This document shows positions 1 to 64,000 of a stretch of DNA of 64,000 bases, one piece after another. The stretch's first letter is position 1, and every line of letters begins with the position of its first letter. The translations under genes were made by a program, and so were the position numbers. This DNA comes from Physcomitrium patens (Eukaryota; Streptophyta; Bryopsida; Funariales; Funariaceae). The stretch is from positions 708,636 through 772,635 of the forward strand of contig NC_037275.1 in the NCBI RefSeq assembly GCF_000002425.4, given 5' to 3'. A model generated the notes under the pieces. That model was not told the DNA's origin. It saw nothing but the letters and a program-made list of their open reading frames with translations, and searched no databases.

Positions 1-3000
1 TCCATTTAAAATGAATAGCCAGAGGATACGTAGGATGAAGACCATCTCGATGTCGGATATTAGAATACGATTGACAGATTTCACATGACTCTACAAATGA
101 GAGCACATCTCGATACATATTTTTCCACCAATATCGTTCCTTGAGTTTAGCAAAAGTAGCCCAGATTCCTCTATGCCCTGCCCATAAACTATCATGAAAC
201 TCCTTTAATAATTTTAGTTTTTCTTCCCTTTTGCCTATCACTCATTGTGGCATCCCAATTCCTTTCTTCGGTCTCTTCTATAAGAATCCATCTCGAAGTA
301 AAAATCCATATGCTTTTTTTCTTATTTGTTTGAATTTTTCTGTAGACCAATTCCCCTGCTTAGACAAGGTATTCAAATAATGACCAATATCCAATAATTC
401 TCCTTCATAAGATTCTTCAAAAAATAGCTTGTCTTCTCTGTTGAGATTTGATATTGAATAGAATTTCAATCCGACATCATCAATGTCTTCAACCATTTCG
501 TCCTCCCTCTCGTATCTTGCTCGAGATAGCATATCTGCTACTAAATTATCCTTCCCAGTAACATGCTTAAATTTCGGATTTAGTGACTTAATATAAGCAA
601 TCCATCTGAACATTGCAATATCTGACGTTGAACAGTTAATAATCATTCCAAGCAATTGCAAGCAATCTGTTTCAATTACTACTACTGCTCCAATCAAATA
701 GTCCTTTTCAGCTTTCATAGCCGAAACAACTCCCCAAAGTTCTCTTTTGACTTGTGAATATGCACGCTGACGAATACTTAAAACTTTAGCTCCAAATCGA
801 ACTGCAAATCTATTCCCATTTGAATCATCTTGATCCACAGCCCATCCAATGGCAATTGGACTAGCGTCTACAGTAGGAATCACTGGTCTATTGCACTTAT
901 AATCAACCTTCCTCAATATTGGAGGTGACATCAATAATTTCTTCAATCTTTGCATTGCCTGAATATGCCTTTGTTTCCATTCAAATCGGTAACCATTGCG
1001 TAACAGTTCATATAATGGATCCGCTATGTGAGCAAAATGAGGGATCCAGATTCGATAAAATACACATGCACCCAAAAACCTGCGAACCTCTGTTAAAGAA
1101 TCACAATCCTCTTTCATCCTTCCAATTGCATCAACTTTAGTCGGATCTGGTTTTCTTCCGTAAGATCCGCATAAATGTCCAACAATTACAACCTCTCGCA
1201 CTCCAAATACGGACTTCATACCCGATAATGTAAGATGAACTTCTCCAAGCCGAGTTAAAATCTTTTCACAATCTTGTATATGATCAACAACATATCTGCG
1301 ATACCCCCTCGTATCTAAAGTTTCATCCTTGTCTCCTTCTTTGCACCCTTTTATAGGAACATCATCCAGAAAAGGCATAGTCTTTTCCGGAATAAAATCT
1401 CTCAATACCTTATTCATCCCATTCATCATATGCGCAACTGAGTTGGTCGCGCCTTGAGGAAGAGTGCACATTCTAACTAATCCAAGTAGAGTCCTCATAG
1501 TTGTCATATCTCTACTTCCTTCGGCAAGTTGAAATTGATCATAACCTGAATACAAATCACCCATTGAATAGATCGCCCTTCCAGCAAACGCCTCAGCAAA
1601 TTCATCCACAATAGGTCCAATTCCTGCATTCCTGACAGTTACAGCATTCACCGGCTGCATATCTTGAATAAACCGTAGTGACCCATTCTTCTTAGGTACC
1701 TGTAAACCATCGACTTGAATACGATGCAAATGAAGGTTCCAATATTTTCATCTTTATCTTTTCTTTCAATAGTTCCACCAATTTAGGTAAATGTGCCCTT
1801 GGTACTGGAATCGGTCTTAGATTCCAAGGTACATGCGGTACAGTGAAGATAACCATAGGTGTTATAATATTTAGATCCACACACCCAATTTCATGAGATT
1901 CGAAGGCAAACGATCTACCTTGTTTAGCCAACATCTTTTTGAAGCAAGTAATTTCCTCCGGCAATAAAGAACCATCAGAACCAATCTTCAATTCTTCAAA
2001 AGTCTCTTCAGTAAACTGATGTCCAATACTCATTGGATCTCTTAAACTTGCTTCTTTTGATGCTTCTCCCATTTGTTCTTTAGAATCCTCTGATAATGGT
2101 CCGGCAACAGGCTTTACCTTCTTATCTGCCGTTTTATATCTCGTCTCTACTGTGACTTCTGGTGCTTGAAAAGATTCAAGCATAGTATAAACCTCTCTCG
2201 AATGAATCTCAACAATCTTATCATTATCCCCTAACCCAATAGATGTAATCAATTCCAATGAATCTTCCAGTCCATTTTCTTCATAAACACCTAAAATCCT
2301 CTCATCATCTTGCAATGTACCTAACTTGCGTAATTCTCCTTCAATATTATATAATCTTTTTCTTTCTTTTCTTTTAAAATCATTAACTTTCTTATACATA
2401 ATATTTCCATTCTCCAATATACCAATAAAACTCGCATCAAAGGCACCTTCATCTCGCGTGAGTACCTCCTCTTTTGTACCTCCATAATCTCGCTTTACAG
2501 TGGTACCTCCCCAAAATCCTTAAATCCTTCAACAATCTTTGGCAATGGTTTCTCCCTCAACCTATCTCGATTTCGTTCATGGTTAGGAGGTACTGTTAGA
2601 AATTGTACAACTTTCCATCCATCTTCGCTCTGTACCCTTGCTTAAGTAGAACCATCGTCAAGTACCTTTGTTTCCATCCGTGTTGCCGTGATATAAGGTT
2701 GTCCTAAAATCAACGGATAAGATGTTGTATCTTGAACGAAGAAATGTTGCTCCGTCGCAACATCTCCAATCCGAATTTTGACATCTGGACAAGCTCCATA
2801 TAATTCGCCTCGTGTGTTATTAGCTGCTCGAATTGCCCATCCATGTTCCATATCAATTGGCCATTTTTGCTTCTTATAAAGATCTTTAGACATGAGATTT
2901 ATTTCAGAACCATGGTCGACTAAAGCAACTATTGGTTCTTCTATATCTCCTACTTTCACCAATACCTCAGTAGTTGCCCTTGCCCAATGCTTTCGAGCAT

Positions 3001-4865
3001 AATGGCTCAAAGTTTCCATTCCTTGTCACTAGAATCTTGAAACGTACTAGTTGATTATACCCATTCTTTTCATTTGTTGGTTGCTTGTAACCAATATCAA
3101 CCTCTTCTTCATTCCTATATATTCTTGCATCAATAGCATGACTCATTCCAGTTTCGCCCATTAATTGCCTCTTTCGCTTAATGCTATCAATGATAACATC
3201 ATGAAACTCCTTCTTTGCAATTCCCAAGACTTCTTTCAATGTGAAATTTAACTTAGCATTTAATATACTTTCTTCCAACACCCCTTTCAAATTTGTTGCC
3301 GCTTCAATGTCAGAAAGTAGCTTATAAGTAATTGATTTGCCTTTATCTTTTGTCTCCTTTGTTTTTTCTCCCAATGATGCTGAGGTATCTTTTACAGGCA
3401 ATTCTTGTGAAGCTGCCTCCCGAGCCTTGTCTCCTCGAGTTTGCCTCTTAGAAGAATTTCCTTCTCTAGTATCGTCAAAATTTCCTCGTCTCTTTTCTTC
3501 CGTCAAAGCTTCATGTTGGCTCTTAGCAATATATGCATGAACTGAAAGAGACTCAACATGATCATCCCAGCCTGATCTACCTCGTATTGTAGCTGCAGTC
3601 CTCAATAACGCTTCTCGAGGTAATTTCCCTTCTTGCATTGTAGAAACGGCAGAAGTCCAAAATTCACTAGTTTCCGTAGTTCCACCAATTTCATCATCTA
3701 CTCTAGCACCATAACTTGCACTTTCTCGTGCTGCTGTTCCATACTCTTTTAAGTAATCTTGAACCAATGCTCTCATTCCTCCCTTGCCAAAATTGGTTTG
3801 AAGAAGATCCTCTCTATTTTTCAATGCTATCTTCCCATCTTTCCAGCAAATAATTCCCTGCCGTATCATATTATTAAATTCATTGCAATCTTTTCTAGTG
3901 TGTGAAGCATCATCACACCAAATGCATCTTTGTACATACCCTTGTTTTGAAACATTCTTCAAATTATTTATAGAAGTATTCTCTTCAAGTCTTGCCAATT
4001 TGATTTGAAGATCTCGCATTCCTCATATAATTTCTTCCATCCCCATATCTGCTTTCTTTGATAAGGATGTCGATGGTTGAACTATAGGCATTGTTGGTGG
4101 TGTTGTACGTATTGGAGGTTTGGGTGCTTGTACTGTTTTCAGAATATTGCTCCTATCCTTCCTCTTTTCTCTTTTTGTAAGCAACCCCACCGCATCTTCA
4201 ACGTTCTTCCACTTTGTTGTCAATCCTTCATCTTCTTCTTTGTCTTCAAGAAGGAGTTCTAATTTCCCTTGCAATTCTCCATCAGCAGCTTGAAGAAATA
4301 GATCAACTTTGTTCGGCTCCAATGTCAATTTTTCTACCTTCGACAATTGAGAGTATTGCCTCTCAAATTCCCTTAGTAGCTCTGTTGCTTGCAAATTCTT
4401 ATTGGGCCATTCAATCCATTCCAGAAACAGCTTCTTAATAACGCGATCAGCATCTTCGAAGAAATATTCGTCTTTCAATGCATGTGAAAAAACCTCTCAT
4501 GAATTCTCATAATGATCAGTAATCGATGTAATATGGTCTCTTATCTCCGGTATCGTGGCAAGTCCAAATAGTGCAACCATTTTCTTCTCAGAAACCCGAT
4601 TTAATTCCATTTCACGAACATAACATCTTAAATACCTTGAAATATTCTTTCCCTCAAATTGATCAATTTTATGGACGACTGCTTACAATGCTTTGGTTGC
4701 CAAAGCTTCCTTTCGATCATTGCTTTGTTGTTGCTGTATTGATAATGAGAAGGCTTGAAACATACTAGCAATAGACGGATCCATGTGCATACCTTGTCCT
4801 TTAGAAGAATCCCCACCAGAAACTCCTCCCAAAAATCCTTTAAAATTTTTATTTTCGTTTTCCAT
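1..4865 (-). pseudogene. Element A gag-pol region (broken)
   Basis: Domains in element order: Gag from about 4865, with a low-complexity Gln-rich N-terminus and one CCHC zinc knuckle near 3900-3940 (C-IW-C-DDAS-H-TRKD-C). A retropepsin lies near 2950-2700 with the box VDHGSEINLM. Reverse transcriptase lies about 1730-1000, with the finger motif GSLRFIQD and the catalytic FLDD near 1370. RNase H covers about 900-600. The integrase zinc-binding segment starts near 330 with GHRGIW and YWWKNMY and continues past position 1. The parts and their order are those of the Ty3 group, in which protease precedes reverse transcriptase and integrase comes last. Several breaks are present, so I treat it as a fossil. 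Confidence 0.8.
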
Positions 4866-4913
4866 AAAATAAAGATAAAATCAACTGAAATCCAATACCT
4901 TCTACCTCAAGCT

Positions 4914-4931
4914 TTCACGTCGGGTTCACCA
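4914..4931 (-). other. Primer-binding site of element A, complementary to plant tRNA-Trp
   Basis: Read on the minus strand, the 18 bases TGGTGAACCCGACGTGAA are the exact reverse complement of the 3' end of plant nuclear tRNA-Trp as I remember it (TTCACGTCGGGTTCACCA including CCA). The site lies about 8 bases inside the LTR end. The same spacer length and a decayed version of the same site occur in element B. Confidence 0.75.
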
Positions 4932-4939
4932 CTTTTATC

Positions 4940-5481
4940 GTATTACGTGCTTTCCTGCTCGAGAACGCGCCAGACGTCTGGTTGTAGAAGGTAATATGGA
5001 GATTCGCCAATAGTCAAGCAGTCTATCAATTTTTGACTGTTGGAATATAAACGACTGCAAGAATACACCGTAAATCTATACTGATGTCCTTCGACTGCTC
5101 GCCAAAGTCCTTTTTGTCCCAGCCGGTAGGTCTCTAGATGTTACAGAGAACCCCAAACAACCCAAACTGCTATTCTTCGATACTGCTTTATACTCACGAT
5201 CTTGTATCTACTGGCTGTCTCGTTAGTTAACCCAATAAATTTCATTCACTCCGCATACTCAATCCTATAGACACCCTTTTAATTCTTCATCACAAATATA
5301 ACTCGATTTCACAAAACAGTCAAGAGTAATCAAACCCACTTCATTAAAAATCCCGATTCAACATTACAACACTGATTTCAGCAACGATTGCCTCAGTCTT
5401 CCCAAAACCCTATGAAGAAAGAAAATCCAATTCTCTCTCTTCTTTCTCCGCCCGAAGCATGAAGCTAGCTCTCCGCTTCTT

Positions 5482-5526
<45 letters not shown>

Positions 5527-6227
5527 CCCCAAAACTTATTCTCTCCCCTAACCTTATCCTCTGAATTTCTTCAATCTTCCGTCTTGGATCTTGAATTGGC
5601 TCCCATCGTCATAGCTTGGATCCAAAATTGGTTCTCGCTGCTAGAGCTTTCTCCCCCGTTTTTACCTTTAAGAGATCTTTTTACCGAAAACAACGTTCCC
5701 TAAAACGGCACAGAGAATAGGATAGCCTGAAACAAAATCGAAACCCCGTACTCAGGTCCACATTGAGTCGCCTGACCAATTCAGGTCTCATATTGGCTAA
5801 GAGTCTTGTAGTAAGACTCAGATGTCCCCGTAATTGGATCAAATTGGTCCTTCGCATCAGATTGGCTGAGGCCTGTAGTAAGATCTGGATTTTCCTGTAA
5901 CTAGACTGCATTGGGTTGCCCGACCAATTCAGGTCTCATATTGGGTAAGAGGATCCGAATTGGATTCTTGAAATTGGATCCAATTAGCTCTTCGAACGAG
6001 GTTCACCCATCGTGTGAATTGGTCCTTTCCCTTCCTGCTGACTCTCATTATTGGAATCGAACAGAGCATTTCGGTATGCCCCGGCTGACTGTAACGGGGT
6101 GACTGAACCTGGCTACTCAGTATTTGCACTGGAGTTGGTCGTTGCTTCCAATATTCGAGGTAACTGAACATTAATAAAAGTCCCCTTTCTTTATATTTTC
6201 ACGGTATACTCGTGTTACAACATGACA
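4940..6227 (-). repeat. LTR of element A (about 1.29 kb)
   Basis: In element orientation it begins TGTCATGTTGTAACACG at 6227 and ends ...CGTAATAC near 4940, just before the primer site. Long stretches match the LTRs of element B, for example 5720-5850 against 22,480-22,610. It contains a run of about 41 A at 5483-5523 on the plus strand. The exact inner end is uncertain by a few bases. Confidence 0.75.
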
Positions 6228-6299
6228 CCGGAAAGCCCCTAAAGGTAGGTAATGGAGCCACGCTAGTTGTGCGATCACTCACAGTACCCATTTGTACTG

Positions 6300-6758
6300 C
6301 TATGGGAACCGCTGGACCTCCTGCGTCATTGAATTTGACAATGTGACACTTAATCGTTTGTTAATATAGTCTGCATCTCTCCTAAATATATTTTTCGAAC
6401 TTTCCACCGTGCTCAATTTGCTATTATTATCCTTCAACAAGTTTATTGATTGAATAGAAGGTGAGAATGATGGATTTTGAAATACATTGAATTGGCCCTT
6501 ATTGACCAATAATTTATGCCTCTCTATGGAACCAATTTTGACGAAATCGGTAGTTTTCGCTATTGAAAACGTACCCAATGGAGTACCCAATTCTTCTGTG
6601 ATTCCCCCACTCTTAGTTAACGGTCTCAAAAGAAACCCTGGCCTATTGACCAAATTTTCCGCAAGTGTTCTTTGCAATTTCTCTAACGATATATACTTCT
6701 GAAATATTAGATGTCGATTAGCTTTTGGGTATGCTCGAATATGACGACAGACATGCAA
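6300..6758 (-). CDS. Unrecognised open frame in element A2 (152 codons)
   Basis: I do not recognise this frame. It lies about 240 bases inside the primer-like site of A2, where Gag would be expected to start. It is basic and Ser/Asn-rich, has no zinc knuckle, no membrane segment and no signal peptide. It begins MHVCRHIRAYPK and its lower end lies close to the insertion point of element A. It could be the N-terminal part of a Gag or a chance open frame in the leader. Nothing in its context points to a host function. Confidence 0.3.
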   Translation of the reverse strand: MHVCRHIRAYPKANRHLIFQKYISLEKLQRTLAENLVNRPGFLLRPLTKSGGITEELGTPLGTFSIAKTTDFVKIGSIERHKLLVNKGQFNVFQNPSFSPSIQSINLLKDNNSKLSTVESSKNIFRRDADYINKRLSVTLSNSMTQEVQRFP

Positions 6759-6996
6759 CCATGGCTAAATCCAACTTTGTCTATGATTCCTTTTTAACTT
6801 TCTTTGTTGCTCGTTTCGCAACAAATTTCTTGCTTGCGATCTCTCTATTCTTTCTCTTGACTGCCGTATTTTCTTTACTGTTAAGTTCTCATTCTTAATA
6901 ACTATACTCTTTCATTATATTCTTCTGCAATTGCTACCTATTTTCCATTTACTTCAACCGACAGTTAATACCTAATACTCCATGCTATTATCAATT

Positions 6997-7014
6997 TTCC
7001 TGGCAGCGGCGCCA
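6997..7014 (-). other. Primer-binding-site-like sequence of element A2
   Basis: On the minus strand TGGCGCCGCTGCCAGGAA follows the LTR end after 3 bases. The first bases TGGCGCCG resemble the tRNA-Asp-type primer site of several plant Ty3 elements (TGGCGCCGTTGCCGGGGA), but later positions differ, so the exact tRNA is unsure. Confidence 0.5.
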
Positions 7015-7017
7015 AAA

Positions 7018-7817
7018 TGTGATTGTCGTTTTACTTACTCTAACTAATATAATCAGAGTAAACCTGTATAGGGGAATTCGAACACAGGGAAAGAATACCG
7101 CATTAGCTTACACGTTAGGGTCACACAATTAACTGTATTCCATACTACTTAAAACAGCGAAGAAACACTACAAGACTTTTTCTTGCTAATGAAACCCTTT
7201 CATTAACCGATAACCACTAAATGCAATCTGCACTGTCTCAAAAGTCTACACAAAACACATAAATTCCATCCAATACCAGGAATAACCAATCTTACTCAAT
7301 TAATCTGGCTTTACACAATTTCTATTTTCCCAAATTTCCTCGGTTCGAACATACACAGTTTTCAATTAACCACGACCATAATCTTCCAGTTATAACCAAT
7401 CTTCACAAAATATGATAACAACTTCCAAATTTCTCTCCTTCAATCACACAATACTTTAGTTACACACCCAATATCTCATAAATCATTTCCCTGATTTATT
7501 CCATGAATTCTTTTCACAGTATTCAGAACTTTAAACAACAAAACAATAAAAAACAAGAGACAATACCAAGCTTATCCTGGCTCATACTATCACAGTTTGG
7601 CCCTTACTTCCTCTCTCCCATCCTCCTTATGCTACCACGAGATACCAACTGCTACATCTTTAATGAAAACTGCTTTTCTTAACTATTCATCCATTTTACC
7701 TACTGAACTACCTTTTCAACAGTCATCTATCCCTATTTACACTATAAACTAAGTATCTACAATTCAGCAAATAACTACTTATTCTACAATGGTTCACAAT
7801 TTTAACAATTAGCGACA
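7018..7817 (-). repeat. LTR of element A2 (800 bp)
   Basis: In element orientation the segment begins TGTCGCTAATTG at 7817 and ends GACAATCACA at 7018, giving TG...CA ends, and is followed inward by a primer-like site. Beyond 7817 the sequence is at once recognisable chromovirus gag (element C), which fixes the outer edge. There is no second copy in the window to confirm it. Confidence 0.6.
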
Positions 7818-10800
7818 AATATTAAGTAGGATGATACAAGACTCATCAATCAATTTCTCTATGGATTACAATATGAAGTAAAGAAATTGATGATCAATTT
7901 ACCTGATCCTCAAACATTGAGTCAAACAATTGATTTTGCTTTGAAATGTGACAATTATCTTTTTGAGTTTTGATCTAAGAATCGCACAAGAGAACCTCAA
8001 TGTTATTACTATTCAATGACGATACCAACAAATTTTCAATCTAAGCATTTGAAAGTAGAAAATATGTAAATTGATGCAGTACATTTTAAACCTCTTACCA
8101 AACAAAAAAAGACTCGTCATTGTTAAGAAGGATTATGTTTATATTATAGAGAAGCTAAACATATTGCTCAATATTGTCTAAAGAAATGATGCAATTGTAA
8201 AATGAGGAATACTATTGTCAAAGATGAAAACATATCAAAGAATAAATTTGTCCAGCTACAATAGAACCATGCGGCTAGAATCTTGTACAATTCCAAATGA
8301 AGGTCCTCTTCTCTCCTCAGAACCTTTTCCTTATTTTATAATAGATATACATTTAGGATCTAGTAACCACAAAACCTCTATCTTAATAGATTCAAGAGCC
8401 TCTGCTTGTTTTTTAGATGAAGAATTTGTTAAAAGTCATAATATATAATTAATACAAAAATCTAAATCCATACACGTAGAAGTCATAGACGATCATCCAT
8501 TATCTTTTGGAGATGCTACTCATAAAACACTTCCTATAGATATAGTAATAAATGGTAATAATAGTTGTATAAATTTTAATATAATTAGATCTCTCTCTAA
8601 TCGTGTCATTTTTGGTTTATCATGACTAGAAAAGTATAATCCTATAATAGATTGAAATTCTTGTAAACTTAATTTTTCTTCAAATATCATTAAGAGTTTT
8701 TCTAATCTAGTAAAAAGTCATGAGTTTAGTGTAATCAAACTTGTATTTGTAGGTATAAAAGCTTTTTTGCATGCTGCAAAAGAAGGATCATCTTTTGTTA
8801 TTTACGCCACATCTATTTTAAATAATGGAAAGATTTCAAGTAAAATTTCAAGTCATTATCAAGATTTTTAAGATATTTTTGAGAAGAAAAATGTAGATAT
8901 TCTCTCAAAGCATCATCCATATGATTATTCATTTGATCTTAAAGAAAGAACTTAGTCGTTATTTTGTCCAATCTATAGTTTATCACAAAATGAATTAGAT
9001 GAACTCAAGAAATATATTGATGGAAACTTAGCCAAGAATTTCATATGCCATTCAAAATCTCCTGTAAGAGCTCTTATCTTATTTAAGAAGAAAAAGGATG
9101 GATCATTGTGAATGTGCTTGGATTATTAAAGACTCAATAAGATTACCATCAAGAATAGATATCCTTTGTCCTTGATATCTAGACTTCTTGATCAATTAAA
9201 TTAAGCTAAGATCTATACAAAAATAGATCTACAAGAACCATATAATTTGGTCCACATTAAAGAAGGAGATGAATGGAAGACTGCATTTCAAACAAGGTAT
9301 GGACATTTTGAATATAAGATCATGCCTTTTGGACTCATGAATGCACCAACTGCTTTTCAACATCTTATGAATGATGTTTTTTGTGAGTTTCTAGAGGATT
9401 TTGTTATTTGTTACTCAGATGACATTTTAATCTACTCTAAGAATGCAAAAAATTATATTCATATTCATCGTGTATTACAAAAACTTAGAGATGCGGGATT
9501 GTATACTAAGATGGAAAAGTGTGTATTCTATACTACTCAAATTGACTTCTTAGGATACATCATTTTAAACAATGGTCCAATGATGGATCCTAAAAAATTT
9601 CAGACAATTATAGAGTAGAAGATTCCAAAAATAATAAGAGATGTACAATGTTTTTTGGGATTTGTCAATTATTATTGGATCTTCATCAAGAACTTTTCTC
9701 AAGTTGCACTGCTACTTATATGCTTCATTTGTGAAGACAAGCTCAAGAAGAATAAAGAAGCAAAAGAATCATTTAAAGCTTTCAAGAAAGCTTTTACTTT
9801 TGTACCAATCCTTCATCGCGTCAACTTCTCCAAAATATTTTTTATGGAGACAAATGCATTTGACTTTGCCTTGAGTGCAATCTTATCATAAATAGGAGCA
9901 GATGATAAACTTCATTTAGTAGCTTTTCATTCAAGAAAATTTTCAATAACCAAGTTTAATTATAAGATCCATAACAAGGAACTTCTTGCAATTGTGGATT
10001 CTTTTTAAGAATGGCGTCATTACTTAGAAGGCACTTCAAGTCCAATCATTATATATATAGATCACAAGAACCTTGAGTATTTAATATCATCACATATTTT
10101 AAATCATTGCTAGGCTTGTTGGAGCATGTCTTTGTCAAGATTCAAGTTTAATATCACTTATTGGCTAGGAAAACAAGAAGGTTTGTTTAATGCCCTTTCT
10201 AGACATTCTTATCTTACACCAAAAGAAGAAAAAGAAATTTTTGATTAACAAAAGATAATTTTATTGAAGCCATAACAATTTCATGTTGAAGCAATAAAAT
10301 CAACATTGAGTATTGATTTAAATTTTTTCAAGCAAATCCAAGTAAGTATGTCTTTAGATCTTCTTGTTCATGATATTAAAAATAATTCTTCTAAGTTTCA
10401 AGATACTTCTAAGTTTGAGTTTAAAGAGAACCTACTCTATTTTGAAAGATGCTTATATATTCTAGAAGGAGAAGTACAATTACGTGCTCTTGAAGCCTGT
10501 CACAATTTCCTTGAAATAGGACATTTTGGATATAATAAGACTTTAGAGCTTATACCTAGAGATTTTTAGTGGCCTTAAATGTAGAAGGCCGTTAAAGAGT
10601 TCGTACAGACATGTGATGTTTGTTCAAGATCAAAAACTCTTCATCATTGACCTTATAGACTCCACCAACTGTTACGTATACCAGAACAATCATGGTCTTT
10701 TGTCTCTATGGATTTTATCATGGATCTTCCAATTTCAAGTTCATATGATTTCATATTTATCATTGTAGATTGTTTCACCAAGATGGAATATTTTTTACCA

Positions 10801-11617
10801 TATACAAAATCTATTATAGGTGAGAGAACAACTAAACTCTTCTTTGACAACATCTATTGCTATCATGGATTATCAATGGATATTATATTAAACAAAGAAA
10901 TATAATTTTTATCAAGATTTTGGAGAACTCTTTTCAAGATATTGAAGATGGATATAAAGCTATCTCTAGCTTTTTACCTATAAACTGATGGACAGACAAA
11001 ATGAGTAAATCAAGTTTTAGAGCAGTATTTGAGGTGTACCATCATCTATCAACAAGATGATTGAACAACTCTTTTGCCATTGGCAAAGTTTGCTTACAAT
11101 AATTTGATACATTCTTATACTCAAAAAACAAATTTCTTTATAAATTATGGTTATCGTCTACAAATTGATACTTTCGACTTTTCAAAAGTTGGTAATCTTG
11201 TGGCAGATGATATTGCAAATTAATTGTGAAAGCTACATGCAGCAATAAAGGCACAATTAAAGAAAGCTGAAGAATGACAAAAAACCAATGCAAATGTCAA
11301 TCGCAAGGAACAACCTCAATTCCATGTAGGAGATAATGTATGGTTACTTTGTCATAATATTAAAATTATTCATCCTTGTGACAAACGGGATTATTGTAGG
11401 CTTAGACTATTTTCTATTTGTGAACAGATCAATCCAATTGCTTATTGATTATATCTACCGGAGTTTATCAAAATCCATCATGTGTTCCATATATCTTTAC
11501 TTGAGCCATACAAGACAATGGATATACAAAGAAAGAGACAATTGCCACGACTTCCTAAAGAAGTAGACAATAATAAAGAATTTGACGTGGAAGAAGTCTT
11601 AGATTCAAGGCAGTGTC
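7818..11617 (+). pseudogene. Chromovirus C, left piece: gag (partial) to integrase and start of chromodomain (broken)
   Basis: This copy runs parallel to the young element G from the middle of gag onward. Order: Gag C-terminal part to about 8260, retropepsin near 8370-8420, reverse transcriptase about 9060-9620, RNase H about 9640-10,200, integrase about 10,480-11,250, and the integrase tail up to the first residues of the chromodomain. It is heavily decayed with many breaks, mostly of transition type compared with G. The right edge is the insertion point of LTR D. The same chromodomain resumes at 26,857, so the 15 kb between is inserted DNA. The 5' LTR and N-terminal Gag are not in the window. 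Confidence 0.85.
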
Positions 11618-13383
11618 GTATTATGTGGCGTTTGGCTTGAAAATGCATTGGACACTTAGCTGTGGAAGTTAAAAGTGAAATTGCAACAAGTCTTAAGAAC
11701 TCTAATTGATTTGTAAATAAATTATAATTAAAGATTAGAAAATATAATAAAATACTAATTAAATTCAATCAAAATTTAGAAGGAATTATGTAAGTAATAG
11801 AAAGTATTTCTAGAGATCCTTTAAAGAATCATAAAGAAATAACATAGAAATTCAAAAATATACTAAAATAGAAATCTTAATAAAATATTAAAATAGAAAT
11901 CTTAATTAAATTCTAATCAAAATCTAATAAAATTCTAATCAAATCCTAATCAAATTCTAATTAAATTCTAAATAAAACCTAGTCAAATCCTAAACAAACC
12001 TTAACCAAATTTTAGTCAAATTCTAAAAAAATTCTAACCAAATCCTAACCAAATTCTAAAAAAATTCTAAATAAATCCTAATCAAATTCTAAATAAATCT
12101 TGATCAAATCCTAAACAAATCCTAAAAAAATCTTAATCAAATCCTAACCAAATTATAAATAAATCCTAATAAAATCCTAAATAAATTCTAATCAAATCCT
12201 AAACAAATCCTAAACAAATCCTAATCAAATCCTAAATATATCCTAATAAAATCATAAACAAATCTTAAATTAATTCTAATTAAATCCTAAATAATCCTAA
12301 TCAAACTCTAATTGATCCCTAAACATACTCTAATCAAATTCTAAATAATCTCAAATAATTCCTATAGCAATTTTAAACCTCATTAACTAATGAATGAACC
12401 ATTGATTTTAACTAAAATTTTACATACCTCTTAAAAATTAAATTCAAAACAAGCACAAATTTTTTGAAAAAGATCAAACTCACTAAAAAGAAGATCAATC
12501 CTAATATTTGCTCGGATATTGGCTGGCCTCCTTCTCTAATCTAAATGTTGAATTTTCAATGCCAATATCTCATTATCATACTGTTGAATTGATCTTAAAT
12601 TTCTTAAATATGTAGAAAAATAAGTCTACTATCCACATACATAATTTTCACTCTAATCAAATGAATTGATTGCAAGAAATCTTAGAAGCCCCCACTAGGC
12701 CTAAAACTCTATCTCTCGAGATCCTAATCCACTTAAACCTCAATAACCTTTGATCCAGTCTTTTGATCAAGCTGAAACTTATAGCATATATTGAATACAA
12801 AACCTTCAAAATTTCACCTATGGATCTATTGCTTAATTTACAAAATTTTCCGAAAAGTATCTTCCTATTTATTTCACAAATTTTGAGTCACTCAAAACAA
12901 ACTTGGTCTTTGCAGAGCTCTTACAAAGTCAATACAAATCCAAATCACTCCAAATCAATGCCTACCAATACTATATGAAGTCTGCTCTCTAATTTCATTC
13001 TTCAAACTGCCAAAGATCTCCAAAATCATCGTCGGATCTCATTTTTGTACCTTAGGATCTGATTTCAACTCTGGTTCATAATTTACTCTTTTTATGTATT
13101 AATATCTAATTTTTCTTAGTAATTTTTACTAGAACTTATTCTAATCTTCTTCTTAAAGTTACTTATATTGTTTATTTTTTCAATCTACTTTGTTTTGTTT
13201 TATTTATTATCCTATAAAGTAAGTAAAAGTCACTTTTAAAAAAAATTAATATTACTACTAAAAGTTTTACTATCTTCCTATCTTTTATTCATATTTTTCT
13301 ACTTTATTTTTTAACTTGGATCTTCTATAATAAAATCCATATTATCATTTTTTACCATATAGTCATATTACAATACAATAGCA
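11618..13383 (-). repeat. Solo LTR 'D' of an A/F-type element (about 1.77 kb)
   Basis: In element orientation it begins TGCTATTGTATTGTAATATG at 13,383 and ends ...AATAC at about 11,618. Both ends match LTR D' (45,286-47,152). No internal region follows, so it is a solo LTR. It interrupts the chromodomain of element C. Allowing for transitions, the flanks gtgtc (11,613-11,617) and the bases joining at 26,857 are compatible with a duplicated GCGCC target. A degenerate tandem array fills 11,885-12,360. Confidence 0.7.
11885..12360. repeat. Degenerate tandem array of about 11-12 bp units inside LTR D
   Basis: About 40 imperfect copies of units such as AAATCCTAATC and AAATCCTAAAC follow one another. 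The opposite strand reads GATTAGGATTT. The same kind of array sits at the same place in the LTRs at 46,330-46,860 and 50,180-50,740, so it belongs to the LTR family and is not a local microsatellite. Confidence 0.85.
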
Positions 13384-13385
13384 GC

Positions 13386-13654
13386 TGTCATGAATTTAAA
13401 ATACTAACTAGAAATCTAAACAAGAAGCTCAAGAAGAATTGGCAAGAACTAGATTAATCAGATGAGTACAAGAACAATACTAGAGAAGCGAACTAGAGCT
13501 CCAAGAGGTGTGTTGTCGAGACTAAGGATCCCTTCAATTTCGGCTCCTATATATATTACAAGCTAGGAAGCTTCTCAAGTAGCTTCTACAAACTACAAAG
13601 CTTTTCTAAAATCTTTTAGCATCTTCTATAACTTCTTAGTATATGTCCTTCACA
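13386..13654 (-). repeat. 3' LTR of element E (269 bp)
   Basis: On the plus strand it begins TGTCATGAATTT and ends CCTTCACA. It is a close copy of 26,584-26,851. The GAGACT...TATATATA arrangement of TATA box and presumed transcript start is at 13,513-13,560. Confidence 0.85.
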
Positions 13655-13676
13655 TCACCCTCCCCTCCTTTTAGCT
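13655..13676 (-). other. Polypurine tract of element E
   Basis: The minus strand reads AAAAGGAGGGGAGGGTGA directly before the 3' LTR, the expected place of the plus-strand primer. Confidence 0.7.
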
Positions 13677-13699
13677 TCAAGGTCTTCGAGAAGCACTCC

Positions 13700-14070
13700 T
13701 ATTGCGAGCCAATACTAACGTAAGAAGTTGAAAATTTGTCGCATAGTATTTGTAATATATTCCAATTATTGTTTGCATGGCAAGTAGTTCATTGGTCCTT
13801 GTAACCAATGATAGTGTCGTACGCTTTCGATTTTCGACCAAGCATGAACTTCCATATCTTCATTATAAAAATGCCTTATAAACACTCCTTCGAGAAGATC
13901 ACCTTAGGCAGGTTCTACCTCAAATACAATCACTCGTCACTTATTATTAGATATCCTCCGTTGTCTTTGTAGTATAAGCGGTTCTTCATCTCGAGGTTGT
14001 CTTCGTGAGATACTCGGTTGAGATGATATGACTGGTATGGTATCTATCTCTTGGCTATCTATATCAGACC
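13700..14070 (-). pseudogene. Remnant of the extra ORF3 in element E
   Basis: Between the chromodomain and the 3' LTR the minus strand still encodes short segments matching ORF3 of element G. Examples are RHYHWLQGPMNYL near 13,777-13,818 (G: GHYRWLRGPINYL) and EYITNTMRQIFNFL (G: EYVANTIRRILDFL). It is broken at several points. Its presence here shows that ORF3 predates the split of the E and G subfamilies. Confidence 0.65.
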
Positions 14071-14279
14071 AAAAAAATAAGCACTAAACATGGAAGAATG
14101 GGCTCAGGTTACAGATTTATAGTCTCTAACTATGTCTTTTAGAGGTTCCTTCTCCCCCTTCTTTGTAAGGTCGAGGATTAAGAAGCTTCAAAGAAAAAGA
14201 ACTTCACTGAAAAACTTTCATTGAAAGGGCTTAGATTTCTGAAGATAACATCAATGAAACTCTTGTACTTTTTGCAACG

Positions 14280-15571
14280 CATTGATAAGATTTTCCGCTG
14301 GTTCCCATGTGCACTCATTGATATCATAGCTGGTCCAATGTACTAAGTATTTGAATTTCTCTCACTTACATCACAAATCTAATACCTTTTCTACCTTGTG
14401 TTCCTCATGGTTCTCAATTTCAATACTAGGTGGTAGAAATTACACTCTTCTAAGTAAAGACGACTCTCAATAAGGCTCTAACAAAGAAATATGAAAGATT
14501 GGGTATACTTTTATAAGAGCCGGTAACCGCAGACAGTATGCCACTGAATTGATTTACTTGTGGATGACAAATGGTTCCAATCTCCGATAGTCCAACTTAT
14601 CACATGGCCACTTGGTTTTGATATTCTGTCGAAGCAGCCATACTTTATTTCCAATTTTGAAAATAGGTGCCTGATTTCAAAATTTGTCTGCGGACGCCTA
14701 GTAAGCTTTTTGGGCAGTTTGCAATTGAAGCTTCAATAGTTGTTTCACAAATCCTTCAGTTGTCAAGTTGTTATTGATTGACAGACTCAACAAATCAAGC
14801 TTCGGATGATACCTACAGTTGGAAAAGAATGGTGTTTGTTGAGTCGACGCATAAAGGTGTTGTTATATGTAAATTTGGCTAACAATAGATATGCAGTCCA
14901 ATCATCTTGCTGATAGTTGATGCTGCATCATAAATACTGCTCCAAAATTTAGTTCACCTGTTTTGTTTGGCCGTCAGTTTGAGGATGAAAAGTCAAAGAA
15001 AGCTTGATATCCACCTTCAATATCTCAAAGAGAGATCTCCAAAACTTTGATACATATTGGGTTTCTTGATTCGATACGATATCATCTGATAAATCATAAT
15101 ATTAATACATACTATCAAAGAAGAGCCTTGTTGTGTCTTTACTTGACGATGTTTTCTTGCAAGGGACAAAGTATGCCATCTTTATAAGCCGATCTACCAC
15201 AACAAAAATACTGTGAAATGAATTCGATGGCGGCAGGTCCGTAATGAAGTCCATAGTAACTAAAGACCATGGCCGATGTGGAATAGGTAATGGCTGAAGA
15301 AGACCATAAGAATGATGCCAAGGGTTCTTGGATCTTGAACAAATGTCACAAGAGAGGATGAAATCTTTAACGTCCTTCCACATTTGGGGCCACCAAAAAT
15401 CTCGAGAAATAATTTCCAAGGTCTTATTGAATCCAAAATATCTAGTAGCTAGAAAGTCGTATCAAGATTGGAGAACTCAGAGTCATGCTGGTCCCTTTGG
15501 AATATACAATTGCTCTTTAAAATATAAAAGATCTCTTTCCACCTTGAACTTGTCATTATTGACACATTATT
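14280..15571 (-). pseudogene. Element E integrase and chromodomain region (broken)
   Basis: The integrase zinc-binding part lies about 15,420-15,330 (SRDFWWPQMWKDVKDF, CDICSRSK). The catalytic core follows, with VTMDFITDLPPS near 15,250. Further on, 14,440-14,290 still shows a chromodomain with YLVHWTSYDI and the CTWEPAENL box. A chromodomain binds methylated histone tails and steers integration to heterochromatin in this clade. The stretch is broken in several places. The integrase linker is split at 15,571 by the insertion of element B and continues at 23,235. Confidence 0.8.
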
Positions 15572-17255
15572 GTATTACATGTTATTTAGCTTTAAAACGC
15601 ACTGAGCATTCGGCTGTGGAAGATAAAATAATGTTTTGCAAGTATCCAAGTAGTCTAGTGGGTTTCAACCATCTAAATACAAACTATTTCGGATTTCAAT
15701 GTAAAAGCTTAATCCCAATACAAAGTACTTAGAAATATTATTCTTAATAACTTCTAGATATTATAAGCACAAATTCTTTTGTTATTTATTAATTTTATAT
15801 TTTTATATTTTTTTATTAGTTTTTTTTTAATTTTAAATTTTTAAATTTTTAATTTTTTAAACCTTAACCCAAGATAGTGAGCTTTGGCAAGCTGTAATTC
15901 TCAATCTAAATATTCGATTAGTATAAAACTTCTACCACTACTATCTTTGTAAGTCTTCTAAATGCTCAATAAGTTTTAATCCAATCCAACATATAGATTG
16001 CAAGGAAATGCCATAAATCCACACTAATGTCCCTTGACTGCCGCCTAGAAAGTTGATAATGAACTTTGATTTACAATTTCTCCTTTTCTAACTGTTAATT
16101 CTCATTCAAACTTTGTGTGCAGTTTTGTTATTAAGTCTTTGACTTATCATGTCAAAATTCACCTTATTCCAATAGGTAGATCTCCAGATATTACAGAAAT
16201 CCTAAACAACCTCAATATGCCAACTTCTGATACCTCTTTATACTAATGATCAAATATCCTCTATCTGTATCATTAGATTAACACAAATTTTTGCGTGCAC
16301 TTGGCATACTCAACCATCTAAAATTTCAATCACAGATGTCTCTTCAATTTTGAAAAACAGTTAAGAGTACTAGCCTTAACTTTATTGCAAAAAAAACCCA
16401 AATCACAATACAAACATTGACTTTGAGCAACAATTGCCAATCTTCCCAAATCCTATGAAACTAAGTCTTATACCTTTCAAAAGAGCTTGAAGCTAGCACT
16501 CCAATTCCAAAATCTTGATCTTCGAATGCCCTCTTATTTTTTATTTTTTATTTTTTTTATTTTTTTTTTAACTCCATGAGGTCCTCTATTTTTCCGCCTT
16601 GGACTCGGAATTGGAACAGCAGACCATGCTTCCATGAAATTCTCGCTTCTAAGAAGATCTTTTCATAGAAAGGATATTTCTCCGAAATGACATAGCAAAC
16701 GGAACAGCTTGAAATGGAACCAAAGCCTCCGTAATTTAGACCTAATTAGGTTGCTCAACCGAGTCAGGTTTCATACTGGATAAGACGCCCGCAACTAGTT
16801 CCGGATTGGATGTCCCCGTAATTGGGTCAAATTAGCCCTTCGCATCAAGCTCACTCAAATATTGAATTGGTCCTTTCTCCTTTTGCCAACTCCTAGTAAG
16901 AATAGCTTGGACACATTCCACCCGATTTACTAGAGAATCTTAAAGACCTCGATTTATCTCCTCAATATTTTTCTTGGCTTTGGATGTGCTGATTCCGATT
17001 ATTGAAATTGAATGGAGCATTACATTGTTAATAAGTATGCCTCGACTTCTTGCAATTTCCACACACTCACGCATAATCGTTACTAGCTCTGAGATTGGGA
17101 CATTCACTAGCATAATGACCAATCTGTCTGCAACAAAAACAACGAAGTGGTCTTTTCGCACCTCCATCAGGCATATTGGGTGTCTCCACTAGTATATACC
17201 TACTAGGCTTGTTCCATGTAGGGTTAGAAAATGATTTTGGTTGTCCCATTGGTAC
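15572..17255 (-). repeat. Left (3') LTR-derived segment of element B
   Basis: It matches the right LTR of B (for example 15,600-15,780 with 22,120-22,290 and 16,600-17,220 with 22,380-23,000) and, over 15,990-16,900, the LTR of A. It includes a segment coding for a zinc knuckle on the minus strand (about 17,090-17,160). It meets pol sequence near 17,255. Confidence 0.75.
16940..17250 (-). pseudogene. Zinc-knuckle coding segment within the left LTR of element B
   Basis: The minus strand encodes PLRCFCCRQIGHYASECPN, a CX2CX4HX4C knuckle, near 17,100-17,160. It differs from B's own Gag knuckle (CIWCDDASHTRKDC), so it does not come from the adjacent gag. The same segment with two knuckles lies in the right LTR. 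It is a Gag-like fragment carried in the LTR, not a functional gene. Confidence 0.65.
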
Positions 17256-20200
17256 ATATTTTTCCACCAATATCGTTCCTTAAGTTTAGCAAAAATAGCC
17301 CAAATTCCTCTATGTCCTGTCCATAAACTATCATGAAACCCATTTAATAATTTTTGTTTCTCTTCCTTATTGCCTATCACTCTTTGTGGCATTTCAATTC
17401 CTTTCTTTGATCTCTTCCATAAGAATCCTTCTTGAAGCAAAAATCCATATCCCTTTTTTCTTATTCGTTTAAATTTTTTTGTAGACCAATTCTTTTGCTT
17501 AATCAAGATATTCAAGTAATAACCAATATCTAATAATTCTCCTTCATAAAATTATTCAAGAAATAGCTTGTCTTCTTTGTTAAGATTTGATACTGAATAG
17601 AATTTTGATCCAACATCATCAATGTCTTCAACCATTTCGTCTTTTCTTTCATATCTTGCTCGAGATAGCATGTCTGCTACTAAATTATCTTTTCTAGCAA
17701 CATGCTTAAATTCCAGATTTAATGACTTAATATAAGTAATCCATCTTAACATTGCAATATCCGGCATTGAACAATTAGTAATCATTCCAAGTAATGGGGA
17801 GAAATCTGTTTCAATTACTACTGTTGCATTAATCAAATAATCTCTTTGAGCTTCTATAGTCGAAACAACTCCTCAAAGTTCTCTTTTGACTTGCGAATAT
17901 GAACGTTGATGAATACTTAAAATTTTAGCTCCAAATCAAACTACAAATCTATTTCTACTTAAATCATCTTGATCCACAGTCCATCCAATAGCAATAGGAC
18001 TAGTATCCACAGTAAGAATTACTTGTCTATTATAGTCATAATCAATTTTTCTTAAAATTGGAGGTGTCACCAATAACACCTTTAGTTTCTGCATTGCTTC
18101 AGTATACTTTCTTTTCCATTTAAATTGATAATCCTTATGTAATAATTCATATAATGGATCCGCTACATGAGTATATTGAGGAATCTATATACGATAAAAT
18201 ACACAAGCTCCTAAAAACTTGTGTACTTCTATTAAAGAGTCACATGAATCTTTCATCCTTCTAATTGCATCAACTTTTCTTTCATCTGGCTTTCTCCCAA
18301 AAAATCCACACAAATACCCAACAATAAGAACTTCATGTACTCCAAATGTAGATTTTGCTCCTGAAAGTGTAAGATGAACCTCTTCAAGTCGAATTAAAAT
18401 CTTTTCATAATCTTGTATATGATCAACAACATATTTGCAACACCTTCTCTCATCTAAAGTTTCATCTTTTTCTCCTTCTTTACATCCTTTGATAAAAATA
18501 TCATCTAAAAAAGACATAGTTTTTTCAAGAATGAAGTCTCTTAATTCCTTGTTCTTCCCATTCATCATATGTGCAACTGAGTTAGTAGCACCTTGTAGGA
18601 GAGTACACATTTTAAGTAATTCAAGTAGCGTTCTCATAGTTGTTAGATTTCTACTCCCATGCACAAGTTGAAATTGATCATAACTCGAATATAAATCAAC
18701 CATTGAATAAATTTCCCTTCCCGCAAACGCTTCTGCAAATTCGTCTACTAAAGGTCTTATACTTGCATTTCTTATAGTTACTGCATTCATTGGCTGCATA
18801 TCTTAAATAAAACGTAAAGATCCATTTTTCTTAGGCACCATAAATCAACAACTAGAATAAGGAGCAAAAGAAGGCTCCAAAATTTTCACTCGCATCTTTT
18901 CTTTCAATAATTCCACCAATTTAGGTAAATGTGTCCTCACAACAGGAATTGATCTTAAGTTCAAAGGTACATGAGTACCTGTAAAGATAAATATAGAAGC
19001 AACAATATTAGGATCTACAAATCCTATTTCATGAGACCCAAAGGTAAATGATTTACCTCATTTTGTAAGCATTTTTTTTAAAATATTCAATTTTTGTTGG
19101 AAATAAAGAACCATCACATCCAATCTTCAATTCTTCAAAAGTCTTCTTTGTAAACTGATGTCCAATCTTCTTTGGATCTCTTAAACTCTCTTCTTTTGAT
19201 GCTTCTTCTATTTGCTCCTTAGAATCTTTTAGTAAAGGTTCGGCAACAGGTTTTATTTTTTTATCTACTGCTTTATATTTTGTCTCTACAATAACTTTTG
19301 GTGCTTGAAAAGATTCAAGTGTAATATAAACCTCCTTTGAATGAATTTCTATAATCTTATCATTATCTCCTAATCCAATAGATGTAATTAATTTCAAAGT
19401 ATCCTCCAATCTATTTTCTTCATAAACACTTAAAATCCTCTCATCATCTTCTAATGTCCCTAACTTGAGTAATTCTCTTTTAATACTATATAATCTTTTT
19501 CTTTCTTTTCTTTTAAAATCATCAACTTTCTTATACATAATATTTCCATTCTCTAAAATACCAATAAAACTCGTATCAAAGACACCTTCATCTCGTGAGA
19601 GTACCTCCTCTTTTGTACCTCCACAATCGCGCTTTATAGTGGTACCTCCCCAAAATCCTTAAATCCTTCAACAATCTTTGGCAATGGTTTCTCCCTCAAC
19701 CTATCTCAATTTCGTTCATGATTAGGAGGTACTGTTAGAAATTGTATAGCTTTCTTTCCATCTTCACTATGTAGTCTTGCATAAGTAGAACCATCGTTAA
19801 GTACTTTTATTTCCATCCGTGTTACCATAATATAAGGTTGTCCTAAAATCAATGGATAAGACATTGTATCTTGGGCTAAAAAATGTTGTTCTGTCGCAAC
19901 ATCTCCAATCTGAATTTTGATATCTGAACAAGTTCACTATAATTCACCTCATTTGTTATTAGCTGCTCGTATTATCCATCTATATTCTATATCAATTGGC
20001 CATTTCCGCTTCTTATAAAGATCCTTAGATATAAGATTTATTTCAGAACCATGGTCGACTAAAACAACAATTGGTTCTTCTGTATATCCTACTTTCATCA
20101 ATACTTCAGTAGTTATTTTTGGCCAATGCTTTTGAGTATAATGGCTTGAATCTTCTATTTCCTTATCAATATAATCTTCGAAACATACTCATTGATTATA

Positions 20201-22015
20201 TCCATTCTTTTTATTTGTTGATTGTTTGTAACCATTATCAACCTCTTCTTCATCTTTATATAATCTTGCATCAATAGCATGATTCATTCTAGCTTCGTCC
20301 ATTAATTACCTCTTTAGTTTAATGCTGTCAATGATAACATCATGAAATTCCTTCTATGTAATTTCTAAATTTTTTTTTAGTGTGAATTCCACCTTAGCAT
20401 TTAATATACGTTCTTCCAACACCCCTTTTAAATTTGTTGCCGCTTCAATATCAGAAAGTAGCTTATAAGCAATTAATTTATCTTTATCTTTTGTCTCCTT
20501 TGTTTTTTCTTCCAGTGATGCTGAGGTACCCTTTATAGGCAATTCTTGTGAAGCAGCCTCACGAGCCTTATCTCCTCGAGTTTGCCTCTTAGAAGAATTT
20601 CCTTCTCTTGTATCATCAAAATTTCTTCGTCTCTTTTCTTCCATCAAAGCTTCATGTTGGCTCTTAGAAATATATGTATGAACTGAAAGAGACTCAACAA
20701 GATCTTCCCAACTTGTTGCACCTCGTATTGTAACTGCAGTCCTTAATAATGCTTCCTTAAGCATTTTTCCTTTTTGCATTATAGAAATGGTAGAAGCCCA
20801 AAATTCACTAGTTTCTATACTTCCACCAAAGTCATCATCTACTCTAGCACCATAACTTGCACTTTCTCGTGTTGCTATTCCATGTTCTATTAAATAATCT
20901 TGAATCAATGCTCTCATACCTCTTTTGCCAAAATTGGTTTGAAAGAGATCCTCTATATCATTTAATGCAATCTTTCCATCTTTCTAGTAAATAGCTCCTT
21001 ACTGTACCATATTATTAAATTTATTGCAATCCTTCCTAGTATGTGAAGCGTCATCACACCAGATACATCTTTGTACATACCCTTGTTTTGAAACATTATT
21101 CAAATTGTTTGTAAAAGTATTTTCTTCAAGTCTTGTCAATTTGATTTGAAGATCTCGCATTCCACGTATAATTTCTTCAGTCCCCATATCTCCTTTCTTT
21201 GATAAAGATGTTGAAGGTTGAACAGGTTGTATTGTTGGTCGTGTTATATGTATTAGAATTTTAGGTGCTTGTATTGTTTTTGGAATATTATTCCTATCCT
21301 TCCTCTTTTCTCTCTTTTACAAGCAAATCCACTGTATTTTTAATATTTTTTCACTTTATTGTCAATCCTTCATCTTCTTCTTTGTCTTTAAGAAGCAATC
21401 CCAATTTTCCTTGTAATTCTTGATCAACAACTTGAAGAAATAATTCAACCTTATTCGGCTCTAATGTCAATTTTTCTACCTTTGATAATTGAGAATACTG
21501 CCTCTCAAATTCCCTTAGTAGCTCTATTGCTTGTAAATTCTTATTAGGTCGCTCAATCCATTCTAGAAATAGTTTCTTAATAACACGATCAATATCCTCC
21601 AAGAAATATTCTTCTTTTAATGCATGTAAAAAAATCTCTCATGAATTTCCATAATATTCCATAATTGATGTAATATACTCTCTTATTTTTGGTATTGTGG
21701 CAAGTCCAAATAATTCAACCATCTTCTTCTCAGAAACCTGATTTAATTCTATTTCTAGAACATAACATCTTAAATACTTTGAAATATCCCTTCCATCAAA
21801 TTAATCAATTTTATTGACCACTGCTTACAATGCTTTGGTTGGTAAAGCTTCTTTGCGATCCTTGTTTTACTGTTGCTATATAGATAATGATAAAGCTTGA
21901 AACATATTACCAACGGATGGATCTATGTACATACCTTGTCTTTTAGAAGAAACCCCACCAGAAGCTTTACTTGAAGCTCCTTCAAAATATTTATTCTCAT
22001 TCTCCATAAAATAAA
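17256..22015 (-). pseudogene. Element B gag-pol region (broken)
   Basis: The order matches A: Gag from about 22,015 (MENENKYFEGASSK), CCHC knuckle near 21,050-21,090 (RCIWCDDASHTRKDC), retropepsin about 20,100-19,900, reverse transcriptase about 18,830-18,180 with FLDD near 18,510, RNase H about 18,100-17,560, and the beginning of the integrase zinc-binding domain about 17,350-17,260 (GHRGIWAIFAKLKERYWW). The integrase core is not present. Many breaks; it is a fossil. Confidence 0.8.
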
Positions 22016-22056
22016 AATAAAAATAAATGAATTCCAATACCTCCCACATCAAGCGT

Positions 22057-22074
22057 TTCACATTGGGTTCACTA
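22057..22074 (-). other. Decayed tRNA-Trp primer site of element B
   Basis: The minus strand reads TAGTGAACCCAATGTGAA, which differs from the site in A only by transitions. It keeps the same 8-base distance from the LTR end. Confidence 0.6.
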
Positions 22075-22082
22075 CTAATATC

Positions 22083-23234
22083 GTATTACATACTATCTAG
22101 CTTGCGAATGCACTGGACATTTGGCTGTAGAAGATAAAACAATGTTTTGTAAGTATTCAAATAGTCTAGTAGGTTTCAACCATCTAAATACAAACTATTT
22201 CAGATTTCAATGTAAAAGCTTAATTTCAATACAAAGTGCTTAGAAACACTATTTTTAATAACTTCTAGATATTACAAGGATAAATTCATTTGTTATTTGT
22301 TAGTTTTATTTTTATTTTTTTTATTTTTATTTATTTATTTATTTTTAACTCACTAAGGTCCCTTATTCTTCTACCTTAGTCTCGAAATTGGAACAGCAGA
22401 CCATACTTCTATGGAATTCCCGCCTCTAAAAAGATCTTTCCACAGAAAGGACGTTTCCCTAAAATGGCATAGAAAACGGAATAGCTTGAAATGGAATCGA
22501 AGCCTCCGTAATCGGGACCTCATTGGGTTACCCAACCGAGTCAGGTCTCATATTGGGTAAGAGGCCCGCAACAAATCCTAGATTGGATGTCCCCATAATT
22601 GGGTCAAATTAGCCCTTTGCATCAACCTCATTCAAATGTTGAATTGGTCCTTTTTCCTTTTGCCGACTCCTAGTAAGAACGGCTTGGACACATTCTACCC
22701 GATTTATTGAAGAATCTTGAGGACCTCGATTTATCTCCTCAATTTTTTTCTTGGCTTTGGATCTGCTGATTTCGATTATTGAAATTGAACAGAGCATTAC
22801 ATTGCAGATAAGTATGGCTCGACTGCTTACAATTCCTACATATTGGTGTGTAATCGTTATTGGCTCTGGGATTGGGACATTCACTAGCATAATAACCAAT
22901 CTGTCTGCAACAAAAACAATGAAGTGGTCTTTTTGCACCCCCATCAGGCATATTGGGTATCTCCACTGGTATATACCTACTAGGCTTATTCCATGTAGGG
23001 TTAGAAAATGATTTTGGTTGTCCCGTTGGTATCGAGGATACTTGGTTTGATGACGTCGGTAGAACATATTATTGATGTCACATACAATGGTATAGCTTAG
23101 AATGAGGTGACATTAACAAGCCCCTAAACATTGGCACTGGAATTGGCCACTGTTTCTAACATCCAAGATGACTAAATATTAATAAAATCTTTTTTATTTA
23201 TATTTTTATCATATAGTGGTCTTACAATATGACA
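22083..23234 (-). repeat. Right (5') LTR of element B (about 1.15 kb)
   Basis: In element orientation it begins TGTCATATTGTAAGACC at 23,234 and ends ...GTAATAC near 22,083. It lacks part of the central region present in the left copy. It carries a double zinc-knuckle coding segment at about 22,640-23,040. Confidence 0.75.
22640..23040 (-). pseudogene. Double zinc-knuckle Gag-like segment within the right LTR of element B
   Basis: The minus strand encodes two CX2CX4HX4C knuckles in a row: CFCCRQIGYYASEC (His replaced by Tyr here, His kept in the left copy) and CRNCKQSSHTYLQC, separated by PNPRANNDYTPI. The segment around it is Asn/Gln/Lys-rich. Two close knuckles are typical of a Gag nucleocapsid. 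Its position inside an LTR, and absence from the LTRs of A and D, suggest capture from another element. Confidence 0.65.
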
Positions 23235-26200
23235 ACGTTGTGTGATATCGAGGGCTATAGAATCTCCAATAGTCGTAGTATGTATTTGGTTGAGGAAGTC
23301 AGCATCCAATGGCACTATAGCAAAGCAAAGCCTGAATTATTCCAACTTCAATAATGTTGTACACTGTTGATCAAATGCTGCTTCTTTAGCCTTTGGCACT
23401 AGATACAATCTTCTAAATAATGCATCGGATAGTCTTTGTTGCTTTGTAGGCCGATAAGTAATATCAAAGTCAAATTTGAATAGCAATATATTCCATCAAG
23501 CTTGACGATGATTCAAAACCTAAGGTAACATGTCGTAGTCCAAATTCCTATGATTTGTGTAGACGGTTATCGAATACACAGCTCTTTCGAGAAAGTGACG
23601 CCACTCTTGAAAAGAATCTACTATTATAAGAAGTTTTTTTATTGTGGATCTTATAGTTGATCTCGACAGTAGAAAACTTTTGAGAGTAGAACGCAACTGA
23701 ATGAAGCTTTTTGTCTGCACCTATCTTTGAAAGTACAACTGCCATAGCAAAATCTGAAGCATCAGTCTCCAAATAGAAGGCCTTTGTAAAGTTTGGATGT
23801 ACTAAGATTGGAGCCATAGTAAATACCGTCTTAAGATCTTGAAATACTTTTTCCGCTAGAGGTGTCCATTCAAGTTTGTTTTTACATGTCAATCGAGTGA
23901 GCAAAGCAACAACTTGAGTAAAATTCTTGATGAAGATCCAATAGAAGTTAGCAAAGTCAAGAAAGTATCGTACATCTCTAATCGCCTTTGGAACTTTCTA
24001 TGATACGATTGCTTCCACCTTCTTAGGATCCATCTTCAAGCCTTTCGTAGTTGCAATGAATCCCAAAAATTCCATCTCAATTTGGTGAAACAAGCACTTC
24101 TCCAATTTGGCGTAAAGTCCTCGCTTGCACAGTTTTTCAAGGACCAGACAAACGTGTTTCTCATGCTCTTCTACGTTCTTAGAAAATATCAAATTATCAT
24201 CTAGATAGATAACAACAAAATCGTCAAGGTACTCCCAAAAGATGTCATTCATCATCTGTTGTAAGACCGTCAAAACATTGGTAAGACTAAAAGGCATAAC
24301 ATTATATTCAAAATAGCCATACCTTGTACGAAAAGCTATCTTCTATTTGTCTCCTTCCTTGATTCGCATGAGATTATATGCTCCTCTTAGATCAATCTTT
24401 CTAAAGATCCTTGCATGTCTAAGTTGCTCTAGAAGCCTTGATATCAAGGGTAATGGATAATGATTCTTCTTTATCACCTTGTTGAGACCTCGATAATCCA
24501 CGCACATCCGCAGTGAGCCATCTTTCTTCTTCTTCATAAATAAGATTGGTGCCCCAATTGGCGAATTTGAATGACAATTGAAGTTCTTGGCTAGATTCTT
24601 ATCAATGTACTTCTACAACTCCGCTAACTCCATCTCCGACAAATTGTCGATTGGGCCAAAAGGTGGTTGTATTCTTTTTTGCAAGTCTATGGCTCAATTG
24701 TATGTTTGATGCTCCGATATATTTGCTGTTGAAAACTTCTCTCCGCTAGTTGGAGTCGCATAAATGACAAACTGTATACCTTCTTTGGACGATGTTACAA
24801 ACGCTCTTCCTCCAATAAATAAGGATTTTTTGATTCGAGATCTTCTAATAGGCTTACTCTCAGAATGTTCTATAAGAAATATCATCCTTCGTAATCTCCA
24901 ATCTATGGAAGAGTTATGTATTTCTAACTAAGAAAGATCAAGAATAACAGGGCTTGACGGGGTTCTAATAATATTGAAAATAATATAACTACTATGGTCT
25001 TTAAACGTCACCTCTATAGGTTCTGATTCATGGATGACACAACCAGATAATAAAGGTCGTCCATCTATTACTTCTACGTGAACGGGTTTAGGTTTTCATA
25101 CTGGAAGAATCTTGTAATGCTTAGCAAATTCTTTATCTTAAAAGTAAGCAGATGTTTTTGAATCTAATAATGCTAAGGTTTTTAGTTTTTGAAGGCCAAA
25201 AGATAGAAGAATGGTAAAACAATGGACAAGTTGAGCAGAAAGAGAAGAATTTGATTGTTGTTGTGGTATTGAATCGTCCAATTGTACAGTCCCTATTGTG
25301 GCTGGGCATCTTCATTTTCTTGAACAAACGTACCTCTAGTCTTGATAATGCGTCAATTTTTCTTCTTGGGACAATTTCCAGCTCTATGGCCTTCTTCACT
25401 ACAATACAAGCATACTTCTTCCTCCATACGTCACTTTTTTTCTTCTAAAGTTAGAGATTTAATACGTACCACATCAATTTATATGTCTTCCACCTTTGAA
25501 TGTGAATTCAGGCTGCTTGTTGACATAGTTGGAGCATAGTGAGCCGTAGGTTGTCTTGAGCATTCGTCTTGGCGATGTTGGAACAGGTGATTATCACACT
25601 TCACAACTTGGCTAATGGCTTCGTTGAGCATTTGTGGATTGAGAAGACGTAATAACAAATCCTTCACGTCATCCCTCAAGCTCCAATAAAAATTGATTCA
25701 TCAATGCTTCCTCGTCCCAATTGATGTCCCATGCTAATTGTCTGAAATCTGATGCGTAGACTAATGCAAAACGTGCCCCTTGTTGTAGTGACCACATCTT
25801 TATTGTAGCCCATCATGCCTAATTATGTTCGCCAAACGCCTCCAAAAATTTTTTGAAGTTATTTAAAATTGACGATCCTTTGTCAAACAAAGGAGCAAAC
25901 CATAATAGAGCTTGCCTTGTGAGCAAAGTTCCAACCAGTCCAACACGTGACTCCTCCGTTGGATAGCATTTGGGTTGTAAAGCTATTATCAATCTAATTT
26001 GATTGACAAAACCTCAAAACTTAGAATGTGTACTATCAAACTTATGTAGAAGGCTAATTCAGGACTCCTTTCGTTGTAAACCAATGGTCCTTGTTGAACT
26101 AGAGGCAAAGTTGCTTCTCTTGGTGCAAAAGCTTGAGGCTAGTGAATCCTCAATTATGCCATCTTAGATGCTCTATCATTATGAAGCCTTACAATGATTC

Positions 26201-26310
26201 CTTCAATGTCTACAGTTCTCTATGATAACGTAGCAAGAGCATTCATAATGGCATCCTCCTTGGACTCCGAACTTTCAGTCATACTAATATCTTGACCTCC
26301 GGCCATTCTA
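23235..26310 (-). pseudogene. Element E gag, protease, reverse transcriptase and RNase H region (broken)
   Basis: Gag starts near 26,310. A CCHC-like knuckle region and a basic tail lie near 25,360-25,420. Protease covers about 25,160-24,900. Reverse transcriptase covers about 24,540-24,020 and keeps [20 protein letters not shown] and the FVVIYLDDNLIFSKN box with YLDD. RNase H covers about 23,900-23,530 with YLETDASDFA. The linker toward integrase ends at 23,235, where element B begins. The protein resembles that of G along its whole length. There are many breaks. Confidence 0.85.
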
Positions 26311-26570
26311 AGAGAAAAAAAGAAATGAATCTACAAAAAGGTAGTATTGGTTTAGAGGAGGGTACTCCGCAACCTCTAAAAAGCCTTAAAACCTTCAAGA
26401 AGAGGGATAATCCACTCTCTCCAAGAAAGATAAGACTCCAATATTATAATAGAAGAAATATCAATTTAGATGAGAGTAATCTACAACTTGTAAAATACCA
26501 GCACCTTCAAGGAGAGGGATAATCTACACTCAAACAAGAAGGAATTAGCTCTGATATGAAAGATGAGTGT

Positions 26571-26581
26571 AGTCTCGACAA
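26571..26581 (-). other. Self-primer-binding site of element E (11 nt)
   Basis: The minus strand reads TTGTCGAGACT, 2 bases inside the 5' LTR. It is the exact reverse complement of the 11 bases at the presumed transcript start in the 3' LTR (13,513-13,523), and has one mismatch to the 5' LTR copy (26,710-26,720). This is the Tf1/sushi arrangement, where the RNA 5' end primes cDNA, and no tRNA-like TGG is present. Confidence 0.75.
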
Positions 26582-26583
26582 AT

Positions 26584-26851
26584 TATCATGAATTTAGAAT
26601 ACTGACTGGAAATCTAAAAAGAAGCTCAAGAAGAATTAGAAAGAATTAGATTAATCAGATGAATAAAAGAACAATACTAGAGAGGTGAGCTAGAGCTCCA
26701 AGAGGTGTGTTGTCAAGACTGAGGATCCCCTCAGTCTTCGCTACTATATATACTACAAGCTAGAAAGCTTCTCAAGTAGCTTCTACAAACTACAAAGCTT
26801 CTCTAGAACCTTCTAGCATCTTCTACAACCTCTTAGTATATGTCCTTGAAA
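26584..26851 (-). repeat. 5' LTR of element E (268 bp)
   Basis: It matches 13,386-13,654. On the minus strand a TATATATA box lies at 26,752-26,745 and the presumed transcript start at 26,720, 32 bases on. A 10-bp inverted repeat (26,715-26,724 and 26,729-26,738) straddles the U3/R boundary. Confidence 0.85.
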
Positions 26852-26856
26852 ACAAC

Positions 26857-27000
26857 ACCAAAATAGGTTAGAATATCTCATACATCGGTGTGGATATGAC
26901 ATTTATGAATGCACATGGGAGCTATTTAGAAATCTAGCAAATGCATCAACCAAAGTTAAAGCTTTTCATCAACATCTATCAAAACTAAGATAAAGAGTCA
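26857..27000 (+). pseudogene. Chromovirus C, right piece: remainder of chromodomain
   Basis: The sequence resumes element C at the point where LTR D interrupted it. It encodes decayed counterparts of YLVHWRGYDI and the TWEPSRNLANAS region of element G, and ends in the same basic tail. Confidence 0.8.
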
Positions 27001-27091
27001 AGAAATTCTTTCCTATAAAGCAAAGCAAGCCCAATGGAGATTTTATTCTATCTTGTATCATTATTTCTTTGATTTTTTTAATACTTGGAAG

Positions 27092-27513
27092 ATAGAGAAC
27101 GAACAACCAGAAGATTCAATTCAAGAGTTATCATTTGCTGAGCTACCAAACAAAATATTGTGACTATCACAACCTTCAAGATGGCAAAATCAAGATGAAG
27201 ACCCTCAAGAACAACATATTTTTCTTCGAATAGATGCAAGATACAATGCATTTGGTACCACGATTTTGGAAGGAACTCCTGATGTTTAGTGATACTTTTA
27301 GAAGTAAGAACCACTCTTGATGGAATTACTAATGTTTTGTTTGAAGGAAGTAATGAAGGCCTCAATAATGATCAAATATCACGGTAGTCTTCTTGCCCTG
27401 GTATGGGATATTATCGATGATTGAAGGGACCTATCAACTACCTTCAAAGGAAACGAAGATCAAAGTTTGTGGCAAATACAGTTCAGCACATCTTGGACTT
27501 CATCAACATGTAA
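27092..27513 (+). pseudogene. Remnant of ORF3 in chromovirus C (broken)
   Basis: It is collinear with ORF3 of element G (60,457-60,879) over its full length, with the same spacing after the chromodomain and before the polypurine tract. Several segments still read as in G, for instance around the GMGYYR-W and INYL region near 27,400-27,440. It is broken in more than one place. Confidence 0.75.
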
Positions 27514-27540
27514 TCACAGCTCCTCGTAGAACTCATCTCT

Positions 27541-27550
27541 AAAAGAGGAA
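27541..27550 (+). other. Polypurine tract of chromovirus C
   Basis: AAAAGAGGAA followed by four bases precedes the LTR start, at the same position as the purine tract of element G. Confidence 0.6.
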
Positions 27551-27554
27551 ATAA

Positions 27555-28210
27555 TGTCATAGACATACATATTTATCTTGATAATTATCTACATAATAGG
27601 AATAGGTAGAACTAAGTCAAAATAGATAAATATGATAATATCTTATAAAAAGCTTTCTTAGAAGCATCATAGACATTGCTTTGCCTTTATACATGTCTAT
27701 AGGTGATTGATAGGTTGAAAACTTAATCAACAAGGAGGCCACATGTCGACATGTTGACTACTTGTAATACAAGTTGGACATATGGCACATACCTAGGAAA
27801 CTTGCCTTACAAATTAAACAAGTGTCTTCCAAGTTGGATGGGTATTAGAGGTCTTATAGCATGTTGACTACTTGTAGTACAAGTTGGACATATGGCACAT
27901 ACCTAGGAAACTTGTCTTACAAATTAAACAAGTGTCTTCCAAGTTGGATGGCTATTAGAGGTCTTATAGCATGTTGCCACATATTTCTTAGTTAAGTAGT
28001 ATATATAGAGGCAAGAGTGAGGCCTTCCTTACTCTTGTCAATTCTTTTTTTGGTTTTTAGTCTACTTTCAAGAGTCTCACGTTTTCTAATCTTTGGCAAT
28101 AGCCATTTTAATTCTTCCTTGAAAATACATACTTTCTTCTATTTTGTCATTTTTTTTTTGACATAGATTCTATGACTTTATGCATCTTCTTCTAGTTTGT
28201 GTCCTTGACA
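27555..28210 (+). repeat. 3' LTR of chromovirus C (656 bp)
   Basis: It begins TGTCATAGACATACAT and ends GTCCTTGACA, matching the LTR of G. It has a TATATATA box at 28,000-28,007 and ACTCTTGTCAA at 28,031-28,041, the same transcript-start sequence and spacing as in G. It is longer than the G LTR, largely because of a 110-bp tandem duplication. Confidence 0.85.
27751..27970 (+). repeat. 110-bp tandem duplication in the LTR of chromovirus C
   Basis: Two adjacent copies (27,751-27,860 and 27,861-27,970), each starting ATGTTGACTACTTGTA, differ at only a few bases. The LTR of G has a single counterpart, so the duplication is specific to this copy or its subgroup and arose after most of its divergence. 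Confidence 0.9.
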
Positions 28211-28219
28211 CTTTTAGAA

Positions 28220-28553
28220 TAAATTAACTATGTGGTATCCATATAGAAAACTTACCTTATAAATTAAGATACATATTGTGCAAAGAAAACACATTATGGA
28301 GGTTCTATAGAATGTCACTACGTAGCTCCTAAGTAAATAGTATATATAGAGGCAAGAGTGAAGCTTTCTTTACTCTTATTAATTCCTTTCTTGATTCTAC
28401 TCTAGTTTCAAGAAGTCTCTAGTTTTTTTGTTTTTTGGCGATAGCCATTCTAATTTCTTTTTAATATACATACTTCTTTATTTCTTTTTTATTATACTTC
28501 TTTGAAAAAGTCTCAATTTTTTATTTCTTTCCATCAGGTTCTTGTCCTTGACA
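28220..28553 (+). repeat. Partial chromovirus LTR 'H'
   Basis: From AACTATGTGGTATCCATA to GTTCTTGTCCTTGACA it aligns with the 3' two thirds of the G-type LTR, including a TATATATA box near 28,350 and the U3/R palindrome. Its 5' part is missing and it follows the C LTR by about 10 bases. It may be an older LTR that C inserted beside or into. Confidence 0.75.
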
Positions 28554-31080
28554 CTCCTTCTACCCTTATATGTCATTTTTTTTTAACAATATAGGCATTC
28601 CTTTATTTTCTTTCATTGAATGCTTAAGTATATTACCTTAATTGAATTACAATCTATGTAACTAGAGAAGTATATTTAAGATTGTGAATCTACAAGGCAA
28701 GTAACCTAAGTGAAGAATCAATTAGTAAACTAGCAAATAATTAATTAGGAATTTTTTTAAAAAAAGTAGTAAAAAGAATCCTATAAAGGTTTGCATTAAA
28801 TTTTTTGGATTTTAATTTTACTTGAAATCATATTGGATTTAAATTAATACTACAAAATTCTAAATTAAAATCTTAATTTTTCTTTTCAAGCAAAAAAAAT
28901 ACTTTGTTATTATGAGGCTACAAGTTTTTAGCCATACTATTGAGTCATGGAGAGATTGAATTGTGTTATCTAACATTATGACACTATAATCATCCATTAT
29001 ATTTTATCTAGATTCAAAGGAATAATCTATAATTTTTCATTACACTTAGTCATACCATCTACCCATAATCTATTATTTTTTAGAGTCAAAGATATATATT
29101 TTGACAACAAGTCTTTACAATTAGTTGATGCATATAAATTAATAAATATATTACAATTTTTTTGATAAAATTTAACTTTTCTATATAGATAAATTAGCCA
29201 ATTATTGAGTTATTTTTTTTACATAAATATTAATATTGTAGTCTAAAATAGATGATGTAGGTGACATAAAAAAAATTATTATCTCAAAAAAAAATAGATA
29301 TTATTTACTATTTAAATTATAATTAATAAACTATATATTTTTATTGCAATTCTTTAATTATATTAACATCTAAAATATGGACTTAAATTCTAAGGGAATC
29401 TATAATTAAGATTGTAATAATTTATTTGATAGCTATCTTTTTGTAACATATTATTATGAAATCTTTGGATTCCATATCTATAGCCTCTTTTTTATTAGAA
29501 ATGGAATCAAATGTCTTACTTCATAATACCAAAAGTGCCATTGTTAAAAACCTGATATTTAATACATTAAAATTTATTTTTAGAACTATTTTTTTGGATT
29601 TAATTTAATGTAAAGTCTTATATTTTGATAAAACTTTACAATCTTTAACATAATCTTTAATTTATAAATACTTTTTTTTTTTATTAAAAAAATCATATCA
29701 TTAACTAAAATTAATTTTTAAATTTTTGTGATAAGATTTTTTATCATGAATTTTATATTCTAATCCACTTATGAATATTTTTCTATATAAAATATTAAAT
29801 TAGAAGAAAAATCATTATCTAGGCCATGTTTTGAGATTTTTCTAAGTCCCTCCATAATTTTTGGAGCAAACTTTTGGAACTCATATAGAATTTGCCTCAA
29901 CAAAATATAAGTAGAAATCTTGAAAGAATCAAAATATGTAAACCTTTGAAATATTAAATATTCCAAATATCAAAGTTTGGATTGCAAAATACTAAAGTAC
30001 AAAAACAAAGGTTAAAACAATAGGAAGGTTGAATCAAAATCCATCTTCCAACTATTTCAAAGAAATTATTACAATCAAATAATTCAATTCTAAGTTCTAT
30101 TTGAATAATATAATTTCTTTTTCTTTCTCTTCATGATCTTTCTTCAAAATTACGAGGCTAGAATCTTCCATTATTATTTTTATTTTTTATTTTTTTTCAC
30201 AAAACAAGTGGTTGTTGTGGCTTAGGTGGACCACTTTTTTTTGTCATCAACTGTGCACTCATTATAGTTTTATAGAATATAGTACAAATTAGAAGTGCGA
30301 CAAAATTCTTAGAAAATTTGAGTATTATGAACTCACTTGAGGTTAGTTTTGTCAAGTAATGGCAATGTTAGAAGCAATGAAGGTCAAAGGTAGCTATTGC
30401 CTTGTATTCTTTTATTGTATCTATTAGAAGACATAATTAGAGTTATGTTCTTGTTGTTATTTTCTTGCACAATTTTGATTATTCTTTTCTATAATTTAGC
30501 ACATTCAATGTGTCTATATCTTCATTGCACATTCTACTAAAATAGATCCTAATTAAAAGAAAAAAAAATAATAAAAAAAAAAACATACTTCTTAGCTAAT
30601 TTGAGTACTTAAATTAAGCACAAGAATTTTGATTTTAACCTCTACAATGTGGCCATAGTTGCATCCGTTAGACTACATCAATACTCAAGCACCAAACTCT
30701 AATGTTGTAGTTTTGTTATTCAACTGCATATTATTTTAAGTTTTATTTTTAATTAATATAATATATATATATATTTTTAAAAAATTACTATTAGTTATAC
30801 TTAAAAATTAGTAATATTTATTAATATATGTTTTAAATTTATGGATTTTTTTAAGACTTTATATATTTATATTATTTTAATTCTATAGAAAGACCCCATA
30901 GTATGCACAAACAAACACATTGTTATTTCAATAAGGATGTTAAGGTTTAAAATTGATATTTCATCAAAGGAATTTCTTAAATTCTTCAAAAAAAAACTTG
31001 GAAAATTGATGTAACTACGTTTTTCCATATTAATAATGTTGTGATGACAAACTAAGGCTAGCAGATCTAGAAAAAGATAT
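28554..31080. other. AT-rich stretch without recognisable genes
   Basis: About 2.5 kb of very AT-rich DNA with short runs of A, T and TA (for example 30,750-30,775). I see no convincing coding frame, no LTR pair and no RNA gene. Short open frames here have no coding character. It may contain old, unrecognisable element remains. Confidence 0.6.
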
Positions 31081-31289
31081 GTAATTGACGCGGTGACGGG
31101 TGCCAAGACGGTCACCGCGGTCGAAGGTGGACTGGGGGGGAGCGGTAATAGAAACTCTGGCGCGGGCACAGGTTATATCCCTATAAGCACGGGACTGAAT
31201 CTCTCCCTTATCCTGCCCAGCTATGGCGTTGAAGCAAGCTTGCAAGCTGCGCAAGGCAGTGAGTGAGTTCTTCACGAAATTTTCACGCC

Positions 31290-33122
31290 ATGGCGACGAT
31301 GCCTTCTGCTGCGGTGATGTCGGTAGCGGTCCTCCCTTGTGTCGCTGCCCGGTTTCAAAAAACTCGACAGAAATTTGTTGTTCATGCTGCCGGGGGACCA
31401 GTGAATCTGCCGCAATCGGTGATTAGGAGCTCAGGTGTTTTCTATTGTGCTCCATGATGACTTGGTGTGTTTCGCAAGGTTGTCCCCTGTCTTTCGTCTT
31501 TGCGAGAAGATTTTCTAGTTGCTAAGAATTGTGAGGGTTTCGAGGAGTTTATTGTGACTGAATGTTTCGGATGAGACTTGCATTTGCTGCAATTTGGTTT
31601 GTGAGGAGCTGAACCTCATGGTGATCAGGTTAGCAGATGCGGAGGTGGAGAATGTGCTGACACGTCGAGTGTTTGTATGGAGCGGAGCCGGAGCTGCGGC
31701 TGGATTTGCTCTTGGAATGAACAATGCCGCGTTGGCTGATGTGAAACTGACCTTGTCGAACATTGAGGCGGCCCCTGTTCCATGTCCAAGTAAGTGTTAC
31801 TGTTCAAATTTAGAAGCTTCTTCTACGTGCAATAGAGAATACTCTGTCTGTGACAGCAAGTAGACAGAAAAGGAAATCGTGTCCATAGTCCAAATCTCTA
31901 TTGCTCAGGGATTTGTTTCTCGTGCTCTACTAGTACATTCAATGTTCAGATCTACCAAGCATTGCTCATTCACTGCTTGGTAGGATGGTGTATTGGAGCG
32001 TTTACTGAAGATCGACACATGATGTGCAAATTTAACATCTATTGCGACCCCGGCCTCTGTTATCTAGGCTTGCTGGTGAGCCAGCGTTCTGGGACACTAG
32101 TGTAAACAATTTACACTGATGTTTGGATTGCTGACTGGATTGTCCTCAGGCGGCCAGACAACGGTAACGGGAGGAACTTCATTCAGCGTTCGATGTTTCA
32201 AAGTGACTGGCGACGTGAAAAACCCTACCAAGCAATCAGTCTATAATGCAGTAAGCAAGTGGTTGCAGTCTGGCTTTTATTTTAGATTTTAATTTACTTG
32301 TGGGGATGACCTTGGAATTCGCTGCAAGGTTTTGCATCAACGAGAGGCGGGGGTTTTTTCGTGTGCAGGATATATTCGGCAGAGTTTATGACGCACAAGG
32401 AGAACCTGCGTTGGATGCCGTAAGTCCTTACAGTTTCGACATTCATCGTTGAATTTGTAGCAAGAAAGTTTACAGTATGTGCCATGTCAATTCTTAACTG
32501 TGCTCAATGTTGAATAATTGTGCTCAATATTGCGGTGACAGGAAGAGAATTTGCGTATAGATACCCTAGCTGAGGTTCCTCCAGGGATTTCAAAGGTGGG
32601 GATCTAATCATTACTGATATTGTTTTTCTTTTTAGGTTTTTCTTCCCAGTTTTTAGCTTATCTTCTTTCTTAATCCTCACTACACATTAAACAATCCAAG
32701 TAAATGATTTTGCGATCATCAATGAATGCAGGTGAGCTTTCAGATTTCAGTGAGCGAGAGCCAAGCAAAATTAGGTCCATTGCAACTGAAAAATTTCAAG
32801 GCTACGGGTTACCTTGGAAAGGTTAATAATAGACAGGTAACCGCTCCAAAAGAAACTTTTTTTCTCGAAGACTGCTTGAAATTCATCCAGTGGCACAAAT
32901 TCCTTCTTAAATTGTTTGCTTGTTCAAATCATCTTGAGGATCTTTGAAGACCACTTATCATCCCTTAACCTGATAATTAGTAGTCATTGGACAATTTGTC
33001 AGTTGAACGATTGCTTTTCCTCTTTTCAAGAGTAACTGAATTCCTTTTTGCTCTCGCCGCAGGGTTCAGGGCGGATTGACGATATAGATTTTAGTGAACT
33101 CGACGAAGACTATGTGCCTTAA
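31290..33122 (+). CDS. Nuclear gene for a Tat-targeted chloroplast thylakoid-lumen protein (7 exons, 223 aa)
   Basis: Proposed exons: 31,290-31,434, 31,634-31,789, 32,150-32,250, 32,369-32,419, 32,542-32,595, 32,732-32,836 and 33,063-33,122. All introns are GT-AG and the phases fit, giving 223 residues. Residues 1 to about 45 form a Ser/Ala/Val-rich, basic chloroplast transit peptide. Then TRRVFVWSGAGAAAGFALG, with twin arginines and a hydrophobic stretch, ends in ALA before DVKL. That is a lumen-targeting Tat signal. The mature part, about 140 residues, contains RCFKVTGDVKN and a later IFGRVYDAQGEPA, reminiscent of FxLyD-type beta-sandwich domains, and ends in an acidic tail. I do not recognise a named family or an enzyme active site. 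The start at 31,290 has a good context (gccATGgc). An overlapping out-of-frame ATG lies upstream at 31,223. Exons are much richer in GC than the surroundings, and the gene looks intact. Confidence 0.85.
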
Positions 33123-34036
33123 GCTCAAGAACTGTTAGTTATCATGGAGCGGTCCAAAAGATCCGTGCATTAGTCTGATGTAAGGTGCACTTGACCATCA
33201 CTTGAAGCTTTTAAAAGTTTGCGATGTGCTTCTAATATCATGTCAAAGCTACTGGTGAGGTGCGAAGAAACGTTGCTCAACTGTCGTTCGAAAGATGATT
33301 TGATTGTGAAGTTTACAGTTGACTTGAAAAATTCCTTCAAAATTGTTTACCGTCAAACGTAAGGTTTATTTTCAAGAAATTGAAGTGATAGAGCTAAAAA
33401 TGAATACTTCTCGTGTTTCTGAGTAGTATTCCCAGAATCCCAGACAAAAGATCTCTCCTGAATGAGGTAAAAATCCTAGCATTAAATCTTCGGCATAACT
33501 TTGCATCGAGCTGTAGGAGGTTGCACCAAGCATGACCATCTGTAAGGGTTTATTCGAAGATCAGTAGTCCAAATCCAGTTAGATTTAGAGTACACAAAAG
33601 CTGTCTAGAAACTATGACCTACCACTAATTCTACTCATGAAAGTTGTAGTTTGAATTCCTACACAACGATTTAGAGAGTGTTTTTTCATATAGATAATTC
33701 AATGATAAAGAACTAGGAATTATCAGTTTATTTGTCCCTAGATAGTTAAATGCTTTTGTTTTTGAATGAAATGCCCCAGATTATAAACCTCTTTCGTTGT
33801 AAAGAATATTTTATCTACTTCACCTCACCCTGACCTTTAATTGTGGCTCTACCCAGGTGGTAGGAGCCTACTTGAAACAAAATGTAACAATAAAATATCA
33901 ACATTATAGCCAAGTTTGATTTATTAGCTACTGAGATACAGAAAAAGTCAAAAAGTTTGTGCATGAGTTTTCTTTATACATCTTGCGTCTTCATAAAAAA
34001 CCTACCAATTAGCTGTGTCACAATGTGATATTTTTG

Positions 34037-34074
<38 letters not shown>

Positions 34075-34339
34075 CAATTTAAGTTAAACATACATGTAAA
34101 AAACATGTTCTATTTATTTATTTATTTTGATATGAGATGATCGTTATCCTCAATCCAATCCTTGCGTTAGTAAAAGCATTCGAAGTCTTGAGACAAATGT
34201 GATTTTCTACATGGCCTTGAAATCTGCCAAAATATCAAGAATACCCATGTATTCTTGATAATATCAAATCTACCCCTGCCTTTTGTGATAGTCGCAGAAT
34301 TAACTTAATAACCCATCCATTTCTTGTTTTTTTATTTTT
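33123..34339. other. 3' flank of the lumen-protein gene; no further gene seen
   Basis: The 3' UTR presumably lies in the first few hundred bases. AATAAA occurs at about 33,890, and other A-rich stretches could serve as a polyadenylation signal. An (ATT)n tract is at 34,040-34,074. I see no open frame of note. Confidence 0.5.
34040..34074. repeat. (ATT)n microsatellite
   Basis: About 11.7 uninterrupted copies of the trinucleotide. Confidence 0.95.
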
Positions 34340-34501
34340 ATTCTTTTTATTTTATAGTTTGAACTGGGGCCCTACCAAGGAGCACCAGTGCTCTTAAAAA
34401 TCTAAGCAAAGCCCCCACGAGAGACCCAGCAGTACCCTGCTACTCGGTCATCTGATCGACACGAAGCTGGATCTTCAGAAAACACCTCAGCAATCTCGCA
34501 C

Positions 34502-34739
34502 TCAGATTTCTGTGCTGTTTGCCCGTTTCAGCATGTATTCTGTATGCACTTCTGCAAACAAGGGCTGGTTGGGATAATTCTGAAGCTGTCTCCACACTTC
34601 CGCGTAATCCTTCATCTCGCTAACCACACACATTCACCTGATTTAATCCCTTTAATTACAGCTTCCCCAATTCAACGACCTGGAGACGTCCATTGAAATG
34701 AGTCAATTGAGGGTTCTCAAAAAAGCGTTGCCAAACCAT
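34502..34739 (-). CDS. Last two exons of an unrecognised host gene (65 residues seen)
   Basis: On the minus strand, exon 34,739-34,660 is joined by a GT-AG intron (34,659-34,620) to a terminal exon 34,619-34,502 ending in TGA. The product ends in a polar, amphipathic stretch: ENPQLTHFNGRLQVVELGK, then EMKDYAEVWRQLQNYPNQP, then LFAEVHTEYMLKRANSTEI. Codon use and GC content resemble the neighbouring host gene and differ sharply from the elements around. An ATG at 34,739 could be the start, but the chain may continue into exons upstream that I cannot identify; old element I begins within about 200 bases. Downstream, a GC-richer tail to about 34,340 with AATAAA-like sequence fits a 3' UTR. It is convergent with the lumen-protein gene. 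Function unknown. Confidence 0.5.
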
Positions 34740-34899
34740 TCACAACCAGAAGACGAGCACAATGTTAAATGCGATATGAACCGATTTAAGATGTTCTAGC
34801 AGACATAGACAGAAGATAACAGTAACATGCGGAGATGGGAACTACTGTGCAGCAACAATCATCAAGCATGAAAACATTATTCAAATTTCTACTCACTAA

Positions 34900-37050
34900 A
34901 AATTGTTTTTGATTTATAATTTTTTTTAATAAAATTTGAAGTAGGTCTAGCACAATGAGATGAAAGCTAAAACAATGAAATTAATTTAATTTATATTATA
35001 TAGTAATAAAGAGCACATGTAGAAAATATTTAATAATAATAAAAAGTAAAAAAAAAGAAATAAATTGAAAATTTATTTATACATTTTTGTAATATTGTTT
35101 GTTTCTTTGAAAATATTTGATTTAGGATGAACAAATTAAATAATGTAAACAACTTATTCTTCAAAATTCTATTTATTAAGACTAAAATCTATGCAAATTG
35201 ATACAACTCAATTTAAACAATTAACACTAAAAAAATTCAAAAACATTTAAAATAAATTTTGTTTATATTATAGAAAATAAGATCATATAGTATTAGGTTG
35301 TTCCGTCAAATTAGATGGATTCAAGTAAATGATCACGTATTCAAATATAAAAAAGTTTGTAAAGACAAACAACTATTTGGAATATGTTCCTTATAATTGG
35401 ATAATTTTAGATTACAACCATCAAATACATGCTTTATGCTACTGCTAAGTTCCATACTTAATTTTAAACTCCTTTTATTTGTTAAAATTTTAAGGTATGG
35501 ATTTTTAACTTAAATACAGTTTTTTTTATCAACCACCTATTCCAAAGAAATTATAATTATTTATGTCAATAGAAATATTGAAGATCTTCTAATTTCAAAT
35601 TCTTATAACTATATTATTATGATAGTGGATTGACTAATCAAAATGGTATATTTTGTACCTTATATAAAAATCATAAAGAAATTATTGATTTTTTTTTCAT
35701 AATATCTATTAATATCATATAAAGTAATGAAAATACATCTAAAAGATGCTAAAGAATAATATAAAGCTAATGTGGACATTCTTAAAAAACAACATCTTAT
35801 ATTTAAATTTGGTAATAAGATAAGATTACTTTTTTATAATATTAATTCTAGTTGACTTTGTTAAAAGTTAGCTTATCAAAGACTTGATCCATTTATTATT
35901 TAAAAATAAATAAATAAAGTTGTATACTTATTGTAATTACCAAATTCAATTAAGGTCCATCTTATAATCTACACATTTCTAATTTAGCCTCATACTACAA
36001 TCAATATATTGGAAAGAAAATAAATACCACCACTTTTTATTGATAGAAATAATTGCTAAGAATTTGAAGTTGAAGAAGTCATGGATTTAAGGAAGTGTTA
36101 ATATAATTAAAATTTCTTGTATGTTAATACAAACATAATATTAGTAAAAACATATGGAAGCCATCTACAAATCTTGTAAATGTATAAGAGCTTGTTATTT
36201 TTGTTTTTCATTGACGTGATCTATAAAAAAGAAAAGACAAACTATTGACAACATAATGATGTAAATGAAGGAGCAATAAGTTCAAAAATCAACTTATAGA
36301 ACTTCATTGCAATATTGAAAATTGATAGCAATTAAATTTATCTTAGAACTTGTTATTTGCAAAATTGTCTAATGATTCACTTTTATTGTCTTAACTTTGA
36401 TAACATTAAAATTTTGTTTAATACACTTAAGAGAGATATGTTTTTATTTGAAAAATAAAAATATTGAATGTGTTTAGTACCACAATCTCAGAAGAGACTC
36501 TTAATATTTAGTAATGCTACTAAAAGTAGGTGCTATACATAATAGAATGCAAAATATCTTCATTGAAGATAGTAATAAAGATATTAATAATGATCAAATA
36601 ATATGATGGTCTTCTCACCTTATTATGGGATATTATTGATGATTGAAAGAACCTATCAACCATTTATTTATAGAACATATATCATATTTTATTGCTAATA
36701 TGATTTGACTAATGTTGGACTTTATTAATTTATAAAAAAATTTGATTCTTTTTTTGTAAAACTTAGAAGAGGAGATAATTTAATGGATGCTTAAATTACT
36801 TAAATATATAGACATAATAAGAAGTATATAGATACATGTTGAAAAAAAAAATGTCTTCTTTAAAAAGCTTTGATTTTTTTATTTTTTTATTTTTTTTATA
36901 TGTAGATTAGATATTTAGGCTTTGGTAGATATATTACATGACTGTTAAAACTTATCCTATAAATTTTCTATTTTTAGAAACTTATATTAGAAGCAACCTA
37001 CATCTTAATGCTTAAGCTAAAAGTCTTGTAATTTTTAAAAAGCTATAATA
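34900..37050 (+). mobile_element. Element I: decayed 3' part of a chromovirus
   Basis: From about 35,580 the sequence tracks element G through the integrase core (35,600-35,680), integrase C-terminal part (35,740-36,000), the end of the chromodomain linker (36,060-36,100), ORF3 (36,466-36,745) and the beginning of the LTR (from about 36,780). Large stretches are missing and it is broken throughout. Before 35,580 the relation is too weak to assign. This is the most decayed chromovirus copy in the window. Confidence 0.6.
36466..36745 (+). pseudogene. Remnant of ORF3 in element I
   Basis: The stretch from the counterpart of the FGIRYHD-type segment to the counterpart of the NTIRRILDFL end of ORF3 in G can be followed base by base near 36,470-36,730. 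It confirms that ORF3 was already present in this old copy. Confidence 0.6.
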
Positions 37051-37500
37051 AGACTTTTTTTTTTATAGATAATGTATATTTTTATTTTTTATTATTTTTT
37101 AAAAAAATTATTTTTATTAAATTTAAGTATTTATTTAATACTTCTTTTTATATTTTTACCATTTAATTTATAATATAAATTATTTTTAAGAACATTTTTT
37201 ATAAGTATTTTTAATTTATATTATATCTTATGAAATTTATTCAATTAATTTTAAAATATTTATTATAAAGTTATATAATTTAAAAATACCTGATGAAAAT
37301 TTTAAAAATTATATTTATATAAATTAATTTAATTTATTAAGTATTATATTAAAAAATATAGAATAAAAATATATATATATATATATATATTAATTAAATA
37401 TTTATTTTTAGCATATTTAAAAGAATTATATCATAAAAAATATATAAAATTAAATTAAATAAAAAATAATATTAAACAGATCTATGTTTTTATTAAATAG
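37050..37500. other. Low-complexity AT-rich stretch
   Basis: Almost entirely A and T, with a (TA)n tract at 37,369-37,390. It probably contains the remains of the LTR of element I and/or the lost 5' end of element F, but nothing can be assigned. Confidence 0.5.
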
Positions 37501-37539
37501 ACCCATTCTTGATAAAGAATTATAATGAATGTGGTTAAA

Positions 37540-38741
37540 AGGTGTAGTGCCTAGGTGTATGTAATATAATAGCATGGATCATTCAAGCAAGGAATGTGAA
37601 GATTTTACATAGGCATTATACAAAAGAGTTATTTTTTTTAAAGATGATATGATACACTTAAAAAAAGTACAAAAAAATTAAAGACAAATTTTGGTAAATG
37701 AGGAATGGAGATGTTTGTAAGAAATGCTTTTGAAGTACATATAGTTTCAAGTAATGAAGCGTCAATATATTAGATAGAAGCAAATTCTAAAAACATTTTA
37801 AGCATAAAACTTGAATTTATAGAAGAATTTAGTTCTTTGTGGTTAAGCGTAATGAATTATGTTGAAAAGGAAAATTTTACTAGAGATGATTTGAAACGTA
37901 TTGGCAATAATATTTAAAAAATTACTAGGTGGAATGATATTGTAGATCGATTATTAGTTCATATTTATATTATAAGAAGTCAACACGAAGTATTAATAGA
38001 AGAAAAACAAAGGAAAAATAAAAATAATGAATTGTTATTAAAAAGAACTACAAGGAGAGAAAAATCACGACAATAAAAGAATCCTATGCATGAAGAGAAA
38101 AAATAGAATATTTCTACAAAGGAAAGAAAAATTATAAAAAAGAAGAAGCAAAGTCTCTTACTTATAAATTATAATCAGACATTGAAACTTCTACAGATTT
38201 GAAGAAGATATTAGAAGAATAGATTTTAGATGGAAAGATAAAATTTATAATTGATAAAATTCTACGGGTTGCAAAGCATGAATTTCATAAAATTATTATT
38301 GACATAATAAAGAAAATAAGATAATCTATAAGAGATATTATGACATCAAATGTACCAAGAGCAAAAACAATGAGAAGTAGTATAGATGAAGAGGATGAAA
38401 TGAATTTTTTTGGAGATGTTTTACGAGTTGGATTTACAAAAGATGATGAGATTCAAGCCTCTAGTTATTATTCTTGAAATCATTAAGGAAGGGCTACCAC
38501 AAAAACTTTAATCAAATTGAAATAGTTAGAAGATTCAATTGTAACATTAATTGATGATGGTCTAAAATCCATTTGATATCAAAAGAGTTATATAAAAAAA
38601 AAAAATGTCCTATTGATACCAAACATAGGTAGATGATAAAATCAACAAATAATTTAAAGAGAGATTTATATGGAGCTTGCTCAAATATTAAAGTAATGAC
38701 AGAAGATGTTTTTCATAAATAAATTTTTTTTGTATAATATA
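37540..38741 (+). pseudogene. Element F, gag and protease region
   Basis: A decayed CCHC knuckle lies near 37,560-37,620 (MDHSSKEC in its second half). A stretch corresponding to the SQHEALTEEKRR region of A follows near 37,990. Then come the Lys-rich linker and, near 38,545-38,730, the retropepsin counterpart with LIDDGLKSI and a downstream YGACSNIKVM. Its order matches element A. Element K begins at 38,742. Confidence 0.65.
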
Positions 38742-39222
38742 TGTGAAATGAGATTAGACTATTTCAAAAATCTAAGACTTTTATAATCCACAGTAACATA
38801 AATCTCATCACAATGTAGGATAGAGTAGACTAAAATAAGGAAAAATAGAAAAAAAATAAATAGGAAGATGTAAAATCAAATTTTACCAAGAGAAAGGAAC
38901 TAAAGCCATACTTGACTCGATGCCCAAATGGCCTTAGGCAATCCTATTTACACTTTGTTCAATCATCTTAGAACTTTCTAGAATATTTTTAATGATGGAT
39001 TCTACCTAGATAATCACCCTAAGCTCTTTTTAGAATGTTCCATAGTGGATCCTACCTAGATAACTATCCTAAGTTCTTTTAGAATGTTCTATGGTAGATC
39101 CTACATAGTCCACTAATCTAGCTTCAATTCTTCAAACTTCTATAAACTTCTCAAACATGGTTCCAACTATCTATTCTTATATAATAATAATAATATAAAT
39201 ATCTTATCTATACTCTATTACA
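38742..39222 (-). repeat. 3' LTR of element K (481 bp)
   Basis: It begins TGTGAAATGAGATTAGAC and ends TCTATTACA on the plus strand. It matches 43,118-43,553 over nearly the whole length, including repeated AGAATGTTC and CCTACATAG-type motifs. Confidence 0.8.
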
Positions 39223-41876
39223 ATTAATCTCCCTCTACTAATGCGGAACATCTTTATTATGCTCTAGATGGTATCTCTAAATTATTTCTTAGCAATGACT
39301 GAAGTTATATGTAGATTCCTACTTTGCATTGTAGATGGAATAAGCTTTTCAAAGGACTTTGTATTAAAATTGTGGACATCTACTACTATGGCAAAAGTAG
39401 CGATGCTCCATTTATTTGGATATGGAAGGTCTTAGATATGACAAGTTGTATGTCTAATAGCTTGAACAAGACCTATCAAAAACTTTCCATTGAGTATGGA
39501 TCTTAATTTAAAATGATGATATGAAATAACCTACAATAACAAAAGAAAATATCAAAGAAGAATTGTAGAAGTATTGAGGCATTAGTATTTAAGCGCACTG
39601 CGACAAAGTGAAATTCTTCTAAGAGTCAATCCACAAAGACAGCAACCGCAATGTGATTGTAAGGCATTTGTAATAAATACATAATGAGATCTATAATCAC
39701 TTACTCCCATCGTGTTGTAAGTAGTGAAATATGCTGCAATAATCTAAGAGATGTTGTATTGTGTATTTTATTACATTGGCAGAACTTACAAGAGTGCACA
39801 AAAGTTCAAACATTATAATCCAAATCTGTCCAAAATCATGTTCTTGAAATTCATTCTAGAATCTTTTCATGCCATAGATGTCTAAATATTGAGATGTCAT
39901 GTCTTTCTTGAAGTATACACGTCTAGAGTATAATATTGTTAAGTATATGGATTTACTTCTTAAAATATAGTAAGCCATCATTAAAACTATAATGTTAATA
40001 CTATATATTGTCTATCTTTAGTTGATCGCTAACCATCTTAAAATAAGCATCTCAATGAATAGCTTCTTTTTATTCTATCCCTTTGGTTAGATTTGAAATA
40101 ATACTATTAATGGTATTGACTTTTACCTTGTCTTATGATTCGGCTTTGAAGTCCAGTCTTTGCAATAAGTTGTCTAATATAGTATATTGTCATCTTTGTA
40201 CAAACTTAAGCTAAATGAAAAAAAATTGTAATTATTCTTTTCAACAATGATGTCATGATTTCATATTTTTTAAATACAAATCATATAATAGGAATTAATG
40301 GTCAGTTTGAACAATCACTGACTTCTCCAATAAATAAGGTTGCCACACTTTTGTGGCATATTTAATTGCTCTCAATTATGTGTAGAATAATTGTGCTTTG
40401 TCTTTTTAAGCTTGAATGATTCATATGCTACGGATTGAAGGCTTCTACCAAAGTCTTATTGAAGGACCAGTCAAACATCAAAGTTAAAAGCATCAATGTC
40501 AAGTATACATAGAAGGTTGAGATCATATCGTTGTAATATTAGAGCAATAATACGTACTTCTTTCAACCTATCAAAGGTGCTTTGTTGTTTTAGTTCTCAT
40601 TCAAATTAGGTACTTTTTTCTAATAGGCTTCCTAATGAGACAACAATGTGTACAAATTTCCAAAAAAAATGATAATAATATTAAGCAAGGCTGAAAAAAG
40701 AGTGGACTTTAGAAGCATCCTTGAAGGTTGGCCAATCTTCCACTGCTTTTATCTTATTTTGTTCTATGTGCATGCCTTCAAAGGACACCACATATTCTAA
40801 AAAGGTCACTTCTAACTTCCAAAGTTCATACTTTGATTGTTTGCAATAAAAACAACTATCTTACAATTAATGCAATACTTCTTATAGATATTGCTCATGC
40901 TCCTTAAAGATTTTATTATACACTAGGATATTATTGATGAAGATAATTATATACTTATTCAAAAGATCCCAAAATAATTTGTTCATGTGATACATGAAAG
41001 ATGCTGAAGCATTAGTGAGGCCAAAAGATAAAACAAGCCATTCAAATTGCCCATAGTGCATACAAAATATTTTCTTTTTTATATCTTTTTTTATAATTGG
41101 TATTTACCAATAGTCATTCCAAAGCTTCAATTTGCTAAAGTTGGTTGCACTATGAAGTTGGTCAAGAAGATTGTCCACGTGTAGAAGTGAATATGCATTC
41201 TTAATAGTCTACTTATTAAAGTTTTGATAGTCAATGCAAAGCCAAAGTCCATCATCCTTCTTGATTGCAAAGAGTGTAGGTGCTTCTTATGGTGATGTGC
41301 TTTCTTGAATAAGGTCCTTTTCCAAGAGTTCATTCAATGTTTTTTATAGCTCTTCAAGTTAATTTGGTGCTAGGTAATAAATTGGTTGACGTACGGATTT
41401 GGCTTCAAGAAATAGTTCTCTTTGAAAGGGAGTACTTTGATCAAGAGACATGCCACTAAACAAGTCAATTAAAAATACATCTTGATATTTTCATATGAGT
41501 TGCTCTACCTGTTCTACTCCTTCAATTGTCTTTTCTACCATTAACGTAAGATTTATAACCACTATATATATCGATTGCTTATGTTAGATTTGCTTCTTCA
41601 TAAAGGTCAACTTCACAAGTAAGTTTTTTGTTGTAGATTATTTTTCTTCTTTACTTAATATAGAGGTGCAAAGTATCATTTTTCGTCTACCATCTTTAAA
41701 GGAGATTTTCCTTACTAGCTAATCAACTTGTTTATTTTCCACCTTTAGCCATGGCATACCAAAGATAACATCATATCTTAGCTTTGTTATCTTGAACTTT
41801 TTTCTTAAGATATAAGTGTCAGTCAACTTCAAGGTTTCTTTTTCACATGTTTCATTCAATATGTTTTCTTGATCAT

Positions 41877-41932
<56 letters not shown>

Positions 41933-43100
41933 GTTTTAATTCAAAATTAGTTGGTAATTTCAGTTGAGATGCAATTTTTTGTAGAGCTATAATCCATAGG
42001 TACTTGACATTGCTATCATCTTAGTTGTCTTATTAGATACACTAGCTGACTTTTTTATAGTTGTCTAAGGCCATACCATTTATCATTGAAAGACAACAGC
42101 TATTCTTAATATTAGCCCTTGGCACCTTAGTAGAAAGCCTCATTTTTCTACTCCATCTCATTATTGACTTGATGAATTTTGAGACTCTGAACTTGTCTTC
42201 ATTTATTGGTGCTTGAATTTTGATGTTTGAGATAATCTCCGATTTGATGGCCTAACTCTCGACAATAAAAACATAATTCCTTCTATGCTAATATTTATTG
42301 TCTTTGTGGTATCAATGATCCTTATATGGTATCAATCTCCATTGGTGGTCGTTGTTGTGCCATAATATTAAATAGTGGCATAGGACTTCATGCTATAGGT
42401 CATGCTCCACAATTTCTAAAATCCATAGCATCAACCCTCTTTGCAATCTTAATTGACTTTTCAAATATTTATGGATCTTTTAATTCTACCTCTTGCTAAA
42501 TTTCTAGTTTCAAACCTCACAGAAATCAATCCATCATCTTTGTCTTTATTTTCTTTGCATTAATGAGCCAAAATTAATTCCTAAACTTGGTTTCAATTTC
42601 CTCTTAATCACAAAATCCACTTTGAGTTCCATAACTTTGAATTAGATGTCGCCACCAAATGACTGCTATATCTTTCAAACAGTTGACTGCATATACAATT
42701 CCTTCAATAGTATTTGTTCCAAATGGTTAGAGGTATTGTCGCATATTGAAGAACCATTGGCATACATCTTCTTGCGTTGAAGTCTCATAGTATATACTAG
42801 GCTTATTCAATTTTAGTCTAATAGATGTCGACTCTCTTATCCTAGAGGCTTCTATTTGCCCTTATAGAGTAGCTATCTAGCCTAAGAAGTGTTGTATGTA
42901 AGCCTCTATTTGGGATTGCTCTGCCATATCTTCTATGTTGGAATTTCTTTATTAAATTCTATTATTGTTATGCCTTCTCTCCTTCTAACTGACGTCTTAA
43001 GAGCAGCTGATAGTAGCCTCAATACAGTATTAGTGTGACGAGAATAATTAATCTCAAAGTAGAGGATAGTTATCAATATGCTACCAAAGAACACTTTAAT
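39223..43100 (-). pseudogene. Element K gag-pol region (broken)
   Basis: In minus-strand order: Gag from about 42,950, a possible zinc-knuckle region near 42,280, protease near 41,990-41,700, reverse transcriptase near 41,330-40,900 (KKDDGLWLCIDYQNF and HYGQFEW are recognisable), RNase H near 40,650-40,300 and integrase fragments near 39,860-39,330. It has the Ty3 domain order and many breaks. An uninterrupted (TA)n tract of 48 bases lies at 41,882-41,929. Confidence 0.6.
41882..41929. repeat. (TA)n microsatellite inside element K
   Basis: About 24 perfect copies, a later expansion in otherwise decayed coding sequence. Confidence 0.95.
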
Positions 43101-43116
43101 ACTTGTTCTAATACCA
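43101..43116 (-). other. Decayed tRNA-iMet primer site of element K
   Basis: The minus strand reads TGGTATTAGAACAAGT directly inside the right LTR. It resembles the plant initiator-Met site (TGGTATCAGAGC...), with differences that are mainly transitions. Confidence 0.6.
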
Positions 43117-43117
43117 A

Positions 43118-43553
43118 TAAAATGAGATCAAATTATCTCAAAAATTTAAGACCCTTCTAATTTATAATAAAATAAATTCCATTACAACATAGGATAAAGC
43201 AGACTTCAACAAAAGAAAATAGAATAGAATTGAATAGGAATATGGAAAATCAAACTTTATTAAGAGAAAGGACTCAAAGTTATATCTGACCAAATGCCTA
43301 GATGGCCTTTGCGAGTCCTATTTATAAGTCCTATTTATACCTTGTCCAACCATCCTAAAACTTTTTAGAATGTTCTTAGTAGTAGATCCCATCTAGATAA
43401 CCTCCCCAAGTTCTTTTAGAATGTTCCATGGTAGATCCTATATAATATATTAACTTAGTTCCAATTCTAAAAACTTCTATAAACTTCTCAAATATGGCTC
43501 CAACTATCTATTCTTATGTGTCAATAATACAAATATCTTATCTATATCCCAAT
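43118..43553 (-). repeat. 5' LTR of element K (about 435 bp)
   Basis: It is aligned with 38,742-39,222; limits are approximate at both ends. Confidence 0.7.
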
Positions 43554-45285
43554 ATAATATATCTACATATCCTATTATATTAGGACAATTATATATTATT
43601 ATTATACGAATCAAAAAAAAATTATGAATAATAATATGGCTTATGCAAGAATAAGAAATCAAAATAGAAAGAAGGCTATGTAATTTTCAATAGTTTTTGT
43701 AAATCATGAAAGAAATTGGAATAATTTAAAGAACATCCTTTGCCAAGGATATACAAAGAATTTAAATATCTTAACGATTCAAAAGATTTTTACTAGAGGC
43801 CATTATAAAGTAGGGTTGTAATGGTAGAAGGAGTAATGAGTTTCCACCTAGTAGAAGAAACGAGGCCATTATAGGATTATCATGGGATAGATATATTTCA
43901 TTAAAAAATATAAATAATTTTGGAAGAATAGAGAAGAAAAACATTAAAAATATGGAACATAAGTTGAAGAAATATAAAACTATTGATGAAGATGAATGCA
44001 TATGAGAGATATTTGAAGAATCTTACTTTGATAATACTATAGATAATTTACAAATATTATCAAATTTGGATTTTGAAGGTGGTAATAAAATAATAAATGT
44101 GTATTCTAAGGAATTTTGTAATGAGATGAAAGAATATGTGAATAAATATGAAGTGAAGGTAAAAAAAAAATATAATATTTTTTCAAAGAAGATTAAATCA
44201 ATAACATTGCTACTACCATCAAATTTTGAAAAAAATATTAAGAAAGCTTTTATGAAATCCAATTTAAGAGATTCAAGGAAAATAGATCATGAATTCAGGG
44301 ATGAATTGAAATTAGATGATTTGAAAGTTGAGTGTGAGAATTTTTTAATAAAAAATGAAGAAAGATATTTCAAAAAAATACTTTTATAACATGATAAGGT
44401 ATTTACATTTGAATGACATGAAATAGGATGTGTTGATCCAAGTATTGTAGCATCAATGGTTATTTTCATAATTCAAAATGAATCAAAGAATTTGATACTA
44501 ATTTCAATTTCAAAGGTTTATTTGCTAAAGTTAGTTGAATTAGCTAATAAAAAATTTGGATTAAAAATTTTAGAACCATCTATTGTACCTTATTCTGATT
44601 GGTGGTTCATAATATCTAAAAAAATAGAACATCGAGGTTTATTCAAGATATGCAATCAATAAATAAAGTAACTATTATAAATATGGATTCAAATTCAATT
44701 GTAGATGAATTTGCAGAGGTATTTGCAAGGAGAGAAATTTATTCTATAGAAGATCTTTATTCAAGATATGATCAATTTCAATTGGCAATACAAAGTAGAG
44801 ATTTGACAACTATGAAGATACCATTAGAGTTGGTCAGAATGTATATATTATCACAAAAGGTCACAAATTTTGTGATGTATATGATGAATGGAATATATAA
44901 GGTGTTAAGGGATTTTATTCAAAGAATGATAATGTCTTTTTTAAATGATATATCAATTAAAAGATATAAAAAATAAATAAAAGATAAGACATTGGATTCA
45001 AAAAGATGTAAGAAGTTTATAGAAGATTACACTGATGATTGTAAGAAGATTTTGATAAGATTAGAAGAAATTCATTTAATTTTATTGGAGGAAAAATCAA
45101 TGTTTGGAGTAAAAGGAGTTTTAGAAGTAGGATACATGTGTGGGCTATATGAGTACAATCTGTTAATAAAGAAAGTAGATGCAATTCAAAAGATGAAAGA
45201 GTGTAAATATATCAAAGGTTTGAAGATTTTTGGGATCATATATTTTTTTATTATATTTGGATTCTACATTTAATATATATAGCAG
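43554..45285 (+). pseudogene. Element F, protease end to reverse transcriptase region
   Basis: It resumes element F after K. Stretches match the Asp/Glu/Lys-rich region preceding reverse transcriptase in A (about 43,930-44,400). The reverse transcriptase follows (about 44,650-45,280), where VDEFAEVFARREIYS and DLYSRYDQFQLA are still readable and the catalytic box is FLND rather than FLDD. It is interrupted by LTR D' at 45,286. Confidence 0.75.
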
Positions 45286-47152
45286 TGCCATTGTTATAAT
45301 ATAATATAACTAATAGATAAAAATGATGAAGAAATTATTATATTTTAGAAGATCTTACTTCAAGTATTGTAGCAAATTATTTCAGAAAATAGACAATAAT
45401 CTAAAAAAAATAAAAATAATGGTGTAAATACAATATTTTTACAAAGTAAGCTTCTACTTATTTTGTAAGGCCATAAATAAGGCAAAATAATGTAGATTAG
45501 AAAAATAAAGAATATGAGCATATTTAGAAGAAAGTTAAGAGTTGATTGGAATAAAAATTAATTTAAAAGAAGAAAAATTGATACATAAAGAGGACCAGTT
45601 ATCAACCTAGGTTGAAATCAAACCTTGAGGCACAAAATCAAGCTTTTATGGCAACTTAGAAGTTCTTTTGGAGATTAAATAGTGAGATTTTAAAGTAGAA
45701 TTGATAAAATTTCTTTAAAAGTTGAATTTTAGTGATTTGAGTATGTAATGACTTTGCAAGAGCTTTTCAAAGTCACAATTGTTTCGGATGACTCTGGAAT
45801 TTGTGAAAAAAAAAGAGTATTATATTTTGGAGAATTTTGTGAGTTTGATAGTAGTTCTATAGTTTAAATTTTGAAGAATTATAAAAATAGTTATTTAAAA
45901 TATATGCTATAAGTTTGAGCTTGATCGAATAATTAAATTGAAGGTTATTGAATTTCAAGTAGGTTGAGGTCTTGGAAATTGGACTTTGAGAGGTAGTTAG
46001 GATTTTTAAGATCTTTAGTAATCTACTAATTGGATTGAAATAAGATTTATATGTGAAGATAATAGACTTAATTTGTTATATATATGTGAAATTTGAGAAT
46101 AATTGAATAGTTGAAAAAGGAGATATTGATGTTGGAAGTTCAACATTTAGATTGGAATAGAAGATTGGCCAACACTTGAGTGGATTTTAGGATTTTTCTT
46201 CTAATTGATAAAAGAATTATCTTCAAATTTTGTGTACTTATTGCTAACTTAGTTTTTGAAAAGTGTGTAAATTTTTAAGTAAGATCAATGGTTTGATTGA
46301 TAGATATTGATGTTCTAAATAGTACTAGGAATAAATTGAGTTGGTTAGGATTTGGTTAGGATTTGGTTTAGGATTAAGATTTGATTTAAGGTTTGGTTTA
46401 GGATTTGATTTAAGTTCTAGGATTTATCTAGGATTTGATTTAAGATTTAGAATTTATCTAAGATTTGGTTTAGAATTTAGGATTTGTCTAGGATTTGGTT
46501 TAGCATTTAGGATTTATCTAGGATTTCGTTTAAGATTTAGAATTTGTTTAGGGTTTGATTTAGGGTTTAGAATTTTTTTAGGATTTAGTTTAGGATTTAG
46601 GATTTAACTAGAGTTTGGTTTAAGATTAAAGATTTGTTTAGAATTTGATTTAAGATTTGTCTCAAATTTGATTTAAGATTTGATTTAAGGTTTAAAATTT
46701 ATTTAGGATTTGATTTAGATTTTAGGATTTGTCTAGGATTTAGTTTAGGATTTGAGATTTGTCTAAGGTTTGATCTACAATTTAATTTAGAGTTTAGGAT
46801 TTATTTAGGATTTGATTGAAATTCATTAGGATTCAATTAGGATTAAATTAGAACTTGGTTGAAATTTATTTAAGATATATTTTTAATTATTCTAGTATTT
46901 TTTAAAATTTCTTAGATTCTTTTAAGGTTTATTGTAGATTTTCTTTCAACTCCTTTAAGATTTCTTATTATTTCTTTTGTAATTTCTTTAAGATTTCTTT
47001 TGAATTTTATTAAAAATTATTTAACATTATTAAAGTTTAATTAAAATTTATTTAGTATTCTATTAGAGTTAAGATTTTTTTGTAGCAATTTCCATTCTAT
47101 CTTCCACAACTAGGTGCCCGATACATTTGCAAGTAAGACTTCATACAATACG
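45286..47152 (+). repeat. Solo LTR D' of an A/F-type element (about 1.87 kb)
   Basis: It begins TGCCATTGTTATAATATAAT and ends CATACAATAC. Both ends and the internal array match LTR D, and the overall length matches the 3' LTR of F. It lies within the reverse transcriptase-RNase H region of F, which continues on both sides. No internal region is attached. Confidence 0.7.
46330..46860. repeat. Degenerate tandem array inside LTR D'
   Basis: Units such as TTTAGGATTTGGT, TTTAGGATTTATC and TTAAGATTTGATT repeat about 40 times with many variants. An 88-codon open frame over it (46,341-46,607) is only the translated repeat. Confidence 0.85.
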
Positions 47153-49160
47153 TTATTTTTATATTGTTTATTGAAGAAAGGGTGGAAGTTTCAATGGAAT
47201 ATTGAGCAAAATAAGATGATAAAAAAGTTGAAAAATTAAAAAATTAAAAAAAATTCTTTCTTTACTTCAAACTTTAAAAAAATTAATTATAATTTAAGGA
47301 GACTAGTGGTACTAAAAGTTAATATAAGTCCAATTAGAATAGATTGAATAGTTGGATAAGATGATGAATAAAGGAATAAATATGTAGTAAGGTTTAGAAC
47401 AAAGGTTTGAATATTAAAAAAAGAAAATATGTACAAATCAAAAGAAAATTATGGAGTATAGTAATAGTTATGAAAAATAAAAAAATACTTGATTAATATA
47501 TTAATAGTTATAAAAATAGATTATCTATATTTATTAGATATAATTATAAATTTTTTAATTTTTAATATTGCTATATTAAGATAGATAGCATATATAAAAT
47601 ATATGAATCCAAAATTTAAGTACATTATAAAGAAAGATAATTCAATTGCGGATATATTATTAAGAGCTTGGTATTATGATGAAAAAAATATGATTGATTT
47701 CAAAGATGATGTAGATACAAACTTTCATACTAATATATTATAAAAAAAAAAGGTATATTTTTGAATACACAATTAAAAATATTTTTAAAAAATTTATGTA
47801 AAGATGAATAGAAAGATGTTGGAAAGTATTTAAGCAAATTAAAGCAACAATGGAGTTTGACAAATCAAGATTTAAAAAAAAATTGTAAGTAAGTCTATAG
47901 ATATTTTTTACACAATGGATATTTATGGGAGCATTCAAAGAAGAAAGGAAAAGTACTAAAATGGGTGATATGTAGTTTAGAAGCTGAGCCAAAGATTATT
48001 AAAGAATTTCATAAAAGTTTATAAGCAAGATATAGAAGAATTTAGGCAATTTTTACTAAATTGAAGGAAAAGTATTGGTGAAAATGCATATATAATTATG
48101 TAGTAGATTTTATAGGATTATGTGAGATTTTACAACTTTATTCTAATATTTGGCAACAAAATGGATTATATCCAACTTATTTTTTAGATCTATATTATAA
48201 GTAGATAATAAATTTAACATCAATACCTATGGGACTTAGATAAATGAAGTATTTAATATTTATACGTAATTTATTAAATATAATTGAAAGATGAGAATTA
48301 AGAATAAAAAGTACTAAAAGTATATGTCAATTTTTCTTAAAAGAAATTATTTGTTGATATAGTTGTATTAGAAAAATCAGTGCAGATAGAAGTGAACTGG
48401 ATTCAAAAGAAATAAGAAAATTCTTTAAGATAATAGAAATTAAACTTTCTTTGATAATAGTATATAATCTAGGAGGTAAAGGAAAGAATGAATATAGACA
48501 TTCACCTATTATTAAGACATTAGTAAAGGCATATAATGACAAAGTACATTAGTAGCCTAGGCTACTATCATTTATATTATGTGCACACTATACAACTCAT
48601 AATATGGTGATTAGTTATATATCTTATGAATTAATATATGGGAAAAAGCCAATTATACCAATAGAAGAAACAATATCTACATGGAGAGTGTTGCTTTGAA
48701 AAGATGATCTTAATAGAGAGGAAATTTTAGCATTATAGATTCAATAATTAGAAAAAAATCTAAAAATATTGAAGTAGCAATAAAAAAGTTAAAAGAAGCA
48801 AAGAAAAATAGTAAAGAAAGATTTAATAAAATGCATCAACTACCGCATAAACCAATTTAAGGAGGTGATTGGATCTTAATCTATGATAATAGTTTGGATA
48901 ACCAATATAATATATTTTACAAAAGTTTTTTAAGCTTTGATTTGAATTATATATTGTAAGAGATGTTTATAATAATGATACATATATATTTCATAAACTT
49001 AATAAAACAAAATTGAAGACATCTATAGTAAAAAAGTGAATCAAAGTGAGAGTGGAAGACGAGATTGAAGTCCAAGAATTTAACCAAGATAATAAGTGTA
49101 CTACATCAACATATTAAAAATTTATTAGTAAATGCCAAAAAGATGCATATATTTAAGGAG
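47153..49160 (+). pseudogene. Element F, RNase H and integrase region (broken)
   Basis: It continues element F after D'. The region corresponding to LLRNGYRFEW in A lies just after the junction. RNase H remains span about 47,300-47,700. The integrase zinc-binding part lies about 48,000-48,190, where GLYPTY is readable, followed by the integrase core to about 48,900 and a C-terminal tail. There are many breaks. A purine-rich tract (AAGGAGATAGA) precedes the LTR. Confidence 0.65.
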
Positions 49161-49162
49161 AT

Positions 49163-51011
49163 AGATATTGTATAATAATATGGCAATTAGGTTAAATATA
49201 TATATATATATATATATTAAAGAAAAGCTTAATTTAAAAGATATAGTAGAAAAATATAAATAAAAGATAATAAAGTAATAAAATCTTATAGTATTAGAAT
49301 TAATTTTTTAAAAAATAGATTCTATTTAATTTTTATAGCCATGAATAAAAAAAATAAGATAGATAAAAAAATAAAGAATATAAATATATATAAGAAGAAG
49401 TTAAGAATTGATTTTAGTAAAATAAACTTTAAAAAAATAAAAAATAATATTTAGAGATGGCCAATTACTAATTAGGATTGAAATTAGATCTTTATGCACA
49501 AAACCAAGCATCTATGCTATTTTTAAGGTCTTTTTGAAAATTAGAAAGTAGAATTTGAGAATAAACTAGATTAGGCTTTTTTGAGCATTAATTTTGAAGG
49601 ATTTGAGTTTGTAATGACTTTGTAAGAATTTTGCAAAGTTACGGTTTTTTTAGGTGACTCTAGTTGTAAAATAAAATAGGATTGGTATTTTAGATAATTT
49701 TTTAAGTTTTGTAATACATTTATGAATAAAAATTTATAGATTTATGAGTATAGTTGTACTAAATGTATACTATGAGTATGAACTTTATTAAATGGTTATG
49801 TTTAAGATTATTAAATTTTAAGTGGATTAAGATCTTAAAAATTAGAGTTTAAAGGTCAATGAGAATTTCTAAGATATTTAATAATTTATTAGTTGGATTA
49901 AAATATAAATTATTTATAAAAATTGTATATTTGATTTTAAATATTTATGTGAAATTTGAAAGTATCTCAATGGTTTAAAAAAGATATGTTGGGGCTAAGA
50001 CCTTGGTATCAAGATTGAAAAAGGAGATTGCCAAACATTCAAATGAATTATCTTGTATTTCTCGTAATAGATAAGTACCATTGATTTTATTTTTTTTATA
50101 CTTTTTAGAAGTTGTAAAAGAGTGTAAAATTTTTGAGTTGATATCAAGAATTTGATTATTAGTTGTTGACACTTCAATCTATTATAGGATTTAATAAGAA
50201 TTTATTTAGAATTTATGATTTGATTAGATTTGGTCTAAGAGTTAGGATTTACTTAGGATTTATTTAGAATTTGTTTAGAGCTTAGTTAGAATTTATTAGG
50301 GTTTGATTAGGATTTGATTTAAAATTTGAATAGAATTTAGAGTTTGATTAGAGTTTGATTTAGGATTAAGATTTAGGATTTGATTAAAATTTTATTTAGA
50401 TTTTAGCTAGAATTTATTAGGATTTGATTAAGATTTGATAAGAATTTAAGATTTTACTAAGATTTAATAAAAAGATATAGAATTCGATTAAAATTTGGTT
50501 AGGATTGATTTAAGATTTATTTAAGGCTTGATTAAAATTGGTTTAGGATTTAATTAGGGCTTGATTAGAATTGGTTTAGAATTTGATTAAGATTTGATTT
50601 AAGATTTGATTAGAGTTTAGAATTTTTTAAAGGCTTGATAAGGATTGATTTAGGATTTTATTAGGGCTTGATTTAGGATTTATTTAGGATTGGTTTGAAA
50701 TTTTATTAGAATTTGTTGAAGATTATATTAATATTTGATTACAATTCAATTAAAGTTTCTATTTTTTATATTCCTTTAATATTTTTTATTATATATATTT
50801 CTTTAAGATTAATTTATGATTTTTTTATGTTTATTTTATAAATTTTTGAGATGTCATTTGGAGTTTAATTAAAAATTTATTAGCATTTTTATGATTTAAT
50901 TGGAATTTATTTAGGATTCTATTAGAGTTATTATGATCATCTTGTTACAAGTTCCATTTTACCTTCTACAAATAGGTGCTCAATACATTCTCAAGAAAAC
51001 TTCACAAAATA
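49163..51011 (+). repeat. 3' LTR of element F (about 1.85 kb)
   Basis: It starts near TAGATATTGTATAATAATATG and ends near CACAAAATAT. It is similar to D' in order and length and carries a tandem array at 50,180-50,740. A (TA)n tract lies at 49,194-49,218. The edges are uncertain by several bases. Confidence 0.65.
50180..50740. repeat. Degenerate tandem array inside the LTR of element F
   Basis: About 45 variants of units such as TTAGGATTTGATTT and TTTAGGATTTATT occupy the same relative position as in D and D'. Confidence 0.85.
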
Positions 51012-54000
51012 TGACATTGTGAGAGAAAATCTCCACCAAACTCTATACCAATTAATCACTTAGTTTAGCTAAGAAATTTGCCTATTATAATTTCAAAGAA
51101 TTTATAAGCAGTATTTATATTCTATAATTTTATTATTTTTAAAGAAATTAGAGATGATGATCCATTTGTACATATAGAGAGGTTTATAGAACTTCTAATG
51201 ACATATTTAATAATTAATCGAAGTTATTATCTTATTTGATTTTTTAGTATCTTGAAAGATGGAATTTATGAATACTATAGGAACCATCTTTCTTAAATCT
51301 TTAAAAACTAAGACATACTCATGAGAGCAATTCTTGAGAAATTTAGATTGAATGTGGCATAAAGAAATGATCTTACTATCATTTGTTTTTTGAAATAAGG
51401 AAAAAAGAAAGAGATTACCAAATATATTTGGTAATTTGAACTAGTAGTAATTTAGTTAATAAAAATTCTTCTAAAAAACATCACCTTCATTCATTTCTTT
51501 ATTCAAGGATTAAAGAATGAAAAAAAAATTAAAAAGATCCTCAAGAGAAGGCCAAAAAAATTTAAAAGTTACTAAAAAAATAGCTCAAGTCATTGAAGAT
51601 ATCGACCAACAATAAGAGAGGATGTAGAAGAAAGAAGACTATAGAATTGTCAGCTTTATTTTTATTTAAATCCAAAATATAGGTAATTCCCAAGAACATT
51701 TGTTTAAGACTATGAAAAACTAATTCCAACCCATCAACCATTATTTGGTACCTTTAGAAGTTAGATTATCACCTATTCTCTCAAAATTGATATATCCAAA
51801 AGATAGAAATAAGTGGAAGGACGGATTCAAGAACAAGGTCCTTTAGAATCAACAAAGATTCTAGAATAAGTTGAGACTATAGATGAAAGTATGCAAGAAC
51901 AAATGATTCTTTTAATTAAAAATCAAAATCCAAACCAAGTTCTATCTTTTATATAGTGTGGTAGATATACTTTAAGGTTGTGGTATATTTAATATTGCCA
52001 ATTGAGGTATAGTAGCCAATTTTGTATAAACCATCAAAACTGCAAATACAATTAGGAAAGACAACAATCCTATGTTTGATTTTTTAAAAACCAATGTAAT
52101 GTAGAATCCAACTATCAATTTTAAAATTAAAAAACTTCTAATCAATATTTTAGGAATGAGTCACAATAATAGCAAGAAGTATATCACCTTTGTAGAAAAA
52201 GATATCCATCTAGTAATTGTTGGATAGAAAATAGGATAATATGTGGAAATTATAGGAGATAGCATTCTATGGATTTGTATAGGTAACTTGACAAGGTATT
52301 GTTTTTGAATTTTTTACAAGGAAATTACCAACAATAAGTCCAAGTTCACTTGAAAGAGGCAAGAAATCCGAGTTTAGCTAATAATTTAAGACCTTTAATC
52401 TATTTTAAAATTATAACAATAATTATCAAATTCAACATTCTCTTTTGGATTTAAGTATGAAAAAAAAATATATTCTTCTAAATATTGATCAATTCCAAAG
52501 TAGCCAACATAACGATGGCCAAGGTTTACAAGATATAAGGTATTTTGAAATACCAATTGAAAAACAAGGCTCCCAATTTATGAGAGATCAACCTTCATTT
52601 TTTCATATAAATTATATTTTTCATAATCAAGTTTGTGGTAAAAGTGAAGAACTTTCCACCATGTCAGCATTGGTAGTTATGATAAGGTTTAGGTATATTA
52701 GCCCTCATCCTTCCACTTCAATAGATAGCGAAAATAACTCAAAGAATTCTCCTCATTTTTTAGACATAAATGAAGCTACAAGGAATGCAATGGCTAATGT
52801 TAGGAAGTCGACACAAATGCCACAAGTCTTAGAACTTACATCTATTAAACAATCCAAAATTATAAAGGAAAAATTCTATATTGAAGAATTTTTTTTATAT
52901 GGAAAGAACCTAGAGTTTTTAAATTAGAATGTAGTACTTCATTTCTTTTTAAAAATAGAAAGCAAATAGAGAAATATAATTTATAGAAGGACTTAAATAA
53001 GATTAAGGCCGACATAAAAATTTCTCAAGTATTGAGATTTTTTCAATAATGAAAAGAATTTTAAAATGAACTTACTTATTAAAAGATGTCAAAGTACTAA
53101 GATAAAAATCTAAGACTATGTTAGAACAATTCAAGGGACTTAAAAAGTGAAGACAATTGAATTAGAAGTATCTATAGTTGACAAGATCATATCTCATACA
53201 ATTGTAGATGGAAATAGTGGATTAAATGTAATATTAATAAGAATCATAGAAAAATTAGGCCTTAATATAACTTATACTTCTTCTTATGTGATTAATATGG
53301 CAAATTAAAGCCAAGACACACTTCTGGTCCAAATTAGTGATTGTAAGGTGATAATAGGTGGTGAAGAATATTTTTTCATCTTCCATGTTATTCACATGTA
53401 TTCAAGTAAGAATTCCTATTCCTTTTCTTAGATAGGCCTTAGTTAAAGGTGATTAAGGCTAAAATTGATTGAAGTAATAAAAAAATTCCATATCATTTAT
53501 AGTCCTTTTGAAAACTTCACAAAAATCTTTATACAACTTCAAGGATTATTATTGGCCAAAATCTCACTAAGTTCTTTTGGAGATTAAACTTTTATTCTTC
53601 AATTCAAAAAAAAATTAAAAAAAAAAAAAATGTAAAATTTGCCAATCTAAGAAGTAAAGAAATAGTTCATTCAAACATAGTCAAAATTATCCCATTAAGT
53701 TATATGGGCCTAAAACTATATAATTATAAAGGTAATAGAGAATTCACCTAATGGTTAAAAAATCACCTTACATCTAGTACAGATAAAGTAATGCATGTCA
53801 GCTTTATAGATGATTTTACTATTTGGAAAAACAATAAAATAGAGGTAGATTTAATTACCTTAGTAGATGACATCAAATTAGAAGATGACTTTGAGGTGAA
53901 CTTTGATGGCAGTCAAGTTCAAGATTTAGATGATTTATTTGAAGAAAGTAACCTTAGTCTCCCCTTCCATTTTCAACAAACTTTTAGTGGTCTTATAATT

Positions 54001-55107
54001 GGAAATGATATAGGCACTTATCTACAAATACCAAATAATTGGTATAAAAGATCTACAAAGTAATTACATATCTATGATTATAATCATAAAATGATGGATG
54101 TATCTTTAAAAAGTGAAAAATCCAAATTCCTCAAACTAAAAGTTCAATTGATAGAAGAAGAATTAATATGATACAAAATCTTAATTATGGAGTATAAGAA
54201 TATAATTGCTTGGTCTTACAAAGGCTCTAAGGGCATACTTCCAGAAATAGTCCAATATAGAATCCTCTTCTTTCTCCATTCAATTCTTGTGAGATATAAA
54301 AAAAAAAGAATGAATCTAAATCTTCAATTAATTATTAAAGAAAAATTTTAAAAAAATTCTCTAGGATATATTTATTAAAATCATAGAAATTATGGATTAA
54401 ATTTCATCTATGGTTTTTATTTTAAAAAAAGAAAAAAATAGCCTTTGATAAAAGACATAAAATTTGAATTCTTAGACCTAGTATTTGATACTCCTACATG
54501 ATTCTAAGAAATTAGATTTCATAAGAAAATTCAATGCCATTTGATTAGGTCCTTACTTGATTAAAGAAGTCTTTCCAAATAATTTAGTTTGGATGCAAAT
54601 GCTCAATAAAACAGATTTTTCTACCAAAACTTTTGGGAATAGATATAAAGAATATAAAATATGATTTTTATCACATATAAGGTTAAAAAACTCATTCTTA
54701 TGTTCATCCTTATCTAATTCCTTAAAATAACAAAATTATCAAAATTAGATGAAATTTAAGAAGTTAAATATTGGAGTTCAAGATAAGCAATATAATTATT
54801 CATTAGATCTTTCCTTCTTTCAATTTAGTCTCCTTCACCATGCAATTATGGAAATTTTAATTAAAAAAAAATATACCTTGATTAGATTTTTATGATTGTT
54901 GAATCAAAAAAAAAAAATGATGTATATTAAGTTTTGCTAAGGTAGGTTATATTTAACCATCTAAGGATTATAGAAATATTGGCCAAGTGAGAGGTTTTGA
55001 TTTGAGTGTTTCAAGTTTGAAACCGGTTATAAAAATTTAAGCTATTCTAATTACTTAGTGTTACTATAAGAAAGACCAATATTACACATTTAATAGATAT
55101 GTAGGCC
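51012..55107 (+). mobile_element. Element L: decayed plant-type Ty3 element (gag, protease, integrase end)
   Basis: It has a different lineage from the other elements. A Gag-like region lies about 51,140-51,420 (DDPFVHIERFIE). A retropepsin-like region lies about 53,165-53,400 (HTIVDGNSGLNVI). A stretch resembling the region before reverse transcriptase in plant Tat-type elements lies about 54,190-54,270 (EYKNIIAWSYKGSKGI). An integrase C-terminal tail lies about 54,510-54,660 (AIWLGPYLIKEVFPNNLV). No LTR or reverse transcriptase core is recognisable. It is broken throughout. Two longer open stretches (52,445-52,927 and 53,791-54,063) lie within it and are probably just parts of it. Its left side abuts the LTR of F, and G is inserted beyond its right side. 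Confidence 0.6.
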
Positions 55108-55112
55108 TTATG
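55108..55112 (+). other. Target site duplication of element G, left copy (CCTTA)
   Basis: The five bases CCTTA precede the LTR and recur exactly at 61,459-61,463. Confidence 0.9.
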
Positions 55113-55648
55113 TCACGGACATACATATAATTACCTATATGAATAGATAAAAGTATGTAAAAGTAGATAAAAGTAGGTTAATTGTGTAATATCTTCTAGA
55201 GAAGCTTCTTAGAAGCTTCATAGACGCTGCTTTGACTTTATAGGAGTCTATAGTTGACTTTTAGGCTAGAAACTTGGTCAACAAGTTAGCCATGTGCCAC
55301 ACATGTTGGAAGCTTAAAGAACAAGCTAACTACGTGGTCCATCCATAGAAAACTTGCCTTGTAAGCAAAGGCATGTGGCCTAGAAAGTCAACATATATTG
55401 GAGGTCTTATAGAACATCGCCATGTGGCTTCTAGTTAGATAGTATATATAGAGGCAAGAGTGAAGCCCTCTTCACTCTTGTCAACTCCTTTCTTGCTTCT
55501 AGTCTAGTTTCAAGGGTCTCTAGTTTTCTTGTATTTTGGTAATAGCCATTCTAATTTCTTTTTTAATATACATATTTCTATTTTGTCCTATTTCTTTGGG
55601 AAAAGTCTCACTTACTCTTTAGCTTTCATCGAGTTCTTGTCCTTGACA
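55113..55648 (+). repeat. 5' LTR of element G (536 bp)
   Basis: It begins TGTCACGGACATACATATAA and ends GTTCTTGTCCTTGACA. It holds a TATATATA box at 55,443-55,450 and a presumed transcript start at 55,474 (31 bases on). A perfect 11-bp palindrome lies at the U3/R boundary (55,455-55,465 and 55,470-55,480). Confidence 0.95.
55443..55484 (+). promoter_or_regulatory. LTR promoter of element G: TATA box and presumed transcript start
   Basis: TATATATA at 55,443-55,450 is followed 31 bases later by ACTCTTGTCAA at 55,474-55,484. The start is inferred from the exact 11-nt complementarity to the primer site, which begins at this A and does not extend upstream of it. C has the same arrangement. Confidence 0.65.
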
Positions 55649-55650
55649 GA

Positions 55651-55661
55651 TTGACAAGAGT
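55651..55661 (+). other. Self-primer-binding site of element G (11 nt)
   Basis: TTGACAAGAGT lies 2 bases past the 5' LTR and is the exact reverse complement of ACTCTTGTCAA at the presumed RNA 5' end. Tf1 and sushi-type elements prime cDNA in this way, with the RNA 5' end folding back on the primer site. No tRNA-like TGG is found here. Confidence 0.8.
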
Positions 55662-55860
55662 ACACTTACAATATGAGAGCTTTGTCTTTTCTTGATTAAG
55701 AGTGGATTACCCCTTTTTCTTGATAAGACATAAGCGCATTAGAAGTTGCGGATTACCCTCTTTTAAACTGATATTGTTCTTAGTATTTTCTTTGTTATCA
55801 ATTCCTCTCTTCTATTTGTTTTGAGCGTTATTAGATATCTTCTCTTTTTTAAGTGCTACT

Positions 55861-56868
55861 ATGGCAGAGCTTGTTGAAATGAAGAGTGCAATGGCACAGA
55901 TGCAAGAACAATTGAGGGAGTTAATGCTTGCGATGCATCAACTCAATTTACCACCACAAGGAGCAACAAGAATGGTAGGAAGTGAAGATATAGAGATGAT
56001 TGGGGCTGCTTCAACATCTGCACCAAACCATGTCCCTTCTCCCAGAATGGAACACCCTTCGAGTATTAGAGAACCGAGAGTGGCCTTACCCGAGAAGTTT
56101 GATGGTACCAGATCCAAGTTTCGAGGATTCATCAATCAGGTCCAATTAGTGATTGAACTTCAATCCCAGAGCTATCCAACTCCAGGGTCACAAGTTAGAT
56201 TCATTAGTACACTTCTTTCAGGTTCAGCATTGTCATGGTTTTCATCTTTTCTTGAACGACGAGATCCAATATTGGATAATCTGGAGGCTTTTTTGGCGGA
56301 GTTTCGATCCATGTTTGGAGAACATGATGCAATTCGTGTTGCAACCAACAAGATCCGTATTTTGCGACAAGGCAATCGATCAGTAACATTATATGCTTCG
56401 CAATTTCGACAACTTGCAACTGATATCAAGTGGGATGATGCCGCACTTGTGAGTCAATTTCTCTACGGATTACAATATGAGGTAAAGAAATTGATGCTTA
56501 ATTTACCTGATCCTCAAACATTGAGTCAAGCAATTGACTTTGCTGTGAAGTGCGACAATCGACTTTTTGAATTTCGATCCGAGAGTCGCACAAGTAGGCC
56601 TCAACGTTACTACAATTCAATGGCAACACCGACGTCTCCTCAACACATACCTTCAGAAGTAGAGGATATGCAAATTGATGCGGTACGTTTCAAACCTCTT
56701 ACTGAGCAAGAAAAGTCTCGTCGTCGACAAGAAGGATTGTGCTTATATTGTGGAGAACCTAAGCACACTGCTCAACATTGTCCAAAGAAGCGACGTAACT
56801 ACAAAATGAGGAGTACGGCTATCAAAGAAGACAGTATGTCAGAAAACGAGTACGTCCAGCTACAATAG
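55861..56868 (+). CDS. Element G gag (335 aa)
   Basis: The open frame encodes the structural protein of the virus-like particle. It has an N-terminal helical region rich in Met and Gln (residues about 1-40), then a retrotransposon-Gag fold. Residues about 80-200 contain LPEKFDGTRSKFRGF, the W-rich ALSWFSSFLERRDP and YASQFRQLATDIKW. A single CCHC zinc knuckle lies near residues 296-309 (CLYCGEPKHTAQHC), followed by a basic stretch. Length is typical of chromoviral Gag. It is open from the ATG at 55,861. The pol frame follows almost at once in a different frame, an arrangement for which Ty3-group elements use programmed frameshifting. Confidence 0.9.
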   Translation: MAELVEMKSAMAQMQEQLRELMLAMHQLNLPPQGATRMVGSEDIEMIGAASTSAPNHVPSPRMEHPSSIREPRVALPEKFDGTRSKFRGFINQVQLVIELQSQSYPTPGSQVRFISTLLSGSALSWFSSFLERRDPILDNLEAFLAEFRSMFGEHDAIRVATNKIRILRQGNRSVTLYASQFRQLATDIKWDDAALVSQFLYGLQYEVKKLMLNLPDPQTLSQAIDFAVKCDNRLFEFRSESRTSRPQRYYNSMATPTSPQHIPSEVEDMQIDAVRFKPLTEQEKSRRRQEGLCLYCGEPKHTAQHCPKKRRNYKMRSTAIKEDSMSENEYVQLQ

Positions 56869-56873
56869 GGACC

Positions 56874-59800
56874 GTGCGGCTGGAATCTTGTACAACTTCT
56901 AATGAAGGTCCTATCCTCTCCTCAGAACCATCTCCTTGTTTTATAATAGATGTGCGTTTAGGACCTAATAATTACAAAGCCTCTGCCTTGATAGATTCAG
57001 GAGCCTCAGCTTGTTTCTTAGATGAAGAATTTGCTACATGTCATAGAATATCATTAATACAAAAAACTAAACCTGTACACGTAGAAGTCATAGATGGTCG
57101 TCCGTTGTCTTCTGGAGATGTAACTCACGAAACACTTCCTGTAGATGTAGTAATAAATGGTCATAGTAGTTGCATAATTTTTAATATAATTAGGTCTCCC
57201 TCTAATCCAGTAATTTTAGGCTTATCATGGTTAGAAAAGTATAATCCTCGAATAGATTGGATTTCTCGTAAACTTGATTTTCCTCGGAGCATTAGTAATA
57301 GTTCTATTAATCAAGTAAAAAACCATGAGTCTAGTATAGTAAAACCCGCACTTATAGGTGCAAAAGCATTTATACACGCAGCAAAAGAAGGATCAACTTT
57401 TGCTATTTATGCTGCACCTATTTCTGAAAGCGTAAAGACTTCAAGTGGCATTCCAAGTCAATATCAGGATTATCAAGACGTTTTTGAGAAAAAGAATACA
57501 GATATTCTTCCTGAGCATCGCCCATACGATTGTTCAATCGATCTCAAGGAAGGAACTCAGCCACCATTTGGACCAATTTACAGTTTATCACAAGATGAGT
57601 TGGCTAAACTCAAGACATATATTGACGAGAATTTAGCGAAGAATTTCATACGCCATTCAAAATCTCCAGCAAGAGCTCCAATTTTATTTGTAAAGAAAAA
57701 AGATGGATCTTTACGAATGTGTGTTGACTATCGAGGACTCAACAAGATCACAATCAAGAACAGGTATCCATTACCTTTGATATCAGGACTCCTTGACCAG
57801 TTAAATCAAGCTAAGATCTATACAAAAATAGATCTAAGAGGAGCATATAATCTAGTACGGATCAAAGAAGGAGATGAATGGAAGACTGTGTTTCGAACCA
57901 GGTACGGACACTTTGAATACAATGTCATGCCTTTTGGACTAACGAATGCACCAGCTACTTTTCAACATCTCATGAATGATGTATTTCGTGAATTCTTAGA
58001 CAATTTTGTCGTCTGCTACCTAGACGATATCCTGATTTATTCTAAGAATGTTGAAGAACATGAAATACATGTTCGTCAAGTATTACAAAAACTTAGAGAT
58101 GCAGGATTGTACGCCAAGATAGAAAAGTGTGTATTTCACACTACTCAAGTTGACTTTTTAGGATACATCATTTCAAATGATGGTCTTATGATGGATTCTA
58201 AGAAAGTCCAAACAATCATGGATTGGAAGATTCCAAAGACTGTAAGAGATGTCCAATGTTTCTTGGGATTTGCCAATTACTATCGGATCTTCATCAAAGA
58301 CTTCTCACGAGTTGCAGCTCCACTTACACGCTTGACTAGTAAAGATAAATTCCAATGGAATCAAGAAGCGGAAGCAGCATTTGAAGCCTTGAAGACATCG
58401 TTTGTCTCTGCACCAGTCTTATATCGTGTTGATTTTTCCAAGGTATTTTTTATGGAAACAGACGCATCGGATTTTGCCTTGGGTGCAGTTTTATCACAAA
58501 TGGGAACAGATGACAAACTTCATCCGATAGCTTTTTATTCAAGAAAATTCTCAGCAGCCGAGATCAATTATGAGATCCACGATAAAGAACTTCTTGCAAT
58601 CGTGGATTCCTTTCAAGAATAGCGTCATTATCTAGAAGGTGCTTCTAGTCCAGTCACTGTGTATACAGATCACAAGAACCTCGAGTATTTCATGTCAGCA
58701 CGCGTGTTGAATCGTCGTCAAGCTCGTTTGAGAATGTCTTTGTCAAGATTCGACTTCATTATCACTTATCGGCCAAGAAAACAACAAGGTTTGTCCGGTG
58801 CCCTGTCTAGACGTTCTTATTTTGCACCAAAAGAAGGAGATGCAGCTTTTGAGCAACAAAGAACGGTCCTCTTGAAACCGGAGCAATTTCATCTCCGAGC
58901 AGTGAAATCAACACTGACTGTTGATTCAACTTTTCTCAAGCAAATCCAGTCCAGTATGTCCTCTGACCCTCTTGTTCATGATATCGAGAATAATTCTTCC
59001 AAGTCTCATGATTCTTCTAAGTTCGAGTTCAAGAATAATCTATTATATTTTGAAGGACGCCTATATGTTCCAGAAGGAAAAGCACGTTTGCGTGTTCTTC
59101 AAGCACGTCATGACTTTCCAGCAGCAGGTCACTTTGGATATAATAAGACTCTGGAACTCATATCAAGAGATTTTTGGTGGCCACAAATGTGGAAGTCAGT
59201 CAAAGACTTTGTACAATCATGTGATATTTGTTCAAGATCAAAAATTCCTCGACATCGACCTTACGGACTTCTTCAGCCATTACCTATACCAGAACAACCA
59301 TGGTCTTCTGTTTCTATGGATTTCATCACAGATCTTCCAAACTCAAGATCTTATGATTCTATATTTGTGATAGTAGATCGTTTCACCAAGATGGCACATT
59401 TTATGCCATGTACAAAATCTATCACAGGTGAAGAAACAGCTAAGCTTTTCATTGATAATATCTATCGCTATCATGGATTACCTAAAGATATCATATCGGA
59501 TAGGGGAACTCAATTTGTGTCGAGATTCTGGAGGACTCTTTTCAAGATTTTAAAAGTGGACATAAAGCTATCTTCAGCTTTCCATCCTCAAACTGATGGA
59601 CAAACAGAGCGCGTAAACCAAGTCTTGGAACAGTATTTAAGGTGTACCATCAACTACCAACAAGATGATTGGACAATCCTTCTGCCATTGGCAGAGTTTG
59701 CTTATAATAATACGGTACATTCCTCCACGCAACAAACACCTTTCTTTGCCAATTATGGCTATCATCCACGACTTGATACTTTTGATTTTTCAAAAGTTGA

Positions 59801-60362
59801 TAATCCTGCAGCAAAAGATATGGCAAATCGGTTGTCAGAGTTACATGCAATAATGAAGGCGCAGTTGAAGAAAGCTCAAGAACGACAAAAGATAAATGCA
59901 GATGTATATCGTAAAGAGCAACCACAACTCAACGTGGGTGATAAGGTATGGCTACTTCGTCGCAATATCAAGACCACTCGACCTTGTGACAAATTGGACT
60001 ATCGTAGGCTTGGCTCCTTTTCTGTTTCTGAACAGATCAACCCAGTTGCATATCGGTTACATCTACCAAAGTCAATGAAGATCCATCCTGTATTCCACGT
60101 GTCTCTTCTTGAACCATATAAGACAGTGGATATACAAGGAAGAAGACAAATGCCACCGCCTCCTATAGAAGTAGATAATAATGAAGAATTTGAGGTGGAA
60201 GAGATATTAGACTCAAGGCGGCGCCGAAATAAGCTGGAATATCTTGTTCATTGGCGCGGATATGATATTAGTGAGCGCACATGGGAGCCATCTAGGAATC
60301 TAGCAAATGCATCAGCTAAAGTCAAAGTTTTTCATCAACAACATCCATCAAAACCAAGATGA
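56874..60362 (+). pseudogene. Element G pol region: protease, reverse transcriptase, RNase H, integrase, chromodomain (about one break)
   Basis: A retropepsin active site (LIDSGASACFLD) lies near 56,980-57,020. Reverse transcriptase begins near 57,660 with [17 protein letters not shown] and has the catalytic YLDD at 58,017-58,028. RNase H follows with FFMETDASDFALGAVLS near 58,445. The integrase zinc-binding domain is near 59,110-59,240 (GHFGYNK, CDICSRSK). The DDE core has SMDFITDLP near 59,310, ISDRGTQFVSRFW near 59,490 and TDGQTERVNQVLEQYL near 59,595. The chromodomain at about 60,190-60,340 contains EVEEILDSRRRR, YLVHWRGYD and TWEPSRNLANAS. The domain set and order define a chromovirus. 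The region is almost entirely open, with about one apparent break, and is treated as a fossil. Confidence 0.9.
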
Positions 60363-60456
60363 AAACCTCTCTTATAAAAGAGACAAGATTGAGGCAAGAT
60401 AACATTCAATTTCCTATCCTTGTTTGTAACTTCTTTGCATTTGTGACGCTAATTAG

Positions 60457-60879
60457 ATGGAGAGCCAACAACCAGCGGATTCAACTCAAGAACCTTCGTT
60501 TGCTGACTTACCGGATGAGACATTACAATTGTCACAACCTTCAAGACGACGCAACCGAGATGAAGACCCTCAAGAACGACATGTTCTTCCTCGAATAGAT
60601 GGTGAGATACAACGCATTTGGTATCACGACCTTGGAAGAGATTCTCGATGTTTGGTGATATTATTGGAGATAGAAACGACTCCTGATGGTGTTTCAAATG
60701 TATTATTTGAAGGAAGTTATGAAGGCCTCAACAGTGATCAAATAACAGGGTGGTCTTCTCGCCCTGGAATGGGACACTATCGATGGCTAAGAGGACCCAT
60801 CAACTATCTTCGAAGAGAACAAAGATCAGAGTATGTAGCAAATACAATTCGCCGCATATTAGATTTTCTCAATATATAA
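60457..60879 (+). CDS. ORF3 of element G: unrecognised 140-aa protein between chromodomain and 3' LTR
   Basis: It is open from an ATG 94 bases after the pol stop and ends 41 bases before the 3' LTR. The N-terminal 30 residues are polar and acidic and end in a basic patch (PSRRRNRDED). The rest alternates charged and hydrophobic residues as a small folded domain would, with LVILLEIETTPDG, NVLFEGSYEGLN and a C-terminal part containing GHYRWLRGPINYLRRE and NTIRRILDFL. No signal peptide, membrane segment, zinc motif or catalytic box is visible, and I do not recognise a family. Recognisable remnants occupy the same place in C, E and I, so it is a regular part of this chromovirus lineage and not a chance open frame. 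How it is translated (own RNA, reinitiation) is not visible. Confidence 0.8.
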   Translation: MESQQPADSTQEPSFADLPDETLQLSQPSRRRNRDEDPQERHVLPRIDGEIQRIWYHDLGRDSRCLVILLEIETTPDGVSNVLFEGSYEGLNSDQITGWSSRPGMGHYRWLRGPINYLRREQRSEYVANTIRRILDFLNI

Positions 60880-60906
60880 TCACCGCTCCTCGTGGAACTC
60901 GTCCCT

Positions 60907-60917
60907 AGAAGGGGGGG
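60907..60917 (+). other. Polypurine tract of element G
   Basis: AGAAGGGGGGG ends 3 bases before the 3' LTR, the expected plus-strand primer. Confidence 0.8.
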
Positions 60918-60920
60918 TAA

Positions 60921-61458
60921 TGTCACGGACATACATATAATTACCTATATGAATAGATAAAAGTATGTAAAAGTAGATAAAAGTAGGTTAATTGTGTAAT
61001 ATCTTCTAGAGAAGCTTCTTAGAAGCTTCATAGACGCTGCTTTGACTTTATAGGAGTCTATAGTTGACTTTTAGGCTAGAAACTTGGTCAACAAGTTAGC
61101 CATGTGCCACACATATTGGAAGCTTAAAGAACAAGCTAACTATGTGGTCCATCCATAGAAAACTTGCCTTGCAAGCAAAGGCATGTGGCCTAGAAAGTCA
61201 ACATATATTGGACGTCTTATAGAACATCGCCATGTGGCTTCTAGTTAGATAGTATATATAGAGGCAAGAGTGAAGCCCTCTTCACTCTTGTCAACTCCTT
61301 TCTTGCTTCTAGTCTAGTTTCAAGGGTCTCTAGTTTTCTTGTATTTTGGCAATAGCCATTCTAATTTCTTTTTTAATATACATATTTCTATTTTGTCCTA
61401 TTTCTTTGGGAAAAGTCTCACTTACTCTTTAGCTTTCATCGAGTTCTTGTCCTTGACA
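60921..61458 (+). repeat. 3' LTR of element G (538 bp)
   Basis: It is nearly identical to 55,113-55,648, with about five substitutions and one extra AT. TATA box, presumed start and palindrome are all preserved. It is followed by the CCTTA target duplicate. Confidence 0.95.
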
Positions 61459-61463
61459 CCTTA

Positions 61464-61529
61464 AAAGGTTTGGTACTAAAATCCTTTCATATTGAAGAAG
61501 AATCTAAAGTACTATCTTTTTAATTTCTT

Positions 61530-61560
<31 letters not shown>

Positions 61561-62380
61561 CTTCCTTAAAATCCAAAGTTATCATTATAGAATGTAATTT
61601 CTATTTGTCTTTCTCATGTAGTCTATAAGACAAAACCAACCTTAGTTTATTATATAGAGTAGCAATAGCTCACTTGTTCTTATCTTAGAATAATTAATAA
61701 CTTTTCTAGTCAAGTTGCTTTTCAAACAATAGATTTTAAGTAGTTAATTCTAGATACTTTTCTTTTGCAAGTCGTTCCAAATTGTTGCCATGTATGAGTC
61801 ACCAAATCAATTCACAAGTTATTTTAGGACAAAAGAATGCAATAGGAGTGTTAAGTGGCAATTGTTAATACAAGATGAGTGCAAAGGATACTAAACCTAA
61901 GAAAAATAGAGTTAATAGATAAAACACAGTGATGGATAGTAATTCTAGTAGAAAAGTCCAACATTGGAAGGCCCTTTAGAGAGCATCAAATTGGCATCAA
62001 TTATAGTATCTTAAGAGCATCTAAGAAGAATCAAAAACCTTTACATTTCTAGTGTATATGGTCCAAATACAAATGTGTATGATTGAGATACATAGTCAAT
62101 ATAGGATTAGATTCTATATGGAATATGAATGCAATATAATATAATATACAAATCTAGCATATAGAATAGCTATACGTGTCTAAAATACAATAGCTATATA
62201 GATCAAAATATAATTGTTATATGATCCAAGCTACAATACAGTATACAATATAATATATGGCAGCGTATAGAATAGAGCATATGATAGAATAGACAATACA
62301 ATATGGGATCCAGCGTACATTGGATTATATAGGCATAATATAGAAGCTAGATATCGGTCGAGTAACTGGTGGTTCTCGTG
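61464..62380. other. AT-rich flank with a poly-T tract; no gene seen
   Basis: A run of 29 T lies at 61,532-61,560. The part 62,100-62,310 is built of loosely repeated short words such as ATAGAATAGC and ATACAATA. No coding frame stands out. Confidence 0.5.
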
Positions 62381-63480
62381 CAAATTTGATCCGGATATTG
62401 AGAAAATACTGCCGTTGTTGGAGCGGATGACATAAAGCATCTCCCACCCGATCGAAGCAGTCTCTTCTTTCTCTGTTTTTATTTTGTGTTATGATACCCT
62501 GACTTTGCAAATTGTAGTGTTGTTCATTCATGCACGACAAAGCTGCAGTGTGGTCTTTGTTCTTTCTTTCAATGTTGGCATTGCAAAAGGTTGAGCTCCA
62601 CAATTGTGCTGCTATTTTGTTCCTTCTTCGCTGCTGTGTAGCTGGCTGTAGTACACGTTGCTGAATCGATCATCAACGACCATGTGGTTGCGTACTGGGT
62701 GCCAACATTGTTGTACTTGGACGTGTGATAGTGATCCTTGTGCCTCGGCTATTTGTGTTTGGAAGCTTTGACGTTGAGAACTCGTCCTTGGTATTTTACT
62801 TTCGTGTTTCGATCCTTTCAATGTTGCGGTCGAATTCTTCTACACAACACAAGTTGTGCTTCAAGGAGGGAAGCGGTGTCAACAGATCAAGTTACCAAGG
62901 CCTTCTAAATCTACGGCTTCAAGAGTTTGTGCTTATTGTGCTTTGCTTCAAAGCGGATTGGAGTGACGTCCTGCAGTGCTAGTGTTGGAATCTCTACGAT
63001 TCTAACGCAGCTCATGAAGCTCGAAGTTTTTTTTTTTTTTTTTTTTTTTTTTCTTTTGTAATTTTGCAATAAAATGTGGAGGCTCTTTAATTTATTTATT
63101 TTTTTCTCAGCGGCATGCCACAACATCATGATTGTAGCTATCTCGACCTTCTTTGTTTTTTGTTTTGTTTTGTTTTGTTTTTTCTTTATCTAGTTCAACG
63201 GTTTAAGTTGGTGTGCAAGAGTGTAGCGTCTGACAAATCCTTGGTATCATTGTTCTTATTGCAGAGCATTAGGTATCAGTGGCGTTGTTTTACTTGGCGT
63301 CAATAGGATGATCAACAGCCTTCATTCCATTCCTTCCACACTATAGGTCTAATGCCAGTACTCAAGTTCTTCTCGCTATTGGGTGTGAGATTGCTTGTGT
63401 TAGTGCGGCACAACAAGTTCATGTGTTCGGCAACGAATTCATTGTGCTATTGACCTTCCTCCAGCCATCATCTAAATAAG
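62381..63480. other. Unassigned stretch of higher GC content
   Basis: GC content is clearly higher than in the flanks. Several short open frames on both strands overlap one another without matching anything I know. Segment 62,987-63,232 begins TGTTGGAATCTC, ends GTCTGACA, contains AATAAA near 63,070, and is followed after a few bases by TTGGTATCA, so it could be a small LTR with an initiator-Met primer site. A run of about 26 T is at 63,027-63,052. Alternatively it is a promoter or untranslated region of a host gene beyond the right edge. Confidence 0.3.
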
Positions 63481-63534
63481 TTATTGTTGGAAAACATTGG
63501 TTTTAGATTAAACATTGATTTGGATTAATTAGAT

Positions 63535-63690
63535 CATGTATTGGATGAATAAGGATTTGAATGGATAAATTTTTGTGGATGAATTTTGATCAAAGATAGA
63601 TGAATTTATAATTATGGATGAAAATTTATTTATGGATGAAAATTTATTTGTAGATAAGAACTTTTTGGATGAAAATTTTAGTTTGGATGA
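63535..63690. repeat. Degenerate tandem repeat of a TGGATGAAAATTTATT-like unit
   Basis: About nine imperfect copies, each beginning TGGATGAA or TGGATGAT, spaced 15-25 bases apart. The two near 63,616-63,650 are nearly identical. Confidence 0.7.
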
Positions 63691-64000
63691 AATTTAATAC
63701 TAAATAAAATAAAGTAAAATAAAAATTGTCTATAAAATTAAATTACCTTATATTCAAAATTTCTTTCAATTATGCATATGGTTTTTACTTGTTAAATGGC
63801 TTGCATTCATGTTGTGAAGGTGATATTGTACCATTTAATTAATTAGAAAGCTAAAAGGTTTTTTAAGCAAGAAGTAAGGAAAAACATTTAAGTAATTAAT
63901 TCACAAGTTAATTAGTAGTTGTAAGTTGGAATAAATCACCTACTAGAGTGGTTTATTTTAGCTCACAATTGAAATACTATAGGACTTAGTGGACATTAGA

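Follow-up and report, generated by a model that had tools for sequence, protein, structure and literature searches.

Chromoviruses are, to our knowledge, generally described with gag and pol genes only. The named carriers of additional sense open reading frames (ORFs) downstream of pol are non-chromovirus Ty3 or Ty1/copia elements. Such frames form a well-known class, aORF-3S, defined as a sense additional ORF between pol and the 3' LTR (PMC7264820). As presented in the accounts PMC7264820 and PMC6317226, the frames of Athila and Bagy2 and the eORF-3'F of SIRE resemble the gene described below in position, orientation, possession of their own frame and retention across copies. Some aORF-3S products are envelope-like with transmembrane segments, whereas the product considered here is a short soluble orphan borne by a chromovirus. 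A lineage-wide additional protein with a suggested regulatory role is also encoded by the antisense aORFs of Retand and Grande elements (TRP28 proteins, PMC11963269). These are like our gene in being orphans as to function but differ in their antisense orientation, their protein family and their non-chromovirus carriers.

Among described elements, those of the Tcn1 clade of moss and club-moss (PMC2864245, PMC6317226, PMC3350952) are closely similar to ours and share its post-integrase chromodomain, its self-priming (reported for Tcn1 elements in PMC6317226) and a non-seed plant host. SM-Tcn1 of Selaginella is presented in PMC2864245 with two frames, gag and pol only, where our element has three; by the numbers given there, 5704 - 2x440 - 969 - 3714 = 141 nt are left over, too little for the third gene. 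Another Selaginella chromovirus, SM1-Galahad, carries a pair of short frames, of 316 and 309 bp, past its polyprotein (PMC3350952). This likeness is one of description only, and one of those frames is the chromodomain itself, unlike in our element. The legend to Fig. 3 of Novikova et al. 2010 (PMC2864245) lists an 'add. ORF ... unknown function' among Gypsy elements surveyed with the Tcn1 clade; compared by that legend, it resembles our gene as an unexplained extra frame. In Physcomitrium patens itself the most abundant element is RLG1, a recently active element with a chromodomain whose copies are concentrated in heterochromatic islands (PMC7466625). The term 'ORF' does not occur in that text and no extra frame is named there, whereas our element, probably of the same family, has a third gene.

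The searchable text of the review PMC7264820 has no mention of moss, Physcomitr-, Tcn1 or chromovir-, and a 2019 survey counted extra frames only if they had at least 250 codons (PMC6317226). In the openly accessible main texts that we searched, no description of the frame was found. Here we analyse a window of P. patens DNA, 64,000 nucleotides in full length, and homologous copies across the genome, and show that purifying selection keeps this frame between subfamilies.

Results

The carrier element

Element G, which carries the frame, belongs to the Ty3-type LTR retrotransposons and lies on the forward strand of the window. Its 5' LTR (55111-55648; 538 bp, TG...CA, exact ends taken from the sequence) and 3' LTR (60921-61458, by LTR comparison) show 5 differences (99.07% identity), and a 5-bp TSD, CCTTA, flanks the element (left 55106-55110, right 61459-61463). 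The gag gene (55861-56868, 335 aa) carries Retrotrans_gag PF03732; its match to the zinc knuckle PF14787 is weak (E 0.23, below the cut-off). The pol gene (56874-60362) encodes protease, RT, RNase H, integrase and chromodomain, with the Pfam order rve, SH3_Tf2-1, Chromo PF00385. The chromodomain lies at the end of pol (60189-60338, E 5.6e-15, residues 511-560 of the frame starting at 58659). In this copy pol has one in-frame TAG (58620-58622, in the RNase H part), despite the 99% identity of the LTRs and the open third frame.

Self-priming elements have been recognised by a stretch of at least 10 nt that begins 0-5 nt past the 5' LTR and is complementary to the LTR, as set out in PMC6317226. 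G has a putative self-primer site of 11 nt at 55651-55661 (+), offset by 2 nt from the 5' LTR, which pairs with LTR position 364 (55474-55484). A TATA-like run, TATATATA, starts at 55443, and the complement at 55474 follows 31 nt farther on; the stretch 55474-55484 is probably the 5' end of the G transcript. Upstream of the 3' LTR, a purine run at 60907-60917 (+) is the probable polypurine tract. G thus combines two features of the Tcn1 / Tf1-Sushi type, a chromodomain after the integrase and the self-priming signature, and on this domain order and signature we regard it as a putative Tcn1-like chromovirus. Its type and abundance suggest that G is probably RLG1 of P. patens.

The third frame and its remnants

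Between the chromodomain and the 3' LTR of G, the first-pass annotation had noted a complete frame of 140 codons, and this frame is indeed present, from ATG to TAA at 60457-60879 (+). It begins 94 nt past the pol stop and ends 41 nt short of the 3' LTR. The frame differs from that of pol, and an in-frame TAG stands immediately 5' of its ATG, so in G the gene could start only at its own ATG, without fusion to pol. The 94-nt spacer between the two genes (60363-60456) contains no ATG and ends in AG directly before the start codon, a possible splice acceptor. As a separate sense frame between pol and the 3' LTR, found in many copies among those best scored, the third gene belongs to the known class aORF-3S; this particular frame is apparently undescribed.

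Remnants of the frame had been claimed for three further elements of the window, C, I and E. A tblastn search with the G protein and the E-type protein of locus L087 recovered all three, with the ends of C and I now placed at 27510 and 36732. The C remnant (27092-27510, +, E 3e-47) contains four stops and one frame break, and the I remnant (36463-36732, +, E 3e-17) six stops. In the E remnant (13712-14062, -) ATA replaces the start codon and stops lie in frame. This remnant is of a 117-codon class and not a truncated G frame; it was found at E 2e-12 with the G query and at E 6e-44 with the L087 query. E-type proteins are 38-44% identical to that of G, and E was rightly assigned to another subfamily. 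That the remnants sit at the same place holds for C, where chromodomain, frame and G-like LTR follow each other, and for E, where a chromodomain precedes the frame. It does not hold to the same extent for I, which is preceded by an integrase-tail piece only and for which no G-like LTR was found.

The pol of C (8269-11619, +) lies about 15 kb upstream of a segment (26850-28553, +) that holds its chromodomain (at 26850), the third-frame remnant and the G-like LTR. It is 66-68% identical to the pol of G as far as the chromodomain, and C looks like a single Tcn1-like element whose two parts have been driven about 15 kb apart by nested insertions. Differences of C and I from G are mainly transitions, most frequently G-to-A and C-to-T changes (49/96 in C, 45/96 in I), as expected of methylated, decaying copies. 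Further Ty3 pol pieces occur at 23244-25242 (-) and 39407-41769 (-), with 50-56% and 28-32% identity to the pol of G; tblastn with the G and E-type proteins gave no significant third-frame homologue at either.

Copies across the genome

We searched 470 Mb of the genome in 101 contigs. In a DNA search for G-type copies, the 40 scored (the best 40 of 6407 loose candidates) were all at 99-100% identity. The frame was open in every one of the 28 loci examined out of these 40, with an exact LTR start at most 57 nt away in 26 of them. Among the best 150 of 20609 candidates from the G protein search, 147 lacked a stop and 3 had one TGA, a stop-free share that is biased because only the best-scored copies are in the sample.

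E-type homologues are spread over many contigs. In the E family a recognisable homologue was present at 20 of 20 loci, with stops in most. Closed frames were found in L078 and the second L074 copy (117 codons each), in L064 (127, including the same 117) and in L061 (106). When L078 served as the query, 35 of the best 150 scored copies had no stops by hand count; 20 of these were examined, and 19 were closed frames of 115-117 codons starting with M(D/N)SQ. The frame of L098 is complete with its stop lost.

The start M[E/D/N]SQ is common to G and the E-types; the 38-44% protein identity given above comes from 21 sequences. In all five elements checked with their flanks (G, L078, L099, L100 and L101), the frame comes after integrase and chromodomain, in that order. 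The AG before the ATG of G is present in none of four E-type copies, and an extra ATG lies upstream of the gene in three of four E-type spacers (L078, L099, L101). Of the four E-type pol tails, L078, L099 and L101 contain stops and L100 does not; with the stop in the pol of G, this means that the copies examined are not intact elements. The third gene thus has its own start codon and sits at the same position in no fewer than two diverged families.

At two loci, copies lie close together. In L074 a pair of E-type copies of the third frame face opposite ways, at 708-1061 (+) and 1566-1868 (-), and in L060 an E-type copy lies close to a G-type remnant. Both arrangements represent nested or adjacent insertions of related elements.

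Selection on the frame

Selection was estimated by pairwise codon maximum likelihood (our own script, F3x4) in 15 pairs chosen out of 231. Between diverged E-type subfamilies, omega of the gene was 0.08-0.26 in six chosen pairs (p 4e-6 to 1.7e-14): 0.079 for L087-L094 (p 1.7e-14), 0.114 for L088-L094, 0.129 for L078-L094, 0.164 for L078-L088, 0.182 for L078-L087 and 0.257 for L079-L088 (p 3.9e-6). The closest subfamily pair, L087-L088, gave 0.359 (p 0.017). Omega of the pol tail (integrase/chromodomain) was 0.146 for L087-L094, 0.181 for L088-L094, 0.333 for L078-L094, 0.524 for L078-L088, 0.397 for L078-L087 and 0.374 for L087-L088, and so never below that of the gene in these six E-type pairs; the pol-tail values may be inflated by decay, in view of the stops in three of the four tails. 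For G against four E-types, omega = 1 was rejected in every case (p 3.2e-9 or better), and the estimates themselves (0.02-0.10) are unusable because of saturation, one fit having given an absurd branch length.

Counts of changes agree in kind. Third codon positions vary most (5/10/40 in L087-L094), and in the more diverged E-type pairs their changes outnumber those at first or second positions by a factor of about 1.8 to 8. By Nei-Gojobori, L078 and the second L074 copy differ with dN 0.18 and dS 0.86. Twenty-five residues are invariant among 10 sequences. In a neutral simulation, a 117-codon frame stayed open in 4.9% of cases at distance 0.2 and in 0.9% at 0.4. Purifying selection therefore keeps the third gene between E-type subfamilies, and the suggestion of a genuine gene is borne out by omega values well below 1.

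Between G and the E-types, protein identity is 38-44% for the third gene against 59-68% for the pol tail. In G-L078, first- and second-position changes number 51 and 39 of 114 codons in the gene, against 123 and 87 of 418 in the pol tail. Across the spacer that separates pol from the gene, G and the E-types are 38-49% identical.

The same comparison of synonymous with non-synonymous change had been proposed with neutral patterns among young copies as its refuter, and such patterns do occur. Four of the 15 pairs, all near ones, gave omega of 0.67, 0.98, 0.99 and 1.03, indistinguishable from 1; three E copies had Nei-Gojobori dN/dS of about 0.57-0.92, and young G copies differ by mixed synonymous and non-synonymous changes, too few for showing selection. 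Neutrality of near copies is nevertheless uninformative, because single insertions decay neutrally. With near copies neutral and subfamilies constrained, it appears that individual insertions drift and that the lineages still transposing are filtered for the protein. Since natural selection has kept the frame, the third gene probably does a job for the element.

The encoded protein

The third-gene proteins are of 115-140 aa and 13.6-16.4 kDa. A variable N-terminal arm (about residues 1-47) is followed by a more conserved core (about 48-140) with the motif HYRWLxGPxNxL, in which Tyr108, Trp110, Leu111 and Gly113 are invariant in 10 sequences. In the alignment, 13 residues of G (DGEIQRIWYHDLG) and part of its arm have no counterpart in the E-types.

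Profile searches and structure prediction, both proposed at the outset, yielded no match to a known domain and models of low confidence only. No match to Pfam was obtained at E<=10 for four of four third-gene proteins, nor any to NCBIfam. A PHROG match (E 0.087 over 18 residues) was taken as chance, as were the PDB sequence matches: a BAR-domain protein (E 0.41), two others (0.99-1.0), WNK2 (0.93 in one search, 0.6 in another) and a bacteriophytochrome (1.4). Viral and prokaryotic contigs were scanned with the protein, and viral ones also with the integrase tail; no relative was confirmed in any of these scans. Two AlphaFold models, built from window sequences only, the first with an alignment in which one E piece was visibly misaligned, place three strands before a C-terminal helix at low confidence (pLDDT 51 and 53, pTM 0.29-0.39). 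The frame had been called unrecognised. This stands in that we found no Pfam, NCBIfam or credible PHROG or PDB relative and no description in the texts searched; it does not stand for the class of such frames, as aORF-3S is well known.

Discussion

We consider it probable that a lineage of Tcn1-like chromoviruses in this moss possesses a true third gene in this frame and that the gene supplies a soluble accessory protein for the element's own cycle. Conservation in the chromovirus lineage, as first proposed, is supported by its presence in two diverged families, if not more, of the genome analysed; it does not extend to SM-Tcn1, which by the available description (PMC2864245) has no room for the gene. 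The third gene may thus be a gain of the moss lineage, a loss in Selaginella, or older.

In this model, translation would begin at the gene's own ATG, on an RNA shortened by splicing or in some other way. The product would be a soluble intracellular protein of 13.6-16.4 kDa, in which a compact core is joined to a variable arm, rich in Arg in places; to judge from the low-confidence models, the core may comprise three strands, the conserved Tyr-x-Trp-Leu-x-Gly and a C-terminal helix. It would serve the cycle of the element itself and not act as an envelope. For its likeliest single role we tentatively propose that of a nuclear accessory factor, protecting or regulating the expression or integration of the element in heterochromatin.

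Ranked next, and rather unlikely, is a helper in RNA binding or packaging, such as a nucleocapsid chaperone or export factor. The protein is small and soluble, and its arm has runs of arginine (RRRRR in three, RRRR in one and RRR in one of five E-types, RRR in G), which would suit such a helper. The arm does not keep a constant net charge, however, with -6 in G and +1 to +4 in the five E-types, which disfavours a constant nucleic-acid-binding arm, and the gag of G already has the weak zinc-knuckle match (PF14787, E 0.23, below the cut-off).

A chromodomain consists of a three-stranded sheet plus a C-terminal helix. Both low-confidence models of the third-gene protein show the same succession of strand, strand, strand and C-terminal helix, and the protein might accordingly be a second chromo- or chromoshadow-like domain steering integration to heterochromatin. 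If G is RLG1, the concentration of its copies in heterochromatic islands (PMC7466625) would fit. We regard this reading as improbable: it depends on models of low confidence, none of the four proteins matched Pfam at E<=10, and the PDB profile matches include no chromo protein. A copy of G's own chromodomain was rejected by profile comparison (hhalign probability 0.3%).

We give a similarly low probability to a host gene fragment that was captured long ago and is now a passenger. Retroelements are known to capture host genes (PMC7264820), and the viral and prokaryotic scans returned no relatives. Nonetheless, a passenger would not hold omega near 0.1 across subfamilies, and recent capture is excluded since the gene is present in families saturated at synonymous sites. 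The third gene may ultimately derive from a host gene.

An envelope-like protein as in Athila or Bagy2 would occupy just this place, in sense between pol and the 3' LTR (PMC7264820), and the candidate splice acceptor of G ends at the ATG. We reject it as very improbable, because none of six proteins has a transmembrane-level segment (maximum 19-residue Kyte-Doolittle 0.77-1.17) and each has only 115-140 residues with 0-1 cysteine. Still less credible is a chance or relic frame, open merely through the youth of its copies. The near-neutral close pairs (omega 0.67-1.03 in four; dN/dS about 0.57-0.92 in three E copies) and the mixed differences among G copies would agree with it, but it is rejected by omega of 0.08-0.26 between subfamilies in six pairs, and by the start, order and 25 invariant residues that the G and E families have in common. 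Least credible of all is DNA or RNA kept as a cis-acting signal. The stretch does border on the polypurine tract and the LTR, and over the 60 nt 3' of the gene, with the purine tract and LTR start, G and the E-types show 55-73% identity. Against this reading stands the excess of third-position changes within the gene, about 1.8 to 8 times those at first or second positions in the more diverged E-type pairs.

As a more speculative extension of the third-gene reading, the protein might represent an undescribed accessory family of moss Tcn1-type chromoviruses, unrelated to env, that aids their success in heterochromatin, for instance by anti-silencing or integration targeting, and constitutes a third required gene.

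That purifying selection keeps a short orphan gene in a family that probably dominates among the elements of a model moss points to overlooked machinery of replication or host interaction. The third gene offers a handle on the function of additional ORFs in plant retrotransposons, and long ORF cut-offs in surveys may have hidden similar genes.
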